IMG/VR virus record: IMGVR_UViG_3300024255_001563
Location: 1 to 64,000 of that record
Direction: 5' to 3' (one strand)
Source: a virus
DNA: 64,000 nt
Part shown: positions 1-64,000 of the stretch, piece after piece
Numbering within the stretch: the stretch's first letter is position 1
Layout of the letters: each line of letters begins with the position of its first letter
Notes under the pieces: model-generated
What the model was told of the DNA's origin: nothing
Databases searched by the model: none
The model's input: only the letters and a program-made list of their open reading frames with translations
Position numbers and translations under genes: made by a program

Positions 1-210
1 AGAGTCTGGTATCTCTACATATATGTCACAGCGACAGTAGATATCCCCGGGTAACGATGTTGAACTAGTGCGAAGTAGTTGCCATTCCCAATTGTTAGAC
101 TCTACAGTTTTATATAATTCGTCACCTAGTTCTCGACGTATCCATAAATGTTCCATCTCGGAATCAGCGTGTGTCCATTTGTATTCACACTGTCCTAGAT
201 AGTATCTCAT
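1..210 (-). CDS. Small hypothetical protein, partial at window edge
   Basis: An open frame starts at ATG 210 and stays open for 70 codons to base 1, so its C-terminus lies outside the window. The product begins MRYYLGQCEYKW and is rich in Trp and acidic residues. Its ATG overlaps the stop of the gene before it in an ATGA junction (207-210), typical of translational coupling in this genome. I do not recognise a domain. It probably belongs to the transcription unit that starts upstream of gp41. Confidence 0.6.
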   Translation of the reverse strand, partial: MRYYLGQCEYKWTHADSEMEHLWIRRELGDELYKTVESNNWEWQLLRTSSTSLPGDIYCRCDIYVEIPDS

Positions 211-428
211 TTTTTTGACTCATGTTTTAACAGTAGTGCATTAACTTCGTCAGTCTTAACTAACCATCCGTCTTGATTAACTATAAACACATCGCCGGGT
301 TGATACAACGGACGATCTTTATTACCAGGATTACCTTGTCTGTCTAGTCCCATAACTTCACCGTGCCAATCGCCTTCGATACGAAAATTGTCACCAGCTT
401 GATTGATGTTATATTCCATCCAGATCAT
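207..428 (-). CDS. Small hypothetical protein downstream of gp41
   Basis: This 73-residue protein has no recognised domain. A GGAG ribosome-binding site lies six bases before its ATG. It begins one base after the gp41 stop and ends in an ATGA overlap with the next small gene, so it is likely co-transcribed with gp41. The sequence looks like a small beta-rich soluble protein (GDVFIVNQDGWLV) with no signal peptide or membrane segment. The position suggests an early or middle gene, but its function is unknown. Confidence 0.7.
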   Translation of the reverse strand: MIWMEYNINQAGDNFRIEGDWHGEVMGLDRQGNPGNKDRPLYQPGDVFIVNQDGWLVKTDEVNALLLKHESKK

Positions 429-429
429 T

Positions 430-1860
430 TTAATCTCCTAAATTATTTAGAAAGTTTCTTAATTGTGTACTATTTGTTTCTGCTTTAATTTTACCTACAT
501 TGCCGCCTTCACTAGGATTTTCACTTACTGTATCTGCCGGCGTAGTTGTGCCGCCGCCACGTTTTAAATTATTCAGTAACGATGATCCAGTTTGAGATCC
601 TGTTGTTGTTTGTTCATCTTCTTCACCTAAGTCTTCAATGCGTAGTGTGTCTAAGTTAAATCCTAGATCAATCTTTTGTCCTACGCCACTACTGTTACGT
701 GTCTTCATCAGCTGTAGTTGATAGCGTCCACGTTCACGCATTGCTCTACTTGTAAAGATACCAAACACGTTATCCGCAGTCTGGATCTTACTAAGTCCAC
801 CTGAGATATGCGAGTGATCAAATTCAATTTCTTCAACAGCACCACGGTTCAACTGTGCCGCTGTAACAAACACTGTGTTCAATTCCATTGCTAGGTTACG
901 TAGCTCTTCCGATACGTACTTGTCTTTGATAAACAAGTTCTCTGCACTTACCTTTGTGCTTGCTGGCATTAACAAGTCTAAGTAGTCAATCAGTAGCACG
1001 TCTACCTTCTTGCCAGTTTTAATTTCATACTCTTTGATGTATGAACGTACATCGTTTGCTGTCTTGCCCGATGGCATATACTTGACCTGGAACGCACCTG
1101 ACTTTTTGCCGATCATCTTAACTTTCATCTCGACATCGTCAATGCTCTTAAACACATCACGACTCGGAATGCCAGTAGTCATACTATCAAGTCTCATACT
1201 AACTAGACTCTCTGCAAGCTCTAGTGTCAAGTAGATTACGTTCAAGCCTTTCTCAGCCATGTTAACACCAATGTTAGCAAGGAACAAACTCTTACCTGCA
1301 CCCGAGCCACCTGCAAAGATATTCAGCTCGCCTCTGTTGAAGCCACCAAACAGTTTCTTATCCATAGCTGGCCAGCCTGTGCTTACCTGTCCGTTTGTAC
1401 TCTTAATGCCTTCTAGTCTAGCTCTTGGATCAGCATAATAGTTTGTACCTAAGTCTTTTTGCAAACCTATCTGTACAGCCTTCTTAACTAAGTCTTCACA
1501 TGCACCATAGTCGCCATTCTCTAACAAGTCAGCACTCTTTAGGATTGCCGCTTCTAGTGCTTTGTGTTTACTAAATGTTTCAAACTCTTGCATCAACCAA
1601 TCGTAATGATTCTCTTGCAGTTCGCCTACGTCTTTTAATTGTACATCAGTTGCTGCATTAATCATATCGAGCGTAGGCAATGCATTATGTTCCATAACAT
1701 AATTGTTTAAAAACTCTGCCGGAGCCTTTAGTCTTCTATCAAAACTATCTGGATCAAACACAGCTTGACAGCGTACAAAGCTCTCAGCATCGCTCATCAT
1801 CATTTCTAGATATACTTTTTGTATATCATATCCATAGTCTGTGTTTTGTCTAGTTGCCAT
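430..1860 (-). CDS. 41: Replicative DNA helicase, T4 gp41-like (DnaB family)
   Basis: The 476-residue length matches T4 gp41 (475). An N-terminal helical domain is followed by a RecA-like motor with Walker A GGSGAGKS at about residues 184-191 and Walker B LLIDYLDLL at about 289-297. The family forms a hexameric 5'-3' helicase that unwinds DNA for the lagging strand and works with the gp61 primase, encoded two genes upstream. A strong host-type promoter sits 60-90 bases before the start. The C-terminal 70 residues are low-complexity (Gly/Thr/Asn), as in tails that bind partners. The identification is secure. Confidence 0.95.
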   Translation of the reverse strand: MATRQNTDYGYDIQKVYLEMMMSDAESFVRCQAVFDPDSFDRRLKAPAEFLNNYVMEHNALPTLDMINAATDVQLKDVGELQENHYDWLMQEFETFSKHKALEAAILKSADLLENGDYGACEDLVKKAVQIGLQKDLGTNYYADPRARLEGIKSTNGQVSTGWPAMDKKLFGGFNRGELNIFAGGSGAGKSLFLANIGVNMAEKGLNVIYLTLELAESLVSMRLDSMTTGIPSRDVFKSIDDVEMKVKMIGKKSGAFQVKYMPSGKTANDVRSYIKEYEIKTGKKVDVLLIDYLDLLMPASTKVSAENLFIKDKYVSEELRNLAMELNTVFVTAAQLNRGAVEEIEFDHSHISGGLSKIQTADNVFGIFTSRAMRERGRYQLQLMKTRNSSGVGQKIDLGFNLDTLRIEDLGEEDEQTTTGSQTGSSLLNNLKRGGGTTTPADTVSENPSEGGNVGKIKAETNSTQLRNFLNNLGD

Positions 1861-1919
1861 TCTTTGCTTCCGTTATATGTGATTGCGCTTTTACTTGTCC
1901 ACATGTCTTACAATATCTT

Positions 1920-1947
1920 ATTATAACACAAAACTTGTGATTGTCAA
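1920..1947 (-). promoter_or_regulatory. Sigma70-type promoter for gp41
   Basis: On the minus strand a perfect TTGACA (1942-1947) is followed after 16 bases by a perfect TATAAT (1920-1925). It lies in the 117-base gap before gp41, the largest gap in the window, and has no T4 late element. It is therefore likely to be an early promoter read by unmodified host polymerase. Confidence 0.75.
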
Positions 1948-1977
1948 ACTCAATTATTTGTTTGTTTTCTGTTTGTA

Positions 1978-3480
1978 TTACGTTGTTGCAGCAGCCGTGC
2001 ATACCTTTACTCCATAGTGTTCTTCAAATTCTACTGCATCCTCTACAGTATTAACCATAGGCTTGCCTTTGATGTTGAGACTTGTGTTCAGTAGTATAGG
2101 GCATCCAGTTTCCTCATACCAGCGTTCTAACAGTTTTCTAAAGCCCACGCTTTGATTAGCAGAAACTGTCTGTACCCTAGAGGTGCCGTCCCCGTGGACA
2201 ATTGCAGGTAATCCAGGATCCGTGCAAGTTGCAGTGTATTGCATGAAGGGGCTGACATATCCGTCGAAATAGGCAGAGGCATGCTCCTCGAGGATCGCTG
2301 GAGCAAAGGGTCTAAACTTCTGTCTACGCTTGATGGTATTGACTCTGTCCTTGATATCTGTGCCGCGGGGGTCTGCAAGTAAGGAGCGATGTCCGAAAGC
2401 TCTGGGCCCGAACTCTGCTCTACCATTGGCGACACCGCAAATACCAGTAGTAAGCAACTCATGTAGAACTTCTTCAACGGGATAATCTCCTTCTATTTCG
2501 TAGCCTGTATACACATGTGGCATAGGCATAAACTCTTTCCTATGCGCTAGTACAGCACCTATAGCACTTCCTGCATCACCCGGGTTGGGCATAATCCATA
2601 CATCGTTCCAATCACTCTTGATAGTGCCGTTTGCACTACAGTTTAGAGCGCACCCTCCCATCAACACTAGGTTACCCGATGGCGATTTCCATCTAGCCCA
2701 GTTGCTGATGTACTTCAATATGTACGCATATATTCCTTGCACAGCAGCCGCTATGTCAAACATGTCTTGCTCTGTAGTAAGGTCTGGGCGCCACCACTGA
2801 CATCCTCTATGCAAGTTGTGTTTAAGTTTGATGGTTGGCTTGTTAAAGAAGATCTGTTTAAGGCTATCATCTTCAAGAGGGTGAAAAAATTCTTCTAGTA
2901 TCTCGTTGAAAAACCTTAGGGGGTCTCCATATGCTGCCATGCCCATAAGGATATATTCATCCTCCTGTGGCTTCAGTCCCAGTCTCTGCGTGAAGGCCGA
3001 GTACCATAGTCCAACGGAATGTGGGTAGCTTTGCGAGTAGATTCTTTTGAGTCCGTTGTCGGCTCCGTTCCAAATAGTGAGTGTTTGAAATTCACCGATA
3101 CTGTCAATAACAACAACAGTGGCTTCTCTAAAAGGACTAGTATAAAAACCGGCAGCAGCATGGGCAAGGTGATGATCAGTATAACGAATAGGAGCAGATA
3201 TACCATACTGTCGAAGATAACGATTAACATTATTTTCGGCCAACCGAAGTCCTTGTCCAGCTCGAATCTGTCTAAGAGTTTTTCTAAAGGGTCTTTCGTA
3301 CCAAATAATTTCATCCGGTTCTCCAAATTGTCGTGCATAGTTAATTATCTCTTTGTTAAGATGCGGATCATTCTTAACTCCGCTGAACCGTTCAGTGTGG
3401 CTAGCAAATTCTAAACCGTTGTCAGTAAATACAGCCAATGCTGCATCGTGACTGTTTGCACTTATACCCCAAGTAATCAT
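1978..3480 (-). CDS. Carbamoyltransferase, NodU/CmcH family (copy 1)
   Basis: This 500-residue protein has the family hallmarks: an N-terminal Kae1-like fold beginning WGISANSHDAA, the metal-binding HHLAHA motif (about 103-108), and the C-terminal carbamoyltransferase block FGPRAFGHRSLLADPR followed by ILLNTSLN. Such enzymes use carbamoyl phosphate and ATP to make carbamoyl-AMP and move the carbamoyl group to a hydroxyl on a sugar or antibiotic-like substrate. It is shorter than many members (about 550-620). It lies next to primase rather than in the sugar cluster. A second, diverged copy is at 56523-58235. The acceptor is unknown. Confidence 0.88.
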   Translation of the reverse strand: MITWGISANSHDAALAVFTDNGLEFASHTERFSGVKNDPHLNKEIINYARQFGEPDEIIWYERPFRKTLRQIRAGQGLRLAENNVNRYLRQYGISAPIRYTDHHLAHAAAGFYTSPFREATVVVIDSIGEFQTLTIWNGADNGLKRIYSQSYPHSVGLWYSAFTQRLGLKPQEDEYILMGMAAYGDPLRFFNEILEEFFHPLEDDSLKQIFFNKPTIKLKHNLHRGCQWWRPDLTTEQDMFDIAAAVQGIYAYILKYISNWARWKSPSGNLVLMGGCALNCSANGTIKSDWNDVWIMPNPGDAGSAIGAVLAHRKEFMPMPHVYTGYEIEGDYPVEEVLHELLTTGICGVANGRAEFGPRAFGHRSLLADPRGTDIKDRVNTIKRRQKFRPFAPAILEEHASAYFDGYVSPFMQYTATCTDPGLPAIVHGDGTSRVQTVSANQSVGFRKLLERWYEETGCPILLNTSLNIKGKPMVNTVEDAVEFEEHYGVKVCTAAATT

Positions 3481-3599
3481 TTGTAAATAAACGGGTCCTT
3501 CTTGCGTAATTCTTTTAAACGTTTTCTAAATCGTATTTCTTCTTTAACTCGTGTATACGGCCAAATAAATATAGACCAAACTTTCTTAATTAAAACCAT
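3477..3599 (-). CDS. 40-residue basic protein between gp61 and carbamoyltransferase
   Basis: This short frame starts with an ATG inside the last codons of gp61 and ends in an ATGA overlap with the carbamoyltransferase start (3477-3480). The product begins MVLIKKVWSIF and ends LRKKDPFIYK. It has a short hydrophobic start and a highly basic helix. The overlaps at both ends and full use of the gap argue that it is real. I infer a membrane- or nucleic-acid-associated small protein; the function is unknown. Confidence 0.6.
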   Translation of the reverse strand: MVLIKKVWSIFIWPYTRVKEEIRFRKRLKELRKKDPFIYK

Positions 3600-4564
3600 T
3601 TCTTTGCTCTCAATCTAATTTTTAATGGGCTACTTTCAGCAGCACTTGCAATACTATACAATGTGTATAGTCTACCATACTTATCAACAGCATCACCTAC
3701 ATCGTTAATGTCTTGATCCCAGTCAGGCATGCTAACATGCCAGCCTCGGTCAATAGCTTGTTCAACTAGTTTGCTACCTGCTTTGTCTCTATCCGGTACA
3801 ACATATATATCCTTGCCTAGTCTGTTGAGCAACAATGCTTGTGCATCACCTATGTCACTACCACCGATGGCACAGCCATCTATGTGTAATGCATCAATTT
3901 GTCCTTCGCATAGTATGCAGAATATCTTATTAGGACCTTGTTCGTCTAAATTAAACACATAACCAGGTTGCATAGTAGTCAGGTACTTGCTTTTGCTTTC
4001 CCCTACTGTACGGGCTGTATATCCGACTATGCGCCCCTCGTAGTAGAAAGGTATAATAAGTCTATCGCGATAAGCAAGACTCGGTGACCAATAGTAATCT
4101 GTATCGTCTAAGTTCAACTGTCTTGCAGACATATATTCTAATATAGACATACTAAACTTGTTGAATTCTTTTATATCTGTAATCTTAATAGCATCTTCTG
4201 GCAATTGTACAGTACTAAACTCCGGTAGTTCAACTTTGTGTTGTTTTACTTCAACCCCTTCGTTTTCACGCATAACATCTAATGCTAGTTTTGTAATTTC
4301 GTCGTCAGGCGCATTAAGCCATTCAAGTAACTTCTTAAACTTATAACTAAGATTACGTCCTGGCTGCCAGCTAGCTTTGTATCCACAGTTGAAACAATGA
4401 AAACTTACTGCTTCACCTTCATGTATAACTCCGCCTCTGCCTTTCGTATCTTGTGTTTCACCGTTATGTATACAACAGGGTGCAATGAAACTAGTCCAAC
4501 CACTAGGAGTGGTTTTACGTTTTGCAGGCAAATATAAAGTCAAGGTGTCAGATACGATGCTCAT
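3590..4564 (-). CDS. 61: DNA primase, T4 gp61-like
   Basis: The 324-residue protein has an N-terminal zinc-ribbon (Cys30, Cys31, His33, then CFNC at 57-60) and a TOPRIM segment with CEGQIDALHI, followed by the acidic DRD motif of the same fold. T4 gp61 (342 aa) makes pentaribonucleotide primers and associates with gp41, also encoded here. The basic C-terminus (KIRLRAKKWF) resembles the T4 C-terminal tail. The small basic gene at 3477-3599 starts inside its 3' end. Confidence 0.9.
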   Translation of the reverse strand: MSIVSDTLTLYLPAKRKTTPSGWTSFIAPCCIHNGETQDTKGRGGVIHEGEAVSFHCFNCGYKASWQPGRNLSYKFKKLLEWLNAPDDEITKLALDVMRENEGVEVKQHKVELPEFSTVQLPEDAIKITDIKEFNKFSMSILEYMSARQLNLDDTDYYWSPSLAYRDRLIIPFYYEGRIVGYTARTVGESKSKYLTTMQPGYVFNLDEQGPNKIFCILCEGQIDALHIDGCAIGGSDIGDAQALLLNRLGKDIYVVPDRDKAGSKLVEQAIDRGWHVSMPDWDQDINDVGDAVDKYGRLYTLYSIASAAESSPLKIRLRAKKWF

Positions 4565-4567
4565 ACA

Positions 4568-4599
4568 ATTATACTAGCATCAAGTTATAATATTGTCAA
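4568..4599 (-). promoter_or_regulatory. Possible sigma70-type promoter before gp61
   Basis: A perfect TTGACA (4594-4599) and a perfect TATAAT (4568-4573) occur on the minus strand, but 20 bases apart, longer than the usual 16-18. The TATAAT also ends only three bases before the gp61 ATG, so either the promoter is weak or it yields a leaderless message. Confidence 0.3.
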
Positions 4600-4600
4600 G

Positions 4601-5389
4601 TTAATTTCTAATTAATATTTTTGTAATACTATCTGCAGGAGAAGTTGTTGCTTTAAATCTTAGATGACTTAGTACACCATTAAAATTTACAAACGAAGGT
4701 TCTGACTCTGATCCTGTAAAACTCACAGTAGTAATATCAGACCAGTAAGTGCTTTCATCGATTTGATTATCAAGTGTACCTTGTAATATTATATCCCCTA
4801 TATAGCTATCGCTATAGATAGCAGCAGTGTGTAATGCTTCATTACCATTAATACCTGGTTCTGCATTAATTGATTCTGAAATCCAATACGGGGTATCTTC
4901 TGTTACTTGTGTAAATGTAGAAATGCTTTTAGATTCTTTTGCTCCAGGAAATGCACTACTATTAACTTTTATTATTCCGTCGTTGCCAAAATGACTATTA
5001 GAATAAGTTATTACATTTGTGTCATCTTGATCATTAAGGTATATATTATAACTTAGATATTGATCTTTAATATTAAGTAAATCATTTTCTGTAACAGTTA
5101 CTTTAAATAATCCTTTTATCGGAGTTGATCCATCTGATGTAAGTTGAACTCCGTCATGTTCGATTACTAGATTTTTATTTTCATCAAATGCTACAAATTT
5201 CATAGTATAACTAGAAAGGTCAATTGCTTTTTGATCTGCATTTAATAGTCTAAAATCTAAGACATTATCAATGCCTTTATATACTTGAAGTTGTTTATTA
5301 TACACTGGTCTATACTCCGTAATGAATCCTGCCATATCTACTACGGCTGTGGTTGTGTTTGAGACTAAATATCTAGGTACTAATTGCAT
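4601..5389 (-). CDS. Putative virion structural protein (baseplate/fibre type)
   Basis: This 262-residue beta-rich protein has an N-terminal part resembling baseplate or receptor-binding adaptor domains (IDLSSYTMKFVAFDENKN) and a C-terminal part (WSDITTVSFTG, then LRFKATT and ITKILIRN). I associate such patterns with marine T4-like virion proteins. A T4-like late element GATAAATA lies directly upstream, with the ATG six bases after its last A, so the message may be leaderless. Late expression supports a structural role. The exact place in the virion is not known. Confidence 0.6.
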   Translation of the reverse strand: MQLVPRYLVSNTTTAVVDMAGFITEYRPVYNKQLQVYKGIDNVLDFRLLNADQKAIDLSSYTMKFVAFDENKNLVIEHDGVQLTSDGSTPIKGLFKVTVTENDLLNIKDQYLSYNIYLNDQDDTNVITYSNSHFGNDGIIKVNSSAFPGAKESKSISTFTQVTEDTPYWISESINAEPGINGNEALHTAAIYSDSYIGDIILQGTLDNQIDESTYWSDITTVSFTGSESEPSFVNFNGVLSHLRFKATTSPADSITKILIRN

Positions 5390-5394
5390 ACTAA

Positions 5395-5402
5395 TATTTA
5401 TC
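5395..5402 (-). promoter_or_regulatory. T4-type late promoter, leaderless geometry
   Basis: The minus strand reads GATAAATA. With T4 spacing (-13 to -6) the predicted +1 is the A of the ATG at 5389, so there would be no 5' leader or ribosome-binding site. Confidence 0.65.
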
Positions 5403-5410
5403 GGAAAAGC

Positions 5411-5782
5411 ATGTTAACAAAAGATATAAAAGATAATTTTCCATTTTTAAGTGTAGTAACTTATGGCGGAAATGAATACATTGGTATAATCATAAATCAA
5501 GATCAATGGGTAACTAGTATGTATGTGTATACTAATATAAACACTGAAATAGAAAAAACAAAATTTTTAGAACTAGGAGATGTGTGGTGGTGGGAATCAA
5601 ATAGAATGATACCTATTAACATATTCTTGAAAAGTGAATTAGATCCATTTAAATATTCTATTGTAACAATGAACTCTAAAGACGTAAGAGTGTCATTAGG
5701 CCCTTGTGTAAATTTAAATAACTTATCAATTAAAAGAGTTAAACGAAAACACGTTCAACTTATTAGAAAGCCTAAGAGCTAA
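5411..5782 (+). CDS. Hypothetical protein, 123 aa
   Basis: The start at 5411 is chosen because a purine-rich GGAAAAG precedes it. An upstream in-frame ATG at 5384 lies inside the divergent gene's start. The product is beta-rich and aromatic (VWWWES) and ends in a strongly basic tail (KRVKRKHVQLIRKPK). No family is recognised. It overlaps the opposite-strand DnaE-like gene tail-to-tail by 11 bases. It is one of the few plus-strand genes in the first 41 kb. Confidence 0.6.
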   Translation: MLTKDIKDNFPFLSVVTYGGNEYIGIIINQDQWVTSMYVYTNINTEIEKTKFLELGDVWWWESNRMIPINIFLKSELDPFKYSIVTMNSKDVRVSLGPCVNLNNLSIKRVKRKHVQLIRKPKS

Positions 5783-6332
5783 AATTCTCGCATACTAAAT
5801 TCATATGTACTACGCATGCCATAGCATAACTTATAGCATGTGCTTTCTTAAAGTAGTATGCACCGTCAGTCGGCTTTGTCCACACTTCTTTCATTATCGT
5901 TTCCCAACTTTCGTTCAGCAAGTATCTCTTGGCTGGCCGAATAATTGCTAAAGTTGCTGCTAGTTGTTCCACTGAACAAGGCTTTAAAATCTTTAACAAC
6001 TGATGCTGGTTGTTGAGGTGGAAGATTAGATCTGAGAAGTCGCTGTGTTGTAATAGAGTCCATTGTGGTTCTTTCTGCATTAGTGATTGTAAATGTACTT
6101 CGTCATTTACATCTTTATATATGCTTACATTTAAAAAATCAAGTTTAAAGTATCCACGCTCTTCTGCTGTCTTATGTTCAATTGTAGATAGGTTATCTAC
6201 AGGGTTATGCGGAATCTCAGTTGCGTAAACTCCGGTGTTATGCTTCTTGCCTGTATCTAATTTTGCCGTTCGGTGTTGTATCTTATTTAAGATAATATTA
6301 CGATCAGCAAAGTCAATATCAATATCTGGCAT
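5772..6332 (-). CDS. Miniature DnaE-like (Pol III alpha, C-family polymerase) protein
   Basis: This 186-residue protein opens with MPDIDIDFADR, the C-family polymerase motif carrying two catalytic aspartates. It continues with YFKLDFLNVS, matching the KFDFLGL motif that holds the third aspartate, and then LKPCSVEQLAATLAIIRPA and KAHAISYAM, which match the finger region of bacterial DnaE. The PHP domain, thumb, most of the fingers and the C-terminal modules are absent (DnaE is about 1160 aa). All three metal-binding aspartates appear kept, so it may not be a dead relic. Activity and role are unknown. A TAGGATAG ribosome-binding site precedes the ATG. Confidence 0.75.
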   Translation of the reverse strand: MPDIDIDFADRNIILNKIQHRTAKLDTGKKHNTGVYATEIPHNPVDNLSTIEHKTAEERGYFKLDFLNVSIYKDVNDEVHLQSLMQKEPQWTLLQHSDFSDLIFHLNNQHQLLKILKPCSVEQLAATLAIIRPAKRYLLNESWETIMKEVWTKPTDGAYYFKKAHAISYAMACVVHMNLVCENFSS

Positions 6333-6340
6333 ACTCTATC

Positions 6341-6622
6341 CTATAATAAAAATAATTGTATCATAGCAATTGAATTCATTACTACAAACCATAATGTTAA
6401 CACGATAGCAAACCCTGCTTTGCGAATCCACGTACTAATTACACCAAGAATACTTCCTACTAGATACATAGGAATAAAGATCTTAGTTGCAGGATCTAGC
6501 ACAGTATATGTTAATACTGCACTAGCACCTATCAGCATTACAGCTTCAATTAGTTCGCAATAAAATGCAAACGGTGATAGTTTATAACTATCTTTAAAAA
6601 AGTCTATAACGTATTTAATCAT
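6341..6622 (-). CDS. Small integral membrane protein
   Basis: The 93-residue protein has about three hydrophobic segments (around residues 25-45, 48-64 and 70-92) and an amphipathic start (MIKYVIDFFKDSYKL). No family is recognised. It overlaps the upstream 63-aa gene by eight bases and lies in the early-type operon that also holds the nucleotidyltransferase and APS kinase. An inner-membrane location is inferred from the segments alone. Confidence 0.6.
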   Translation of the reverse strand: MIKYVIDFFKDSYKLSPFAFYCELIEAVMLIGASAVLTYTVLDPATKIFIPMYLVGSILGVISTWIRKAGFAIVLTLWFVVMNSIAMIQLFLL

Positions 6623-6806
6623 CTGATCCCTCTATTTTACTCCAGTGGTATTCACCATCTTTGGGTGTACATCCGATATACTCTTCTCCAGTCTCTCTAT
6701 CAACTAATTTCCACTTCATAGGTGCTTTTGTTTTGACAATAAGTTCTACTGGCTTTTCAAGTTCATATACAGTTACGCCGTTTTTTAATTCTCTAAAGTT
6801 TGCCAT
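6615..6806 (-). CDS. Small hypothetical protein, 63 aa
   Basis: This soluble protein begins MANFRELKNGVTVYEL, has a beta-rich body and a short acidic tail. It overlaps the nucleotidyltransferase upstream by 14 bases and the membrane-protein gene downstream by eight, so it is very likely translated from the same message. No catalytic motif is visible. Confidence 0.65.
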   Translation of the reverse strand: MANFRELKNGVTVYELEKPVELIVKTKAPMKWKLVDRETGEEYIGCTPKDGEYHWSKIEGSDD

Positions 6807-7197
6807 CTTCTCTCATCTTTTTGCGTATTTTTGTTGCACTAATGTCGTGTATATCTTTACCTAAATCGTGTTCAGTAAATGTATATCCAACGCCTCTTCC
6901 ATAACTAATGTCTACAATGTTTGGAACTATCATAATAACATATTCTTCGTTATAAGTAAAGCCTTCTTTTGCTAGTTCTTTTTTGATGTTTTCTTCTACG
7001 TCAGTAACAATAAACGGATTGTCATCTTGTGTTGCTGTGCGTCCGCCTGACGCATCTGTGTCTTGTGGTACAGTTCTAATCTGTATGCATACTTGTCCTG
7101 TTTCGGCAAGAGCTCGTTTAAACAGTTCTGTATGTCCAGCATGCCAAGGTTGCCAACGGCCTAACATTTGTGTAGTAGGCTTAAATCTATCAAACAT
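6793..7197 (-). CDS. HxGH-superfamily nucleotidyltransferase
   Basis: The 134-residue protein has the nucleotidyltransferase signature GRWQPWHAGH near residue 12 (HAGH is the ATP-binding motif) and ISATKIRKKM near the C-terminus, equivalent to the ISSTxIR motif. Members activate small molecules with ATP or CTP (NMN, pantetheine, glycerol phosphate, sulfate). The start at 7197 is chosen because a GGAGAG site precedes it. It overlaps the APS-kinase-like gene by eight bases. That pairing raises the possibility of a sulfate adenylyltransferase-like role, but NMN or sugar substrates fit equally well. Confidence 0.7.
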   Translation of the reverse strand: MFDRFKPTTQMLGRWQPWHAGHTELFKRALAETGQVCIQIRTVPQDTDASGGRTATQDDNPFIVTDVEENIKKELAKEGFTYNEEYVIMIVPNIVDISYGRGVGYTFTEHDLGKDIHDISATKIRKKMREDGKL

Positions 7198-7621
7198 TTT
7201 TTGCTCTCCAATATTGGTATCTTTCAACTGCAAGCATTAGTGTTTGGTGTGTATCCTCAAACCACTCTGCTACATGATAATCGCATTTAGGCGGTTGTTC
7301 AAATACTTTGTTTGTATCTTCAAACCTACCTTCTTTAATAGTATCCATCCACACTGTAAAGTCAGGGTCAAAGGCGTTACGTGCTGCTTCTGTAGGGCAT
7401 ACAAAGTCTGTAATAGCAATCTTACCTGCCATTACAACACCGTCGCTTAGATGACGCATACGCTGTGCTTGTCGCATACGTCCTTCAGGTGTAAAGTCCC
7501 AGTCGTCATACTTTGTGCGTACTGCATCTGCATTGATATGCACGCCGCCTAATAGTTGGGCAAAGGGCGTTGCTAGCGTAGTTTTGCCACTACCGGGTAA
7601 TCCAAATATTAATATTTTCAT
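7190..7621 (-). CDS. Adenylylsulfate kinase-like P-loop kinase
   Basis: The 143-residue protein has Walker A GLPGSGKTTLA (residues 7-17), an APS-kinase-like NADAVRTKYDDWDFTPEGR block where CysC has DGDxxR, and the later FVCPTEAAR and VWMDTI blocks that match CysC order. CysC phosphorylates adenylylsulfate to PAPS, the donor for sulfotransferases; one is encoded at 23481-24113. A different small-molecule kinase of the same fold cannot be excluded. It overlaps the nucleotidyltransferase downstream and the zinc-finger gene upstream (ATGA-type overlap). Confidence 0.72.
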   Translation of the reverse strand: MKILIFGLPGSGKTTLATPFAQLLGGVHINADAVRTKYDDWDFTPEGRMRQAQRMRHLSDGVVMAGKIAITDFVCPTEAARNAFDPDFTVWMDTIKEGRFEDTNKVFEQPPKCDYHVAEWFEDTHQTLMLAVERYQYWRAKNV

Positions 7622-8319
7622 AATGCACTTTCTTTTACTATGTCTTTTACTAATTGTACATCGTTCGGTTGTCGTTTAAACCGTAATGCCCAATGTTGTG
7701 GATTAATAACATGATATACAAGAGACAATTGTTCATCATTTAATCTACTTAATAAATCCTTACCGCTTTTACAATTTAAAATAAGCCACGGACTTATTTT
7801 ACCATCTCTAATATTCCATACTGCTTTGTTAAGGCTAATGTGGTGAAAATAGTGATTCCAAGGAGCAGGCTCATGTTCACTTGCCCATTCCATCATTGTT
7901 GTTACACTGCGCTCCAGTGCCGTTGCTACATCTTCTTTAAGTACAAGATCAATTGCATATTTCTCGTACATTTCTTCTTTGCACCAGTGGTCAAGTTTAA
8001 CTCCACTAGTAACAACATAGTCAATATACTTTTCAGGATACAGAGGCTTTACATTGTTTAAGAAACTGCCGAACTTTACAAATGCATTATAATAAGGACT
8101 TGCACAAAACTCTTCATATGTTTTTTCTTTTTTATTGCCTGCACTTAGTTTATAGAATCTACCAAAAGCATAAAAGCCATAACGTACACGTTTCTCATCT
8201 TTCTGCAAAGCTCTGCGCTTCTTCTCACACATATGCGCTGCAAGAGTTTTTTCTCTTACATAACTGCTTCCGCAGTATTCGCACTTGTATGGTTTATCAG
8301 AGTTTGACGTCAATGTCAT
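7618..8319 (-). CDS. C2H2-like zinc-finger protein, conserved hypothetical
   Basis: From the ATG at 8319 the product is 233 residues. It begins with a single finger (KCEYCGSSYVREKTLAAHMC, two Cys then His/Cys), a basic linker and a helical body with no known catalytic motif. The ATG is preferred to an upstream TTG at 8367. The finger suggests DNA, RNA or protein binding. It lies in a tightly overlapping operon between APS kinase and a 154-aa protein, and its role there is unknown. Confidence 0.65.
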   Translation of the reverse strand: MTLTSNSDKPYKCEYCGSSYVREKTLAAHMCEKKRRALQKDEKRVRYGFYAFGRFYKLSAGNKKEKTYEEFCASPYYNAFVKFGSFLNNVKPLYPEKYIDYVVTSGVKLDHWCKEEMYEKYAIDLVLKEDVATALERSVTTMMEWASEHEPAPWNHYFHHISLNKAVWNIRDGKISPWLILNCKSGKDLLSRLNDEQLSLVYHVINPQHWALRFKRQPNDVQLVKDIVKESAL

Positions 8320-8761
8320 GTTCTTGAGCCAATTGTTTGAGTTCTTTTTTTGTAGATGTTTTAGCAAGTAATTCTACCTCGTCTGTCTTCATATGCGGAT
8401 AAATTTGTTCTAATAATTTCATTGCTTTGCCTGTACTTCCGTCTCGTTTTTTAAAACCGATCCACGGATGAAATTCTTTTTTTCCTGTATTACCGCATTG
8501 ACATAAAATTAACCATTGTAGTTTAGGATGTTTGTTTCCTAGTATAGCCCAGTTTTTATTATAATATTCGTTTGTTTTAAACACAGCAAGTTCTTGTTTT
8601 TCTCTATTACCAGAAACACTACTCATATATCTATTAAGATTCCATAGGTCGCCTTTGATTTCTTTTTGTCCGTCTTCTTCAGCCGCTTCCCACATGTCTT
8701 TAATTCCTGCATCTAATGCAGGAATCATTTCTTTAAATAGGTCTATATGTTTATTTGGCAT
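8297..8761 (-). CDS. Hypothetical protein, 154 aa
   Basis: The start MPNKHIDLFKEM at 8761 overlaps the end of the 52-aa gene upstream, and the end overlaps the zinc-finger gene by 23 bases. The body contains LWNLNRYMSSVSG and KHPKLQWLILC, and the C-terminus is a charged helix (TKKELKQLAQEHDI). The order of blocks is faintly like the clamp-loader small subunit gp62 of T4-like phages, but I would not assign it without a profile search. Treat it as unknown. Confidence 0.6.
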   Translation of the reverse strand: MPNKHIDLFKEMIPALDAGIKDMWEAAEEDGQKEIKGDLWNLNRYMSSVSGNREKQELAVFKTNEYYNKNWAILGNKHPKLQWLILCQCGNTGKKEFHPWIGFKKRDGSTGKAMKLLEQIYPHMKTDEVELLAKTSTKKELKQLAQEHDIDVKL

Positions 8762-8909
8762 TTTTTTCTGGCGCTTTCTTTTTCTTTGAACCAAATGTAT
8801 ATTCAATATTTTCAGTAATAGCACCTGACTCGCAAACAGTAATTTTATTATTTTCTAGCCACTGCTCGATTAATTTTTTATCTTTGTTGTCTATTAGTTC
8901 TCTAGCCAT
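8751..8909 (-). CDS. Small protein, 52 aa
   Basis: This frame starts at ATG 8909 inside the 3' end of kdsB (eight-base overlap) and ends at TAA 8751, overlapping the next gene by 11 bases. The product begins MARELIDNKDKKLIEQWLEN and ends in a lysine-rich tail (SKKKKAPEKNAK). It looks like a small helical protein with one Cys. It exactly fills the 141-base space between two genes, which supports a real gene. Function is unknown. Confidence 0.65.
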   Translation of the reverse strand: MARELIDNKDKKLIEQWLENNKITVCESGAITENIEYTFGSKKKKAPEKNAK

Positions 8910-9567
8910 TGTTTTGTTTCCACCTTTCTAAATCTTGTGGAGTGTTTATTTCAATACCGTTAAAATCAACTTCTGTTACTCCTATTGTAACATCGTTTTG
9001 TATCCAGCGCAACTGTTCAAGTTGTTCTTTTTCTTCTTCTTTGTATTTTTTTAAATTTCTATAGGTTGCTATTTCTTCTAGTCTATAACCATAAACACCT
9101 AAATGATGATCTCCGTATTCCAGTGGGGCTCTGCAAAACCAGTGTGCAGTATCTCCATTATGAATCATCTTAACACTATTAGGATCTTGTTGATTTTCCT
9201 TAGACATTTTCGTGTATGCAGTCGAAACTGAATAATCGTCTAGTTTTTGCTCAACAGCTTTTATGATATCTAAAGTAATATCTGGCATATCTCCTTGCAC
9301 ATTTATTATTTTTGTAGCCGTTACTTGAGAGCCATCAGTAGCAATCGAAATGCGTTCAGTTCCATTTTCCGCTGGCTGGGTAAAAAAGCATAACGGAGAC
9401 TGATTTAGTACTTTTCTACTATCTGAAACTATATATGACGGATATCCAAATGATTGACATTTTTCCCATACATTCCTAATTAAGGTTTTTCCATTAAGGT
9501 CTGCTAACATTTTTTCAGGAAAGCGTGTGCTTTCTAGTCTAGCAGGAATTAATATTATTGTGCTCAT
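8902..9567 (-). CDS. kdsB: CMP-Kdo synthetase (3-deoxy-manno-octulosonate cytidylyltransferase)
   Basis: The 221-residue protein has the KdsB N-terminal nucleotide-binding motif IPARLESTRFPEKML, then NVQGDMPDI (usually NVQGDEP) and the later HLGVYGYR block. The enzyme joins CTP and Kdo to give CMP-Kdo, the donor for Kdo transfer to lipid A or capsule linkers. It lies directly downstream of kdsA on the same strand. It is a little shorter than the E. coli enzyme (248). The Glu-to-Met change in NVQGDxP is unusual and might alter activity. Confidence 0.88.
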   Translation of the reverse strand: MSTIILIPARLESTRFPEKMLADLNGKTLIRNVWEKCQSFGYPSYIVSDSRKVLNQSPLCFFTQPAENGTERISIATDGSQVTATKIINVQGDMPDITLDIIKAVEQKLDDYSVSTAYTKMSKENQQDPNSVKMIHNGDTAHWFCRAPLEYGDHHLGVYGYRLEEIATYRNLKKYKEEEKEQLEQLRWIQNDVTIGVTEVDFNGIEINTPQDLERWKQNNG

Positions 9568-9579
9568 AAATTTTTCCCT

Positions 9580-10377
9580 TCATAATTCAATAGTTGTTAT
9601 TTCTTGTATTGTATATTGGTGTGCAATAATATCTCTAACAACTCCTTCAAAGTCTTCTAGTTTAAGCATGTTGGGACCATCGCTAGGTGCGTTGTCTGGA
9701 TCAGCATGTACTTCTATAAAGAAGTTGTTAATGCCCATAGCAGAGGCAGCACGAGCAAGACCTGGAACGTAATCACGATTACCGCCACTCGATTCCCCAT
9801 TGCCTCCTGGCTTTTGGACAGCGTGGGTAACATCAAAAACACAAGGTACATCGTAATTGTCAAGCATATACTGAAGCCCAGTAAAATCAACAACCAAAGT
9901 ATTATATCCAAAACTAGTACCTCTTTCTGTTATCCAAACTTCTTTAGCATCTTCTGTTTTTGAAAGGATACCTTTTACATCCCACGGTGCTAGGAACTGA
10001 CCTTTCTTAATATTAACAATCTTATCTGTATCACAGGCTGCTTGAATAAGATCTGTTTGTCTGCACAAGAACGCAGGAATCTGATAGACATCAACTGCAT
10101 CCTTAAACTGTCGTTCAATACGTCTAACCTGTACTGCGTCATGTACGTCTGTTAGCGTCTTTACGCCTAGCAATACTTTTAGTGCTAAAAAGTCTGTAAG
10201 CGTTGCTTCCATGCCTGCGCCACGTTTGCCTTTGATACTACTACGATTGGCTTTGTCAAAACTTGCTTTGAAGTAATACTCAATTCCATACTTGTCACAT
10301 ACACGTTTACACTCACGTGCAATCTCGCTAGACTGTGCTAGTGTTTCGTGCTGACATGGTCCTGCTATTATTCTCAT
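9580..10377 (-). CDS. kdsA: 3-deoxy-8-phosphooctulonate (Kdo-8-P) synthase
   Basis: This 265-residue aldolase-type protein has the KdsA blocks in order: AGPCQHE, FKASFDKANRSS, KKGQFLAPWD, TERGTSFGYN, FDVTHAVQKPGG and EVHADPDNAPSDGPN. KdsA condenses arabinose-5-phosphate with phosphoenolpyruvate. The Asp and His ligands and the PEP-binding residues appear intact. The phosphatase (KdsC) and isomerase (KdsD) are not seen in the window and would have to come from the host or elsewhere in the genome. It sits in an operon between metK and kdsB. Confidence 0.92.
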   Translation of the reverse strand: MRIIAGPCQHETLAQSSEIARECKRVCDKYGIEYYFKASFDKANRSSIKGKRGAGMEATLTDFLALKVLLGVKTLTDVHDAVQVRRIERQFKDAVDVYQIPAFLCRQTDLIQAACDTDKIVNIKKGQFLAPWDVKGILSKTEDAKEVWITERGTSFGYNTLVVDFTGLQYMLDNYDVPCVFDVTHAVQKPGGNGESSGGNRDYVPGLARAASAMGINNFFIEVHADPDNAPSDGPNMLKLEDFEGVVRDIIAHQYTIQEITTIEL

Positions 10378-10386
10378 TTTTCTTCC

Positions 10387-10551
10387 TTAATAAAATACTA
10401 CCCACAGAATTAAAAGTATAACTGCCCATCCAAATATACCTAATCCATTGTTTCCAACTAAGCCTCTGCTTCTAGCACAGCTATAACAGTATCTATATTT
10501 TGCACTGCATTTATTACTACAAAAAAATGCATCGCATGTCTTTTTACTCAT
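10387..10551 (-). CDS. Small Cys-rich membrane-anchored protein
   Basis: The start at 10551 overlaps the metK stop as TAATG. The 54-residue product has an N-terminal Cys cluster (CDAFFCSNKC then CYSC), which looks like a zinc-ribbon, and a single C-terminal hydrophobic segment (FGWAVILLILWVVFY). A small membrane-tethered metal-binding protein is inferred. Function is unknown. Confidence 0.6.
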   Translation of the reverse strand: MSKKTCDAFFCSNKCSAKYRYCYSCARSRGLVGNNGLGIFGWAVILLILWVVFY

Positions 10552-11642
10552 TACCAGCCTATACTTTCCCATGGTACATCGTTGTCACCAAAGTGTCCAT
10601 ATGTACAATTTTCACTATAGTTAGTATAACTGAATAATCCAAATCTGTCAATGATTCCTTTTGGGGTCAGGTCAATTTCACGTTCGATAAACTTAGCAAT
10701 ACTAGCATTGTGTCCGTTTGAATCAACATAGATACTTGTAGGTTCTTTGACACCGATAGCATAGCTCAACTGGATATTGCACCAGTCTGCCATATTGTCT
10801 GCTACTACATTCTTGGCGAGCCATCGTGCCATGTAGGCGGCACTTCTGTCGACTTTGGTGGGATCTTTGCCACTAAACGCACCGCCACCATGAGGAGCAA
10901 AACCCCCATAAGTATCAACAATAATTTTCCGCCCAGTAACACCTGCATCACCGTCAGGACCACCAATAACGAAATTTCCAGTAGGGTTAAGATGCCATGT
11001 AGTTCTTTCATCGACTAAGTCTCCTAATTCTTCCATTGCGGCAAGTTTACAAAGATGCCTTGCTTCTTCTACGTTGCCTTCTGTGTGCTGTGTACTTATC
11101 ACAACTTGATCAATACGTTTGATCACACCGTCACGTCTAGCACCATAGTATTCTACGCTTACTTGACTCTTAGCATCTGGTCCTAGTATAGCACCACGTT
11201 TGCTTTTTAAGTTCTTTAGTATCTCATGGCTGTAATGGATAGGTGCTGGCATCATACTGGGTGTATGATTACAGGCATATCCGAACATCAAGCCTTGATC
11301 TCCTGCACCAAAATCGTCTGTGCCTAATGCAATGTCTCCACTTTGTGCGTGGATCTCATTATAGATACGCAAGTTGTCCCAGTGAAACCCATCTTGCTCA
11401 TAGCCAATTTCTTTGACTTTATTACGTACTATCTCTTTAACTTGATCTCCAGTTACGTTAAAGTTTTTTACTTCGCCTGCTAGTGTAACCATATTAGTAG
11501 TTACAAGCGTTTCAATAGCTACACGAGTTGTTTCATCGCCATTAGCAAGTCCGGCATCTACTAGTGCATCACTAATTTGGTCTGCAACCTTGTCAGGATG
11601 CCCGTCACTTACACTTTCGCTTGTAAAAATATAGTTGTTCAT
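10551..11642 (-). CDS. metK: S-adenosylmethionine synthetase
   Basis: The 363-residue protein has the MetK hallmarks: FTSESVSDGHPDKVADQISDA at the N-terminus, GAGDQGLMFGYA, and the P-loop-like GGGAFSGKDPTKVDRS. It makes SAM from ATP and methionine. Length is close to the bacterial norm (about 384), and the metal and substrate residues seem intact. It overlaps the next small gene by one base and the 85-aa gene upstream by four. A methyltransferase gene lies at 19369-19950, so extra SAM may serve methylation. Confidence 0.93.
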   Translation of the reverse strand: MNNYIFTSESVSDGHPDKVADQISDALVDAGLANGDETTRVAIETLVTTNMVTLAGEVKNFNVTGDQVKEIVRNKVKEIGYEQDGFHWDNLRIYNEIHAQSGDIALGTDDFGAGDQGLMFGYACNHTPSMMPAPIHYSHEILKNLKSKRGAILGPDAKSQVSVEYYGARRDGVIKRIDQVVISTQHTEGNVEEARHLCKLAAMEELGDLVDERTTWHLNPTGNFVIGGPDGDAGVTGRKIIVDTYGGFAPHGGGAFSGKDPTKVDRSAAYMARWLAKNVVADNMADWCNIQLSYAIGVKEPTSIYVDSNGHNASIAKFIEREIDLTPKGIIDRFGLFSYTNYSENCTYGHFGDNDVPWESIGW

Positions 11643-11896
11643 TTGTTATCCTTTACCATGTAATAGGTTGTTACTAGCTTGTCCATTAATTTTTTTAGTG
11701 TAGTATTTTGTGTTGCTAACTGACACATGTTCTGCCATTCGCCATAGTCTAATAGCTCTCCTTGCGCTCTTGCAACAGCACCTGGATCTCCGCCTATAAT
11801 CCAACGAGGTATCTCAGGCTTGTCTCGATAATGAGCGTAAACAACACCGTTGCTACGCTCATATATCAATACTTCATTTGGAATCAAATTTCCCAA
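11639..11896 (-). CDS. Hypothetical protein, 85 aa
   Basis: The product begins MGNLIPNEVLIYERSNGVVYAHYRD and is soluble, with no recognised catalytic motif. It overlaps metK by four bases and follows the transporter gene by one base, so it belongs to the same transcription unit. Its function is unknown. Confidence 0.65.
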   Translation of the reverse strand: MGNLIPNEVLIYERSNGVVYAHYRDKPEIPRWIIGGDPGAVARAQGELLDYGEWQNMCQLATQNTTLKKLMDKLVTTYYMVKDNK

Positions 11897-11897
11897 A

Positions 11898-12557
11898 CTA
11901 TTTTGCCTTCTTAGCAGGTGCTTTTTTCTTAGCTACCTTTTTTGTTGCTTTTACTGGAGCATCACTTAACGTACCATTCATGTAACGTAGTAGTAACCCA
12001 TATGCTGGTAGGAAGATAATTAAGCCTACAGCAATCTTTAAGCCTGCTTGACTTGTTGCAATTTCCATCCAATTAGCAGCCATGTACTCATCTGCTGAGT
12101 TATTAAATGCTACTGCAAAGAATGTATAGCTGTCGATTATGTTTGCAACTACAGTTGACAACGCCGGAGCAATCCACCATTGCTTTGACCAGTTTTCTCT
12201 AAAGTACTGGAATACATATACATCAAGCATTGTACCTACTGCATATGCTGTTGCACTTGCAAAGCCGATACGCATTGCTACACTCTCCGGTGCACCTTCT
12301 GCTAGTACTACTGCAATACTTGTAATGATTGCAATCGGATATGCTGCTGCAATAGTTGCTCGAGCAATGTTCTTACCTAACATTCTAACTGTCAAGTCAG
12401 TTGCTAGAATAACTAATGGGAACGTAAATGCTGCCCAGGTTAATTTAATACCAGCAATCTCTACTGGAATTGCAACTAGTGCATTACTAATTGTGATGAC
12501 TACAACGTGCAATAGTGCAAGTTTTAGCATCATCTTCTTATCTATGTTTTTAAACAT
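11898..12557 (-). CDS. YhhQ/VUT-family queuosine-precursor transporter-like protein
   Basis: The 219-residue protein has five to six membrane segments and the family motif FPLVILATDLTVRMLG near residues 48-63, plus DSYTFFAVAF, both typical of the VUT/YhhQ (DUF165) transporters that import queuosine precursors such as preQ0/preQ1. A GAAGAAG ribosome-binding site precedes it. The last 20 residues are a Lys/Ala/Pro-rich tail (KKVAKKKAPAKK) like histone H1 tails, which is odd for a transporter and might bind nucleic acid or lipid at the inner face. No queuosine gene is seen elsewhere in the window. Confidence 0.78.
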   Translation of the reverse strand: MFKNIDKKMMLKLALLHVVVITISNALVAIPVEIAGIKLTWAAFTFPLVILATDLTVRMLGKNIARATIAAAYPIAIITSIAVVLAEGAPESVAMRIGFASATAYAVGTMLDVYVFQYFRENWSKQWWIAPALSTVVANIIDSYTFFAVAFNNSADEYMAANWMEIATSQAGLKIAVGLIIFLPAYGLLLRYMNGTLSDAPVKATKKVAKKKAPAKKAK

Positions 12558-12591
12558 TCTACTTCTTCTTTCTTGTTACGGTGTCTAGTAT

Positions 12592-12675
12592 TCAACGAAC
12601 AATGTCGTTGTGGTTATTCGAACCAGTGTATTTAGAAGCGACACCATCTTCTAAATTCTTAAACTGGTGAATTTT
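12592..12675 (-). pseudogene. Decayed C-terminal fragment of a cupin gene
   Basis: Immediately after the stop of the 12678-13244 gene, the minus strand can be read for 27 codons as KIHQFKNLEDGVASKY...HNDIVR and then a stop. This matches the C-terminus of the nearby cupin (KIHQFEGLEDGVAFELYW...HDDIVRR) in order and spacing, but has no start, no N-terminal barrel and a divergent middle. I read it as the leftover end of a duplicated or replaced cupin gene. Confidence 0.6.
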
Positions 12676-12677
12676 GT

Positions 12678-13244
12678 TTACTCATTCAAATTCTCATTTA
12701 TACGTTTATAATCTACTTCGTTAAAACTTGTATTAAAACTAATAATTGTTTTACGTGTATCTGATTCTAGCATAGGGGATCTATGTATATAATGACCTGG
12801 AAATGTAAGTAAGCAACCTTCAGTGACGCCTTCAATTTCAATAATTTTATTTTTCTGAATATCGTAAAGTTGGGTTGCATAATTACCTTTAGGCAATTCT
12901 AAAAAATATACATTAGAAAAATTACAACTATGATGATTATGCCAACTATGAAAATCATTTTTTGTATACTGCTGAAACCAAAAGCCATGTATATAGTACT
13001 CAATAAATCCTAACTTATTTCCTAGTTCAGCAACATAAGGAGTTATAAGATTACGAAAATTATGTTCGTATACTCTTTTTACAGTATCGTCTCTACGATA
13101 ATCAAAATTACTAATGTTTTCAAAATCTGATTTAGATTGCTCAATTGACATCATAGAAATGTCAGTTAATATAACATCTTTATAATCAATATGTTTTACA
13201 ACATCATTGATATAATAATAATCAGATAATGGAAACACTTTCAT
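12678..13244 (-). CDS. Putative 2OG-Fe(II) oxygenase-like protein
   Basis: The 188-residue protein has a double-stranded-beta-helix pattern: FHSWHNHHSCNFSNVYFLEL with candidate iron ligands, then LLTFPGHYIHRSP and TRKTIISFNTSF, which match the distal His and the Arg that binds 2-oxoglutarate in the TIGR02466-like group. Such enzymes hydroxylate proteins or small molecules using 2-oxoglutarate and oxygen. Its ATG overlaps the cupin stop (TAATG), so the two are co-translated. The substrate is unknown. Confidence 0.68.
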   Translation of the reverse strand: MKVFPLSDYYYINDVVKHIDYKDVILTDISMMSIEQSKSDFENISNFDYRRDDTVKRVYEHNFRNLITPYVAELGNKLGFIEYYIHGFWFQQYTKNDFHSWHNHHSCNFSNVYFLELPKGNYATQLYDIQKNKIIEIEGVTEGCLLTFPGHYIHRSPMLESDTRKTIISFNTSFNEVDYKRINENLNE

Positions 13245-13597
13245 TATTTTACTTCTGTGCCACTTGTACGTCTTACAATATCATCGTGATTAAACTCAGC
13301 CCAGTATAGTTCAAATGCTACACCGTCTTCGAGTCCTTCGAACTGATGAATCTTGCCTGGCTTAACTTGTGTAAAGTCGCCTGCGTTTAGAATAGTTTCA
13401 TCAACTAGTCCTTGGTCATCTTGCCATACACGCACAAGCATCTGTCCTGACTCTACATAAAAGCCATTCCATTTAAATTGATGTTCGTGTTCCGAGCATT
13501 TGTAACCTTTATTGAATTCAATGCGATGAAACTCTAATGCTCCGTTTGCATGAATCAACTCTGTGTTACCCCAAATTTTTCCTGCTTTAATTCCCAT
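13244..13597 (-). CDS. Cupin-domain protein
   Basis: The start at 13597 is supported by an AAAGGAAA ribosome-binding site. The 117-residue product is a single cupin barrel: HEHQFKWNGFYVESG (motif 1) and AGDFTQVKPGKIHQFEGLED (motif 2), with His residues placed to bind a metal. It resembles sugar-isomerase/epimerase-type small cupins. It overlaps the oxygenase downstream, an arrangement mirrored at 46051-47054. Activity is not predictable. Confidence 0.75.
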   Translation of the reverse strand: MGIKAGKIWGNTELIHANGALEFHRIEFNKGYKCSEHEHQFKWNGFYVESGQMLVRVWQDDQGLVDETILNAGDFTQVKPGKIHQFEGLEDGVAFELYWAEFNHDDIVRRTSGTEVK

Positions 13598-13611
13598 ATT
13601 ATTTCCTTTCT

Positions 13612-14118
13612 CTAAATTAAAAGTGAGTATTCTATAACTTCGCACTGTCTACTAATTTCTTTAATAAAATATGCGCACAAAGGTTTCTCGCCTGTTGTAA
13701 TAGGTACAGTAAGTAATTGTCCGTTTTTTACTTTCGGAAAGTACCATTTTACGTCAGAATAAAAATTTACAATTTTTAATTCTTTAAATTCTGTTTTATA
13801 ACTAGTCATCGGGTTAAACAAGAAGGCTTCGAACCCTCTATCATTTAAACTAGTTAATGGTAATATTTCTAAATCATTTCCACTTTCGCTACATCCTACA
13901 GCTACACTCCAATCAACTGGCATTGTAATTTCATGACCGTCTATCTCTAGTACCATCGCCGGTGCGCTAAATGATTCTAAAAAGATCAAAGGAATAAAGA
14001 AGAAATCTGGTTCTTTAGGATTACTATTATCAAGAACAGAAAATCTTATATCGTCGTCTATTTGTTCAGGTAAATCATCTAACTCAAAGCATTTATTTTC
14101 TAATGTTAATATTCTCAT
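13612..14118 (-). CDS. Hypothetical protein downstream of UvsW
   Basis: The 168-residue acidic protein begins MRILTLENKCFELDDLPEQ and contains EITMPVDWSVAVGCSESG and FLFNPMTSYKTEF. No family is recognised. It starts four bases after the uvsW stop and so is probably co-expressed with the helicase. No membrane segment or catalytic motif is seen. Confidence 0.65.
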   Translation of the reverse strand: MRILTLENKCFELDDLPEQIDDDIRFSVLDNSNPKEPDFFFIPLIFLESFSAPAMVLEIDGHEITMPVDWSVAVGCSESGNDLEILPLTSLNDRGFEAFLFNPMTSYKTEFKELKIVNFYSDVKWYFPKVKNGQLLTVPITTGEKPLCAYFIKEISRQCEVIEYSLLI

Positions 14119-14121
14119 ATA

Positions 14122-15585
14122 TTAATTCCAATCCACTTTTTCTATTGTAAATGGATACTGCGCCTCTTTGTAAAACTTTTTACGCTGAGTAAGGTGCCGC
14201 TTCGCAAACTTACATGTTGATGTAAGGTCCCATATTTGCACGAAGTCTTTGTCTTTTGCTATTCTTACGCCTCTACCAATTGATTGAATTACTCTTACAA
14301 AGGACTTCCCAGGCTCCAAAAGAACCAAGTTAAAAATACGAGGAATGTTAAGACCCACGGCAGCAACTCCATAGGTTGCGATAATAACTTCATTGTCGCC
14401 TTCACGAATTGTATCATATGTTTCTTTCCTATCTTTTACTTTAACTGCACCGCTTACAAACGTTGCGTTGGGTATAAGTTCTGCAAGTGCTTCGCCAGCA
14501 CTAATTCTATCTACTAGTATAAGTGTGTTGCCTGTGTCTTTTATTGTGTTTAATAATTTGCCTATATATTCTAATCTTGCTGTGTTTGTTGTTAGATATT
14601 TTAATTCTTCTTGGTAGCCTGCATGTGCTACTGTATCTATTAATTGTACTACATTAACATGACATTGTGATAGTACACCTTTGTCTTGTAATTCCTTTGC
14701 ACTGATGTTACCGATCACAGGTCCTAACGAAGCGTGTATTGATTCAAACTCAAACTTCTCTTTGGGTACTGTACCAGTTAGTCCCCAACGTATGGGTGCA
14801 TTCCGTAGGTTGCGTGTAAGCAAGTTCTTGAGAACTTCTGCTTTGGCTTGGTGTACTTCGTCAACAATAATAGTGCTTACACCTTCTAAGAACTCAGCTA
14901 GTGATAACACTGCGCTTCCGTCTTTATGCTTCTTGTCCAAAATATTTAAGGATTGCCAAGTGCAAATAGTGTGAGTCTTACCTAACATCTTCCTGTCTCC
15001 GAAGTACACCCCTACATCGAGACCGCAGTTAATATAGTCTTCTTCTGTTTGTTCTACTAACGACTTGTTAGGAACAATTACTAAAGATCTACCATACGGT
15101 TCGCTTATGTGTGACAGCGTTGCTGTGGTAATAGTTTTACCTGCACCAGTAGCAATCTGTTGCAAGCTCTGTGGATTATTCAAAAAATTATTAATTGCTT
15201 CTACTTGATAGTCACGTAGAATAATATCTTCGCCTTCTGCTGGATGACCTTCTGGCCATTGTACACCTTGGTCTTTCCAGTATGTTTCTGTAACTGGCGT
15301 AAAGTTTAACTGTATCGGATGTCGCTTATCTTCAATGTCAACAATTTGTACTCTGTTCTTAGCAAGTACTTCTTGTACAACATCAAGATGATTAACATAT
15401 CCAGTGCCGCCGATTCCAAAAAAGGCAACCTTTCCATCCCACCGTCCTAGCTTGTACTGTGGCATGTGCTTTGCATACGGCACTTCAAACTTAAGAGCGT
15501 TTGCTAATTTTCGACGTACATCTACATCAAGTCCTTCGATCTTAATGTTTACTTCGTCTTCGATTATTAATTTACAAGTTGCCAT
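14122..15585 (-). CDS. uvsW: UvsW-like DNA/RNA helicase (SF2)
   Basis: The 487-residue protein has an N-terminal domain like T4 UvsW, then SF2 motifs: LRDYQVEAI (Q-like), ATGAGKTIT (Walker A, about 145-153), DEVH (242-245), GLTGTVP, and the motif VI QSIGRGVRIAKDKD near residue 440. T4 UvsW (502 aa) unwinds R-loops and branch-migrates recombination intermediates, switching origin-dependent to recombination-dependent replication. The end of the unknown 398-aa gene overlaps its start by 14 bases, and a possible sigma70-type promoter lies inside that gene. Confidence 0.92.
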   Translation of the reverse strand: MATCKLIIEDEVNIKIEGLDVDVRRKLANALKFEVPYAKHMPQYKLGRWDGKVAFFGIGGTGYVNHLDVVQEVLAKNRVQIVDIEDKRHPIQLNFTPVTETYWKDQGVQWPEGHPAEGEDIILRDYQVEAINNFLNNPQSLQQIATGAGKTITTATLSHISEPYGRSLVIVPNKSLVEQTEEDYINCGLDVGVYFGDRKMLGKTHTICTWQSLNILDKKHKDGSAVLSLAEFLEGVSTIIVDEVHQAKAEVLKNLLTRNLRNAPIRWGLTGTVPKEKFEFESIHASLGPVIGNISAKELQDKGVLSQCHVNVVQLIDTVAHAGYQEELKYLTTNTARLEYIGKLLNTIKDTGNTLILVDRISAGEALAELIPNATFVSGAVKVKDRKETYDTIREGDNEVIIATYGVAAVGLNIPRIFNLVLLEPGKSFVRVIQSIGRGVRIAKDKDFVQIWDLTSTCKFAKRHLTQRKKFYKEAQYPFTIEKVDWN

Positions 15586-16768
15586 AATATTGTGAATACC
15601 TTCTAAGAGGACTAATCATTGTGTCTCTATAAATTATTAAATCGCATGTACTTTGTACATATGAATCAATATATCTATTTGTTTTACTACCAAACATTAG
15701 TGTTGTAATCGGGTTCCATTCATTTTTAATCATTATTTTTGGAAGTTTATTATTATTAATATACACTACTTTTGTAGTGTTGTCAACCCAATTATTAAGA
15801 TTTTTTTCTTTAACAAAACTATTAAATTCTGTCTGTCCTTCTTGTCTAAACAAAACCGACTGCTCTGCATTTAAAACAATATTTTTAATGCTATTATATA
15901 TTTCATATATCTGTGACTCTGCTGTTTGCTCATCTAAAATTACAAGCAATGGAAATCTATCTAGTGTGTAAATACATTCGATAATACTATCTATTGATTC
16001 AACAGTTGGATTAGACAAGTACGAAGTATCATCTCTATAAGCAAGTTGTGTAATTAAACTATTTGCTTCAAGTTTATCTAAATTTACTAATCCGTATCTA
16101 CGATGTCTATCAATTAATTGTAATGGCGAATATTCTTTAAATTCGTTAACAATATTGTCATCTACATTAAAAATATTGTTTTCAAAAATACAGGGTAAAT
16201 GGTCTAATGGATTATCTTTAATTTTCTTTAGTTCAAGATATTCTTCTATTAATGTTTTATCTATTTCAAAATTCTTTTCTAAAAATCCAGAAATTACATG
16301 CAAAAGCATCTGTTCAGTTTTTAAAAAATGATGTACATGGGAACCTTTTTCATGATGGTAAGTATCATCTGTTTTATAAGGAATATCATTAATGACCATT
16401 ATAAGTTTTTTTGCAAAAGGAAATCTTACCTCTAACCATTCTTGAGTATTATCGACTCCGTGTAAGGGTTTATTCATTATAATAGTTTTTATATACTTAC
16501 TACGATCTATATGTCTCAAAGGATTTCTTAAGGTTTGTACAGCATGATCAAAATTAATATTTTTTTCTATAAACTGATTTTTATAATTTTGCAGTTTTTC
16601 CTGCATTAAATTATATTGTCTATCAGTTAACGATGTACCTTTGAAAACCTGTCTAGCAATACTATACATAATTGTAGTATCGGTAGGATTTATTTCAATT
16701 TTTTCTTTTCCTTGTAAACCTGTAATAAGTTCAAGGAGATCTTCGATTGTAAAGTTTTTATCATGCAT
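15572..16768 (-). CDS. Hypothetical protein, 398 aa
   Basis: The product begins MHDKNFTIEDLLELITGLQ and is mostly helical and charged. It has a His-rich segment (YHHEKGSHVHHF) near residue 140, possibly metal-binding, and an alpha/beta-like end (FPLLVILDEQ). No known family was recognised. Its end overlaps uvsW, suggesting a link to recombination or replication. It is notably A+T rich. The initiator ATG lies just below a weak TTGACA/TATCTT pair. Confidence 0.65.
   Translation of the reverse strand: MHDKNFTIEDLLELITGLQGKEKIEINPTDTTIMYSIARQVFKGTSLTDRQYNLMQEKLQNYKNQFIEKNINFDHAVQTLRNPLRHIDRSKYIKTIIMNKPLHGVDNTQEWLEVRFPFAKKLIMVINDIPYKTDDTYHHEKGSHVHHFLKTEQMLLHVISGFLEKNFEIDKTLIEEYLELKKIKDNPLDHLPCIFENNIFNVDDNIVNEFKEYSPLQLIDRHRRYGLVNLDKLEANSLITQLAYRDDTSYLSNPTVESIDSIIECIYTLDRFPLLVILDEQTAESQIYEIYNSIKNIVLNAEQSVLFRQEGQTEFNSFVKEKNLNNWVDNTTKVVYINNNKLPKIMIKNEWNPITTLMFGSKTNRYIDSYVQSTCDLIIYRDTMISPLRRYSQYYGNL
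15758..15786 (-). promoter_or_regulatory. Possible sigma70-type promoter for uvsW
   Basis: Inside the 398-aa gene the minus strand has a perfect TTGACA (15781-15786), 17 bases, then TATATT (15758-15763, one mismatch). It would drive uvsW about 170 bases downstream. Its coding position makes chance more likely than for an intergenic match. Confidence 0.4.
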
Positions 16769-16781
16769 ACTATAAGATAAC

Positions 16782-17636
16782 TTATAATAGCATATTTGTC
16801 AATCTATTTAATGGCAATCCGGCAGATATTTCTTCAACGGTAAACTCTGTCCATGCGTAGTCATTCAGCCATTGTGTTCTATCCGGCATTAGAGGCTGTT
16901 CAATATCATGTAAGAAATTAATGTCATTGCCTGCAGGGTAAGCAAGACTGTGGGTACTAACAAAAGCAGGCACACCCTCGATGATACTATGTATTCCCGG
17001 GTTACTCGAATAACTGATAGTAGCCCATATATTATTAAAACCCATGTCAAAATCATCGTAAGTGCCGTTAACATGTCGAGGCTCCTGTCTGTATACGTGT
17101 TTAAGACCACGTTCTATATGTTCTAATCTACAACGTGGATGTGGTCTAAATATTATAGGGCGGTCTGTGTGTTTGCGTATTTCGTCATAGGTGTTTAAGA
17201 ACCAATTGCTTATACTTGACATGCCTTGCCATTGTAAACTTTTGTTGTGCTGACCGCATATGAGAATATGTTTTCCGTCTGTGCGCCATTTCTTTGTTGA
17301 TAATCCTAATGAAAGTGCTCTATCATTAGTGCTATTGCCATCACCAAAATAAGCATCTCTATTAATTCCATTTAACCCTACCTTCCACGTTGTACCTCGT
17401 TTTATTCCGCCGACTTCTAGTACAATAACTTTACGACCTGTTTTTGTATAATAGTCCCAGATAGGCTTGTTGCCAGTCATGCGCCCGTTAAATAACACAC
17501 TCCATATTACAGCAACATCGGCATGCATATCACTTTCAGTTACAATATGTCCTGCGTTACGAAGACTTTTTTCAAAAGCTTCAAAAACAGGCTTGCTATT
17601 CATTGCACCATATTCTTTGAATAAACTAAATCTCAT
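16782..17636 (-). CDS. Capsule_synth/KpsS-like glycosyltransferase-like protein (paralog A)
   Basis: The 284-residue protein shares three blocks with the genes at 20801, 21714 and 22714: TDRPIIFRPHPR (about 165), ISYSSNPGIHSIIEGVPAF (about 208) and PDRTQWLNDYAW near the C-terminus. The RPHP and Ser/Gly-x-Pro blocks resemble the Capsule_synth (KpsC/KpsS) fold, whose members transfer beta-Kdo from CMP-Kdo. Genes for CMP-Kdo synthesis lie at 8.9-10.4 kb. This copy is separate from the other three and divergent from a glycosyltransferase at 17674. The start has a GGAG site. The assignment rests on motifs, not a search. Confidence 0.55.
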   Translation of the reverse strand: MRFSLFKEYGAMNSKPVFEAFEKSLRNAGHIVTESDMHADVAVIWSVLFNGRMTGNKPIWDYYTKTGRKVIVLEVGGIKRGTTWKVGLNGINRDAYFGDGNSTNDRALSLGLSTKKWRTDGKHILICGQHNKSLQWQGMSSISNWFLNTYDEIRKHTDRPIIFRPHPRCRLEHIERGLKHVYRQEPRHVNGTYDDFDMGFNNIWATISYSSNPGIHSIIEGVPAFVSTHSLAYPAGNDINFLHDIEQPLMPDRTQWLNDYAWTEFTVEEISAGLPLNRLTNMLL

Positions 17637-17639
17637 TGT

Positions 17640-17645
17640 TAAATA
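17640..17645 (+). promoter_or_regulatory. T4-type late promoter for the 17674 glycosyltransferase
   Basis: A TAAATA on the plus strand predicts +1 near 17651. The leader would be about 23 bases and hold the AAAGGA ribosome-binding site before the ATG at 17674. Confidence 0.5.
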
Positions 17646-17654
17646 CTCCAGTAG

Positions 17655-17660
17655 TATTTA
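17655..17660 (-). promoter_or_regulatory. T4-type late promoter for paralog A
   Basis: The minus strand reads GTAAATA here. The predicted +1 near 17649 gives a 13-base leader containing GGAG before the ATG at 17636. It overlaps the divergent plus-strand element, so one 40-base gap serves both genes. Confidence 0.5.
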
Positions 17661-17673
17661 CAAAGGATTCAAC

Positions 17674-18516
17674 ATGACTAACATAACTGTGGTTACAACT
17701 TTTCACAAGCCGGGACTTAACTTATACGGCCAACGTTTTTTAAATTCGTTTGCTGAAAAAGTAGATTCTAAAATTAAATTACTTGTATACGCAGAAGATT
17801 GTTCGCCTGTAAATCCTAATTCAGAACAGATAACAATACTCGATGCTAAAGAAGTTTTACCAAAACTAAATGCATTTAAAGAAAAATATAAAAATGTTCC
17901 ACATGCAAATGGAAATATTGCAAAGCATCCTGCACGTAATGGACGTAAAGACTGGAATAAAGAATTTAAATGGGACGCTGTAAGATTTGCTAATAAAACC
18001 TATGCTGTGTATGATGCATGCGAACGCAGCGAAGATTGGTGTGTGTGGATGGATGCAGATACGTTTGTACACAGCGAATGGTCATATGAACAATTTAAAC
18101 ATCTGCTTCCAGAAGATAAATGGATAACATATGTAGGTAGAGGCAAAGGATCACAAACATGGCCAGAGTGTGGCTTTTATGGAATGAACCTAAATCATCC
18201 GGTGTGTCATCAGTTTCTTAAAGAGTTTGAACGTATGTACGAAGATGCAGAAAACGGCATTTTTAAATTAGTTGAATGGCACGATAGTTTTGTATTTGGA
18301 CATCTATTAAAAAATTTAAAACCAGTTAGTAATAATGTACTCGACTATAGTGCAGAAATGTATCTTAAAGAAGCAAAATCAGGTGGCGGTGGACATCCTT
18401 TAATTAATACAATTTTAGGTAAATGGATCGATCATATGAAGGGTGATCGTAAAAATACAGGCAAGTCTAAAGCATCCGATATTATGGTTAACAGAAAAGA
18501 GAGTTACTGGAAGTAA
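17674..18516 (+). CDS. GT-A-fold glycosyltransferase-like protein
   Basis: The start MTNITVVTTFHKPGLNLYG at 17674 is chosen for its AAAGGA site; the frame is open further upstream but antisense to paralog A. The 280-residue product has WCVWMDADTFVHSEW (a DxD motif for the metal and nucleotide-sugar) near residue 125 and GGHPLIN near the C-terminus. It looks like a nucleotide-sugar-dependent glycosyltransferase. It is the only plus-strand gene in the sugar cluster. Confidence 0.7.
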   Translation: MTNITVVTTFHKPGLNLYGQRFLNSFAEKVDSKIKLLVYAEDCSPVNPNSEQITILDAKEVLPKLNAFKEKYKNVPHANGNIAKHPARNGRKDWNKEFKWDAVRFANKTYAVYDACERSEDWCVWMDADTFVHSEWSYEQFKHLLPEDKWITYVGRGKGSQTWPECGFYGMNLNHPVCHQFLKEFERMYEDAENGIFKLVEWHDSFVFGHLLKNLKPVSNNVLDYSAEMYLKEAKSGGGGHPLINTILGKWIDHMKGDRKNTGKSKASDIMVNRKESYWK

Positions 18517-18544
18517 TTACTATTAGGAAATCTTACTGTATTCA

Positions 18545-19372
18545 TTATGCATCCTTTTTGTATATTTTTTGATTGTCAGTACACCATACAGGTATATTTA
18601 CTCTTTCTGAAATTTGCTTAGCCTGCTTTGGATCGCTTTCTATATACATTAGCATATTGTTTGAGTTAATTATATTTGCCTTATACACCCCGTGCTTGAT
18701 GTTCGAATCTATTTTCATTATTAGTTTTTCGTATTGTATATTATGACGCTTTAACCAATCGGTTGTAACATCTCTATATTTTTCTAATCTACTTGTAATA
18801 ACAAATTTTACAGGCCGTTCTGGTAAAAATTTAGGCTCTGCTCTATGATAAAAGTCTAATAGCTTAGGTCCTTTATCATTTTCTTTTTTACTAGGATCTC
18901 TACACAGAACTCCATCCATGTCAGTACCAAATCTACCTAACTTATGATGCTTCCATAAGTTCCACTGGAAAACTCTAGGACGAGGACAAAAATCTGCACA
19001 TAAATCTATTTCTGATAAATTTGTTTTATCAGAATACCAAACTGCAAACTTTATTAATTCGTCTTCGATATTTGCTGCCTTAATCAAAGATATTGATTTT
19101 TTAAAACTAGAACCAGTATTAATACTATCGTCTACTAACAACACTCTATTTTTTGCTTTTAAATCTATTCGTTTGCCGCTTGTGCCTGAGGCTTGTCTAT
19201 TAATATATGTTTGTAAATCTGCATATGGCAATTGCAAGTGTAAGGCAATAAATGCCGCCGGTGCTATTCCTGATCGAGGAATACCAACAACTAAATCTAT
19301 ATCGTATTGTCTTATTTTATCTAAAACATTAACAATACTAACATTCATATCTTCAAAAGATCTAAAATTCAT
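18545..19372 (-). CDS. Phosphoribosyltransferase-HAD phosphatase fusion
   Basis: The 275-residue protein has an N-terminal type I phosphoribosyltransferase-like domain (IDLVVGIPRSGIAPA, then the PRPP loop VLLVDDSINTGSS near residue 77) and a C-terminal HAD-like domain with FGTDMDGVLCRDP (catalytic DxD, about residue 150) and a later Thr/Ser-type FVITSRL motif. It overlaps the methyltransferase gene by four bases. Fusion of the two activities suggests nucleotide or sugar-phosphate processing. The actual substrates cannot be read. Confidence 0.72.
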   Translation of the reverse strand: MNFRSFEDMNVSIVNVLDKIRQYDIDLVVGIPRSGIAPAAFIALHLQLPYADLQTYINRQASGTSGKRIDLKAKNRVLLVDDSINTGSSFKKSISLIKAANIEDELIKFAVWYSDKTNLSEIDLCADFCPRPRVFQWNLWKHHKLGRFGTDMDGVLCRDPSKKENDKGPKLLDFYHRAEPKFLPERPVKFVITSRLEKYRDVTTDWLKRHNIQYEKLIMKIDSNIKHGVYKANIINSNNMLMYIESDPKQAKQISERVNIPVWCTDNQKIYKKDA

Positions 19373-19950
19373 TTAGTACCAATAATTCCCATGTTAATCC
19401 AACCATGTCTGTTACGCAATCTATTTTGATCCATGGTCATTTGCTTAACATTTTTTAAACCTGCATTCCTAAAACACTGTTGTAAAAATTTAGGTGTAAG
19501 TAATGCCCTGTGAAGCTGGTAATCAAAATCATCTTCTGGATTTATACAATAATTATATAATTTTCCTACTAACCATAAGTAAGGATCTTGGTTGGTTAAT
19601 TCTTTTCGCCAATTAACTTTTAATTTTTTTGTAGTTTGGCCAGTGTTTTCGTAATGTATTATTTCTTTCATTACATCTAATCCATTTACAGTCCAAACCT
19701 CAAGAGTACCGCCTGGGTTGATTACTCTAGCCCATTCAGATATAGTTGACTGCACTTGATACCAATGAACATGTTCTATACAGTGAGAAGAATATACACA
19801 ATCAAATTCACCGTCTTTAAATCTCGACAAGTCTCTTGCATCACCTTGATGATCTGATTTGCCACCATCTGATTTTAATTTATCTCCTAAATTAAAAGTT
19901 TCAAAACCTTCAACCTTCATTTTACCAGGACCTATTTCTAATCCTCTCAT
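19369..19950 (-). CDS. Class I SAM-dependent methyltransferase
   Basis: The 193-residue protein has the Rossmann SAM-binding motifs: LEIGPGKMKVEGF (motif I), then FDCVYSSHCIEHV (motif II-like, a family trait of Methyltransf_11) and INPGGTLEVW. It overlaps the genes on both sides in ATGA-type junctions and has an AAGGAAA ribosome-binding site. Given its neighbours it probably methylates a glycan or sugar nucleotide; a metK gene is in the same genome. The substrate is unknown. Confidence 0.8.
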   Translation of the reverse strand: MRGLEIGPGKMKVEGFETFNLGDKLKSDGGKSDHQGDARDLSRFKDGEFDCVYSSHCIEHVHWYQVQSTISEWARVINPGGTLEVWTVNGLDVMKEIIHYENTGQTTKKLKVNWRKELTNQDPYLWLVGKLYNYCINPEDDFDYQLHRALLTPKFLQQCFRNAGLKNVKQMTMDQNRLRNRHGWINMGIIGTK

Positions 19951-20804
19951 TTGTTTTCCTTTTTTAATTTATATTCATTACTAAAAAATTCGGGATACTG
20001 ATAGAATAATGTTTCTAGTTCAGGATCTAACCGTATATGCTTTCCCATTAAATTAGCTTTTTGTTTTGCTTTTCTATATACGCTATTCCAATCTTGTATA
20101 GTAGTAACGCTTTGTGCAATTTGTGCGTAACTTTTACTTATTTTTTTCTCCCAGTTTCTAGTATCTTTAATACTTTTTAATTTTGCTTCTCTAGCTTCGT
20201 TAGATCCAAAATAACTAAAATGCCAACCGTTTTCGATTGGATGTAATCTAAAATATACTTTATGTTTTATATATTTAAATTTACCATGGCTCATAGGCCT
20301 TTCTTCAGGTAATCGATCTAATGTTGTAAATCTAGAGCCTCCCCAACCTCCATATCGTGCCATCCAGTCTACAAATACTATCCTATATTCTTGCCAACAA
20401 ACAACATAGTTATGTTGGTCCACTGCGGCTAGTATGTCTGTTAATCGTCTTTTATCCCAAAATTCGTCAAGATCATTATAAGCAAAATAAGCATTTTTAT
20501 CTATAGTCCTTGCTTCGTAGACAAGGCTATCTCTCATTTTGTTTTGTACTAATTTTTGTTTCCAACTTGCTTCATTAAGCCATTCATTAGGATGATCGAT
20601 AATACGATGATGAATTTTTTCTTGAATTTCTTGTGATAGATGAGGCCAAACATTTTCCATAAAGTTAGGAGTATTTCTTGTGCCTCTCCACGTATGTGTA
20701 CTTTCTAATATCACAAAATGATCAACAACATCTGCATAATAATTTAATCTTATTTTACATAAGTCGGCTTCATTAAAGTAGCAAAAAGAATCTATTAATT
20801 TCAT
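19947..20804 (-). CDS. Glycosyltransferase family 17-like protein
   Basis: The start at 20804 (AAGGAAA site, ATGA overlap with the upstream gene) gives 285 residues. The N-terminus MKLIDSFCYFNEADLCKIRL and the blocks HFVILESTHTWRG, YFAYNDLDEFW and GWHFSYFGSNEA match the GT17 family (beta-1,4-N-acetylglucosaminyltransferase type). The DLDEFW block is the probable metal/nucleotide site. It likely acts on a host or phage glycan, given the surrounding transferase genes. Confidence 0.8.
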   Translation of the reverse strand: MKLIDSFCYFNEADLCKIRLNYYADVVDHFVILESTHTWRGTRNTPNFMENVWPHLSQEIQEKIHHRIIDHPNEWLNEASWKQKLVQNKMRDSLVYEARTIDKNAYFAYNDLDEFWDKRRLTDILAAVDQHNYVVCWQEYRIVFVDWMARYGGWGGSRFTTLDRLPEERPMSHGKFKYIKHKVYFRLHPIENGWHFSYFGSNEAREAKLKSIKDTRNWEKKISKSYAQIAQSVTTIQDWNSVYRKAKQKANLMGKHIRLDPELETLFYQYPEFFSNEYKLKKENK

Positions 20805-21721
20805 ATGTATTTCCTTATATGCGCCCAAGCTTCCCCAGATCTCAGTTCTTTAAAATTCCAATGACTCATTGAAATTTTTTCAATCCATTGTTGTCTATCA
20901 GGCATTAAAGGATTTTCTATTTTTTTTAATTTTGTATTTGCAATTTCAAAAGCTTGACTATTTTCGGCATTTGTATCTAATACAAATACAGGAATGCCTT
21001 CTATAGCAGCAGCTACTCCAGGACTACTATTATATGTTATAACACACCAAGCATCTTTTAAATCATCTGTAATGTTTGGAGTAAAACTTGTTTTAACATT
21101 AGGATAATTTAATTTTAAATATTGTACTGCACGTTTATCGCCCGGATGTGCTCTAACTACAATAGGTCTATCTGTCACTGCTTGAATTCTTGCAATTACA
21201 TTTTTGCACCAGCTCATTACATCTAAGCCTTGCATACTCCAGCCACCGTTTCTTTGTAAGCATATTACTATATGATTACCTTTTGTACGCCAGTCTTTTA
21301 GTGAAAGCTTTAGGGTTTGGCTGATACTTTTCCATCTATTAGGATCAGGATCATCCCAAAAATAATTACCAGTAGTAGGAAAGACACCGTTACTACTATA
21401 TCTAAGATAATGATTACTATTACCAGGATCTGCATATAAAAATAAATTACTATCAATAATAATAGCATGTCTTCTATTTGCAATTTGTTTATCAATCACT
21501 TCTCTACGTAATTTTAAATGCGGACTATTAGGACTAGAACTATGTACAAATCCTTGTATTACTCCAGCATGACTCTTTGACCAACGGCGTTGCTCTGATG
21601 CAACACCTAAATCTCCATACTTAGTTACTCCTTCTGCAAAAAATTTTAAAACATCAATTTTTTCTTTATTTTTTGCGTTAGGAATTCCTTTAAGATATGT
21701 AATTACTGTTTTCTTAGTCAT
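20801..21721 (-). CDS. Capsule_synth/KpsS-like glycosyltransferase-like protein (paralog B)
   Basis: The 306-residue protein shares TDRPIVVRAHPGD, WCVITYNSSPGVAAAIEGIPV and PLMPDRQQWIEKISMSHW with paralog A, plus a RSGEAWAHI C-terminus shared with paralog C. The RxHP and Ser-Gly-x-Pro blocks suit a GT-B-like sugar transferase of the Capsule_synth type. It is in an overlapping run with paralogs C and D. Donor and acceptor are inferred only from the kdsA/kdsB genes elsewhere in the window. Confidence 0.55.
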   Translation of the reverse strand: MTKKTVITYLKGIPNAKNKEKIDVLKFFAEGVTKYGDLGVASEQRRWSKSHAGVIQGFVHSSSPNSPHLKLRREVIDKQIANRRHAIIIDSNLFLYADPGNSNHYLRYSSNGVFPTTGNYFWDDPDPNRWKSISQTLKLSLKDWRTKGNHIVICLQRNGGWSMQGLDVMSWCKNVIARIQAVTDRPIVVRAHPGDKRAVQYLKLNYPNVKTSFTPNITDDLKDAWCVITYNSSPGVAAAIEGIPVFVLDTNAENSQAFEIANTKLKKIENPLMPDRQQWIEKISMSHWNFKELRSGEAWAHIRKYI

Positions 21722-22724
21722 TGTCGTCCTGTGATGATTCTAATATTTCATTTACTGATTCTTTTAAATGTGCCCAACATTCTCCTGATTCCATTTCTTC
21801 AGGTGTCCATTGACAGTATGCAAGATTATTTAACCATTGTTGAACTTGAGGTTCTGTTGCTAATTGCATGTTTTCTACATTTGCTAATTTTCTTTCTCCG
21901 ATATTCCAAGCAAAGTTACCTTCGTCACATGCAATTACCGGAATACCCTGAAGAGCAGCATCAATACTTAATCCACTTGTATATGCTACAACACAATATG
22001 CATTTTGTAATTGATTTTCCCAAGGATGTGCTTTTCCGTTTGTAAACGATATATTTTTATAATTATTAAACATAAAATGTCTAAAAAGCTCATCATGATC
22101 TGCCCATCCTTTTTCGCTTACTGCCGGATGTGTTCTTATTTCAATAGGCCTATCAGTATTTGCTCTTAACGTGCTAACTGTATCTTTTACCCATTGATTA
22201 ATATCGTTATTTCTTAAACTTGCATCACCACCAAGTTGCATAGCAATTACTATAGGACCTTCGGATTTATTATTCCATCCTTTGTAATGAATGCCTAGTT
22301 TGTCTAACCGATCACCTTTATGATCAACGTCTGGACCCCAGATAGCATCTCTATTTAAAAAGCCATTAATTCCGACTCGTTGATGTGTATTTGGTTTGAG
22401 TACCCGTCTATTTAACAGAGGTGTTTCTATACAAATAAAACAATTTGATTTTTCAACAATAGAAGATCTACATACGTGATGTATATTAGATCGTTGAGGT
22501 TTCCAACTGCCAAACATAACTCCAACATCGCATTTTGAATATTTTTCACCATACTCGTACTCAACGCCTGTTCCTCTGCCATTAGCTTTATTAACAGCTC
22601 TGATATATCGTAATTCTCTTTTACTAGAAGGAATTAGATCAGATGCAATGCCGTTGTGCATATTTCTTAGTACTTCTCTTTCATGATTATGACCTGCTGT
22701 CATCATGAATGTTTTAACTTTCAT
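21714..22724 (-). CDS. Capsule_synth/KpsS-like glycosyltransferase-like protein (paralog C)
   Basis: This 336-residue protein, the longest of the four, shares TDRPIEIRTHPAV, YCVVAYTSGLSIDAALQGIPV and QWLNNLAYCQW with the others and has the same GECWAHL ending as B. A GGAG site precedes the ATG, and it overlaps both neighbours by 8-11 bases. Similarity to A, B and D is confined to short blocks, so the copies are old duplicates. Confidence 0.55.
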   Translation of the reverse strand: MKVKTFMMTAGHNHEREVLRNMHNGIASDLIPSSKRELRYIRAVNKANGRGTGVEYEYGEKYSKCDVGVMFGSWKPQRSNIHHVCRSSIVEKSNCFICIETPLLNRRVLKPNTHQRVGINGFLNRDAIWGPDVDHKGDRLDKLGIHYKGWNNKSEGPIVIAMQLGGDASLRNNDINQWVKDTVSTLRANTDRPIEIRTHPAVSEKGWADHDELFRHFMFNNYKNISFTNGKAHPWENQLQNAYCVVAYTSGLSIDAALQGIPVIACDEGNFAWNIGERKLANVENMQLATEPQVQQWLNNLAYCQWTPEEMESGECWAHLKESVNEILESSQDDND

Positions 22725-23484
22725 TTAATAATCTCCATGCTGTTCCATCTTTAAATTCTTCAATATGAAATTGTCCGTATGCAAGATGACAAGCCCATTT
22801 ATATATTTTATCTTTATCCTGTAGTGTGGGAGTTTCAATTAGGCTTAAATCTTTGTCGCAGACAGGGTCTGCTGCTGTCGGTGCCATCGAAAATGCCGGT
22901 ACACCATATAGCACACTTTCAACTGCTGCAATACTTTGATAAGTTACAAGTGCATGACAATATCTTAAATCATCAAATATAGTGTTCTTTATACGTTCTG
23001 GTCTTGTTGCTTTATCTCTAACTTTGATAGGTCTATCGGTATATTTTCTTATTTCTTCTATAGTTTTAGTTACCCATTCATTTCGTGATATACCGTAAAA
23101 CTTACAAGGCTTGTCTGAAGGTGTTACTAATAAAATATGTCTACCTTGTTTTAGATTTTCTATAGGGTACTGTAATTTTTTCCATCTATCATCCGGTCTT
23201 TCTATTATTCGTTCATGTTGTATATTATTTTTTACAATTCTATGCCAGTTCTTCCATCCTAATGGATTAATTGCTGATTTATAGTTGCCAACATATCCGC
23301 TGTCCATATAATAAAATGTATGATTATTCTTTAAGCACCATTGTATAAGTTTACGTTTTCCCATACTACGTATCATTATAGGATTGTTTTTAAAGTCATA
23401 TGAATAATTTTCTATAGGTAAGTTTGCCCCTTGTGCAAACATATTGACGTATTCGTCTGTTTTATGTTTACTTAGGCATATCAA
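22714..23484 (-). CDS. Capsule_synth/KpsS-like protein (paralog D), degenerate motif
   Basis: The 256-residue product probably starts at TTG 23484, which overlaps the sulfotransferase stop. It shares TDRPIKVRDKATR, HALVTYQSIAAVESVLYGVPAF and the WACHLAYGQF block, but the RxHP motif of A-C is replaced by RDKATR. If that motif is needed, this copy may be inactive or changed in specificity. It closes the tandem B-C-D array. Confidence 0.5.
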   Translation of the reverse strand: MICLSKHKTDEYVNMFAQGANLPIENYSYDFKNNPIMIRSMGKRKLIQWCLKNNHTFYYMDSGYVGNYKSAINPLGWKNWHRIVKNNIQHERIIERPDDRWKKLQYPIENLKQGRHILLVTPSDKPCKFYGISRNEWVTKTIEEIRKYTDRPIKVRDKATRPERIKNTIFDDLRYCHALVTYQSIAAVESVLYGVPAFSMAPTAADPVCDKDLSLIETPTLQDKDKIYKWACHLAYGQFHIEEFKDGTAWRLLNES

Positions 23485-24113
23485 AACTTATATCCAAATG
23501 TTTCTAAATCTTCTTTAAATAATTCTGTAACTATATTACGTGTTTTATCATTATAATATTCTCTATAATGTTTATGCTTGCTTTTATTAAGATGAGGCAA
23601 ATCTATTTTACATTTAAAAATATCTTCTAAATGATGTAAGCTACTATTAATCTCTTCTAATTTAATTACTATATCTACTCTATGTTCTAGCCAATGGACC
23701 ATAGGAGTTTTTCTTTTATATAACCAGATACCTAAATCAAATGGATTTTTTATATCTGCACTATGTTCGACTATCCAATTTTCAAAGCCTTTATTATAAT
23801 ACTCTGCTATTAAGATATCGTCTTCTTGATTAGTACTTTTCTTAGTGCGTAAACCTTGTTTGCGCATCTCAATTCTTTCTAGTGCTCTCTGACCAATGAA
23901 ATGATATAAACTAATTATCCTTGCATAAGGATTTCTAACAAAACTAAAAGTTGTACCTAGATTATTCCACACAGATTCTGCATCTGTTATTGTACAGTGT
24001 TTCTGTTGTCTATCGTGATTTATATTATCATAAACCCATTGTTCAAAACTACTGCCGCCTGTTTTAGGAATATGTATAAATGTTGCCTTAGGATTTTTAA
24101 AATGTATTGCCAT
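23481..24113 (-). CDS. Sulfotransferase family protein
   Basis: The ATG at 24113 gives 210 residues. FIHIPKTGGSSFEQW near the N-terminus is the PAPS 5'-phosphosulfate-binding loop and FSFVRNPYARIISLYHF is the 3'-phosphate block of the Sulfotransfer_2 family. It would move sulfate from PAPS to a hydroxyl, most likely on a glycan given the neighbours. The APS-kinase-like gene at 7190 may supply PAPS. It begins two bases after the stop of the GT gene upstream. Confidence 0.82.
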   Translation of the reverse strand: MAIHFKNPKATFIHIPKTGGSSFEQWVYDNINHDRQQKHCTITDAESVWNNLGTTFSFVRNPYARIISLYHFIGQRALERIEMRKQGLRTKKSTNQEDDILIAEYYNKGFENWIVEHSADIKNPFDLGIWLYKRKTPMVHWLEHRVDIVIKLEEINSSLHHLEDIFKCKIDLPHLNKSKHKHYREYYNDKTRNIVTELFKEDLETFGYKF

Positions 24114-24115
24114 AA

Positions 24116-24787
24116 TTAATTCATCATAATAAATAATTCTTGTTTCCACAATTCGTTAAATTCACAATCTCTGTAGTTTTCAAACCACGGTCCGCCTTCG
24201 GTGTAGTGTATTAAGTTTGGTGTTTCAATGTCATCATACACACCTACTAGATAGTTCCATGTATGATCTAATTCGCCAATCTCTTCATCTTTGAGCCAAC
24301 TAAAGCGATGTAAGTATGCTCCATTAATCTCAGGATCATTTACTAAATCTTGTGTAAGTTTAGCATTACTAGGATGGCCGCAGTTAAACAGCATCACACT
24401 TGACCAATTTTTACGTGGATAGATTGTTTGCTTTTGACCATCCATCTTCATACCTTCTTTAGGTGTATAATCATGTTGCACACACATAACAGCGTACTTG
24501 TCATCTGCTTGGTCAAATAATTCTTTAATGTCTGTAGTAAGAATCATGTCACAATCCATAAACACTGCCCAACCTTTGAAGTTAGCAAGTTCTGGTATTA
24601 AAAAACGTGTAAATGTAAATTCTGTACTTGCAAGTTTGTCTATGGGACGTTTATACCATCCTGCATCACGTAGTTCCTGTTGTTTTAGAGGACGCACATC
24701 TGCTTCAGGCTGTTTAGTTAATATACTGTGTTTGCACACTTGATATGCAATATCTTCTCTTGTGTCATAACCTACAAATATTTTCAT
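24116..24787 (-). CDS. Glycosyltransferase, GT8-like (GT-A fold)
   Basis: The 223-residue protein begins MKIFVGYDTREDIAYQ, with the DxD motif in AVFMDCDMILTTD near residue 75, followed by a stretch with Asp/His residues (ELDHTWNYL). These match GT8-type retaining transferases that use UDP-sugars. Its ATG overlaps the stop of the upstream fusion gene as TAATG. The acceptor is unknown. Confidence 0.72.
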   Translation of the reverse strand: MKIFVGYDTREDIAYQVCKHSILTKQPEADVRPLKQQELRDAGWYKRPIDKLASTEFTFTRFLIPELANFKGWAVFMDCDMILTTDIKELFDQADDKYAVMCVQHDYTPKEGMKMDGQKQTIYPRKNWSSVMLFNCGHPSNAKLTQDLVNDPEINGAYLHRFSWLKDEEIGELDHTWNYLVGVYDDIETPNLIHYTEGGPWFENYRDCEFNELWKQELFIMMN

Positions 24788-25545
24788 TAATCTCTTCTTT
24801 CTATATCGTCTTCGGTGAGCTCATTACCTAACCACACTTCTATTACTTTTGCACTCTTAGTATCTAGATTCACAGCCTTATGCCAATAGCCTGTTGGAAT
24901 GTCTATACTGTCTCCAGGAGTTAATAATGTAGTAGTTTGATGACCAGACTTGTCTTCTAAGAACATATTAATTACGCCATCAACTACATGCCAATGTTCG
25001 CTGCGTTTAAAGTGTCTTTGATCACTTAATGCATGTCCTTCATAGAATTCAAGTTGTTTAACTTGCCAGCCTGAGCCGTTATCTAGTATAGTGTATTTGC
25101 CCCATGCACGTTCAGTAGTAGGCTGACTCCATTCTTTAAGTATCCAACTACTTGAATTCTTTTTATCTTCCCCACCTACACCAAATACAAATTCTACATT
25201 AGTATATTGCATTTCGGGTATATTAGACTTTGTTCTATCTCCGCCATTAGCAAAGATAATTTTTGTACTTGCCCCTGATGTGCTTTGTAATTGAAATATT
25301 GCATGATTAGCAGTATTGTCAGAATCGTTAAATCCAATAACTTGATCAACACACGCAAGTTCTTTAATGATTGCGCAGCGTTCTTCAAAGGGCATAAACG
25401 GTCTACCCTTCTTGCGTGTTAACCATTCGTCACTGTTTACTCCGACAACTAGTTTATCGCCTAACTTTTTTGCTGCTTTAAAATATGCAATGTGTCCGCT
25501 GTGTAGTGGATCGAAGCCACCTGTTACTAATACTGTGTTGCTCAT
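24787..25545 (-). CDS. Nucleotidyltransferase-cupin fusion (HldE-C-like plus sugar-isomerase-like)
   Basis: The 252-residue protein has an N-terminal nucleotidyltransferase domain (VTGGFDPLHSGHIAYF, HxGH; later LTRKKGRPFMP) like the cytidylyl/adenylyltransferases of heptose or glycerol activation. A C-terminal cupin follows (RAWGKYTILDNG, HFKRSEHWHVVDG, PTGYWHKAVN), matching the type II mannose-6-phosphate isomerase end. A sugar-nucleotide role is likely. The start at 25545 lies just after the UvsY stop. Confidence 0.7.
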   Translation of the reverse strand: MSNTVLVTGGFDPLHSGHIAYFKAAKKLGDKLVVGVNSDEWLTRKKGRPFMPFEERCAIIKELACVDQVIGFNDSDNTANHAIFQLQSTSGASTKIIFANGGDRTKSNIPEMQYTNVEFVFGVGGEDKKNSSSWILKEWSQPTTERAWGKYTILDNGSGWQVKQLEFYEGHALSDQRHFKRSEHWHVVDGVINMFLEDKSGHQTTTLLTPGDSIDIPTGYWHKAVNLDTKSAKVIEVWLGNELTEDDIERRD

Positions 25546-25552
25546 GCAGTAT

Positions 25553-26008
25553 TTACAAGGTAGCGTCTTCCATTCCTGCAACTCTGAGTTTAACTACGTT
25601 TGTTATCTGCCATTGCTTTTGATCAAGACCTTTTAACAGACCTAACCACTTGTTACGCATTAGTGCAAACTCATTAATAATCTTTTCATAGTCAACAACG
25701 TCTGCCTCACCGTCTACGTATTTTTCAACGTCACGGCTTGACAGAGCTCGTTGATAGTTCTCAAGATATTTCTTAAAGAACGAACTGCGCAATCTACGCA
25801 GTTCGATATTTAAGTAGTTTAGGATTGCTTCAATTTCTTGTAGCTGATTAAAACGGTACTCAACAATACCAGGCATTTCTGCTGCTGCCTTTTCGACATT
25901 GCCTTTTAGTTTTACTTCTGCTCTTGCCTGGACAAGTTCATTTTCAAAGTATTGTATAGCAGCCGGAATTTGATTAATATCTCGGCTTACATTACTATAC
26001 CATCCCAT
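25553..26008 (-). CDS. uvsY: UvsY-like recombination mediator
   Basis: The 151-residue, highly helical and charged protein lies just downstream of uvsX, as expected for UvsY (137 aa in T4). The central block ELRRLRSSFFKKYLENY and the C-terminal LRVAGMEDATL fit the family. UvsY loads UvsX on gp32-coated single-stranded DNA; uvsX and gp32 genes are adjacent. The coiled-coil-like pattern supports the assignment, though it lacks an enzymatic motif. Confidence 0.78.
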   Translation of the reverse strand: MGWYSNVSRDINQIPAAIQYFENELVQARAEVKLKGNVEKAAAEMPGIVEYRFNQLQEIEAILNYLNIELRRLRSSFFKKYLENYQRALSSRDVEKYVDGEADVVDYEKIINEFALMRNKWLGLLKGLDQKQWQITNVVKLRVAGMEDATL

Positions 26009-26247
26009 TATTCATCCCAATCCTCGTCAAAATCATCTTCAACATATAAGTCAGAATCTTGTTCTAGATAATAATTTATCGCTTTATCTAAATCTTTATC
26101 TATTCCAATTAAATCCTGCATTATAAGATCTGATGTTCCATAATCTGCTAATAGATCAATAAATTTTTCTGCTACTAGCTCAATTTGTTTTTTATCTAGA
26201 TATTCTTTAAACAGTGTCCATATCTCGGCTATCTGCTCTTCAGTCAT
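26008..26247 (-). CDS. Small acidic protein between uvsX and uvsY
   Basis: The start MTEEQIAEIWTLF at 26247 is preceded by GAGGAAA and overlaps the uvsX stop by eight bases. The 79-residue product is helical and ends in a strongly acidic tail (EDDFDEDWDE). No catalytic motif is visible. A link to recombination is inferred only from its position between uvsX and uvsY. Confidence 0.65.
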   Translation of the reverse strand: MTEEQIAEIWTLFKEYLDKKQIELVAEKFIDLLADYGTSDLIMQDLIGIDKDLDKAINYYLEQDSDLYVEDDFDEDWDE

Positions 26248-27379
26248 TTTCAGCAATTTCCTCAACTAAGTTATCATCGGTATTTACCAAAGCGGCGTCT
26301 AATTCAGCTAATTCAGCTTCACGTGCCAACCGTTCAGCTTCTGCTTCATCGGCTGCAACTTGTGCTTCCTTAGCTGGCAAATCTGCCATAACTTTATCGA
26401 GTAATTCGCCAGTCCAACGCTTGCGGAATTCTAAGATAGGTTCGCCAGTACTCATAACATACTCGTACCGATTGCCTTTCTTTTCTAGTAGGCCTTTTGC
26501 GTCCATTAAATCAAACATACCTGAATACGGATCCATACCTGTTTCATATGGAATCTCAACTTGCACACTTTCAAACGGTTTGTTATAACGTGTTTTCATA
26601 ACTTTACAGGCAGCACGAATACCGTGTACTTGTGATGTTTTATTACCGTCTGCATCTGTTTTAAGTTTGAGTTTCTTCATAGCAACAACCATTGAACTTG
26701 CATACACAAATCCTGAACCACCTGAGATCTTGTCATCTGGATCAAACATATCTTGCGATGCATATGTGTGATTAGTGACACACATACCTACATTATATGA
26801 ACCAAACATATTCACACAGTTAGTCACAAGTGCTTTTAGTGCCTTTGCTTTACGACCAAAGTCACCTTTCATATCACCTTTTTGGAACTGGTCCATTTCA
26901 GTTGGTGACATAAGCATACCAAGTGAATCAACTACAAACAACACTTTAGGACGTTCTTCTTCCGCCATTTGTTTATAGTCTTCCATAAACGTACTAACTG
27001 TTTTAGCAACATCGTCAATCATTGCCATGTTAAGTTTTAGTAGTTTGTCTTCACTTGTATCTACTTTTAGTGCTTGTAGCCATGTTTCGTCAAGTGCGTT
27101 TTCACTGTCAATAAGAACAACAAAGATACCTTGTTCTTGTGCGTACTTTACAATGTTACCTGACACAATGTAAGATTTACCTGCGCCTGATTCTCCTGCA
27201 AATACACTTACTTTACCTAGCGGAATACCTTTAGTAAAGTCGCCACTTAGCAAGTAATTAAGTGCAAAGTTTCCTGTGCTGATCCAGTCTGTTGGATCAT
27301 TAAACCCTGCGCTCATACCCGTAATAGATTTTGTCAACGAATTACGGAACTTCGTTGGATCGAATGTTTTACTAGCCAT
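26240..27379 (-). CDS. uvsX: UvsX recombinase (RecA-like)
   Basis: The 379-residue length is close to T4 UvsX (391). Walker A GESGAGKS lies at about residues 62-69 and Walker B VLFVVDSLG near 145-153, followed by a RecA-like core. The family forms filaments on single-stranded DNA and drives strand exchange and recombination-dependent replication. It lies between gp32 and uvsY as in related phages. The C-terminus is Ala/Glu rich. Confidence 0.94.
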   Translation of the reverse strand: MASKTFDPTKFRNSLTKSITGMSAGFNDPTDWISTGNFALNYLLSGDFTKGIPLGKVSVFAGESGAGKSYIVSGNIVKYAQEQGIFVVLIDSENALDETWLQALKVDTSEDKLLKLNMAMIDDVAKTVSTFMEDYKQMAEEERPKVLFVVDSLGMLMSPTEMDQFQKGDMKGDFGRKAKALKALVTNCVNMFGSYNVGMCVTNHTYASQDMFDPDDKISGGSGFVYASSMVVAMKKLKLKTDADGNKTSQVHGIRAACKVMKTRYNKPFESVQVEIPYETGMDPYSGMFDLMDAKGLLEKKGNRYEYVMSTGEPILEFRKRWTGELLDKVMADLPAKEAQVAADEAEAERLAREAELAELDAALVNTDDNLVEEIAEND

Positions 27380-27409
27380 TAAATTCTCCTAAAAAGCCAA
27401 ATACAATAT

Positions 27410-27434
27410 GGGTTGCATCTACAAAATGCAACCC
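27410..27434. terminator. Hairpin between gp32 and uvsX
   Basis: A perfect 9-bp stem (GGGTTGCAT/ATGCAACCC) with a 7-base loop lies 15 bases after the gp32 stop. No U-run follows, so it may be a partial terminator or an RNA-stability element controlling the gp32/uvsX ratio. Confidence 0.6.
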
Positions 27435-27449
27435 ACTTTAGTTGCGTTA

Positions 27450-28427
27450 TTAACCTTGACGTGATCGGATCATTGCAAGAATGTCTTGTGCTCCGCCTGC
27501 AGGTTCAGCTGCTGCTGGAGCAGGTTCTTGCCAACCTGTGTCAGTTGTAGTTTCAGCTACTGGTGTTGGAGTTGGTGCGCTTTGGCTAGTTGCTGTAGCC
27601 TGTGGGCTTGCTGCCTGTTGCGGATCACCTGTACGTGCTTGCATGCCTGCTGGACGGAAATATTGGCTCCAACGATCTGCATCGTATGCCTCACCGTCTA
27701 CACTTGCTTCGAACATTTCATGCATTACTTTTTGCTCAATGTCGCCTGGCTTCTTAGGTAAGAAGTCTGAAAGATTAAACAATCCGTTTGTATTTACTGC
27801 ATTCATTTCAGTGTCACTCAACGGACGCTCACGACGTGCCCAGTTACTTGTGCCGTAGTCTGCATAGCCACCTTTTGATCCTTTATTAAGACGGAAGTCA
27901 ATACCAGCAGTATAATCTGTTGGCAACTCTTCCATGTCTGGATCTAAAAGTGATTGTTTGATAATTTGGAAAATTTGTGGGCCAATAATAAATCGACGAA
28001 TTGGATTTTCTGGCGTAGTATCTTCCTTTAATGGATCATCTACAACAAATCCTTGGAATACGTATGAACGTTTCTTCCAGTACTTACGACCCATATCTTC
28101 TAGTGAAGGATCTTTAAACCAGCCACGTACTTCGTTAAGAATATTACATGTTTCGCCATACATTTCCATACACGGAATTTGTACTTGTACTGGTCGTGAA
28201 CTTGTATCACCTTTTACTCCACTAAACGGAAGTTTGATCATCAAACGTTCTGCCCAGAAAAAATCGTTAGATTCATTTCCGTCTGGCAAGAAACGCATTG
28301 TTGCGCTACTGCCTTCTGCCATATTCCAAAATGGGTAAATTGCGTTGTCGCCACCGCCTGTGCGTTGACTGCCTGCGCCGGCTTCTTGTTCTTTGAGCTT
28401 TGCTCGAATTTCTGCTAATGATGCCAT
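27450..28427 (-). CDS. 32: Single-stranded DNA-binding protein, T4 gp32-like
   Basis: The 325-residue protein has the gp32 N-terminal cooperativity-type region, an OB-fold core (YPFWNMAEGSSATMRFLPDG, FFWAERLMIKLPF) and a Pro/Ala/Thr-rich, less acidic C-terminal tail. T4 gp32 has 301 residues. The zinc ligands of T4 are not clearly matched. It coats single-stranded DNA in replication and recombination and binds partner proteins by its C-terminal tail. Both a sigma70-type and a late promoter lie upstream. Confidence 0.9.
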   Translation of the reverse strand: MASLAEIRAKLKEQEAGAGSQRTGGGDNAIYPFWNMAEGSSATMRFLPDGNESNDFFWAERLMIKLPFSGVKGDTSSRPVQVQIPCMEMYGETCNILNEVRGWFKDPSLEDMGRKYWKKRSYVFQGFVVDDPLKEDTTPENPIRRFIIGPQIFQIIKQSLLDPDMEELPTDYTAGIDFRLNKGSKGGYADYGTSNWARRERPLSDTEMNAVNTNGLFNLSDFLPKKPGDIEQKVMHEMFEASVDGEAYDADRWSQYFRPAGMQARTGDPQQAASPQATATSQSAPTPTPVAETTTDTGWQEPAPAAAEPAGGAQDILAMIRSRQG

Positions 28428-28507
28428 AGTGCCTTTTCTCCTATATGTTATGCCTATGTTAGAACAACTAATATTGCTCTTGTGCCTAAAATGTATAGCA
28501 CTCTTAT

Positions 28508-28536
28508 ATACTACACGATATTATTTATCTTGTCAA
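28508..28536 (-). promoter_or_regulatory. Overlapping sigma70-type and late promoters for gp32
   Basis: Minus strand: TTGACA (28531-28536), 17 bases, then TAGTAT (28508-28513). A T4-type GATAAATA (28522-28529) sits inside the spacer. If both work, gp32 can be made early and late. The TTGACA overlaps the stop of the SGNH gene. Confidence 0.5.
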
Positions 28537-29237
28537 GCGATTTTTTTTAAATTATTGATATTAGGAGATATATTATGATCTATCCAATTTACCATTTCAT
28601 TAAATAGTAAATCGTGATTAGCCGGAGTCATGTGATTTGGTAATTCTTTGTTAATATCTTTTTCTATACTGTATAAACTAGGACCTTTACAAAAAGTAAA
28701 TTTTTCTGTGTCTTGAATAGGTAATCCAAATTTTTTATATAACAAACTATCTTGCGGGTCTTCAAATACATTTACTACTAGAACTTTTTTAAAAAACGCA
28801 CTATATTCTTTTAATATACCTACGTATTGTAACTGTCGAAAATCTTGTAAATCATTATGTAAATAGTATCTTCTAAAAAAGTTATGTAAGAACTTTTTGT
28901 AAGATTTATATCTTGCAACTCTTTTTCTTATGTAAAGATCATCATTCCTGCCGAAAATTACATTCATCATAATTGATTGATCTTCAGGCTGCATAGTAAA
29001 ATTAAAGTTTTTTCTTTCATCGCCAGATAAGAAAAATATTAGATTAATTTTTTCTAACTCGTCAGTTTCTGTATTTTGTATTGCATCTCGAAAAAGTTGC
29101 ATCATGTATTCGGGGCCAGTGCCCCCAATAGCATAATTTTTTACATCATAAGTTTGTGCTATACGTTTTGACCAGGCATAGTGTTTATCATAAGTATCAT
29201 TAGCATAGCTGTCTCCGAAGATCCAGACTTTCTGCAT
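28533..29237 (-). CDS. SGNH/GDSL-type hydrolase-like protein
   Basis: The 234-residue protein has block I IFGDSYAND (nucleophile Ser about residue 9), block II-like YAIGGTGPEY and a C-terminal NHMTPANHDLLFN consistent with the catalytic His/Asp block. The block III Gly-Asn is not clear. SGNH hydrolases cleave or transfer acyl groups, including O-acetyl on glycans. It starts in an overlap with the stop of the upstream 729-aa gene and ends inside the gp32 promoter. The substrate is unknown. Confidence 0.68.
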   Translation of the reverse strand: MQKVWIFGDSYANDTYDKHYAWSKRIAQTYDVKNYAIGGTGPEYMMQLFRDAIQNTETDELEKINLIFFLSGDERKNFNFTMQPEDQSIMMNVIFGRNDDLYIRKRVARYKSYKKFLHNFFRRYYLHNDLQDFRQLQYVGILKEYSAFFKKVLVVNVFEDPQDSLLYKKFGLPIQDTEKFTFCKGPSLYSIEKDINKELPNHMTPANHDLLFNEMVNWIDHNISPNINNLKKIA

Positions 29238-31426
29238 TATTTTAAACCGGCTAAACTCTTAATTCTATCTAATGTGCCTGGTTTTTTTGGTGCTTCAGGT
29301 GCTTTTGCTTTAGCGTACTTTGGACCCGGATTGTCTAAATCAACATTAGTCATATCCCTCTTGTCTTTTTTCAGTTGCACGTACTGTGTTCCATCTGTTG
29401 CAATTAAGCCTAATTTATCAGCATCTGCAGAAGCTTGCTTTCGGTGCATCATTGGATACATTTTCTTTATTTCCATAGTGTCCGGATTGTATAGTACAAT
29501 ATTATTTTTAAATTTATCAAACACGCCGCCCTCCATTTGCTGTGGATTATTACGCATTTGATGCTCGTCAAATTTTGCTTGTATTTGTTCAATAAATGCC
29601 TTAGCAGGGTCAATGTACTGTTCACCGTAATCTTTTTCTACCATAGTAAGAATTGCTGTTTCACCTTTTGGAAACTCACCTGTTTCTCTATCGTAGTAAG
29701 ATAGTATGAACTCACCTAATGGTGTCTTTTGTTCTTTTTCAAGTGTAATCTCGTCACCGTCTGGTCCGTCTACTTTGTCGCCTTTTTTCTTGCCATTCAT
29801 TTTAGCTTTCTTTACAGCGTGTGCGTATGCATTGCCTTCGTCGGTGTCGTCTTCTTTTTTGTTTCTATCAAAGTCTGTTGTATATAGATATTCCATTACA
29901 GGATACAATGCAGTTACAATAGCATTACCAAAGCGAGAATTTTTACCTGATCCTGGCTCAGTTTCTAATTTCTTTGCTTCGCCACGTAGTTTCATCATTC
30001 CTTCAATTGCAGCTTTGGCATTCTTGTCTAGTCCGCTAAATCCATTTGTTCTTGCTTCAATAAATGAATACACATCCCATACATCGCTTACGTACTGATT
30101 TGCTAAGTTGCCTTGATCGTCATCTTGCCCACGTTCAATTGCTTTACCTTTGCCACGTAGTGCGCCTAGTACTTCTATAGCATCTTTACTTGTGTCAATA
30201 TATGCTTCTTGTACTTCTTCTTCGTTTGTGTCACATTCGCAAGGTGCGCAATTACATTCTTCGCACTCTTTTGCTTCTGCAAACTGACCCATCATTTCTT
30301 CAAAGCCTTGCTCTAGTTCTGCTTCTTCCGGGATGCACGATCCTTTAGAACCACGAGTTGCACCTGGCTTCTTTTTCCAGCCATCTCTGCATTTGTCATA
30401 AATTTTACTATTGCCGTGCTGCTCGCCTTCGTCTACTAAGTCATCTGGTCCTAGAGATTTTGCTTTACTTGCTTCGCTTACTAGTTTGTATATGTATGGA
30501 AACACATCTGATAGTTCTTCGTTAAACTGTTTAATAGTTAATTGGTCAATCCAGTTTTCAGCAACATCACTAGGAACATCTTCCATTACTGGGGTTTCAA
30601 ATGCTTCAAATGTTTCTTTGTAATATGCTGGCTTTTGTAAGCTCTCGATTGTTTTCTTAACTGTAGCAATGCGCTCTTTAACAATGTCTGTATATCCTGC
30701 TAGGCTTTCTGCCATTACAGCACTACGTCCCATGTAGTTCTTAAACTTACGTAGTTTTGACATTTCTTCTGATAAGCCTACAATATGCTTACCAAAATCG
30801 TCATAGGCATTTCCGCCTTCGCTAACATGTCGAGCCATTGCTCTTGCACCACTTAGGTGTTTATAAGGATATCTAAATCTTTCACCATCGGATGATTCAA
30901 TGTAGATCTTTCCTATTTTTTGTGTGCGTCCTGTAGCACTTTCTTGATTAACACTTTCGGTATGCTTAATCATTATACGTGCTTCACCTATTTTTTGGTA
31001 GCTTATACGTGATGTACCATATAACTTTGTTTCGTTCATGTTATTATCCCCAGATCGATTTGCTAAAAATTTATAATCTCTTTTTGTTAAATTTGTTTTA
31101 TTAATATCTCTCACATCAAAATTTAGTAAGCGTTTTTTAGCAAATTCACGTAATTCTTTTAAAAAGTTATACCAATTTTTTTGAGTTGTGTTATCTTGAT
31201 CATTAATAAAATCTCTTGAATATATAATACTAATTCCGTCGTCTTCTGATAACGAGATAGATATCGTACCTAACGAGGTACCGTCTTCTTTATACTCAAA
31301 ATCAAAAAATCTTGCAGCTGCCGGCTCAGTAACAATATTACCATTTTGGTCACCAATAGTTAAATTAGGAAATCTTCCTCTAATTTTATTAAACAAGTCT
31401 TCTGATATTGTATTCAAGTTTTTCAT
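29237..31426 (-). CDS. Large conserved hypothetical (probable virion or head) protein
   Basis: The 729-residue protein begins MKNLNTISEDLFNKIRGRF and contains an alpha-helical middle, a Cys-rich segment (CEECNCAPCEC, about residue 400) that may bind metal, and a KCRDGWKKKPG...GSC motif I associate with marine T4-like virion proteins. The C-terminus is basic. It follows terL with a late promoter between, so it is expressed late. The precise role is unknown. Confidence 0.6.
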   Translation of the reverse strand: MKNLNTISEDLFNKIRGRFPNLTIGDQNGNIVTEPAAARFFDFEYKEDGTSLGTISISLSEDDGISIIYSRDFINDQDNTTQKNWYNFLKELREFAKKRLLNFDVRDINKTNLTKRDYKFLANRSGDNNMNETKLYGTSRISYQKIGEARIMIKHTESVNQESATGRTQKIGKIYIESSDGERFRYPYKHLSGARAMARHVSEGGNAYDDFGKHIVGLSEEMSKLRKFKNYMGRSAVMAESLAGYTDIVKERIATVKKTIESLQKPAYYKETFEAFETPVMEDVPSDVAENWIDQLTIKQFNEELSDVFPYIYKLVSEASKAKSLGPDDLVDEGEQHGNSKIYDKCRDGWKKKPGATRGSKGSCIPEEAELEQGFEEMMGQFAEAKECEECNCAPCECDTNEEEVQEAYIDTSKDAIEVLGALRGKGKAIERGQDDDQGNLANQYVSDVWDVYSFIEARTNGFSGLDKNAKAAIEGMMKLRGEAKKLETEPGSGKNSRFGNAIVTALYPVMEYLYTTDFDRNKKEDDTDEGNAYAHAVKKAKMNGKKKGDKVDGPDGDEITLEKEQKTPLGEFILSYYDRETGEFPKGETAILTMVEKDYGEQYIDPAKAFIEQIQAKFDEHQMRNNPQQMEGGVFDKFKNNIVLYNPDTMEIKKMYPMMHRKQASADADKLGLIATDGTQYVQLKKDKRDMTNVDLDNPGPKYAKAKAPEAPKKPGTLDRIKSLAGLK

Positions 31427-31430
31427 ATTG

Positions 31431-31438
31431 TATTTATC
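31431..31438 (-). promoter_or_regulatory. T4-type late promoter before the 729-aa gene
   Basis: The minus strand reads GATAAATA, overlapping the last bases of terL. Here the ATG (31426) is five, not six, bases after the last A, so a T4-spaced +1 would fall on the T of the ATG. Confidence 0.5.
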
Positions 31439-33018
31439 TAATAGTTACTGCTTACGAATATAGGCATGGGCGGATCGTAGTCTTCTAAATCTTCTGCTTG
31501 TGTAAACGTATTATACACTCGCGGATCCCAATCTTTGAGTACAGCCATCATTCGTATAGCAAGAAGTGTAGCACTAATCAAATCATCAGTCATACCAGAC
31601 TTAGCTTGAAAACTCGATCCTGTTGCAACAAACCCTTTAAGTTCTGATAAAAATGGTTTAGAATGTATAACCATTTTATCATTTTCTATCATTGTTTTTA
31701 ATCTACTACAAGCGGTTACTTTTGTGCTGTGTGTAGTATTAAAGCCTTTGCGGAATTTACGAACATGCCCTTTACGCATAGGTTCACTAACAAATAAACC
31801 TGGAATGTTTTCTTCACCAAAGTCATTAATAACAATAAGACATGCTTCGCCGATACCGTTGTTTTCTACACTCCAGTATATGCCTTGGGGATTATTAGTT
31901 TCTTGTTCTAAATACTTGCATATGTCTGCAAGTACTCTAATCTGCCCAGGAATAGCAGTTTGGTTGTGTTGCCATTCTGCTACTTGTTCATAACTAGGTA
32001 ATTCAAATACTTGTATTGCAGCATAGTCGCCACCTGTGCCCATACTAGGGTCGAGTGCAACAGCATATGTATATTGACTAGTTGGTTTTTTGTACCATCG
32101 TGTTTGTCCCATATTGAGTACAGGATTGTCGCCTTCCATAGCAGCAAGCTTAATTGAATTAATTAGTGTTTCGTCAAATACTAGGAATTCGCAACCATAT
32201 TCTCGTCGGAACTTTTCTTCACCGATACGCCCAACTTCTTCTACTTTCCACGCTTCGTCACGATCTGGATGTTCATCCCATTGTGCAACAAAACTATGAA
32301 AGCCGTTTGATCCTAGCTCTTGCTCATTGCCGTGTGCATCAAATTTGTCTTCGGCTTGTTTCCAAATAGTAGCAAACGTATCTTCATCACTGTTAGGTGT
32401 GCTAGTAATAATAGCTCTACCACCTGTTGCCAGTGTAGGTGATATCGAAGTCCAAAACTCTTCAGCAATGTTTGGTTGTACGAATGCAAACTCGTCACAG
32501 TATAGTAGCGAGATACTCATACCACGTCCTGTGTTGCCTGTTGTAGTCTGTGCTACAATACGTGAACCGTTTTCAAATTCTATTGATTGTTTATTGTAGC
32601 TTGTAACCCCTGCTCTAATATGATCAGGACAAGTTTCATACACAAAGCGTATACGAGACATAATCTCTTGCGCACCTGTGTATTTGTGTGCAGCAACTAG
32701 AATAGTTTGGTCTGGATTAAACATTGCATACCAAGCAAGGTATATACTAGCACAGGTTGTTTTACCTGTTTGTCTAGGCATCATGTTAATGTTAAAGCGA
32801 TAGTTATGATAGCTGTGCATCAAACGCAGCTGATATTCAAAAGGATCAAACAGCAACTTACCTTTTACAGGGTGTTGAATGTATGCAAACTTACGAGCAA
32901 AGTACAAATACCCCTCGTCAGGATCCATACATTTCATCAAGTCTTCGACTTGTTCATTTGTGAATGTTTCTTGTTTGTTAGCTTTCTTAATAAGAACGCC
33001 GTCTAATGATGCTGCCAT
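31438..33018 (-). CDS. 17: Terminase large subunit, T4 gp17-like
   Basis: From ATG 33018 the product is 526 residues (T4 gp17 has 610). Walker A PRQTGKTT lies at about residues 81-88, the Walker B-like LLYCDEF follows, and the nuclease core begins with ALDPSMGTGGDYAAI, carrying an acidic metal ligand. The protein powers DNA translocation and cuts the concatemer. The ATG lies six bases after a TAAATA late element, so the message may be leaderless. A strong terminator is immediately upstream. Confidence 0.93.
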   Translation of the reverse strand: MAASLDGVLIKKANKQETFTNEQVEDLMKCMDPDEGYLYFARKFAYIQHPVKGKLLFDPFEYQLRLMHSYHNYRFNINMMPRQTGKTTCASIYLAWYAMFNPDQTILVAAHKYTGAQEIMSRIRFVYETCPDHIRAGVTSYNKQSIEFENGSRIVAQTTTGNTGRGMSISLLYCDEFAFVQPNIAEEFWTSISPTLATGGRAIITSTPNSDEDTFATIWKQAEDKFDAHGNEQELGSNGFHSFVAQWDEHPDRDEAWKVEEVGRIGEEKFRREYGCEFLVFDETLINSIKLAAMEGDNPVLNMGQTRWYKKPTSQYTYAVALDPSMGTGGDYAAIQVFELPSYEQVAEWQHNQTAIPGQIRVLADICKYLEQETNNPQGIYWSVENNGIGEACLIVINDFGEENIPGLFVSEPMRKGHVRKFRKGFNTTHSTKVTACSRLKTMIENDKMVIHSKPFLSELKGFVATGSSFQAKSGMTDDLISATLLAIRMMAVLKDWDPRVYNTFTQAEDLEDYDPPMPIFVSSNY

Positions 33019-33023
33019 AATAT

Positions 33024-33030
33024 TATTTAC
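33024..33030 (-). promoter_or_regulatory. T4-type late promoter of terL, leaderless geometry
   Basis: The minus strand reads GTAAATA, and the predicted +1 is the A of the terL ATG (33018). It lies directly after the U-run of the upstream terminator, so terL is insulated from read-through. Confidence 0.6.
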
Positions 33031-33032
33031 CC

Positions 33033-33060
33033 AAAAAAATAGCACCCGAAGGTGCTATTT
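33033..33060 (-). terminator. Rho-independent terminator downstream of the 345-aa gene
   Basis: On the minus strand a perfect 10-bp stem AAATAGCACC/GGTGCTATTT with a TTCG tetraloop is followed by a run of seven T. It ends the unit that contains the 33089 gene. Confidence 0.88.
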
Positions 33061-33088
33061 GGCCGTTCGCTCTATCGGTAGAACGTTC

Positions 33089-34126
33089 TTATTTCTTTTG
33101 GAACTGTGGAGGTACTACACCTTTTTTAGGCTTGCTTCCGCCTTTGCTTTTCTTGTCACCAGTCTTTTGATTTAAGAAAGCAGGCTTATCGTCATCAGTG
33201 CCTTTTTTGCCATCTGGTCCTGCGCCCATAGGCATCTTCTTTTCAGCAAGTGCTGCCCATAATTTACTTTTTATAGATTCAGTTGCCATTGGATTATCGC
33301 CACGTTGTGCCGCTTTGTATGATTTCTTTTCGCGGTTGATACCACCACTTAAATCTTTAATCATTACTTCGTGATCGTCATACTTCTCATCTGGTTCGTT
33401 AGCGTAACCTTCAAGATTTGGAAGATGATCGTAGTCACTGTCATCGCTACCGTCAATCATATCCATAGCATCTTGTGCTACCATAGAAGCACGATTTGGA
33501 CCGCCGCCTTCACCTTCGCCGAAGTCTTCTGGCTCAAGACTTCTAAGTACTTTAAAAGCATTTGTTACTATTGGATCGCCCATATCTTTAACTTCGTCAA
33601 ACATATCATTTAGTTCATCAACAACGTTGTCGTAACTATGCATTCCTTTTTGTATTTCTTGTGCAAAATCGTGTAGTTGTTCTTGCATATCAGTTACAGC
33701 ATCTTTCATGCCGCCTTCTTCCATATCTGCTTCATCGCCTTTAGGAAGTGGCATTTCTTTATCGTCAAATCCTGGCTCGTCCATTATACTCGACAAGCGT
33801 TCCATATCCATACGTGGTGACATCATTTTGTCTGCTGCTGGTGCTGCATCACCTAGTCCTGCGTTCTTCATCATATCTAATAAATCAGCAACATGTTCTT
33901 TGCCACTTGCATTCATTGATACACTTACTGTTACTGGATTACCTTTGTCCATCTCTGGTGCAGGTATTGTAGGCATAGGTCCTTCGTCAACCATTGGTCC
34001 ACATTCATCTACTGCCTGAATTGACTCTAAAATAGTTTTCATATCGTTAACATTTGATCCTGCTACTGACGGCTTATCGCCTGCTGCTGCTGAATCCATA
34101 TTTTCTAAGATTTTTTTCATATCCAT
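33089..34126 (-). CDS. Conserved hypothetical, probable head/internal virion protein
   Basis: The 345-residue protein is acidic in the first two thirds and basic at the end (KKSKGGSKPKKG). The N-terminus carries a repeated motif (MKKILENM and MKTILESI). A GTAGGAGG ribosome-binding site is well placed. Its position between the small terminase gene and terL, and a late promoter a gene upstream, suggest a head or packaging role. No enzymatic motif is seen. It ends in a tRNA D-arm-like stretch and a terminator. Confidence 0.65.
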   Translation of the reverse strand: MDMKKILENMDSAAAGDKPSVAGSNVNDMKTILESIQAVDECGPMVDEGPMPTIPAPEMDKGNPVTVSVSMNASGKEHVADLLDMMKNAGLGDAAPAADKMMSPRMDMERLSSIMDEPGFDDKEMPLPKGDEADMEEGGMKDAVTDMQEQLHDFAQEIQKGMHSYDNVVDELNDMFDEVKDMGDPIVTNAFKVLRSLEPEDFGEGEGGGPNRASMVAQDAMDMIDGSDDSDYDHLPNLEGYANEPDEKYDDHEVMIKDLSGGINREKKSYKAAQRGDNPMATESIKSKLWAALAEKKMPMGAGPDGKKGTDDDKPAFLNQKTGDKKSKGGSKPKKGVVPPQFQKK

Positions 34127-34130
34127 AATT

Positions 34131-34688
34131 TCAGCCTCCTACAACTGCTTTAGTATTTTCTACATCGCCAATGTCAGATGACTCTCCAACTGGTGCGCCT
34201 TCTGCACCACTGTGTTCATTTTCTTTGCGAGCAGTTTCTAATTCTTTTAACAAACTCATCACACGATTGCCTGCTACATCTTCTTGTGCAGTTTCGCCGC
34301 CCATGTCTTCTTTGGTTAACATAGATTCGTATGGCGCAGTGTCTTTTAGTTTTTGATATTCTTCTCTAGGATCATTCATATTGCGTACAATAATGTATGA
34401 TTGATCAATGCCACAACACTTACCCAAATACTCTTGTAGTACTTGACTAGTTGTTGGGTATTCAACTTCTGCTTCAAAATATGTAACTTCCATATTTTGT
34501 AACTGCGGGAAGTCTAGTGGACGCTCTTGTATCGGCGTCTTTTTACCCGATGTCATGTTTATTACACTAAATTTCTTTAGAGCAGTTTCTAACTTATCTA
34601 CACAGTCGTCTGGACAGTTTCCAGCAACTCCTATTTTAAATTCATAAGTCTTTTTAGACTCGGTAAGTATTTCTGTAAATGATCTCAT
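34131..34688 (-). CDS. Conserved hypothetical protein, 185 aa
   Basis: The product begins MRSFTEILTESKKTYEFKIGVAG and has an alpha/beta-like first half (QYLGKCC-type Cys region) and a low-complexity acidic end. A GATAAATA late element overlaps the small-terminase stop upstream and an AGGATC site lies before the ATG. Late expression and position suggest a virion or assembly role. No known domain was recognised. Confidence 0.6.
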   Translation of the reverse strand: MRSFTEILTESKKTYEFKIGVAGNCPDDCVDKLETALKKFSVINMTSGKKTPIQERPLDFPQLQNMEVTYFEAEVEYPTTSQVLQEYLGKCCGIDQSYIIVRNMNDPREEYQKLKDTAPYESMLTKEDMGGETAQEDVAGNRVMSLLKELETARKENEHSGAEGAPVGESSDIGDVENTKAVVGG

Positions 34689-34714
34689 TGCGCATTGATC
34701 CTGTTGTCTATGTA

Positions 34715-35215
34715 TTATTTATCTTTATCTAAGCCTTTAAGTCGCTCTAAAAGACTATTTCTATCAGTAACTACATAACCTTCGCCGTTAATGATAGAGT
34801 CGTCATTTTTATTACTATCTTTGTCCATTTTTTCTTTTTTAAGTTGTAGTTCAACCATTTTTAATTTTTTGTCTAATTTTGCAACTTTAGCATCTAATCC
34901 TGTTTTAAGCATCCCGCCTGCAACTTCAAATACACGACCGCTGTAACGACTTTCAACATTCATACCTAAATCCATTAGATCTTCATATGCTTGCATTGCT
35001 TTATCTGCTACTTCATTAAGTTCTTTATCAGCTGCTTCGCCTAGGCCTTTTACACTTGGCAGTGCCGCAGTAATTTTATCAAACTCGGCTATATCTCTAA
35101 AAGTTTCTGCTTGTTCGATTTCGTATGCTTTTTGTTCTTCTTCTTGATCTTCTGCTTGTTCAATGATTTCTTTTGAATCAGGTAAGTTTAACAAGTCTTC
35201 TAATTTTTTAGTCAT
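34715..35215 (-). CDS. 16: Small terminase subunit, T4 gp16-like
   Basis: The 166-residue, helical protein matches T4 gp16 (164 aa) in length. The central block SRYSGRVFEVAGGMLKTGLDAK followed by LDKKLKMVELQLKKEK fits the family, and its place near terL agrees. The subunit recognises DNA and regulates gp17. A GATAAATA element overlaps the end of the gp4 gene before it. N- and C-terminal regions are acidic and flexible. Confidence 0.82.
   Translation of the reverse strand: MTKKLEDLLNLPDSKEIIEQAEDQEEEQKAYEIEQAETFRDIAEFDKITAALPSVKGLGEAADKELNEVADKAMQAYEDLMDLGMNVESRYSGRVFEVAGGMLKTGLDAKVAKLDKKLKMVELQLKKEKMDKDSNKNDDSIINGEGYVVTDRNSLLERLKGLDKDK
34716..34723 (-). promoter_or_regulatory. T4-type late promoter before the 185-aa gene
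   Basis: The minus strand reads GATAAATA, overlapping the stop codon of the small terminase gene. The ATG at 34688 follows a leader of about 22 bases with AGGATC. Confidence 0.55.
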
Positions 35216-35241
35216 GGGTCCAATCCATTATATGCTACTAT

Positions 35242-35249
35242 TATTTATC
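35242..35249 (-). promoter_or_regulatory. T4-type late promoter before the small terminase gene
   Basis: The minus strand reads GATAAATA, overlapping the gp4 stop codon. The leader to the ATG at 35215 is about 21 bases and contains TGGATTGGA. Confidence 0.55.
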
Positions 35250-35682
35250 TTTTACGACCATTGTGGAAAATATCATCTTCAGTAACAATACGGAATATTA
35301 TTCCTTTTTGTTTACACCATGCTCTAGCTGCTTCCCACTTTGCTTGATTAACAACATAATGTGCTTGATTATGTTTACTTCTGCCTAGTCTTTCTCGCAT
35401 TGCTTGATTAGCAGGTTTAACTTCAATTAATTCTACACGCTGCTTCGTGCCTTTGTCTGAATAAACTATAAAAAAATCCGGAACATATATAGTTTGCTTG
35501 CCGGTAAGTGGATTTCTATAAGGTATGCGTATTGCTTCACTAGCCCATTGTAATATAGCAGGATGATCGTCACACATTTTCATAAATGTAAATTCCCAGC
35601 CTGATCGATACGTAGGTGTTTTTGTACCTACATACTTTTGTGGGTTTTTTAGATTATACTTACCTTGAGCAAAACGTCCCAT
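35245..35682 (-). CDS. 4: Head completion protein, T4 gp4-like
   Basis: The 145-residue protein (T4 gp4 is 150) has a nuclease-like fold: YRSGWEFTFMKMCDDHP, then YVPDFFIVYSDKG and VELIEVKPANQ, with the catalytic-type Asp, Glu and Lys of the TnsA/endonuclease superfamily. In T4 it is needed to complete packaged heads before tail joining. It overlaps the next gene by one base. Confidence 0.85.
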   Translation of the reverse strand: MGRFAQGKYNLKNPQKYVGTKTPTYRSGWEFTFMKMCDDHPAILQWASEAIRIPYRNPLTGKQTIYVPDFFIVYSDKGTKQRVELIEVKPANQAMRERLGRSKHNQAHYVVNQAKWEAARAWCKQKGIIFRIVTEDDIFHNGRKR

Positions 35683-36047
35683 TAGACAATAATATTTCTA
35701 GCCTCGAGTCTCAAACCTTCAATGTTAGTTTTAAAACCTAACTGACTGGTTTTATCTCTGCTGTTATTAAGTATTTGTCCTACAACATTATTAAGTTGTA
35801 CATCATTAACGCCGTCTAAAGTGTCTAATAGTTTTTGTACAGGAATTTTATCAATCCTTGCTTGTGCTAATAATATATTAGCAGTTGAAGTTGCACTGAC
35901 TTCTTCAAAGCCTCTTTTTAAAAAATAACCAATCGCTGAATCAATATCGGCTGCACTAAATGCTGCTGTTGGTTGATAAAATTTATCAAAAAATCGTTTA
36001 ACTTTTGTTGCGCTATCTGGGCTTAAAGTATTTGGTACCTGTGACAA
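35682..36047 (-). CDS. Conserved hypothetical, probable structural protein, TTG start
   Basis: The 121-residue product begins MSQVPNTLSPDS from a TTG codon with an AGGAGA site 8-9 bases upstream. It is helical with a C-terminal beta-like end (TNIEGLRLEARNIIV). No family is recognised. Its place between gp4 and the tube-like gene suggests a late structural or chaperone role. Confidence 0.6.
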   Translation of the reverse strand: MSQVPNTLSPDSATKVKRFFDKFYQPTAAFSAADIDSAIGYFLKRGFEEVSATSTANILLAQARIDKIPVQKLLDTLDGVNDVQLNNVVGQILNNSRDKTSQLGFKTNIEGLRLEARNIIV

Positions 36048-36057
36048 TAAATTTCTC

Positions 36058-37236
36058 CTATTTTATAGCATTTACGACTGCGTTTGCTAGATTTACAATC
36101 TTTCTGTCGCCGCCTACTAATTTTCCAATAATTTCGGTTTGTATTGCTTTCTGTGTTGCACTTTCTAATGTGTCATACTGTTGAAAATTTCTACTACTAT
36201 ACGAATCACTAAACGAACCTGTGCCTAAAGTAACTTTAACTAGACTATTTAAAGCAGCAGGATTGTTTAATATTCTATCAGCAAGTACACTAGGATCGTT
36301 ACCTACATCTCTAACAGTATTTGCAATTCTTATAGCAAGATCAACTTCTGGTGCACCTGGAAATTTAAGATTATTTATGCCGCCGGTACTTAATACTGAA
36401 TCAGCTATTATTGCTCCTAATGTAGGAGCACCTGTGCTAGAATTTCTACCTAATAATGGATTAGTAGGATAACCAAAATTATTTGATGTGTGCCTAAAAG
36501 GTCTAGGTTGATCAGCATAAAATTGTTCTAGTTTATCACTAACAGGACTAGGTGTATTATCGTATCCAGTTTCTGGTGCAGTAAATCCTTTTGGCGTGTC
36601 AAAATCATTTACATATCCGCTATCATATAATACCGATTCATACATTACTGTTAATTGATTTTCAGTAATACCTGAGGCGTCACTATAATCCAAATCACTA
36701 TGTTGCCAGTTTTGCACTACTGGATTAATTAATGTATAACTATTCCATTCTTGTTTTGCTAATTGAAAAATTTTAATTTCTTTAAAAAAGGGTGTATTAA
36801 AGTTATTATCTAACCCGTAGCTAGGAACACTGTTTGCAAACTTATCTAGTGGATCATAATCAAATCCAGAATTTTTCTTACCGTCTCTATAATAAAAATT
36901 ATAATATTCTTTTAATAAGTCTTTTGTGTGTCCTGCCATATCGTCGTGAAATGTAAAAGTTACAGGTTCGTAGTCTATTCGTGTTTGAACATTCTTTTTT
37001 CTATTATATTGTTGCACAGTAGAAATCTGTGATGTATATGAAGGTAAGTTTAAACTTTTAACTAATACATTTATTAAATTATTTTTAAAAGAAGAAATAG
37101 GAGACTTAAATCTTGCTTCGGGTGTTAGGTCAAAATAGCAATGATATAGATACTTAACCTTCGGAGAAAAATCAAGCCTCTGTTGTGTATATAAATTATG
37201 GGCATGCTGAGCATCTCGTAAAAGAATTGACGACAC
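36058..37236 (-). CDS. Tail-tube-fold baseplate protein (gp54/gp48-like)
   Basis: A GTG start at 37236 with AAGGAGAT upstream gives 392 residues. The N-terminal region (KVKYLYHCYFDL, VTFTFHDDMAGHTKDLLKEYYNFY) resembles the tube domain of gp19 (IRYDN, LTLRDDVNNN). Paralogs of the tube (gp48, gp54) cap the baseplate in T4. The C-terminal half is extended and has no recognised motif. A late promoter sits just upstream. The exact assignment among gp48 and gp54 is not settled. Confidence 0.55.
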   Translation of the reverse strand: MSSILLRDAQHAHNLYTQQRLDFSPKVKYLYHCYFDLTPEARFKSPISSFKNNLINVLVKSLNLPSYTSQISTVQQYNRKKNVQTRIDYEPVTFTFHDDMAGHTKDLLKEYYNFYYRDGKKNSGFDYDPLDKFANSVPSYGLDNNFNTPFFKEIKIFQLAKQEWNSYTLINPVVQNWQHSDLDYSDASGITENQLTVMYESVLYDSGYVNDFDTPKGFTAPETGYDNTPSPVSDKLEQFYADQPRPFRHTSNNFGYPTNPLLGRNSSTGAPTLGAIIADSVLSTGGINNLKFPGAPEVDLAIRIANTVRDVGNDPSVLADRILNNPAALNSLVKVTLGTGSFSDSYSSRNFQQYDTLESATQKAIQTEIIGKLVGGDRKIVNLANAVVNAIK

Positions 37237-37255
37237 AATGAATCTCCTTATAAAG

Positions 37256-37263
37256 TATTTATT
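37256..37263 (-). promoter_or_regulatory. T4-type late promoter before the baseplate gene
   Basis: The minus strand reads AATAAATA about 20 bases before the GTG start. The predicted leader contains AAGGAG. It follows the terminator of the gp19 gene. Confidence 0.55.
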
Positions 37264-37282
37264 ATAATCAATTATATACGCA

Positions 37283-37318
37283 CATAAAAAAATAGAGAGC
37301 AAAAGCTCTCTATTTTAT
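37283..37318 (-). terminator. Rho-independent terminator after gp19
   Basis: On the minus strand an 11-bp stem AAATAGAGAGC/GCTCTCTATTT with a TTTT loop is followed by seven T. It ends the gp19 transcript, and the next late promoter begins 20 bases later. Confidence 0.88.
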
Positions 37319-37339
37319 AGTTATGCCACTATATAATAA

Positions 37340-38017
37340 TTAACCTTGAACTGACTGGTTACCTGTAACTAGTACTCCAGGTCCTGTTGACGTGTCACCA
37401 CTTGGTCTATTAACAGGTTCGCCTACGCCATTATTTCTAGTAGTTCCGTCTGCATCTGTTTGTACTGCATTGTCGTATCTTATACTTAATGTAACAGTAA
37501 CTGGATCAGTCGATGCACTATATGCTAATGAATTATAATTAGCTGATTCTAAATAGCAACCTACTAGATTCCATTGTTCTAATACAGTTGGAGCTGTTGC
37601 GTCTCCGCCGTTGCCGCCGTCTAATATTTGAATTTTTGTTTCAAATTTATAACTTGCTCCAGAAACTGCACTTGCTTGTTCATAAAAGTCAAATTGTTTC
37701 TGTAACTGTTGTCCGGTTACTTTACTTATATTATTATTTACATCGTCACGTAATGTAAGTGTAATCGGATCCCAAGAATGTTTACCTGCAAGGTATGATC
37801 TTGAGTTATACACATCTAGTGTAATTGTTTCGAAATTAACTGTTGGACGAGTAACGTCTACAACCTGTTTTGTTACTTCAGTTAGTAGTCCTCCGTCAAT
37901 ACCAAAATTTTGTAATACAACTCGAAATCTGTATTGCAATTTCGGCATTAACAATGTGCCGTTTCTTTGGCCATCGTCGATCGGAACCGAAATATTTCTT
38001 AATGATGTTAGTGGCAT
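37340..38017 (-). CDS. 19: Tail tube protein, T4 gp19-like
   Basis: The 225-residue protein begins MPLTSLRNISVPIDDGQRNG and has the tube-fold blocks LLMPKLQYRFRVVLQNF, VDVTRPTVNFETITLDVYNS and ITLTLRDDVNN. T4 gp19 has 163; this one has an extended Gly/Ser/Thr-rich end. It forms the inner tube through which DNA passes. It lies between sheath and baseplate genes, with its own late promoter and terminator. Confidence 0.88.
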   Translation of the reverse strand: MPLTSLRNISVPIDDGQRNGTLLMPKLQYRFRVVLQNFGIDGGLLTEVTKQVVDVTRPTVNFETITLDVYNSRSYLAGKHSWDPITLTLRDDVNNNISKVTGQQLQKQFDFYEQASAVSGASYKFETKIQILDGGNGGDATAPTVLEQWNLVGCYLESANYNSLAYSASTDPVTVTLSIRYDNAVQTDADGTTRNNGVGEPVNRPSGDTSTGPGVLVTGNQSVQG

Positions 38018-38041
38018 ATTTTATCCTCTCTTTGATACATA

Positions 38042-38048
38042 TATTTAG
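38042..38048 (-). promoter_or_regulatory. T4-type late promoter before gp19
   Basis: The minus strand reads CTAAATA. The leader contains AGAGAGGAT just before the ATG at 38017. Confidence 0.55.
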
Positions 38049-38058
38049 CTCTTTTTAG

Positions 38059-38082
38059 TAATCAGGCCCTAGGGCCTAATTA
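38059..38082 (-). terminator. Palindromic hairpin after gp18
   Basis: The 14-base palindrome AGGCCCTAGGGCCT is flanked by TAAT/ATTA, starting next to the gp18 stop. It has no clear U-run, so termination is uncertain. Confidence 0.45.
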
Positions 38083-41000
38083 TCAACCTCCTAATGCAGC
38101 AATTTCGCCTGTGTTTTTAATACGCAACGGAATGTAAATAAATTCAATTGCTTTTACTGGTTCAATTGCTATATCTAACCAAAGCTCGTTACGATCAATT
38201 CTAGCTGGTGTGTTATTTGAATCATCACATACTGTAATGAAATCATACAATGCACGTAAGCTAACTAATTCTAAACAGAATGCATCAGCTGCTGATTTGA
38301 CTTGATCTCTTGTGATTCTGTCATTCGGTTCAAACAAGTAAGGTCTTGCTAATAGTTCAAGCTGTGTTCTCATATAAACAATCAACCTTGCTACATTAAC
38401 TCTATCAAGAGCGCTTGCATTTCTTGCTCTAGTTTTTTGACCAAATACAACTAATCCTGCTCCACTAATAAATGTAATTGGATTAATATTATTTTCGTAT
38501 AATGTATCTCTTTGTCCTGTATTAAGAGAAATACTTACAAACTCTCCTTCAGAATTTACATATCCTGAACTTGTTGCGTTTGTAACTCCGCCACGTCTTG
38601 TACCAGCTGGTGCAAACCATGGATAAGCAACTTGGTCATTTATTATCATTGTGCGTAGAGCCATATGACTTGGTGGAACAGCAATGTTATTACCGTTATT
38701 ATCGCTTGAGAATCCCCATGGATAATACATACCTAAATATTCATCAAAACTCACAGCACCATTATCATTATCTTCTACTGCTGAACGAACATTTGCTGCC
38801 CAGTTATTCAAAGATGTTGCATCTGGTGTTAATCTTGCAGGAGAATCACCTACAACAAATCCTGTTAAGCGTCTGTCGTAATTAAGTGTGATCAATTCTC
38901 CGATTAGTTCCGGATATCCTGGACATGCCATTAAGTTAAATCTTCTTGCTTCTTCGTCACGGATATCTTGATTACTGTTAACATTTGCTTGTAATGACTG
39001 TACAACTGATTTTCGTTGTGCAAGTCTACCAAATGTACCCGAACCGTCTGCATTATTACCACTTAGTGTTACCCAACGGTGTGGATAATATGTATCCATT
39101 GATTGTGCATTACCGTTAGCATCAAACACATCTCCGCTATCAACTGTATATTGCTCGTTATCACCCGATGTATCTATGTAGTTGCGCTCAAAACGCTTAA
39201 CATTAAATCCGCTTCTACGTGTGTTCCATAGTAGCATACCTTTTGGATATAGTGCTGGATCTGGACAATCAGGATCTACATAATTGCTTTCTAGTAGATC
39301 TGTAATTTCTGCTGCATCACTTTCTGATCCTGCTGTGCCCCAACGTGCGTCTGCAAATAGTATACCATTTTCAGTTGTTTGATCTGTTTTATCTAACAAC
39401 ACCCACGAACTTAAAGCTTCGTTATATTTGTATACAGTTCCGTACTCTTCAATGTCGCCAGTTGCAATCCAAATATCGCCATCTTGTAATGGATCTGCTT
39501 GTGAATTTTCAGTAGGTTCACTAGCTGATACTATAGGTCCATTTGGATCTGTATCACCAGTACCATTTCCGTGATCATAATTTAAATACCCTATCCAGTT
39601 TGCACCGTCGTGTATCATCATATCAACTTCGTCTACTACTGAACTGTACCAAACTTCGCCGTCTGCTGTTAAGCTTAATGGTGCATCAACTGCTGGAGTA
39701 TAGTTTAATACTTTCCAGTTTGAAGCTAAAAATACACCAGAAACGCTAACTTCACCTAGTAGTGTCGGTGCGTCTGTAATAATTTGGTTTGGTGCACCAT
39801 ACAAGTTTGATGTAGTTGAAGTGTCTCCTGCAACAAATGCAGCAAATCCTGAAGAAGCTAATGCTCCGTCGATATCGTAAAGATAAAAATCACCGCCTGT
39901 TTTATGTTCAATAGTAATTCTATTTTGACTATCAACACTTGCTACAATATTTGTTAAACCTGCTGCGTTAATTGCGCCTGCAATTGTATCTGCATCACCT
40001 GATGCGCCTGCTGCTGTAAAACTAACAGTTACTGGTGCAGCAAATACATTTGAATTTGTTTTTGTTTCAGCAATTGCAAAGTCATATGCAACTAAATTTG
40101 TTAATCCAGTTGTAATTTTAGGACTTTTAATAGATGTAGTACCGCTAGAATTTCTACGATAAAATTTAAAGTTAACTTTTGGATTAGTATCTTCTTCAAA
40201 ATTTACTTTTGCATAAAGATCGCCCGTTACAAGATTTGACCCACCGCCGGCTCTGTCTAATCCATATAGTGCTGCTGAACTAGTTTGAAAAGCAGGAACA
40301 GTTAATCTTTCCCATAAATTAGTTTCAGCGTTATAATTTTTTATACGTAGATCAATACCGCCATTTGGTTCTGTTGTTTTAAACCAAATTGAACCAGTTG
40401 GTCTTGGGTTAACATCTACTGCTTTAAACGTAGGTACACTTGTATGATCAGCAACAGCAACTTTAGGTGAATAATAAGTGCCTGCTACTAGCCCAAGTTC
40501 TGCATTTGCTGTTCCTGCGCCTATTACTAAGCTTTCGTTTGTTGTATATATTTCTAATGCACTATCTACAACTGCTGCCGACACTCCTGAAATACCTGCA
40601 TCATTAATATCCACTGCTGCTAATGCTGCCGATGCACCACTTAATGTAATTGCTACTGCGCCGTCAATAATAACTGTATTACTAGGTGTAACTGTTGGAT
40701 TTTGCAACGAACCTCTTACTGTATAATGACTAGACTTCCATGCATCTGACCCAACTTCTACCCAAGTTCCGCTATTATTTTTATAGTATGTACTATTCAT
40801 AGTGGTAATGGCTACAATGCAATAATCGCCTATTGCACCTACGCTTGCTTTAGGTGCTCCCGGTGCTGATAAACTTTCGCCTACTGTTCTATCAACATCA
40901 TTTGGAGTTAAAACAATAGGTACTATAGTATTAAAACTTTGTCCGCCGGCTGCATTAATAGCTGCGCCATTCCATTCTTGAATTCCAAAGTCTGTAGATT

Positions 41001-41418
41001 GTACATCAAACCAGTATGAGCCTGCTTCTGGTTCGCCTCCTGGTGCAGTTGCACTTGCTGTTAGTTTTCCTAAATCAAGATCTGCTCTACATACATATAC
41101 ACGATTAGTAACTCCTAATAACGAATATGCAGTTTGTAATCCGTATTCATTTAGTTCTCCTGCATGAATCGGATTATTGTTAGTATCAGTATAAAATGTT
41201 GGAGTACCAAATAATTCAACTAATTCTCTTTGTGAAGTAACTAAGTACGGTGTTCCAGCATTTGCTGCTAGTGTTCCTGCTGCTAGCTCTGAGCCGCTGC
41301 CGTTCAGCTTATTTTCAGCAGAAGCTACAAATATCATAGGTACAGTACCAGCAGCTGCCGGAGTATAAAAACTCTCGTCTATGACTTGTACTTCTACACC
41401 TGGTGATGTTAATGCCAT
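38083..41418 (-). CDS. 18: Tail sheath protein, T4 gp18-like, enlarged
   Basis: The N-terminus (MALTSPGVEVQVIDESFYTP, SQRELVELFGTPTFY, GVTNRVYVCRADL) and the last ~370 residues (FGQKTRARNASALDRVNVARL and a PVKAIEFIYIPLRI end) are sheath-like. At 1111 residues it is far larger than T4 gp18 (659). The extra central region contains repeated GxxWFxx...Wxx modules, for example SIWFKTTEP and GDIWIATGD, each ending in a W-[VI] block. These may decorate the sheath surface. A late promoter precedes the ATG. Confidence 0.88.
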   Translation of the reverse strand: MALTSPGVEVQVIDESFYTPAAAGTVPMIFVASAENKLNGSGSELAAGTLAANAGTPYLVTSQRELVELFGTPTFYTDTNNNPIHAGELNEYGLQTAYSLLGVTNRVYVCRADLDLGKLTASATAPGGEPEAGSYWFDVQSTDFGIQEWNGAAINAAGGQSFNTIVPIVLTPNDVDRTVGESLSAPGAPKASVGAIGDYCIVAITTMNSTYYKNNSGTWVEVGSDAWKSSHYTVRGSLQNPTVTPSNTVIIDGAVAITLSGASAALAAVDINDAGISGVSAAVVDSALEIYTTNESLVIGAGTANAELGLVAGTYYSPKVAVADHTSVPTFKAVDVNPRPTGSIWFKTTEPNGGIDLRIKNYNAETNLWERLTVPAFQTSSAALYGLDRAGGGSNLVTGDLYAKVNFEEDTNPKVNFKFYRRNSSGTTSIKSPKITTGLTNLVAYDFAIAETKTNSNVFAAPVTVSFTAAGASGDADTIAGAINAAGLTNIVASVDSQNRITIEHKTGGDFYLYDIDGALASSGFAAFVAGDTSTTSNLYGAPNQIITDAPTLLGEVSVSGVFLASNWKVLNYTPAVDAPLSLTADGEVWYSSVVDEVDMMIHDGANWIGYLNYDHGNGTGDTDPNGPIVSASEPTENSQADPLQDGDIWIATGDIEEYGTVYKYNEALSSWVLLDKTDQTTENGILFADARWGTAGSESDAAEITDLLESNYVDPDCPDPALYPKGMLLWNTRRSGFNVKRFERNYIDTSGDNEQYTVDSGDVFDANGNAQSMDTYYPHRWVTLSGNNADGSGTFGRLAQRKSVVQSLQANVNSNQDIRDEEARRFNLMACPGYPELIGELITLNYDRRLTGFVVGDSPARLTPDATSLNNWAANVRSAVEDNDNGAVSFDEYLGMYYPWGFSSDNNGNNIAVPPSHMALRTMIINDQVAYPWFAPAGTRRGGVTNATSSGYVNSEGEFVSISLNTGQRDTLYENNINPITFISGAGLVVFGQKTRARNASALDRVNVARLIVYMRTQLELLARPYLFEPNDRITRDQVKSAADAFCLELVSLRALYDFITVCDDSNNTPARIDRNELWLDIAIEPVKAIEFIYIPLRIKNTGEIAALGG

Positions 41419-41452
41419 TTTTTCTTTCTCCTATTGGGTAGTGTTCTTAATG

Positions 41453-41460
41453 TATTTAGT
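41453..41460 (-). promoter_or_regulatory. T4-type late promoter before gp18
   Basis: The minus strand reads ACTAAATA. The leader of about 30 bases holds the TAGGAGAAAG site before the ATG at 41418. Confidence 0.6.
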
Positions 41461-41515
41461 AGATTTATTTTAAATCCACCTATTAAACCATACGAAAAAG
41501 GGGCGAAAAAGGTGC

Positions 41516-41523
41516 GATAAATA
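41516..41523 (+). promoter_or_regulatory. T4-type late promoter, leaderless geometry
   Basis: GATAAATA, with the predicted +1 exactly at the ATG (41529) of the HNH-like gene. No ribosome-binding site lies in the gap. Confidence 0.6.
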
Positions 41524-41528
41524 AAGTT

Positions 41529-41867
41529 ATGAGACCATTATGTATTTGTAAGCAAAGACCAGCAGCAATTAATTACCGTAAAGGTAATAAAGTATACTAT
41601 AGAAAAAAATGCGAAATCTGTGTTAAGCATGGAAGTATCGGACACGGTCTTCCAAGGTGGCAAATTGCAGGATATATTAAAAAAGACTATTGTGAAAAGT
41701 GTGGATTTAAATCTAAGTATCAAGAACAATTTGACGTTTTTCATATAGATGGGCGTTTAGAAAATTCTAGACCTAGTAACTTAAAAACTATATGTGCAAA
41801 TTGTCAGCGTATTTTACAAAAAGAAGGATCGTTATGGAAACAAGGCGATCTTACTCCAGATTTTTAG
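41529..41867 (+). CDS. HNH-like zinc endonuclease-type protein
   Basis: The 112-residue protein begins MRPLCICKQRPAAINYRKG and has a first zinc pair (CxC, CEIC) and a second region CEKCGFKSKYQEQFDVFHIDG...NLKTICANC resembling an HNH/Cys4 fold (His-x-Asp, Asn-Leu-x-x-x-C). The family is often found in tailed phages near packaging and head genes. The usual catalytic His is present (FHIDG). It could act in packaging or be a homing-type nuclease, but it is too small for most homing enzymes. Confidence 0.65.
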   Translation: MRPLCICKQRPAAINYRKGNKVYYRKKCEICVKHGSIGHGLPRWQIAGYIKKDYCEKCGFKSKYQEQFDVFHIDGRLENSRPSNLKTICANCQRILQKEGSLWKQGDLTPDF

Positions 41868-41868
41868 G

Positions 41869-41897
41869 TTGACATTTAATTTACTTTATGTTATTAT
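41869..41897 (+). promoter_or_regulatory. Sigma70-type promoter for the DUF3310-like gene
   Basis: A perfect TTGACA (41869-41874), 17 bases, then TATTAT (41892-41897). The ATG at 41932 has a TAGGAG site. It probably drives early transcription of this small gene inside the late region. Confidence 0.72.
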
Positions 41898-41931
41898 TAT
41901 TGTAATGATAAGGCATTAATAGGAGTACGGC

Positions 41932-42207
41932 ATGTCGATTGATTACAAGTTTAATGAAAAAGCACTTATTGAAGAGTTTCAAGCATATATTGATAGTACA
42001 TATCAAGGTCATTATGCTACTAATAAATTTCAATCAACTGAAGTGATTATTGAAAGAGGTCATGGTACTGGATTTTGTATGGGCAACGTTGACAAGTATT
42101 CTAATCGTTACGGCAAAAAAGGTTCTAAGGATGACGCAAGAAAAGACTTAATGAAAGTTTTACATTATGCACTAATACAATTGCATATACATGATAACGA
42201 TCTTTAA
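41932..42207 (+). CDS. DUF3310-like small protein
   Basis: The 91-residue protein has the pattern FCMGNVDKYSNRYGKKGSKDDARKDLMKVLHYAL, matching the DUF3310 family (GNxxKYxxR...K...DLxKxxxY). Such proteins are common in phages as nucleotide-metabolism-associated small proteins, but the biochemical role is not firmly known. A sigma70-type promoter and TAGGAG site precede it. It overlaps the gp13 stop tail-to-tail. Confidence 0.72.
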   Translation: MSIDYKFNEKALIEEFQAYIDSTYQGHYATNKFQSTEVIIERGHGTGFCMGNVDKYSNRYGKKGSKDDARKDLMKVLHYALIQLHIHDNDL

Positions 42208-42959
42208 CCTATTGTAAAGCCATATCCTGTGCCGCCTGCAACAGCTAACGACACTTCTTGTTCTAGCTTATCCATCTCAGTTTGTGCTTCTGCCTTTAAT
42301 GCATCACCGTTTAGTGTTGATCCACCTTGTGGACCTGCAATAGTAGCAAACTTTGAACGTGCTTCGCCTAGCATATATTTACAACTCGCAAGTGTATAAT
42401 CTTTAATCCATTGTACAGCTAGGTAATCTTTTAATAATTCTTCATCTGGACGAAAGTTATATACCATTAATAAAAGATCCTCTTCAGAGCGTGGCCTTTG
42501 TAATATTGTCAATTTCTTTGTAGTCGAATTCCACTGAAATTCTATAAAACTACCAAACATTCTGCCTACTAGTTCTTGATACTGACTAAACATATCATAT
42601 GTTGCTAGTCCGCCCATTTTAGAACCTGATAACAGATAAGTGTTTGTGTAAGCAAGATTAAATGGTTCAAACAGTGTCCCGCCGCCTCCGCCACCGGATC
42701 TTGATCCTATTGATCTACGGAAAATTTGTCTAACTTCCATTACTTCATTAGGTAAAATATATTCGTTTTGATCTATTACTGTTGGCATAAACATATACGA
42801 TTCTTCTACACTATAATCACTGCGCATACGATATCTTGTTAACGCCTTTGTTAACGCTGTTTGATAATGTATCGGGTCTAATTCAACATCGACCATTCCA
42901 CCACCGAGGAATGCGTTTACATAATCAAATATTTCTTGTTTTTGTGTTGCTAGTGTCAT
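42204..42959 (-). CDS. 13: Neck protein, T4 gp13-like
   Basis: The 251-residue protein begins MTLATQKQEIFDYVNAFLGGG and contains IKDYTLASCKYMLGEARSKFA and TLNGDALKAEAQTEMDKLEQE, consistent with gp13 (309 in T4). The family closes the packaged head at the neck and joins the tail. Its late promoter is shared with the divergent gp14 gene. The interior has a Gly-rich loop. Confidence 0.8.
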   Translation of the reverse strand: MTLATQKQEIFDYVNAFLGGGMVDVELDPIHYQTALTKALTRYRMRSDYSVEESYMFMPTVIDQNEYILPNEVMEVRQIFRRSIGSRSGGGGGGTLFEPFNLAYTNTYLLSGSKMGGLATYDMFSQYQELVGRMFGSFIEFQWNSTTKKLTILQRPRSEEDLLLMVYNFRPDEELLKDYLAVQWIKDYTLASCKYMLGEARSKFATIAGPQGGSTLNGDALKAEAQTEMDKLEQEVSLAVAGGTGYGFTIG

Positions 42960-42976
42960 ATGAAGTTCTCCAATAG

Positions 42977-42984
42977 TATTTATT
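42977..42984 (-). promoter_or_regulatory. T4-type late promoter of gp13
   Basis: The minus strand reads AATAAATA. The leader carries GGAGAAC before the ATG at 42959. It is only six bases from the divergent gp14 promoter, so one 40-base region drives both neck genes. Confidence 0.6.
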
Positions 42985-42990
42985 CGTTAC

Positions 42991-42998
42991 GATAAATA
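42991..42998 (+). promoter_or_regulatory. T4-type late promoter of gp14
   Basis: GATAAATA overlaps an ATG at 42998. The predicted +1 (about 43004) lies beyond that ATG, so it cannot serve as the start for a message from this promoter. Confidence 0.6.
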
Positions 42999-43021
42999 TG
43001 TATAACAATAGGAGAACGGCT

Positions 43022-44176
43022 ATCCCTCGCTTATCACTATACAAACCAGAACGTGGCAATGATTATGAATTTCTCGATCGTCAGATTGAAGAAATGTTTC
43101 ATATTGGCGGAACTGATATTAATATACACAAATATTTAGGACCAGTAAATCCTGAAGAAGATGAAGCAACGGCTGCACAACCGCAATACAATGCTTTAAA
43201 TGAAACTAATATACAAGATTTGCTATTTTTAGAAAATAGAGATAGAAAATACGAAAAAGATGTATATAGTCATAGAGCTATATATAATGTTCAAGATATT
43301 GATTTTGATTTAAGTCAGTTTGGATTATTTTTAAGTAATGATACATTATTCATGACTGTGCATATTAGAAGTATTGTAAAAACTTTAGGCAGAAAACCTT
43401 TAAGCGGAGATGTTATAGAATTACCGCATTTAAAAGATGAGTATGCATTAAACGATTATGATGTTGCATTAAAACGCTTTTATGTTATCGAAGATATTAC
43501 TCGAGCTGCTGAAGGATTTTCGCAGACTTGGTATCCACACCTATATAGACTAAAATTAAAACAAATATACGACGGTAGAGAATATGCTGAAATTTTAGAT
43601 TTACCAGTTAGTGAAACAAGCGATACAACACTAAGAGACGTATTATCAACATATGAAAAAGAAATGCAAATTAATAATGCAGTAGTGCAACAAGCAGAAG
43701 CAGACGCACCATTAAGTGGCTATGACACTACGCACTTTTACACTATGGCCTATAACGAAGACGGAACAATTGATCTTGAAACAGCAGATCAAACAGATAT
43801 AGATGCAAGTAATATTACTAACACAACAGACGAAATTTCTGCAAATCCTGAAAGAAGTGCATACAATGGATACTTAGTCGGTAATGATACTCCAAATGGT
43901 GCTCCGTATGGTGCAGGAATACAATTTCCTAGAGTAAATTATGACGGCGACTATTTCTTGCGTACTGATTTTTTACCTAATAGATTATTTAGATATGACG
44001 GAAATAAATGGGTAAAAGTTGAAGATAATGTTAGAATGACATTAACTAATAGTCTTGATCGAATAACACAAAGACATTCATTTGTAAATAACACTAATAG
44101 TAGCGAGATTGCTGGAGAAACTGTCGAAGAAAGACAAAGTATATCTAAAGCACTAAAACCTAGGGCAGATAATTAA
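43022..44176 (+). CDS. 14: Neck protein, T4 gp14-like, probable AUC start
   Basis: The family start is expected near PRLSLYKPERGND, and FLSNDTLFMTVHIRSIV and LGRKPLSGDVIELPHL are typical gp14 blocks (T4: 256 aa). The only ribosome-binding site, AGGAGA (43010-43015), lies inside the longer frame and points to an ATC codon at 43022, seven bases downstream. I therefore choose an AUC start (384 aa); the alternative is an ATG at 42998 that overlaps the promoter. The C-terminal extension ends in a KWVKVEDN module like those of the sheath. Confidence 0.7.
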   Translation: MPRLSLYKPERGNDYEFLDRQIEEMFHIGGTDINIHKYLGPVNPEEDEATAAQPQYNALNETNIQDLLFLENRDRKYEKDVYSHRAIYNVQDIDFDLSQFGLFLSNDTLFMTVHIRSIVKTLGRKPLSGDVIELPHLKDEYALNDYDVALKRFYVIEDITRAAEGFSQTWYPHLYRLKLKQIYDGREYAEILDLPVSETSDTTLRDVLSTYEKEMQINNAVVQQAEADAPLSGYDTTHFYTMAYNEDGTIDLETADQTDIDASNITNTTDEISANPERSAYNGYLVGNDTPNGAPYGAGIQFPRVNYDGDYFLRTDFLPNRLFRYDGNKWVKVEDNVRMTLTNSLDRITQRHSFVNNTNSSEIAGETVEERQSISKALKPRADN

Positions 44177-45600
44177 TGCTATATTTTTATGACGGACAAG
44201 TAAGACGATATATTAGTCAAATTATACGTATGCTAAGTAATTTTTCTGTGCAAGACGGCAAAGGCGGATTAAAAGAAATACCAGTAATGTATGGTGATCT
44301 TACTAGACAAGTAGCTAATATAATTAGAGAAAATAGCGAAAATAAATTGCCTAGTGCGCCACGAATGAGTGTTTATGTTACAGGTTTAGAATTAGAAAGA
44401 GATAGAATACAAGATCCTAGTTTTATTAAAAAAACAAACATTGTAGAACGTGCATATGATAAAGAAAATAATCAATATCTTAACTATCAAGGTAAAAACT
44501 ATACTGTAGAAAAACTTATGCCTATGCCTTATTTGCTGCGAGTTAATGCAGATATCTGGGCAAGTAGTACAGATCAAAAATTACAAATATTAGAACAAAT
44601 TTTAGTATTTTTTACACCGAGTCTCGAAATACAGACTACTGACAATTATATCGACTGGACAAGTTTAACTGTTATAAATCTTGATAATATACAATGGACA
44701 AATAGAAGCATTCCAGTAGGTGTAGATAGTGAAATTGATGTAGCAACACTTACATTTACAACTCCGATTTATATTAGCACTCCGGCTAAAGTAAAACGTC
44801 TAGGTGCTATAACTAATATTATTACAAGTATGTTTGACGAAACTCAGGGTACTATTGATTTAGGAAATGATCAAGCATCTTTAAACAGATGGGACGATGT
44901 TGCAACATCGGGTAGATTCACAGGCGAGTTTGGTGAAACAGCCGAAACACAAATTGCAAAACATTCAGCTGATGTTAATGATGGACAATACGGTGTATAT
45001 ATAAGAGGAAATCAAGCACAGTTATACGGTAGAGGTTCTATCGGTACAACAAGTTGGCGTTCAGTAACAGAAAATTTACCAGGAACTTATACCGGGGGCG
45101 TTAGTAGAATATTCCTAACAAGTTTAGACACTGATGCAGTTCTTACTGGAACAATTGCATTAAATGAATTAGATGAAACAATACTAATAGTAAACTGGGA
45201 TGTTGACAGTTTTCCTGACGATGACATTATTTCCAGTGACATCGGCGATCGTACTAGTATAGATTATATAATTGATCCACGTAGACGTAATCCTTCTGAT
45301 ATTAAAACTCCAGGTACTAGGATACTACTTTTAGATGATATCGGTGGAGAAGATGCACTAGAATCAGCAATAGCGTGGAAAAATGTAGACAATAGTCAAT
45401 TAGTAGCAAGTGCTAATGATATAATAGAATGGACTGGTACAAAATGGAATATAATTTTTGATGCTAGTGAAACAGATGAAATAACTTATATTACTAATTT
45501 AAATACAGGAATACAATACAGGTTTAGCAATGGTGAATGGCTAATAAGTGTTGAAGGCGATTATCCAGTTGGCACCTGGCGTCTTGACCTTTATGGCTAA
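44176..45600 (+). CDS. 15: Tail sheath stabiliser, T4 gp15-like, extended
   Basis: The N-terminal 230 residues (YFYDGQVRRYISQIIRML, VPVMYGD-type block, ANIIRENSENKLPSAPRMSVY) match the gp15 family (272 in T4). The protein is 474 residues, with a C-terminal addition of about 240. That addition has repeated short W blocks (EWTGTKWN, RFSNGEWLIS). It caps the tail tube and stabilises the sheath. It starts in a TAATG overlap with gp14. Confidence 0.82.
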   Translation: MLYFYDGQVRRYISQIIRMLSNFSVQDGKGGLKEIPVMYGDLTRQVANIIRENSENKLPSAPRMSVYVTGLELERDRIQDPSFIKKTNIVERAYDKENNQYLNYQGKNYTVEKLMPMPYLLRVNADIWASSTDQKLQILEQILVFFTPSLEIQTTDNYIDWTSLTVINLDNIQWTNRSIPVGVDSEIDVATLTFTTPIYISTPAKVKRLGAITNIITSMFDETQGTIDLGNDQASLNRWDDVATSGRFTGEFGETAETQIAKHSADVNDGQYGVYIRGNQAQLYGRGSIGTTSWRSVTENLPGTYTGGVSRIFLTSLDTDAVLTGTIALNELDETILIVNWDVDSFPDDDIISSDIGDRTSIDYIIDPRRRNPSDIKTPGTRILLLDDIGGEDALESAIAWKNVDNSQLVASANDIIEWTGTKWNIIFDASETDEITYITNLNTGIQYRFSNGEWLISVEGDYPVGTWRLDLYG

Positions 45601-45608
45601 TTATTATT

Positions 45609-46070
45609 ATGAAACAAATAATCTGTAGCGGTGCTTTATTCTACTCTCTTGACACTCGAAGATTTCTTTTTTTACACAGAAATAATGGTAAAAGAAAAAA
45701 TCTATGGGGATTAGTCGGAGGTACTAATGAAGGTAAGGAAACACCTTGGGAAGGACTTCGTAGAGAAGTTGAAGAGGAAATAGGGTTTCTGCCAGAAATA
45801 GTAAAAACTATGCCATTAGAAACTTTTATATCTAATGATGAACTATTTCATTATCATACATATATTTGTATAGTTCAAGACGAATTTATTCCAAAACTAA
45901 ATTTTGAACATGATGGATATGCTTGGGTTAGTTTTACAAAGTGGCCCAAACCATTACACGACGGTGTAAGAAATACACTAAACAATAGAGTTAATCAAAA
46001 AAAATTACAGACAGTATTTGAAGTGTTAGATTTATTATTAGAGAAAAGCAATGGAACCAAAACAATTTAG
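45609..46070 (+). CDS. Nudix hydrolase
   Basis: The 153-residue protein has a full Nudix box GGTNEGKETPWEGLRREVEEEIGF (Gx5Ex7REUxEExGU). The family hydrolyses nucleoside diphosphates linked to another moiety. No substrate can be read, but oxidised nucleotides, sugar-nucleotides or cofactors are all possible. It lies after gp15 and overlaps the following oxygenase gene by 20 bases. Confidence 0.88.
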   Translation: MKQIICSGALFYSLDTRRFLFLHRNNGKRKNLWGLVGGTNEGKETPWEGLRREVEEEIGFLPEIVKTMPLETFISNDELFHYHTYICIVQDEFIPKLNFEHDGYAWVSFTKWPKPLHDGVRNTLNNRVNQKKLQTVFEVLDLLLEKSNGTKTI

Positions 46071-46695
46071 AAATATAGGATATATGTTACACAAACTACA
46101 AGATAGTGAGCTGTCTCATATATCTCAACGAATTAAAGATATACAAGATAATTTTGATACTTCTACTCCGGTAAATTATCAACTTATAGGACAAATTGAA
46201 AGAGAATTTGATCTAGCAGATGATAAAAAGTGTCAAGAAGAAATGTATAAAATTTTAATGCCGCTTGTAGAAGAATATGAAAATCATTTTACTTATTTAA
46301 AAAATAGATCAAGATTATTAGTTGATAAAAGTCCTGCACTTACTTTAGAAAGTTTGTGGGTAAATTATCAAAAAAAATATGAATTTAATCCTACACATAA
46401 TCACAACGGCGTATATTCATTTGTTATATGGCACAAAATACCATATAGTATAGAAGACGAAAAACAAAATAGTCCAGGTAAAAAAGCAAATAATGCATTA
46501 GCTGGACACTTTGAATTTCAATTTACTAATAGTTTAGGAAATATATTGCAGGAATCATTGCCTGTAGACAAAGAATGGAATAATACTATCTGTCTTTTCC
46601 CTGCTGAAATGATACATAATGTGTATCCATTTTTTACATCAGACGATTATAGAATTACAATTTCAGGAAATATAAGTTTGGAGATACACAAGTGA
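46051..46695 (+). CDS. Putative 2OG-Fe(II) oxygenase-like protein
   Basis: The 214-residue protein has a C-terminal beta-helix pattern: FNPTHNHNGVYSFVIWHKIPY, then LFPAEMIHNVYPF and DYRITISGNISL, with candidate His ligands and a distal Arg. The first 100 residues are helical and without a known motif. The iron ligand in the HxD position appears to be a His-x-Asn-type variant, so metal binding is not certain. It overlaps the Nudix gene and the next cupin gene (GTGA). Confidence 0.6.
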   Translation: MEPKQFRNIGYMLHKLQDSELSHISQRIKDIQDNFDTSTPVNYQLIGQIEREFDLADDKKCQEEMYKILMPLVEEYENHFTYLKNRSRLLVDKSPALTLESLWVNYQKKYEFNPTHNHNGVYSFVIWHKIPYSIEDEKQNSPGKKANNALAGHFEFQFTNSLGNILQESLPVDKEWNNTICLFPAEMIHNVYPFFTSDDYRITISGNISLEIHK

Positions 46696-47054
46696 GTGAT
46701 AATGTAGAAAAACATTCTTGGGGATTTGAAGCAGTATGGGCAAAAGCTGACGGCTATGGTGCTAAACATATGATGTTCCTACAAGCAGGAAGTAAAACCG
46801 ATATATTTTTTCAAAAAAAGACACATAAAACTTGGTTTGTTGCATCAGGAAATTTTTCTATAAAATGGATAGATACAAGTAATGGTAAAGTATTTGAATC
46901 GAAACTAGAAGAAGGATCTGTGTTTGAAGTTGAAACTTTAAAGCCAGTATGTTTAGAAGCACTTACAGATAATAGTTCAATTACCGAAGTTAATAACGGT
47001 ATATACGATAATGATAAATTTATTGTTTACCCTAGTAATAATGTAGGAATATAG
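46692..47054 (+). CDS. Small cupin-like protein
   Basis: A GTG start at 46692 overlaps the stop upstream; GGAGAT is well placed. The 120-residue product has a beta-barrel pattern (MFLQAGSKTDIFFQKKTHKTWFVASG, then LEEGSVFEVETLKPVCLEAL) but lacks most of the classic His ligands. It looks like an old cupin of the sugar-isomerase type. It follows an oxygenase, as in the pair at 12678-13597. Confidence 0.6.
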   Translation: MSDNVEKHSWGFEAVWAKADGYGAKHMMFLQAGSKTDIFFQKKTHKTWFVASGNFSIKWIDTSNGKVFESKLEEGSVFEVETLKPVCLEALTDNSSITEVNNGIYDNDKFIVYPSNNVGI

Positions 47055-47315
47055 ATGTTACCTAAACTATCAGAATCACAATTCTTTAAAGACGAACTAA
47101 AATTGTTTGAAATTCATATGCAAGATCTATCAAACGACAAAAAAATCGAAGCACAAAAAAAGATTGCAAGTCTTTTAGAACTAGTAGAATATGTAGACAC
47201 AGGTCATACACAAAAAATTGGATCTAGAATAACTCCGTCATTAATGGATAATACTAGATCGCAAATTGTAGATCTTAGAAAACAAATAGCAAAAATTTGT
47301 AATATTAAGATATAG
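47055..47315 (+). CDS. Hypothetical helical protein, 86 aa
   Basis: The product begins MLPKLSESQFFKDELKLFE one base after the cupin stop. It is predicted to be helical and charged, with no catalytic motif. It overlaps the S8 protease gene tail-to-tail by 11 bases. Function is unknown. Confidence 0.6.
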   Translation: MLPKLSESQFFKDELKLFEIHMQDLSNDKKIEAQKKIASLLELVEYVDTGHTQKIGSRITPSLMDNTRSQIVDLRKQIAKICNIKI

Positions 47316-50300
47316 TTATTGCGCCAAACATATTATTGTGGAATTCACATTGATAATAATATGTTCCTGTAGTTGTTGGTGTCCAGTATACTGATCCTAA
47401 AGTTGCACCTTGATTAGTTACACCTATGGCTTGATCGCCTGTACCTGTACCTTGAACAGTCTTGAGGTAGAAAGGATGTCCTGGTGCATTTACAGAGAAT
47501 TCAACGTAATCACCAACATTAAATGCTAGTGCAGGATCATTTCCGTTCACACTACCGTTTCTGTCACTACCGCTTAGAGTATAGTTTTGTGTATTATTAG
47601 CACTTACACTGATAACATAATCAGGTGCAACACTTGTATCTAGAATTGTTACATCTTCTGTTAAACTGCCAGTACTATTACCTAAACTATCTGTTGATGC
47701 AAGTGTAACAGTCATTGTTTCTGCACCTTCAGTTAATGAATCGTTTTCTAATGTAATAGTAAATGTGCCTGTGCCACTATTAATGTTAATTACACCGCCT
47801 AGTGTCGCCGCTGTAATATCATCTACGGTTACACCAGAGATAGAATACCCAACAGTTGTGCCGTCATCTACTCCGCTTGTAGATAGTGTATATGTAACAG
47901 TTGTTCCTTCTCCTACTTCGGTTGCATCAGCAGTTAATGAATCATATGTTATAGGAATCGATGTGTCTGCAATAACAATGTCAATACTATCTCGACCATT
48001 ATCTAATGATAGTGTCATAGTTTCTGGACCTTCTGTAGTAACATCGTTTGCAATGACAAATGCTATTGTATCTGTATTACTATTAACTGTAAAGTTGCCA
48101 GTAATACTACCACTACTCAAGTCACTTGCATCGATACCTGTTATTGTATATGCAATAGATGTGCCATTAGCTAGACTTGTAGTATCAAGTGTAATATTTA
48201 CTGTATCGCCTTCATCGACGGACACACTATTTGCACTTAGTTCATATGTTGGACCTAGACTTGTATCTAAAATTGTAATACTAATGTCATCTTCACTATT
48301 ATCTAGTGCTAGATTCATAACTTCAGATCCTTCTGTAGTAATATCTTGATCAAATGTGAAACTCAATGATGCAAAATTACTGCTAACAGTAAAGTTACCT
48401 GTTATAGATCCGCTTGATAAATCCGATGCATCTATACCTGTAATAGTATACGGAACAACCGTTCCGTTTGATACGTTTGTTGTGTTAAGTAAAATATTTA
48501 CACTATCGCCTTCATTAACAGTTGTTGAACCAGAGCTTAGTATATATGTAGGTGATCCTGTAATACTAGTATCATTAATTACAACACTTACATCTTCACC
48601 TAGTCCGTCTAATGTTAATGTTAATGATTCACTACCTTCTGTAGTAGCATCATCTGCAATATTTATTGCAAGTGTATCTGTATTTGAAGTTATAGTAAAC
48701 GATCCTGTTAGTGCTATATCTATATCAGATACATCAACACCTGTAATTGTGTATGGAATACTAGTAGCATCTGCTATATCTGTTGTTGTAAGAGTAATAA
48801 CAATCGAATCGCCTTCGTTTACATCTGGAACACTACTTGATAGACTATAGGTCGGCGGCGCTGTACTTGTATCTGCAATAACCACATTGTCTGATAAAGA
48901 AGTTGTTCCATTTCCGTTACTATCAGTTGCGTCTAATGTTATTATAAGAGTTTCAGCACCTTCTGTATCTAAGTCTTCTACAAGATCTATGCTTAATGTT
49001 GATGTATTACCTACAATTGTAAATATACCAGTTAAGCTTACTAAGTCTATATCATCTACCGATACCCCTGTAATTGTATATCCAACTGTTGTATCATCAG
49101 CAATTTGACTTGTATTAAGAGTAAACGTAATTGTATCGCCTTCATCTGCCGTTTCTACATCTGCTGCAAGACTTGTATATGTCGGAACAACAGGAGTTGT
49201 ACTAGTGTCTATAATAGTAACATCAACACTATCACCGCCATTGTTAAGTGCTAGTGTAATTGTTTCAGTGCCCTCTGTAGATAAGTCCTCTGCTAATGTA
49301 AAGCTAATATTAGAAGTATTATTTACAACTATAAAGCTTCCTGATATACTACCAGAAGTAAAATCATTAGCTGTTATTCCTGTACCTGTAATCGTATATT
49401 GAATTGGTGTTCCGTTTGGAATATTTGTAGTTGTTAGATCAACATTAAATGTTGCTCCTTCATTAACAGTTGTCGGAGAAGCTATAAGTGAATATGTAGG
49501 ATCTAGAGATGTATCATTAATAGTTATTGGATTTGATGTTACGCTAGTACCGTTTATGTTTAATGTTAATTCTTCAGCGCCTTCTGTAGTAGTATCTTCT
49601 GCAATTGCTAATTCAATAATTGATTTATTATTATATCCTGCATAAAAATTTCCATTTAAATCTACTGCGGTATCATTAACCTTTATAATAGAAAATATTG
49701 TATCAGGTCCTGAAGCAGACTCTTCCACTCCTAATCTATATGTATTTCCGTCTGTTGAAGTAAGTAATCCGTTTTCAGAAAAGGCAGAATCTGAATTATA
49801 ATCACCTACAATTGATGTATTCCAACGTAATCGATATCTATATCGTTGCCCGGGTGCAGAACTACCAGTTAATGTTCTAATTACTTCGTATGTATTACTA
49901 ACATACCTTTCTTGCCATTGATATAGATTACTAATATCTGAAGTTGTAATTCCCGAAAGTGTAAACGGAATGTCTGTTCCTTCGTCTATATTTACTGTTG
50001 TAAGAGTATATCTTACTGTGCCGCCTTCATCGATGCTAGTAACATTTTGAGATAGATAATATAGCGGAATAGTAGTAGAAAGCGATACAGTACCAGATAA
50101 CGATAAGGGTTGTTTTCCGTATTTCGAAAACATCATTCTATTAGGACTGCCCATTAATGATGTTTCGTATGCTGTATAATCTGAATCTAATCCTGTAGAA
50201 TATAATACATCTTTACTTTCAGCTACTAATTTGTTTTTTATTTGTAACGGAGTTGCATTAGGATCTACTTGTAAATGAAGTGCAATTAACCCAGCAACTT

Positions 50301-51642
50301 GAGGAGCTGCCATGCTTGTGCCGCCGATGTTTGCAATTTTATAACCCGGAGTAAAATAATCTCCTGCACTTGAACCAAATACATTAGTATCACTACAAGC
50401 ACTTATTATATCAGTTCCTGGGGCCCAGAAATTTGTACCAGGCCCTTTATTACTACTGCCTGCTGTTTTATCTCTAAATACTACACCATCTTGTTGTGTA
50501 GTACTATCTACATTACCTACAATAAATGCTTCTTCGCTATATGGACTAGATCCTTGATGATATTGAGTATTAAGTCCACTAAAAGTCACTTCGTTGTTGT
50601 AATCAAGGCCTGTAGGCACATCTATTTTATAATATTGATTTCCCGATGCAATACAAACATGTATTCCTGCATCAATCATGTCTTCAACCTCTGCATCAAT
50701 TTGCGCTAGTCTTACTGGAATTCTTCTACTTGTACCGCTGGGGCCAGTTAGTTGAGGAACTATACCATACGTTTGCCATAACTGATTTTGTGTTTCACCA
50801 AGATAAGACCATGGTGTTCCTCGATATGTCCCTCCAGTCGGGTCAGTAGTAGTAATTGTTCTACCGTATCCCCAACTCATATTTACTACTGTAGGACGTC
50901 CGTTAGTTTTTGCTAAATGCCATAATCGAATCACATCAAAGCAGTCAGTTGTGCTTATGCCTCCATTTGGATCCGAAGGCCCTTCTAATCCCGAAACTTT
51001 TACTGCATATATGTTTGCATTTTTAGCCCAGCCATATGTTTTACCTGCTGTAATTCCTGCGCAATGTGTTCCGTGGCCGTGATAATCAATATAATGTCCT
51101 GCAGGCATTGTGCCAGGTAATCCACTTTCGCTATACCAATCAATTTCTATAAATCTACTAGCACCTTGCATGTTTTGCCATTCTGGATGATCGGCACTAG
51201 TACCTGTATCTTGTATTACTACATCAACATCAGTTCCGTCTAGCCCATAAGGATAAAATCCATCCGGTGCAGTAGTTCCAGCAGAATACGAATTTGTATC
51301 ATCAATACACCTTCTAAGACCCCAGTTTGCTTTTGTATTATCTACTGCTGAAGTTTTATCAAAGTTAAATCCTTGTGTAAGATGAAGCATTTTATCTATA
51401 CCGTCTTGTTGATCTATAGGTACTTCCACTGCTTCTACTCTTGGATCATTTTTTAATCTTTCGGCTTCTTCGTCACTTAATAGCCAGTTAGTCATTCTCT
51501 TAGAGCCTGGTCTAGAATTCACAACGTCTACTGATCTTTCAGGTATAAATTCGCTTCCGGTTGAGCTAGATAATTCTGTATCTAATTCTTCTAAATTATT
51601 ATTTCTTTTTACAACTACTACATATTCTTTTTCGGTGCTCAT
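47305..51642 (-). CDS. Giant S8 protease with Calx-beta repeats and C-terminal cupredoxin
   Basis: The 1445-residue protein has an I9-like propeptide (about 1-75), a subtilase domain with catalytic Asp145, His190 (HGTHCAG) and Ser443 (GGTSMAAP), one degenerate and six regular Calx-beta-like repeats of about 100-110 residues (each ending DTS), and a C-terminal cupredoxin-like domain with GHPFYL and CEFHNNM (C-x2-H-x2-M). All catalytic residues are present. It has no signal peptide and lies beside fibre genes, so a tail or virion location is likely. It starts in an ATGA overlap with the gene upstream. It may cleave host surface proteins or process fibres. Confidence 0.85.
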   Translation of the reverse strand: MSTEKEYVVVVKRNNNLEELDTELSSSTGSEFIPERSVDVVNSRPGSKRMTNWLLSDEEAERLKNDPRVEAVEVPIDQQDGIDKMLHLTQGFNFDKTSAVDNTKANWGLRRCIDDTNSYSAGTTAPDGFYPYGLDGTDVDVVIQDTGTSADHPEWQNMQGASRFIEIDWYSESGLPGTMPAGHYIDYHGHGTHCAGITAGKTYGWAKNANIYAVKVSGLEGPSDPNGGISTTDCFDVIRLWHLAKTNGRPTVVNMSWGYGRTITTTDPTGGTYRGTPWSYLGETQNQLWQTYGIVPQLTGPSGTSRRIPVRLAQIDAEVEDMIDAGIHVCIASGNQYYKIDVPTGLDYNNEVTFSGLNTQYHQGSSPYSEEAFIVGNVDSTTQQDGVVFRDKTAGSSNKGPGTNFWAPGTDIISACSDTNVFGSSAGDYFTPGYKIANIGGTSMAAPQVAGLIALHLQVDPNATPLQIKNKLVAESKDVLYSTGLDSDYTAYETSLMGSPNRMMFSKYGKQPLSLSGTVSLSTTIPLYYLSQNVTSIDEGGTVRYTLTTVNIDEGTDIPFTLSGITTSDISNLYQWQERYVSNTYEVIRTLTGSSAPGQRYRYRLRWNTSIVGDYNSDSAFSENGLLTSTDGNTYRLGVEESASGPDTIFSIIKVNDTAVDLNGNFYAGYNNKSIIELAIAEDTTTEGAEELTLNINGTSVTSNPITINDTSLDPTYSLIASPTTVNEGATFNVDLTTTNIPNGTPIQYTITGTGITANDFTSGSISGSFIVVNNTSNISFTLAEDLSTEGTETITLALNNGGDSVDVTIIDTSTTPVVPTYTSLAADVETADEGDTITFTLNTSQIADDTTVGYTITGVSVDDIDLVSLTGIFTIVGNTSTLSIDLVEDLDTEGAETLIITLDATDSNGNGTTSLSDNVVIADTSTAPPTYSLSSSVPDVNEGDSIVITLTTTDIADATSIPYTITGVDVSDIDIALTGSFTITSNTDTLAINIADDATTEGSESLTLTLDGLGEDVSVVINDTSITGSPTYILSSGSTTVNEGDSVNILLNTTNVSNGTVVPYTITGIDASDLSSGSITGNFTVSSNFASLSFTFDQDITTEGSEVMNLALDNSEDDISITILDTSLGPTYELSANSVSVDEGDTVNITLDTTSLANGTSIAYTITGIDASDLSSGSITGNFTVNSNTDTIAFVIANDVTTEGPETMTLSLDNGRDSIDIVIADTSIPITYDSLTADATEVGEGTTVTYTLSTSGVDDGTTVGYSISGVTVDDITAATLGGVININSGTGTFTITLENDSLTEGAETMTVTLASTDSLGNSTGSLTEDVTILDTSVAPDYVISVSANNTQNYTLSGSDRNGSVNGNDPALAFNVGDYVEFSVNAPGHPFYLKTVQGTGTGDQAIGVTNQGATLGSVYWTPTTTGTYYYQCEFHNNMFGAITIS
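47633..49510 (-). repeat. Six Calx-beta-like coding repeats
   Basis: Six regular repeats of about 299-338 bp each end with an acidic GAT-ACA/T-AGT (DTS) codon group on the minus strand at about 47633, 47966, 48265, 48567, 48866 and 49204, with the last boundary near 49508. They encode tandem beta domains of the S8 protein. A degenerate seventh lies beyond 49510. Confidence 0.7.
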
Positions 51643-52823
51643 GTTATGCTTCCTGTATCTAATTCGACCCAGCTTCCGTTTTGATATGCTTCTATTTTAT
51701 TAGAAGTTGTATTATATATCATATCTCCATTTACTGAAATTAAACCATCTCTATCTGTATCACTAAAACTAGGCAATCTTAAAGGGCCGCCTGTAATAGA
51801 TACACCGTCGCCTGTACTTATTGTTAATCTTGCTGCTGTTTCTAATTCAGCATTTCCTATTCCTGTATTTTTTAATGAGCTTGTTTCTATTGTATTTGCA
51901 ATAAGATCTCCGAGTATTAAATCTGACCCGGATTGTATGCTAGGAGGATCTACAAAGGTTACTACTCCGCTACCGTTGGTTTGTAAAAATTGTCCAGTAT
52001 CACCGTCTGTTATTCCTAAATCAAAAAATTCAGTTGGCTTTGGTCTTACAAACGATCCGCTTGACTCTACATAAACATATAACAATTCGTCATCGCTATC
52101 AAACCATAAAGTGCCATTTGTAGCTTCAGATGGTTGAGACGGACTAACTGTAATATTTGCGCCGCTATCATCGTCGCCACCGCTGCCTGTTCCTGGCATA
52201 CTCACAGTTATAGTATTTCCCATAAGTGTATGATTTTGACACCAATAATAAAGTGTTTCAGGAGTTGAGGTTGTTACTGTAATTTGTACTTGTCTTGTTT
52301 TAGATCTTTGAAAATCTCTCCAATATTCTGCTTGTGTTACTTCTTCACCGTTTAGAATATATATTACATTTTCTAAATACGATGTGCCACCGCCGAGTTC
52401 ACCACTGGCGTTGTCTGAACTAAAATTTAACGGGTGTTGATTATTTGCGCCGCCTTCAGCATTTGGAAAATATACATTTGTTTGATCTGTTTGATCAAAA
52501 ACATAAGTGTAACCTACTACCATTGATATTGCTGGTTTATACTCTCCGTTTAGCACATACTTGTTACCGGAATCACCACCTTGTGGACCTGTAATAGTTA
52601 CATTATACTTTACAGTTGCTATCTCTTTTGCAGCAATATTTCTAGGTAACGCTTCGTCAGTGAGTACTTCAAATCCGCCTCGGTTTATAGTTCTGCCACT
52701 ATAAACTCTTAAAGTATTTGTTTCTTTACTAAAAAATACCTCACCGCTAGAACCTGTAGCTCTATCTAAAAATTCTTTTGCTCTAGGAATTATCCTTATA
52801 CGATCAACAATAGGTGATGCCAT
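51639..52823 (-). CDS. Tail or fibre protein with cupredoxin-like domain
   Basis: The 394-residue protein begins MASPIVDRIRIIPRAKEFLD. It has a GEVFFSKETNTLRVYSG module near residue 30, then a cupredoxin-like domain (NNQHPLNF, YYWCQNHTLMGNT with C-x2-H-x2-M), then a NGTLWFDSDDELLYVY module and a C-terminal NKIEAYQNGSWVEL module. It starts from a GATAAATA late promoter and is translationally coupled to the protease. A virion role is likely. Its C-terminal half has no known domain. Confidence 0.65.
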   Translation of the reverse strand: MASPIVDRIRIIPRAKEFLDRATGSSGEVFFSKETNTLRVYSGRTINRGGFEVLTDEALPRNIAAKEIATVKYNVTITGPQGGDSGNKYVLNGEYKPAISMVVGYTYVFDQTDQTNVYFPNAEGGANNQHPLNFSSDNASGELGGGTSYLENVIYILNGEEVTQAEYWRDFQRSKTRQVQITVTTSTPETLYYWCQNHTLMGNTITVSMPGTGSGGDDDSGANITVSPSQPSEATNGTLWFDSDDELLYVYVESSGSFVRPKPTEFFDLGITDGDTGQFLQTNGSGVVTFVDPPSIQSGSDLILGDLIANTIETSSLKNTGIGNAELETAARLTISTGDGVSITGGPLRLPSFSDTDRDGLISVNGDMIYNTTSNKIEAYQNGSWVELDTGSIT

Positions 52824-52846
52824 CTATATTCTCCATTCGATACTAT

Positions 52847-52854
52847 TATTTATC
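52847..52854 (-). promoter_or_regulatory. T4-type late promoter before the cupredoxin fibre gene
   Basis: The minus strand reads GATAAATA. The leader of about 24 bases contains TGGAGA before the ATG at 52823. Confidence 0.6.
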
Positions 52855-52860
52855 GTATAT

Positions 52861-54390
52861 TTAATCTAGTTGTCCTGTATATTCCCATAATATATTTTCT
52901 TGTTTAATAGTTTCTGTAAACTGATCAAATCTATAATTAGCACGATATATTCTTTCTACTCTATCATGTAATTCTTTAAGTTCTTGCTGTGCTTGATTTA
53001 TACTAAAATCGTTTAGATATTTCGAACAAACTTCAGGTGAAAGTTGACCAGTTTGTATTAATATATAGCTCCACAATTGCCATCCTGCTGCTCCAGGATA
53101 TGACGGAAAATCATAAAGTGTTGGCATTTTAGTTTTACACATTTCTCGAATCATTTTTGAAAATTCTGTTTCAATTGCACCGCTTGTAATGTATTTCCAA
53201 AATTCACTATCTGTACGCCCGCCCATATAATGCGCTACAAGAAAATCTTTAAAATCGTCAAACATTTTGTTTACTCTTTTATTGTATGCTTTAATACATG
53301 CAGGATTTAAAGTTGTTTCTAAATCATCTTTTAAGTATTCAAATGCAAAGTATTTAAGTTGTACAATTGCACCATGAATTGAAGTTGCTTCTAAAGGTTC
53401 TGCAAAAGTACTACTAAGCCCAATGGTTAAACAATTCTTAACCCATGTATTTTCTAGTCTTCCAGTATCAAAAGTAAATGGATCTCTTAATGGTTCAATT
53501 TTTCTACCAAGAGTTTTCTCAATTTCATTTAACGCTTCGTCGTCACTTATAAAATCACTACAATATGTATAGCCGCAGCCTTTCCTTGTTTGTATAGAAG
53601 CTTGCCACATCCAGCCAGCTGATAGCGCCTGAGCTTCTGTATAAGGATCTGGTTTTGTAGTGTCGTCGTACTGTAAGAAGAAAGGTATAGCTCTGTCAAC
53701 AGGTAAATTTTCTTTATAACAAATCCACTTTGTTCCTAATTTATTAGCTAGTATTCGTCTAAATCCTGAACAATCTATATAAAAATCAGAGTCTATAATT
53801 GTCTCATTATCTAATATCAGCTTGTCTATTCTTCCCTTTTCGTCTTGTGTTACTTCATTTATTATTGCATCAATTAATTCAACATTTTCGTAACGTGTGC
53901 AAACTTTTTGTAAGTAATCAGCTACTAGTCTTGCATCAAAATGCCATGCATGTGTCTGTTCTTCGTAAGTTCCTGTTCTTTTAAGTATAGGTGATGTTCT
54001 AGCTTCCATCAAACACCCAAAATATGTACCTCTATGTAAATTTTGTTTATCGTTTACTGCTAAGAATGAAGTTACACTATCAAGTAAATTCAAAGCAGTT
54101 GGAGTTCCGTCTATCGGCGCAAAGTAATTATAATCCTTTACCCAATCTTTATGCAATATGCCATACTTAGGCATTGCGGCTGTCTTTCTTATAAAATCTA
54201 ATGGATCAATACCAAAGTCACCGTAAGTTCCTAATATAAAATCCATTAGTTCTCCAGTTACTCCTTCACCGGCTCCGAGTATTCCGATTTTACTTGACGC
54301 AACTATTTTAATTTTTGCATTTGAATTATGTGCTAAAAATAAAGCCGATATCCATCCTGCTGTTCCACCGCCGACTACTGTAATTTCCAT
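52861..54390 (-). CDS. Flavin-dependent halogenase-like protein (1), WxWxIP variant
   Basis: The 509-residue protein has an FAD-binding GxGxxG (VVGGGTAGWISAL, residues 5-17), a GAGEGVTG block, and a Lys75 (AAMPKYGIL) aligned with the catalytic lysine of PrnA-type halogenases (Lys79). The typical WxWxIP motif is GWMWQAS (260-266), so Ile-Pro is replaced by Ala-Ser. The family chlorinates or brominates indoles with FADH2, but substrates are variable. It may hydroxylate, halogenate or be inactive. It is divergent from the oxygenase at 54471. Confidence 0.75.
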   Translation of the reverse strand: MEITVVGGGTAGWISALFLAHNSNAKIKIVASSKIGILGAGEGVTGELMDFILGTYGDFGIDPLDFIRKTAAMPKYGILHKDWVKDYNYFAPIDGTPTALNLLDSVTSFLAVNDKQNLHRGTYFGCLMEARTSPILKRTGTYEEQTHAWHFDARLVADYLQKVCTRYENVELIDAIINEVTQDEKGRIDKLILDNETIIDSDFYIDCSGFRRILANKLGTKWICYKENLPVDRAIPFFLQYDDTTKPDPYTEAQALSAGWMWQASIQTRKGCGYTYCSDFISDDEALNEIEKTLGRKIEPLRDPFTFDTGRLENTWVKNCLTIGLSSTFAEPLEATSIHGAIVQLKYFAFEYLKDDLETTLNPACIKAYNKRVNKMFDDFKDFLVAHYMGGRTDSEFWKYITSGAIETEFSKMIREMCKTKMPTLYDFPSYPGAAGWQLWSYILIQTGQLSPEVCSKYLNDFSINQAQQELKELHDRVERIYRANYRFDQFTETIKQENILWEYTGQLD

Positions 54391-54445
54391 AAATTATCCT
54401 TTATATAAATATGTATCTAAAAAATTAACTGGGTACTTTATTTAT

Positions 54446-54453
54446 GGTAAATA
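54446..54453 (+). promoter_or_regulatory. T4-type late promoter before the 54471 oxygenase
   Basis: GGTAAATA predicts +1 near 54459, directly before AAGGAG (54460-54465) and the ATG at 54471. Confidence 0.55.
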
Positions 54454-54470
54454 CTCTGCAAGGAGTTCAT

Positions 54471-55070
54471 ATGGAATTAAATTTTGAATATCTTTTTTCA
54501 ACATATCTATCTACTTTAAAAAATCTTAATATCGACAATGATTCTTTAGAAGAGTATGCATACTTGCAAAGAGAAAAAGATAACGGTGTAGAAAAAAGTA
54601 ATTGGAAGGGCTGGCAAAGCGATACTTTAGAAGAACAAAATTCTGAAGTTGAAAAGCTATGTTCTATAATAGAAGACGCATGTAATGAATTAAAAAATAA
54701 CTTAGGATTTAAAAAACACTTAATTCCAAAAATAAACAATATATGGCTCAATATTAATTCTAACGGATCTTTTAATCGTCCACATTTACATCCTGGTAGT
54801 ATATTTTCTGGAACGTATTATATAAAAAAATCAGCAGAGGATGGAAATATAGTATTTACTACACCTTGTGTACAGCAACAATATCATATAGAAAAAGAGT
54901 TAATAGACCAATTTAATCCTACAACATCAAGTGTATATAGTATTCCCACAGACCCGGGTACAATGATACTATTTCCGTCATGGGCAGAGCATTTTGTTGA
55001 ACCCAACAACACAGATGTAGATAGAATTTCTATTGCGTTTAACGTAGCATTATTAGAGGATAACACATGA
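54471..55070 (+). CDS. Putative 2OG-Fe(II) oxygenase (TIGR02466-like)
   Basis: The start at 54471 is supported by AAGGAG; an ATG at 54444 lies inside the promoter region. The 199-residue product has NSNGSFNRPHLHPGSIFSG (iron ligands His-x-His), DPGTMILFPSWAEHFVEP (distal His) and RISIAFN (distal Arg). The enzyme class hydroxylates using 2-oxoglutarate. It is followed by a halogenase gene in an ATGA overlap, so the two may act on one pathway. Confidence 0.75.
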   Translation: MELNFEYLFSTYLSTLKNLNIDNDSLEEYAYLQREKDNGVEKSNWKGWQSDTLEEQNSEVEKLCSIIEDACNELKNNLGFKKHLIPKINNIWLNINSNGSFNRPHLHPGSIFSGTYYIKKSAEDGNIVFTTPCVQQQYHIEKELIDQFNPTTSSVYSIPTDPGTMILFPSWAEHFVEPNNTDVDRISIAFNVALLEDNT

Positions 55071-56548
55071 AAAATTTAGTGATCGCAGGCGGCGGCTCTG
55101 CGGGCTGGTTAACAGCACTTTTTGTAAAACAACTTTTTCCAGATCATAATGTAACGTTAGTACAAAGTAGCGAAATAGGAACTATCGGCGTCGGTGAAGC
55201 AACTACTCCTCATCTACCAAATTTTCTTGATAGTTTAAAAATACATCCTGTAGATATAATACCGCATATTAAAGGCAGTATAAAAAATGGTATCAGTTTT
55301 GAGAATTGGAATGGCGATAATAAAAAATATATGCATGCATTTCATGATAAAATTATAGATTTTCAAATTCCTAATATATTTGATCGTAACTGTACTGATT
55401 ATCATCATAGAGAAATAATTTCAAAAAAATTATCTATGAAAGAATATCTTTATCAACAAAAAATAGCATATGAAAATAAAGTAGATATCGAAAATGTAAA
55501 TTGGGCATTGCACTTTGATGCAAAAGAGTTTGCTAATTATTTGCAAAAAATAGCAATAGATAGAAATATAAAATTAATAGATGATGAAATAGTAGGGTTT
55601 GAAAATGATGAAAAAAACTTTATTACAAAAGTAATACTAAAAAATAATAGAAGTGTAAGCTGTGATTTTATATTCGATTGTACTGGATTTAGAAGAGAAA
55701 TAATAGGAAAGTTTTACAAAGAAAAATGGAAGAGTTATAGATCTTACATGCCTATGAAAAAAGGCATTCCATTTTGGCTAGAATCAAAAGAAAGTTTGCC
55801 ATCATATACTTCTAGTATTGCATTGAAAAATGGATGGAGTTGGCAAATACCGCTGCCTCATAGAACTGGTAGTGGTTATATTTTTGATTCTGATTACATA
55901 AGTGTAGACGAAGCACTAAATGAAGCAGAAGAATTCTATAAACAAAAACTGGAAGTAAGAAAAGTAATAGATTTTGATCCTGGAAGATTTGAAAATCTTT
56001 GGATTAAAAACTGCATTGCTGTTGGATTATCAGGCAGTTTTTTAGAACCTTTAGAATCAACCTCTATTTGGCAAACTATTGATCAATTAGAAACGTTAAA
56101 ACATTTCTTAAACGTCCTTACAAAAGACGAAAATGATTCAAGAAGTTTGTATAATGAAATGATGAATAACAGTATTGATCATAAAAGTTATTTTATATAT
56201 CTTCATTATTACACGAAAAGATCAGATAGTGATTTTTGGAAAGAATTTAAAGAAAAAAATCCTATGCCAGAAGAACTAAAAAATCTTTATAATTCTCTAA
56301 AAGATGGAAGCTTTAGATATTTCGATATGTTAAATCACAAAACTCCAGGAACATTTGCAGTATCAAGTTTTACACAAGTAGGATACGGGCTTAATATGAT
56401 TGACAATCTAGATAATTCAGTATATAATAAAATTCAACCTTCTGTAGAAGAATATAAAAATATAATTAATTATCATAATGATATGATTGCGATAGACCAT
56501 AGACATTTTTTAGAAAGACAATATGAAAATATTAGGAATAAATTTTAA
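55067..56548 (+). CDS. Flavin-dependent (tryptophan-type) halogenase (2)
   Basis: The 493-residue protein has GGGSAGWLTAL (FAD, residues 8-18), GVGEATTP, catalytic Lys73 (SIKNGISFENW) and the intact WxWxIP motif (WSWQIP, 257-262). A good match for PrnA/RebH-type halogenases, except that the substrate cannot be read. It overlaps the oxygenase and the carbamoyltransferase on either side, making a three-gene operon of tailoring enzymes. Reduced flavin would have to come from the host or another gene. Confidence 0.85.
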   Translation: MKNLVIAGGGSAGWLTALFVKQLFPDHNVTLVQSSEIGTIGVGEATTPHLPNFLDSLKIHPVDIIPHIKGSIKNGISFENWNGDNKKYMHAFHDKIIDFQIPNIFDRNCTDYHHREIISKKLSMKEYLYQQKIAYENKVDIENVNWALHFDAKEFANYLQKIAIDRNIKLIDDEIVGFENDEKNFITKVILKNNRSVSCDFIFDCTGFRREIIGKFYKEKWKSYRSYMPMKKGIPFWLESKESLPSYTSSIALKNGWSWQIPLPHRTGSGYIFDSDYISVDEALNEAEEFYKQKLEVRKVIDFDPGRFENLWIKNCIAVGLSGSFLEPLESTSIWQTIDQLETLKHFLNVLTKDENDSRSLYNEMMNNSIDHKSYFIYLHYYTKRSDSDFWKEFKEKNPMPEELKNLYNSLKDGSFRYFDMLNHKTPGTFAVSSFTQVGYGLNMIDNLDNSVYNKIQPSVEEYKNIINYHNDMIAIDHRHFLERQYENIRNKF

Positions 56549-58235
56549 TTCACATTGTTCTGCTTGTCTAATAGTAGATAATGAATTAATATATTTTAAT
56601 CAAGAAGAAAGACTATCTAGATTAAAAAACGATAGCGGTATTCCTTATCTTTGTCTAGAAGAAATAAAAAAAATAGAAACAAAAATAGATTTATTACTTG
56701 TAACAGGTTATAATTATAATATTAATAATGGTTTTTATTTGTTAAACTTTCTTAATAAAAGCGGTTTTAATATAGAAGGGTGGTACGGTTATTATAAATC
56801 ACACCATTTAGTTCATGCTGCAAAGGCTGTAAACGATAGCGGATTCGATGATGCTCTTGTGTTTGTACAAGATGGAAAAGGATCATCGTATATGCTATCA
56901 AACGGTTATGAAAGTATAGAAACTACTAGTATATTTGAGTATTCAAAAGATAAAGGCTTTTCTTGTGTTTATAAAAATTTGTTTTCTCACTATCATACAG
57001 CAAGAAATTTAGAAGTTGGAACAGATATATTTCCTATTATAGATCACGAATATGAAAAGGCTTATGCGTTTCCAACAGATCGCCTGTATGAAGATACAAA
57101 ATTTAACATTTCTAATCACTTCGATTTAGGATTATTATATACTATAACAGGACAGTGTTGCGGATTTACTGATGATGGCGGCAAATTAATGGGACTTCAA
57201 AGTTACGGAACTAACGACAGCGAATTACCAGATGTACTCTTTGATGATTATAAAATTAACATGGACAGTTTTATACTAGATCAGTCTAATATATATAATA
57301 ACGAATTTAACTATAAAAAATATCCATATCTAGCAATAGAACAAAAGAAGAAAAACTTTGCCTATAAAGTACAAAAATCTTTTGAAGAGAAACAACATAA
57401 TTTAATATCAAAATATCTAAAGGAAACAGGAAAAAAGAATTTAGTAATGTCTGGAGGAACTGCATTAAATGTAGTAGGAAATGGTAAACTGTTATCTAAA
57501 TTAGACTCTGATATTAATATTTTTATTGAACCTGTATGCGGCGATGAAGGTAATAGTATAGGAATTTGCAATCTGTATCTATTAGAAGACAACATAAAGA
57601 CATCTTTCAGTATTTACAATTGTGGGACAGATCCCGAATACAATTATAATTTACTTGATTTTGAATCTGAAAAAAAAGTTACTGATCAAGATATTGCTGA
57701 ACTTATTGCCAAAGGCGCAATTGTATCGTATTTCCACGGAAAGGGAGAAGCTGGTCCTAGAGCATTAGGAAATAGAAGTTTATTATTTAATCCTAGTATA
57801 ATAGATGGTAAAGATATAGTTAATCAAGTAAAAGGAAGAGAAAGCTTTAGACCGTTTGCATGTAGTATACTTGAAGAACATGCAAAAAACTGGTTTGACT
57901 TTAAAGGTCAAAATTCTTCCCCTTATATGATGTTTGCCCTTGAGTGCAATAAAGATGTAGAAAAAATAATTCCTAGTGTAATACACGTTGATGGAACTTG
58001 TAGAGTACAAACTGTAAATATAGAACAAAATAAAAATTATTATAATTTAATTAACGAGTTTTATAAAATTACAAATATTCCTTTACTTTTTAATACATCA
58101 TTTAATCTAGCAGGCGATCCTATTGTGCATACAGTACAAGACGCATTAGAATCTATAAGAAATAGTAAAATAGAATATTTATATCTACCCGAAATTAACA
58201 CCTTAATACATAGTGAGAACCTTTATGAAAACTAA
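56523..58235 (+). CDS. Carbamoyltransferase, NodU/CmcH family (copy 2)
   Basis: The 570-residue protein has the N-terminal Kae1-like ILGINFNSHCSACL, the metal-binding HHLVHAA block (near residue 93), and C-terminal GEAGPRALGNRSLLF and PLLFNTSFN. This is full length for the family. It is clearly diverged from copy 1 at 1978-3480. It lies in an operon with halogenase and oxygenases, which would fit carbamoylation of a small molecule or glycan. It overlaps the halogenase by 26 bases. Confidence 0.88.
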   Translation: MKILGINFNSHCSACLIVDNELIYFNQEERLSRLKNDSGIPYLCLEEIKKIETKIDLLLVTGYNYNINNGFYLLNFLNKSGFNIEGWYGYYKSHHLVHAAKAVNDSGFDDALVFVQDGKGSSYMLSNGYESIETTSIFEYSKDKGFSCVYKNLFSHYHTARNLEVGTDIFPIIDHEYEKAYAFPTDRLYEDTKFNISNHFDLGLLYTITGQCCGFTDDGGKLMGLQSYGTNDSELPDVLFDDYKINMDSFILDQSNIYNNEFNYKKYPYLAIEQKKKNFAYKVQKSFEEKQHNLISKYLKETGKKNLVMSGGTALNVVGNGKLLSKLDSDINIFIEPVCGDEGNSIGICNLYLLEDNIKTSFSIYNCGTDPEYNYNLLDFESEKKVTDQDIAELIAKGAIVSYFHGKGEAGPRALGNRSLLFNPSIIDGKDIVNQVKGRESFRPFACSILEEHAKNWFDFKGQNSSPYMMFALECNKDVEKIIPSVIHVDGTCRVQTVNIEQNKNYYNLINEFYKITNIPLLFNTSFNLAGDPIVHTVQDALESIRNSKIEYLYLPEINTLIHSENLYEN

Positions 58236-58842
58236 TTATATTATAATTGACGATTTTTACGATAATCCCTGGGAAATAAGACAACGTGCTTTAGAATTAG
58301 AATATAAAAAACTAGAAGGTTCTACATATCCTGGTTTAAATTCTTTAGGATTTTTATACAATGATGAAATGCATAAAAATATTGAAGGCATCTTAAATAC
58401 AAAATTAGAAAATCCAAGAGACATGCAAGCTGGATATTTTCGTATTTCTCACGAAGATGCAGATGCTGCACAAGATATACATATAGATCCCGACTTTGAC
58501 TATGGAGGTGTATTGTTTTTAAATCCGCCTAATCAATGTACAAACGATGCTGGTACTAGTTTTTATACACACAAAATATTAGGAATCGACAAAGGTCCAA
58601 AAAATTTAGAAGAAGTTAAACAACTAGGATTTCCAGGTTATGAAAATTTTGTAAACGAAATGATTTATGGCGATTGTCTTGATAGGTCAAAATGGGAACG
58701 ATATTGCAGAATACCTTACAAATTTAATAGACTGGTATTATTTGATAGCCATTTATGGCATAGTCATGGAGTTAATTTTGGAAATAATTTACAAAATTCT
58801 AGATTAGTACAATTATTTTTTTATAAAAGGTTAAAAAAGTAA
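58225..58842 (+). CDS. DUF6445-like / 2OG-oxygenase-like protein
   Basis: The start at 58225 overlaps the carbamoyltransferase stop. The 205-residue product has IHIDPDFDYGGVLFLNPP (HxD iron motif) and RLVLFDSHLWHSHGVNFG (distal His), followed by a possible Arg in NSRLVQLFF. The same arrangement is known from small proteins associated with halogenases. It probably is an iron-dependent oxygenase-type protein, but the family has no certain activity. Confidence 0.68.
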   Translation: MKTNYIIIDDFYDNPWEIRQRALELEYKKLEGSTYPGLNSLGFLYNDEMHKNIEGILNTKLENPRDMQAGYFRISHEDADAAQDIHIDPDFDYGGVLFLNPPNQCTNDAGTSFYTHKILGIDKGPKNLEEVKQLGFPGYENFVNEMIYGDCLDRSKWERYCRIPYKFNRLVLFDSHLWHSHGVNFGNNLQNSRLVQLFFYKRLKK

Positions 58843-58843
58843 A

Positions 58844-59410
58844 TTAGTATACCCATGAAACATAACTATATCTAGTTCCTTTTGTTACTGGTTCTACTTT
58901 GTGAGGATACATAAAGTTACTAGGAAAAATTAAAACGGCGCCTGGAGGAATATCTATTACCGTATCCCACATAACAAACTCGCCACCTTCGTAATCATTA
59001 TTTAACCCGCCTACTATACTTAAAATTGGTATTCCGTTTATACCAGGCCCAAAAAGATCATGTATATGATCACAATGTAACTTCATTTTTTTCTTTTCAC
59101 TATACCGATTAAATCTTAACGGACTGTATCCACGCCACCCTGCAAACCATTTATGATCTAAATCATTAATAATATAATTTTCTAAGGCTTTGTAAAGATT
59201 ATCTTGTATTGTTTGTTTTTCTTTTATATCACTCCAAGACATTTGTAAATCATCTACAAACGTAACTCTTTCTTGTGTTGTATTATTATTAAAATAATGA
59301 TCTTCCCATAGCTCATCATTTTTCAAACTTTTTACTGTATTATTACAAGTATCTTCATCAATAATATTTTCATAAACTTTTATATATTTGTCAATTGTAT
59401 TGTTAATCAT
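58844..59410 (-). CDS. 2OG-Fe(II) oxygenase (prolyl-4-hydroxylase-like)
   Basis: The 188-residue protein has MKLHCDHIHDLF (HxD), EGGEFVMWD, FPSNFMYPHKVEPV (distal His) and TRYSYVSWVY (distal Arg), a complete P4H-type set. It is convergent with the 58225 gene and overlaps the next oxygenase by four bases. It may hydroxylate fibre or host proteins; the target is not known. Confidence 0.82.
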   Translation of the reverse strand: MINNTIDKYIKVYENIIDEDTCNNTVKSLKNDELWEDHYFNNNTTQERVTFVDDLQMSWSDIKEKQTIQDNLYKALENYIINDLDHKWFAGWRGYSPLRFNRYSEKKKMKLHCDHIHDLFGPGINGIPILSIVGGLNNDYEGGEFVMWDTVIDIPPGAVLIFPSNFMYPHKVEPVTKGTRYSYVSWVY

Positions 59411-60024
59411 ACGTTTAGCTCCGATAAAAAGAATTCGCTTCCGATTGAACCTTTTATAAATGTATTAAATGATAAACTCATTCTAGATTCCCTTTCTTGA
59501 TCTTCTTGCACAATATCTACATAATGTAAAAGACTGCTCGGAAATAATACTAACATTCCTGTGCTTACAGGATAATACCAGGTGCTAGCATTATGAATAT
59601 TATAAGTAACAGGTTCAATTTCTAGAGGATTAAAAATGCCTTTATCAAACCATATACTATCTGTATTTGGATTTGCACTAATATAATATACTCCACTTAC
59701 GAGACTGTTGGTATGAGCATGTTTATGATGCATTTCTCCTGGAAAAGTTTTATTACACCACGACTGTGTTATATGTAAAGATACCTGGTTATTAGGTTGA
59801 TAAACTTCCTTAAAATAAAACTGAACATGCTTGTCAATTTCATTACGCAAAGTAGAAAGTTCTTTTCTTTCTAGAAGGTATGAATCTACTGATCTATGAT
59901 TAAACTTATTTTGTTGAAAATCTTGAGATTTTATAAAATTAAATTCGTCTTGATGTGGTATGTAGTCTAACCCTGTTGTATAAACAGGTGTTGGAAATAA
60001 ATTATGTATGTTTGTATCTGCCAT
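59407..60024 (-). CDS. 2OG-Fe(II) oxygenase (TIGR02466-like)
   Basis: The 205-residue protein has MHHKHAHTNSLVSGVYY (candidate iron motif), MLVLFPSSLLHYVD (distal His) and ESRMSLSFNTF (distal Arg). The ATG is six bases after the last A of a TAAATA late element, predicting a leaderless late message. It lies divergent from another oxygenase at 60064 and overlaps the P4H-type gene downstream. Confidence 0.78.
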   Translation of the reverse strand: MADTNIHNLFPTPVYTTGLDYIPHQDEFNFIKSQDFQQNKFNHRSVDSYLLERKELSTLRNEIDKHVQFYFKEVYQPNNQVSLHITQSWCNKTFPGEMHHKHAHTNSLVSGVYYISANPNTDSIWFDKGIFNPLEIEPVTYNIHNASTWYYPVSTGMLVLFPSSLLHYVDIVQEDQERESRMSLSFNTFIKGSIGSEFFLSELNV

Positions 60025-60029
60025 AAAAT

Positions 60030-60037
60030 TATTTAGT
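60030..60037 (-). promoter_or_regulatory. T4-type late promoter, leaderless geometry
   Basis: The minus strand reads ACTAAATA. The predicted +1 is the A of the ATG at 60024. It is divergent from a plus-strand TATAAATA 14 bases away. Confidence 0.62.
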
Positions 60038-60050
60038 TATATATGTATAT

Positions 60051-60058
60051 TATAAATA
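60051..60058 (+). promoter_or_regulatory. T4-type late promoter, leaderless geometry
   Basis: A perfect TATAAATA. The predicted +1 is the A of the ATG at 60064. Another in-frame ATG at 60043 precedes the promoter and is not expected to be used. Confidence 0.68.
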
Positions 60059-60063
60059 CTTTT

Positions 60064-60576
60064 ATGAATGTAATTGATAATTTTTTAGACAAAAAAGAAT
60101 TCCAACAAATACAAGATATTTGTTTAGGGGCAAACTTTCCGTGGTTCTGTAATAGTAATATTGTTCGTCCTGAAAATAAAGATGAATTTCTTAATTTTTA
60201 TAATTATCAATTTACGCACACTTTATATCGAGATTATTCCCCTTGTAGTAACTATTTCAATGATATTTGCGATCCTTTATTTTTCAAGATTAATCCTGCA
60301 TCAATTATGAGAGTAAAAGCAAATCTTATACCGAGAGCAGATAAAAATGTAATACACGAGTATCATGAAGACATTACAAATTTTAAAGGAAAGACTGCTA
60401 TCTACTATGTAAACACTAATGATGGTAAGACATATTTTAAAGACCATCAATCTGTCGAGGCTGTAGAAAATAGATTAGTAATATTTGATAGTAATCTATT
60501 ACATACAGGCAGTACGTGTACAGATCAGCGCACTCGAGTTGTTTTAAATTTAAATTATTTCGAATGGAATAATTAA
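60064..60576 (+). CDS. Putative 2OG-Fe(II) oxygenase-like protein
   Basis: The start at 60064 gives 170 residues. The sequence has IHEYHEDITNFKGKTAIYYV (HxD-like His-Glu-Asp), NRLVIFDSNLLHTGST (distal His) and QRTRVVLNLNYF (distal Arg). It is a compact beta-helix enzyme of the phage 2OG type. It is convergent with and one base from the 60577 oxygenase gene. Late expression fits its promoter. Confidence 0.72.
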   Translation: MNVIDNFLDKKEFQQIQDICLGANFPWFCNSNIVRPENKDEFLNFYNYQFTHTLYRDYSPCSNYFNDICDPLFFKINPASIMRVKANLIPRADKNVIHEYHEDITNFKGKTAIYYVNTNDGKTYFKDHQSVEAVENRLVIFDSNLLHTGSTCTDQRTRVVLNLNYFEWNN

Positions 60577-61224
60577 TTAAACAAATCTAGGTCCTCTTAC
60601 CCAAATAACTATTGATTTTCGAACACCTTTTGTTACAGGTGCAACTCTATGCATTACAAAAGACGGAAATAAGATACATTGTCCTTTTGCACAAGGTACT
60701 ATGTCATTCTTTGGATCTGAAGTTCTTCCCATCATAAACTCGCCACCTTCAAAATCGACACCGGGTTCGTTTAATAATAATGTTAATGATAATTTACGTT
60801 GATGAGGATCTAGTTGCTGTTGACCTGTTTCTAAATCAATATGCCAGTCATATGTGCCGTTATCTTCAGCATGATATTCTGTATATTGAAATGCTTCGTA
60901 TCCATTTAAATCAAAGTTATAAAAATCTTCATTTACAGCTTCGATTATACTATTTAATCTTTGGAATATAAAATTATTATCTTCGTTCGGAAACTGCCAT
61001 CCAAGTTTAGATCTTCTAACGTCTTCTAATTTTCTTCCGTCCTGTTTAGCTGGATCATTATCTCTGTTTCCAACTTTTCCATCTTCAAGCTTTTGTGATG
61101 ACATTAATACTTGAATTTTTTCTAATTCTTCGTTAGAAAAAGACTCCATCCAATAACAGTACGGAGAAAAATATTGTGATCGTTGTATGGGGTTGTTTAT
61201 TAGTCTTTTAAATCTGCCAGACAT
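60577..61224 (-). CDS. PKHD-type 2OG-Fe(II) hydroxylase
   Basis: The 215-residue protein has the full ligand set: YDWHIDLETG (HxD), LSLTLLLNEPG, EGGEFMMGR, CILFPSFVMHRVAPV (distal His) and VRKSIVIWVRGP (distal Arg). This is close to PiuC/PKHD hydroxylases. The ribosome-binding region and start codon lie inside a 12-bp inverted repeat, suggesting translational control. The target is unknown. Confidence 0.85.
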   Translation of the reverse strand: MSGRFKRLINNPIQRSQYFSPYCYWMESFSNEELEKIQVLMSSQKLEDGKVGNRDNDPAKQDGRKLEDVRRSKLGWQFPNEDNNFIFQRLNSIIEAVNEDFYNFDLNGYEAFQYTEYHAEDNGTYDWHIDLETGQQQLDPHQRKLSLTLLLNEPGVDFEGGEFMMGRTSDPKNDIVPCAKGQCILFPSFVMHRVAPVTKGVRKSIVIWVRGPRFV

Positions 61225-61302
61225 CCTCTAAATCCTTTTTTTTAATACTAGTAGTAATTATCGTTTTATACTTACATGTATTATTAAACTGGATTTAGAG
61301 GA
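61224..61302 (-). promoter_or_regulatory. Inverted repeat that can mask the 61224 start
   Basis: TCCTCTAAATCC (61224-61235) and GGATTTAGAGGA (61291-61302) form a perfect 12-bp inverted repeat 55 bases apart. In the minus-strand RNA the arm next to the ATG contains the ribosome-binding bases, so pairing would block translation. A message started inside the loop would escape. Confidence 0.55.
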
Positions 61303-61310
61303 CTAGATTT

Positions 61311-61871
61311 TTATAGTTCAGCTTGACCTTCAGGATCAGCTAAAGGTGTAAATGCTTGCCATTCGCCTGTACTATCATTCCATGCAAACTTTTCATCTCC
61401 TGATTCAGCTGATGCCGGCACAGGTTGTGTAATATCTGTTTGAACTGCATGCGGAGTTATAATACTATCGTGGCTTACCCAGTTAGTAGATATTTCGTCC
61501 CATAAATGATCGTTGCCATCTGTAGGATATGCTACAGGAGGAACATGCACACCGAGAGCATCATCAAACACCCACGAAGGAAACCCGCCATCGGCTCTCC
61601 AGTTAGCTTTTAAAGTATTCTTTTTATCTACTACTTCAGCATCTGTCATTTCTCTTAGAACCCAGTCATCTGATGCACTAGTACGATCAGCACTTACACT
61701 ATAAGCATGATCGTTGGTTTGATACACTCCTTCAACTGGTCTTTCAGTTCTAGTAAAAGGAACAAATGTTTTACCTTCTTTAAAGCTATCTGGTGCCGCA
61801 TCTAAGTTACTTTTTTCTATAGGATGATTTACAGCATTACCGTGTTCGTCTATTTCAATATATAATTCCAT
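61311..61871 (-). CDS. Hypothetical tail-fibre-associated protein
   Basis: The 186-residue protein begins MELYIEIDEHGNAVNHPI, has internal beta-like and aromatic blocks (NWRADGGFPSWVF, HLWDEISTNWV) and a C-terminal WNDSTGEWQAFTPL. It resembles phage tail-fibre or chaperone-type proteins in composition. A TAGGAG site precedes the ATG. It lies between a glycine-rich fibre gene and an oxygenase gene. No firm family. Confidence 0.6.
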   Translation of the reverse strand: MELYIEIDEHGNAVNHPIEKSNLDAAPDSFKEGKTFVPFTRTERPVEGVYQTNDHAYSVSADRTSASDDWVLREMTDAEVVDKKNTLKANWRADGGFPSWVFDDALGVHVPPVAYPTDGNDHLWDEISTNWVSHDSIITPHAVQTDITQPVPASAESGDEKFAWNDSTGEWQAFTPLADPEGQAEL

Positions 61872-61883
61872 TATTATCTCCTA

Positions 61884-62885
61884 TTATTGATCGTTGGTGT
61901 TAGTGCCGGGCCATGATCTTGGGATTGTAGTTCCCCAAATGATTCTTACTACGCCTCGACCACCGTCGCCTGAACTAGAAGGCCAACTTGTACCTGGGCC
62001 GCCACCGCCGCCTCCGTACGCACCACCTCGTATATTATTTGAACTTTCGCCAGTTCCGCTCCATGGATTTTGTCCATAGTAGCCTCTCTCGCCACTGGAG
62101 CCTCCTAATCCACCGCCACCTTGTGGCGAACCTGATGTTGACCATGGAGTATACTGACCGTTACCGTTAGGTCCTTGTCCGTATATACCAGTGCCGCCTC
62201 CGGCGCCTGTACCGAATGTTGATGAGTAATTTCTGCCGCCAGCAGCTCCTCCAGAATATGGGTGCGGATATTCATTTACGTTGCCGCCACGTCCTGTGTA
62301 GCCGCCTGCGCCGCCTCCGCCAGTCCAATCAGTTGAATTGCCGCCTCCGCCGCCGCCGTCGCCGTTATATCCTCCACCGCGTCCGTTATTTCTCGGGCCG
62401 CCTGTTTGACCTTGTGCAGATCCGCCGCCATAGCCGCAAACAGTATTAGTACTTTGGAAATAGCTGTTGCCGCCATTTTGACCATTGCCGCCGCCGTAGC
62501 CAACAACAACTGTATAACTTCCGCCTGGTGTTACAGGTATAGTATTTTTCCAACCTAAACCTGCGCCAGCGCCGCCTGGGTTAGCCCAACTATTCTGGCC
62601 TCCGCCGCCGCCGCCGATAGCAAGCACGTTTACTTCGTAAACTTGTGAAGGTGCAACCCATGTATACGAACCTGGGTTCGTATAGTTTTGTTGTCCTGGT
62701 GGAATGGGTGGATTTGTCAGCGGTAGCGGTAGCCATTCACTGCCGTCATAACCTTCAAAATTGCCATCGCTTGTATTCCATCTCATCATGCCGGCGCTTG
62801 CTCCGCCTGGGCGTTGACCTGTTGTACCAGAAGCAACTTTTAAATATCCGGTGTCATTTATTGTCGTATTCTTTAAACTAGCCAT
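61884..62885 (-). CDS. Glycine-rich tail-fibre/adhesin-like protein
   Basis: The 333-residue protein begins MASLKNTTINDTGYLKVASG, has a MMRWNTSDGNFEGYDGSEW module, and a central and C-terminal part of more than 150 residues rich in GGGGG and GGxGG blocks with Asn, Ser and Tyr. Such glycine-rich regions form stacked polyglycine-II folds in phage adhesins and bind host receptors. An AAAAGGAAG site precedes the ATG. It probably lies at the tail-fibre tip; its receptor is unknown. Confidence 0.72.
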   Translation of the reverse strand: MASLKNTTINDTGYLKVASGTTGQRPGGASAGMMRWNTSDGNFEGYDGSEWLPLPLTNPPIPPGQQNYTNPGSYTWVAPSQVYEVNVLAIGGGGGGQNSWANPGGAGAGLGWKNTIPVTPGGSYTVVVGYGGGNGQNGGNSYFQSTNTVCGYGGGSAQGQTGGPRNNGRGGGYNGDGGGGGGNSTDWTGGGGAGGYTGRGGNVNEYPHPYSGGAAGGRNYSSTFGTGAGGGTGIYGQGPNGNGQYTPWSTSGSPQGGGGLGGSSGERGYYGQNPWSGTGESSNNIRGGAYGGGGGGPGTSWPSSSGDGGRGVVRIIWGTTIPRSWPGTNTNDQ

Positions 62886-62886
62886 A

Positions 62887-63750
62887 TTAATTTCTTCCTT
62901 TTAATGTTTCAACTTCAGCAGTAAGTTCTTTTACTGCTTCGATAAGATATGCAGTCAATTTAGTATATGTAATCCCATCTGCGGTTTTATCATCGTTGTA
63001 TTTAACCACATTAGGAAGTATTTTAGCTACTTCTTCCGCAATCAAGCCAGGTTCTTCTGTTGCACTGCCGTCTAATCTATCGTATGTTACACCTACTAAT
63101 CTCTTAATTGAGTTTAGAGCGCCTTCGATAGGTCTTACATTTTCTTTATACGTTATACTTGATGTTTCAGTAATACTTGTAAATCGTCCTGAACTTGGAG
63201 TTGATGATCCAACTGTAGTACCGTCAATTGCTCCGCCATTGATATCAACACTAGAACTTAATAAATTACCGCTAAATCTTGTTGCACTAATTGTGCCGTT
63301 ACTTGGCGTAAAACTAAATTTACTATTACTGGTTGTAACTGCTGTAATAATTCCGCTTGTTGATGTAATTAAAGTTGGGTAATAAGTAGTTCCACTTGTT
63401 GTGTTATTACTTACTGATACGTTAGCAGCAGCCCAACTTAATGTTCCGCTACCGTTTGTTTTTAAAAAATATCCGTCAGTGACGCCGCTTGCAGGTAGTG
63501 TATAAGTTATATTCGAACCAACTGTTCCAGGTACAGCAAGTGCAACATAATTTGAACTATCTGAATCTGTTAGTCTTAGTTGACTGTTTGATTGTAACGA
63601 AACATGTGCATTAGATCGAACATCACCTGTACCATTTGGTTCGAAAATAATATCATCGTTTGGCTCGATGGTTTGTAGTCTATTATTTTGAGCCGTAAAT
63701 GTACCTAAAACCGGTCCACCTTGGATACTTGTACTAATTCTTCTTGGCAT
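62887..63750 (-). CDS. Tail-fibre protein with S74-type intramolecular chaperone
   Basis: The 287-residue protein begins MPRRISTSIQGGPVLGTFTAQ. Its last 85 residues form a Peptidase_S74-like chaperone: SITYKENVRPIEGALNSI, then GLIAEEVAKILPNVV and YLIEAVKELTAEVETL, a terminal coiled coil. Such domains trimerise fibres and then cleave themselves off. The catalytic Ser at the start of the chaperone block appears kept. The upstream part is beta-repeat-like, as in trimeric fibres. An AGAAGGAAAA site precedes the ATG. Confidence 0.85.
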   Translation of the reverse strand: MPRRISTSIQGGPVLGTFTAQNNRLQTIEPNDDIIFEPNGTGDVRSNAHVSLQSNSQLRLTDSDSSNYVALAVPGTVGSNITYTLPASGVTDGYFLKTNGSGTLSWAAANVSVSNNTTSGTTYYPTLITSTSGIITAVTTSNSKFSFTPSNGTISATRFSGNLLSSSVDINGGAIDGTTVGSSTPSSGRFTSITETSSITYKENVRPIEGALNSIKRLVGVTYDRLDGSATEEPGLIAEEVAKILPNVVKYNDDKTADGITYTKLTAYLIEAVKELTAEVETLKGRN

Positions 63751-63762
63751 ATTATTTTCCTT

Positions 63763-63996
63763 CTAAGCTGTTGATGTTTCGATTCCATACACCACAGCAT
63801 TGCACTCCGTACTGTTTGAAAAACATACAATTTTTTGTCCTGCTGATAGCACAAAACCTGTTCTTTCTAAAACACCATTACCGATTAGCTCTGTATCATA
63901 TTCGACCCATTCTGCTGTAGTTGGGCTGTCTGTATCTGCTAGTGCTATTCTAATGTTTCTTGCTTGTGAATTTCGGTTAGTAAAGTTTACCGACAC
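63763..63996 (-). CDS. Small beta-rich tail-associated protein, probably truncated by window edge
   Basis: The frame begins with GTG at 63996 in the window, but the coding-like sequence may extend past base 64000. The 77-residue end has TAEWVEYDTELIGNGVLERTGFVLSAGQKIV, a beta-sandwich-like pattern common in small phage fibre-associated proteins. It lies 12 bases upstream of the S74 fibre gene and is probably co-transcribed with it. No exact family is assigned. Confidence 0.55.
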   Translation of the reverse strand: MSVNFTNRNSQARNIRIALADTDSPTTAEWVEYDTELIGNGVLERTGFVLSAGQKIVCFSNSTECNAVVYGIETSTA

Positions 63997-64000
63997 TACA

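Follow-up and report, generated by a model that had tools for sequence, protein, structure and literature searches.

A conserved phage cassette of halogenase-family, carbamoyltransferase and oxygenase-like genes lies between tail-fibre genes and may modify virion proteins

In an uncultured large virus of bacteria (IMGVR_UViG_3300024255_001563), we found, between tail-fibre genes, an island of nine ORFs at 52861-61224 that encode two proteins of the PF04820 (flavin-halogenase) family, one carbamoyltransferase of the NodU/TobZ type and six proteins resembling 2OG-Fe(II) oxygenases. The cassette is conserved as a unit together with its fibre neighbours, its divergent promoter has late motifs on either strand, and catalytic residues are kept in most of the enzymes. 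The best explanation, to which we assign a probability of roughly one half, is that a late-expressed cassette would post-translationally modify virion fibre or adhesin proteins.

The window that we analyzed is a stretch of 64,000 nucleotides, positions 1-64,000 of the 200.8-kb record. A sequence-only reading of it had placed the same nine ORFs and the same three enzyme classes in the island, and Pfam and PHROG profile searches bore this out (Table 1). For the six oxygenase-like proteins, the assignment drew on profiles, on HxD/HxH...H...R patterns and on fold matches of Ox5, with Ox5 and Ox8 giving only weak matches to named oxygenase models. The overlapping four-gene run that had been described (54471-58842) is Ox2-Hal2-Cbm-Ox5. 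The count of eight oxygenases in the window was also correct, and HMM searches of the whole record found exactly these eight; with six of them in 8.4 of 200.8 kb, the clustering is far beyond that of random placement. Overlooked in that reading were a second carbamoyltransferase-like gene, which adjoins helicase and primase-like genes, and two cupin genes, one directly adjoining each outlying oxygenase gene.

Table 1. Features of the island and its surroundings, in window coordinates.
Feature	Position	Strand	Description
Second carbamoyltransferase-like gene	1978-3480	-	27% identical to Cbm; outside island
OxA	12678-13244	-	Outlying PF13759 oxygenase; abuts cupin gene (13244-13645)
OxB	46051-46695	+	Outlying PF13759 oxygenase; abuts cupin gene (46692-47054)
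Subtilase + Calx-beta-like repeat tail protein	47305-51642	-	Flanks cassette
FibA	51639-52823	-	Fibre/baseplate-like, downstream of Hal1
Hal1	52861-54390	-	PF04820 flavin-halogenase-family, E=4e-90; FAD motif, active-site Lys and Glu kept; WxWxIP not kept
Divergent Hal1/Ox2 intergenic region	54391-54443		Late-promoter motifs
Ox2	54444-55070	+	PF13759 2OG oxygenase-like; HxH...H...R; likely start 54471
Hal2	55067-56548	+	Predicted PF04820 flavin-dependent halogenase, E=2e-106; GxGxxG, Lys73, WxWxIP, EPLES
Cbm	56523-58235	+	NodU/TobZ-type O-carbamoyltransferase, both domains; PF16861 E=7e-59 plus PF02543
Ox5	58213-58842	+	DUF6445 E=8e-13; 2OG oxygenase-like; HxD, H, R invariant
Ox6	58844-59410	-	PF13640 2OG oxygenase
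Ox7	59407-60024	-	PF13759 2OG oxygenase-like, HxH variant
Ox8	60043-60576	+	phrog_274 (labelled DNA endonuclease V) E=5e-52; DUF6445 E=1e-5; HxD...H...R
Ox9	60577-61224	-	PF13640 2OG oxygenase
T61	61311-61871	-	Unannotated; adjoins fibre genes; synteny kept in other cassette phages
T62	61884-62885	-	Glycine-rich (PF21722) fibre/adhesin-like; invariant Trp and Tyr residues; candidate target
T63	62887-63750	-	Tail-fibre tip protein, Peptidase_S74 chaperone domain

Both halogenase-family proteins gave whole-domain PF04820 matches and contain the FAD motif GxGxxG and the EPLE motif with the active-site Glu, and the active-site Lys (K79 in PrnA and VirX1, K73 in Hal2) was invariant in 17 of 17 aligned phage proteins. 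In the alignment, the WxWxIP motif is present in Hal2 as WSWQIP, and the corresponding site reads WMWQAS in Hal1 and WYWEAS or WYWEAN in its orthologues. Hal2 is a predicted flavin-dependent halogenase; Hal1 appears to be a relative within the PF04820 family that, without WxWxIP, may not halogenate. Cbm keeps both its N- and C-terminal carbamoyltransferase domains and the GPRALGNRS, GDEG and NTSFN motifs. Among the oxygenases, HxD...H...R is kept in Ox5, Ox6, Ox8 and Ox9; in Ox2, Ox7, OxA and OxB, HxH replaces HxD and the distal H and R are kept, a substitution that looks general among the PF13759 proteins that we examined. For Ox5, an AlphaFold model of modest confidence (mean pLDDT 54) had mostly prolyl-hydroxylase-type 2OG oxygenases as its top PDB fold matches, which suggests a 2OG oxygenase-type fold for this DUF6445 protein.

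Megablast of the island against sequenced phages gave no match, and all comparisons with named phages were therefore made at the protein level. In other IMG/VR phages, the gene order, orientation and fibre neighbours of the island are kept at about 45-55% protein identity. The order Hal1 / Ox2-Hal2-Cbm / Ox6-Ox7 / (Hal3) / Ox8 / Ox9 / T61-T62-T63 was found whole or largely so in five loci (L022, L053, L054, L014 and L021) and, as far as the contigs reach, in two more (L012 and L051); one (L052) has a rearranged version. Of 29 IMG/VR loci longer than 5.7 kb, 27 had oxygenase genes no more than 6 kb from the halogenase. Orthologous cassette genes compared with those of close strains gave dN/dS values of 0.04-0.38, and the cassette is under purifying selection. 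In a strain that is otherwise about 97-99% identical, Hal2 alone has been exchanged, exactly at the gene ends, for a 63%-identical allele. A genome scan with the closer halogenase sequences gave 13 records belonging to assemblies of bacteria, some resembling misbinned phage contigs, and no fibre-like parallel was established among these 13.

The T4-type late motif NATAAATA is present on each strand of the divergent Hal1/Ox2 promoter: TATAAATA at 54404-54411 (+) faces Ox2, and CATAAATA at 54439-54446 (-) faces Hal1. The latter copy overlaps the beginning of Ox2 in its longest ORF; the likelier start of Ox2 is 54471, with a ribosome-binding-site-like AAGGAG. FibA has a late motif at 52847-52854 (-), and another at 60051-60058 suggests that Ox8 starts at 60064. 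NATAAATA occurs 49 times in the record, compared with a mean of 142 for letter-permuted motifs, and 29 of the 49 copies are at gene starts, compared with at most 20% for any permuted motif; other than ahead of genes, the motif is avoided throughout the genome. In L022, too (47-53% protein identity), copies point towards Hal1 and Ox2, and the exact motif pair was found in only some of the homologous loci.

Taken case by case, halogenase genes of cultured phages are often near tail-fibre genes. The halogenase gene of S-SRM01 directly follows distal tail-fibre and tail-fibre genes and directly precedes an adhesin-tip gene, and those of P-SSM2, P-RSM6, Sf-FR1, S-CREM1, S-WAM1 and DSL-LC01 adjoin tail-fibre, tail-fibre-assembly or collagen-like genes. 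Counter-cases are S-B64, with its halogenase among DNA genes, S-H38, with the nearest annotated fibre 6.6 kb away, and the Syn1/S-PM2/S-RIM44-type copy, among or near hli, tRNA and talC genes. VirX1, the characterised flavin-dependent halogenase of cyanophage Syn10 (PDB 6QGM), shares PF04820, phrog_2928 and the active-site Lys and Glu with Hal2, and, as in the island, oxygenase genes are near its gene, which lies 2.9 kb downstream of a tail-fibre-assembly gene (phrog_863), with a second halogenase gene between them; however, VirX1 is only about 28% identical to Hal2, and no carbamoyltransferase was found beside it. Synechococcus phage S-SSM7 carries a halogenase, two Nol-like carbamoyltransferases, 2OG oxygenases and a cupin upstream of neck genes, but has one halogenase rather than two, adjoins heptose/sugar genes and differs in gene order; it is not a case of orthologous synteny. 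The closest cultured halogenase to Hal2 (45%) is that of Pelagibacter phage HTVC008M, which lies within the virion gene block with several 2OG oxygenases, but this phage has one halogenase and no carbamoyltransferase, and the locus sits by terminase and neck genes, not fibres. As S-SSM7 and other cultured marine phages have all or much of the enzyme combination, it is not unique to this virus.

Under the preferred reading of virion-protein modification, the cassette enzymes would be made late, together with fibre and tail proteins, and would act on residues of fibre/adhesin proteins that have just been made. The 2OG oxygenases would add hydroxyls to side chains; Cbm would cap these, or hydroxyls of sugars; and Hal2, with reduced flavin supplied by the host, would place halogens on exposed Trp or Tyr. 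A flavin reductase was sought in the whole record and none was found. Flavin halogenases that brominate Trp within peptides are known (PMC10858898, PMC10286304), although these RiPP Trp brominases (proteusin brominase, lanthipeptide halogenases) belong to leader-guided peptide pathways. The first candidate target would be T62, for which the AlphaFold model (pLDDT 41) was too poor for use and no sequence match was present in the PDB. Modification might alter receptor binding, fibre stability or virion recognition, and the repertoire could change by the swapping of single enzymes. Neither the closeness of genes nor late timing tells what the substrate is.

The sequence-only reading had left open whether the enzymes act on fibre residues or make a small halogenated compound, and the evidence favours fibre residues because of the late-promoter motifs, the conserved place between fibre genes and the fibre-adjacent halogenases of cultured phages. 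The island resembles natural-product tailoring in its enzyme classes but not as a locus. A host metabolite (free Trp, indole, a pigment, a siderophore or a signalling molecule) might be halogenated or carbamoylated, protecting the infected cell or altering its metabolism. Free Trp and natural products are the classical substrates of PF04820 enzymes, the same genome carries a gene for DAHP synthase, of the aromatic pathway, VirX1 accepts many small aromatics (PMC8407142), and antibiotic protection was suggested for cyanophage PrnA (PMC2984593, PMC9964418). However, searches of the record whose controls gave matches turned up no AMP-binding, ketosynthase or YcaO gene, and the lack of a scaffold enzyme of these families counts against a self-contained natural-product pathway, although tailoring of a host metabolite is compatible with it. 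Six oxygenases and one carbamoyltransferase with no export gene seen in the block would also make an odd pathway, and a small molecule is a poor fit to late-promoter motifs and to a conserved site between fibre genes; on balance, we consider this unlikely.

We judge it rather more doubtful still that Cbm and the oxygenases modify sugars of fibre glycans or of the host envelope, for receptor masking or superinfection exclusion. TobZ relatives carbamoylate sugars, S-SSM7 has the same enzyme set with phosphoheptose isomerase, heptose kinase and epimerase genes, and a glycosyltransferase directly follows the halogenase in DSL-LC01, but the island has no sugar-pathway or glycosyltransferase gene, the record has two sub-threshold Glycos_transf_2 matches only, and halogenation of glycans is not expected. 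Very improbable, in our estimate, is DNA modification, with Cbm capping 5-hydroxymethylcytosine in phage DNA and the oxygenases acting on bases. A 5-hydroxymethylcytosine carbamoyltransferase of the same two-domain family as Cbm was proven from a phage-like metagenomic contig (MetaGPA, PMC8670742), some phage 2OG proteins carry DNA-repair labels, and the second carbamoyltransferase-like gene adjoins replication genes. However, the MetaGPA enzyme co-occurs with a thymidylate-synthase-family base hydroxymethylase, no such gene (PF00303) was found in this possibly incomplete record by a search whose control matched in 9 genomes, and the island lies among late fibre genes, not replication genes; Tet_JBP gave no match in the record, but its control gave none either. 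We give equally little credence to metabolic reprogramming, in which the oxygenases would mainly draw down 2-oxoglutarate, mimicking or relieving nitrogen stress, with the halogenase an unrelated passenger: such drawdown was proposed for cyanophage 2OG oxygenases (PMC3037559), but against it stand the late-promoter motifs, the conserved order shared with fibre genes and the presence of six divergent oxygenases, not amplified copies of one.

The enzyme families and their co-occurrence are already known; the conserved cassette, late control, single-gene swap and fibre neighbourhood of VirX1 appear to be undescribed. Viral halogenases and 2OG oxygenases are common yet unexplained accessory genes of ocean phages, usually ascribed to antibiotic protection or metabolic reprogramming. 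No paper that we found links halogenases with the tail fibres of phages: among those mentioning both, PMC2984593 restates the idea of antibiotic protection, and PMC3037559 only lists the gene. More speculatively, and with well under even odds in our view, marine phages might run a modular halogenase/hydroxylase/carbamoyltransferase workshop that decorates receptor-binding fibres, and might vary their virion surface through exchange of modifying enzymes (Hal2, for example) and not of the fibre itself; the native substrate of VirX1 would then be a tail-fibre protein. Phages with such loci are already in culture (Syn10, S-SRM01, P-RSM6, S-SSM7 and HTVC008M), which makes a direct test possible. 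If the proposal is true, it would provide a first case, as far as we know, of a virion protein with halogen or carbamoyl groups, and VirX1, a biocatalyst of interest, would gain a natural substrate to test; if fibres are modified, the reading of viral halogenase and oxygenase accessory genes would change.

The virus record, of which the window is bases 1-64000, is 200,843 bases long and carries genes for packaging, sheath and baseplate that mark the virus as a contractile-tailed phage. Its late-promoter motif, together with gene families like those of cyanophages, points to the T4-like marine group. The nine enzyme genes claimed by the sequence-only reading, encoding two halogenase-family proteins (Hal1, Hal2), a NodU/TobZ-type carbamoyltransferase (Cbm) and six 2OG-Fe(II)-oxygenase-like proteins (Ox2, Ox5-Ox9), were all found to be real from their ORFs and Pfam/PHROG family matches. 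Its count of eight oxygenases was borne out by HMM searches: the whole record holds exactly eight, six of them inside the 8.4 kb cassette. Oxygenase identity was not evident from Pfam by itself for Ox5 and Ox8. The HxD/H/R set of Ox5 is invariant among relatives with 26-31% identity, and its modest predicted model (pLDDT 54) matched mostly 2OG prolyl-hydroxylase-type PDB structures; Ox8 and its relatives retain HxD...H...R. HxH replaces HxD in Ox2, Ox7 and both oxygenases outside the island. The families labelled phrog_274 and phrog_1644 resemble 2OG oxygenases, and both labels are common in cyanophage annotations.

Features of the record and of related loci, with family assignments
Feature	Position	Strand	Family or label
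Hal1, Hal2			PF04820
Cbm			PF02543 + PF16861
Ox2, Ox7			PF13759
Ox6, Ox9			PF13640
Ox5	58213-58842	+	DUF6445; phrog_1644, 'minor coat protein'
Ox8	60043-60576	+	phrog_274/DUF6445; 'DNA endonuclease V'
Late motifs, Hal1/Ox2 promoter	54404, 54439	one per strand	
Second carbamoyltransferase-like gene	1978-3480	-	
Metabolic gene cluster	9580-12557	-	
Non-island oxygenases adjoining cupin gene	12678-13645, 46051-47054		cupin: phrog_7851, 'cysteine dioxygenase'
Oxygenase/cupin pairing, S-SSM7	L145:11849-12861		cupin: phrog_7851
1829-aa tail-fibre protein	L003:8174-13663 (record 71174-76663)		six CBM5/12 matches
Gene downstream of halogenase, cultured cyanophages	L130:8571-9359, L132:10006-10872, L146:11063-11929, L147:9550-10380, L149:9627-10400		phrog_7084
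phrog_7084 gene, cassette relative	L052:4158-4880		phrog_7084

Searches of IMG/VR with Hal2, Hal1, Cbm, Ox9 and the fibre-side genes T61 and T62 retrieved the same gene block from other phages. Two loci (L022, L053) share the order and orientation of the window, Hal1(-)/Ox2-Hal2-Cbm(+)/Ox6-Ox7(-)/Hal3(-)/Ox8(+)/Ox9(-)/T61-T62-T63(-), but with a third halogenase-family gene (Hal3) added and Ox5 missing; each enzyme is roughly 43-56% identical, and in both loci T61, T62 and T63 (the Peptidase_S74 fibre tip) still adjoin the cassette. L054, L014 and L021 agree partly with this order, as do L012 and L051 within contig reach, and L052 is rearranged. Hal2 relatives that are more distant are also accompanied by oxygenases: of 29 Hal2 loci (longer than 5.7 kb, not dereplicated), 27 had at least one oxygenase within 6 kb.

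Late promoters of T4-like phages are of the TATAAATA type (see also PMC3037559). We counted 49 NATAAATA sites in the record, against a mean of 142 (lowest 81) for letter-permuted versions; 29 of the 49 stand at a gene start, whereas no permuted motif had more than 20% of its sites there. Outside the stretches before genes the motif is thus avoided, as a real promoter would be. The divergent Hal1/Ox2 promoter carries one motif per strand, a pair also found in L022, and late motifs precede Ox8 and FibA, the fibre/baseplate-like gene downstream of Hal1; other homologous loci have only candidate variants, e.g. CTAAATA or GTAAATA.

Cassette DNA is about 97-99% identical to that of IMGVR_UViG_3300047382_000601 outside Hal2, where identity drops to 67-76% precisely within the gene ends; that phage also carries an additional oxygenase-like gene (~0.5 kb) between Ox5 and Ox6. 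In a second strain, 3300040806_002115, Hal2 is likewise represented by such a divergent allele, 63% identical in protein sequence. Synonymous divergence was higher in Ox7 (0.24) and T62 (0.19) than in other genes (0.02-0.12). Between L053 and L051, Hal2 (77% identity) and Ox2 (67%) are again more divergent than Hal1 (92%). Every orthologous pair compared was under purifying selection (dN/dS 0.04-0.38). Replacement of a single enzyme within an otherwise unchanged cassette would be expected under changing selection on its specificity; the strains compared are too few to link fibre alleles with enzyme alleles.

Phage records with a halogenase number 68-77, and none of these proteins reaches 60% identity to Hal1 or Hal2. 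Of 18 halogenase loci inspected in cultured phages, eight (raw count: Syn10, P-SSM2, S-SRM01, P-RSM6, Sf-FR1, DSL-LC01, S-CREM1, S-WAM1) have a tail-fibre, tail-fibre-assembly, adhesin-tip or collagen-like gene within ~1.5 kb; exceptions were S-B64, S-H38, CP21 and Syn1/S-PM2/S-RIM44-type copies, and P-TIM40 was left uncalled owing to sparse annotation. The S-SRM01 halogenase gene has a tail-fibre gene on one side and the adhesin-tip gene on the other, shortly after the distal fibre subunit. In Syn10, a phrog_863 tail-fibre-assembly gene is followed by a second halogenase gene starting 1.4 kb on and then by VirX1, the characterised flavin-dependent halogenase, annotated just as 'hypothetical' and matching PDB 6QGM end to end. 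The virion block of HTVC008M contains its halogenase and several oxygenases. Upstream of its neck genes, S-SSM7 encodes a halogenase, two carbamoyltransferases, oxygenases and a cupin. In five cultured cyanophages a phrog_7084 gene lies immediately downstream of the VirX1-type halogenase; its product is a candidate halogenase partner.

The active-site lysine and EPL motif are invariant in all 17 phage halogenase-family proteins aligned. Hal2 carries WSWQIP. Hal1 and its orthologues have WMWQAS, WYWEAS or WYWEAN; because the WxWxIP-type motif is not kept, Hal1 counts as a relative within the family with doubtful halogenating activity. No PF01613 flavin reductase was found in the record, and reduced flavin would therefore be host-supplied. 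Cbm has both carbamoyltransferase domains and the family motifs. The second carbamoyltransferase-like gene (27% identity to Cbm), between DnaB-like helicase and primase-like genes, lacks the GPRALGNRS string.

The cassette is best interpreted as a virion-protein modification system, to which we give about even odds (0.5), because it appears late, fibre-linked and conserved, and combines side-chain-modifying enzyme classes with no scaffold-making enzyme. The oxygenases would hydroxylate side chains, the carbamoyltransferase would O-carbamoylate hydroxyls and the halogenase would halogenate aromatic side chains; bromination of peptide Trp by flavin halogenases is known (PMC10858898, PMC10286304), and the closest folds to the Ox5 model are largely protein prolyl hydroxylases. 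The first candidate target would be T62, a glycine-rich protein in which many Trp and Tyr residues are invariant and which is 66-67% identical among cassette phages, versus about 45-55% for the enzymes. Tailoring of a small molecule is unlikely; AMP-binding, ketosynthase and YcaO searches found no scaffold-making enzyme in the record. Decoration of glycans is somewhat less probable still. Carbamoylation of DNA, weakened by the lack of a hydroxymethylase in the record, is very improbable, and drawdown of 2OG equally so.

Downstream of the window, the 1829-aa tail-fibre protein, whose CBM5/12 matches are carbohydrate-binding, adjoins a 1241-aa laminin-G/lectin baseplate-wedge protein. The metabolic cluster comprises DAHP synthase, S-adenosylmethionine synthetase and vitamin-uptake-type transporter genes, which are auxiliary metabolic genes with a possible link to methylation and aromatic amino acids.

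As the sequence-only reading held, the enzyme families are known, and T4-like marine phages have been described as carrying them (PMC3037559, PMC2984593, PMC9964418, PMC9602691); in the open-access literature we found no description of a cassette conserved in this way, of its late control, of the swap of one enzyme or of VirX1-type halogenases beside fibre genes. The heptamer ATAAATA is depleted about three-fold across the record except at gene starts, a pattern that offers a simple means of mapping late genes in such uncultured phages.
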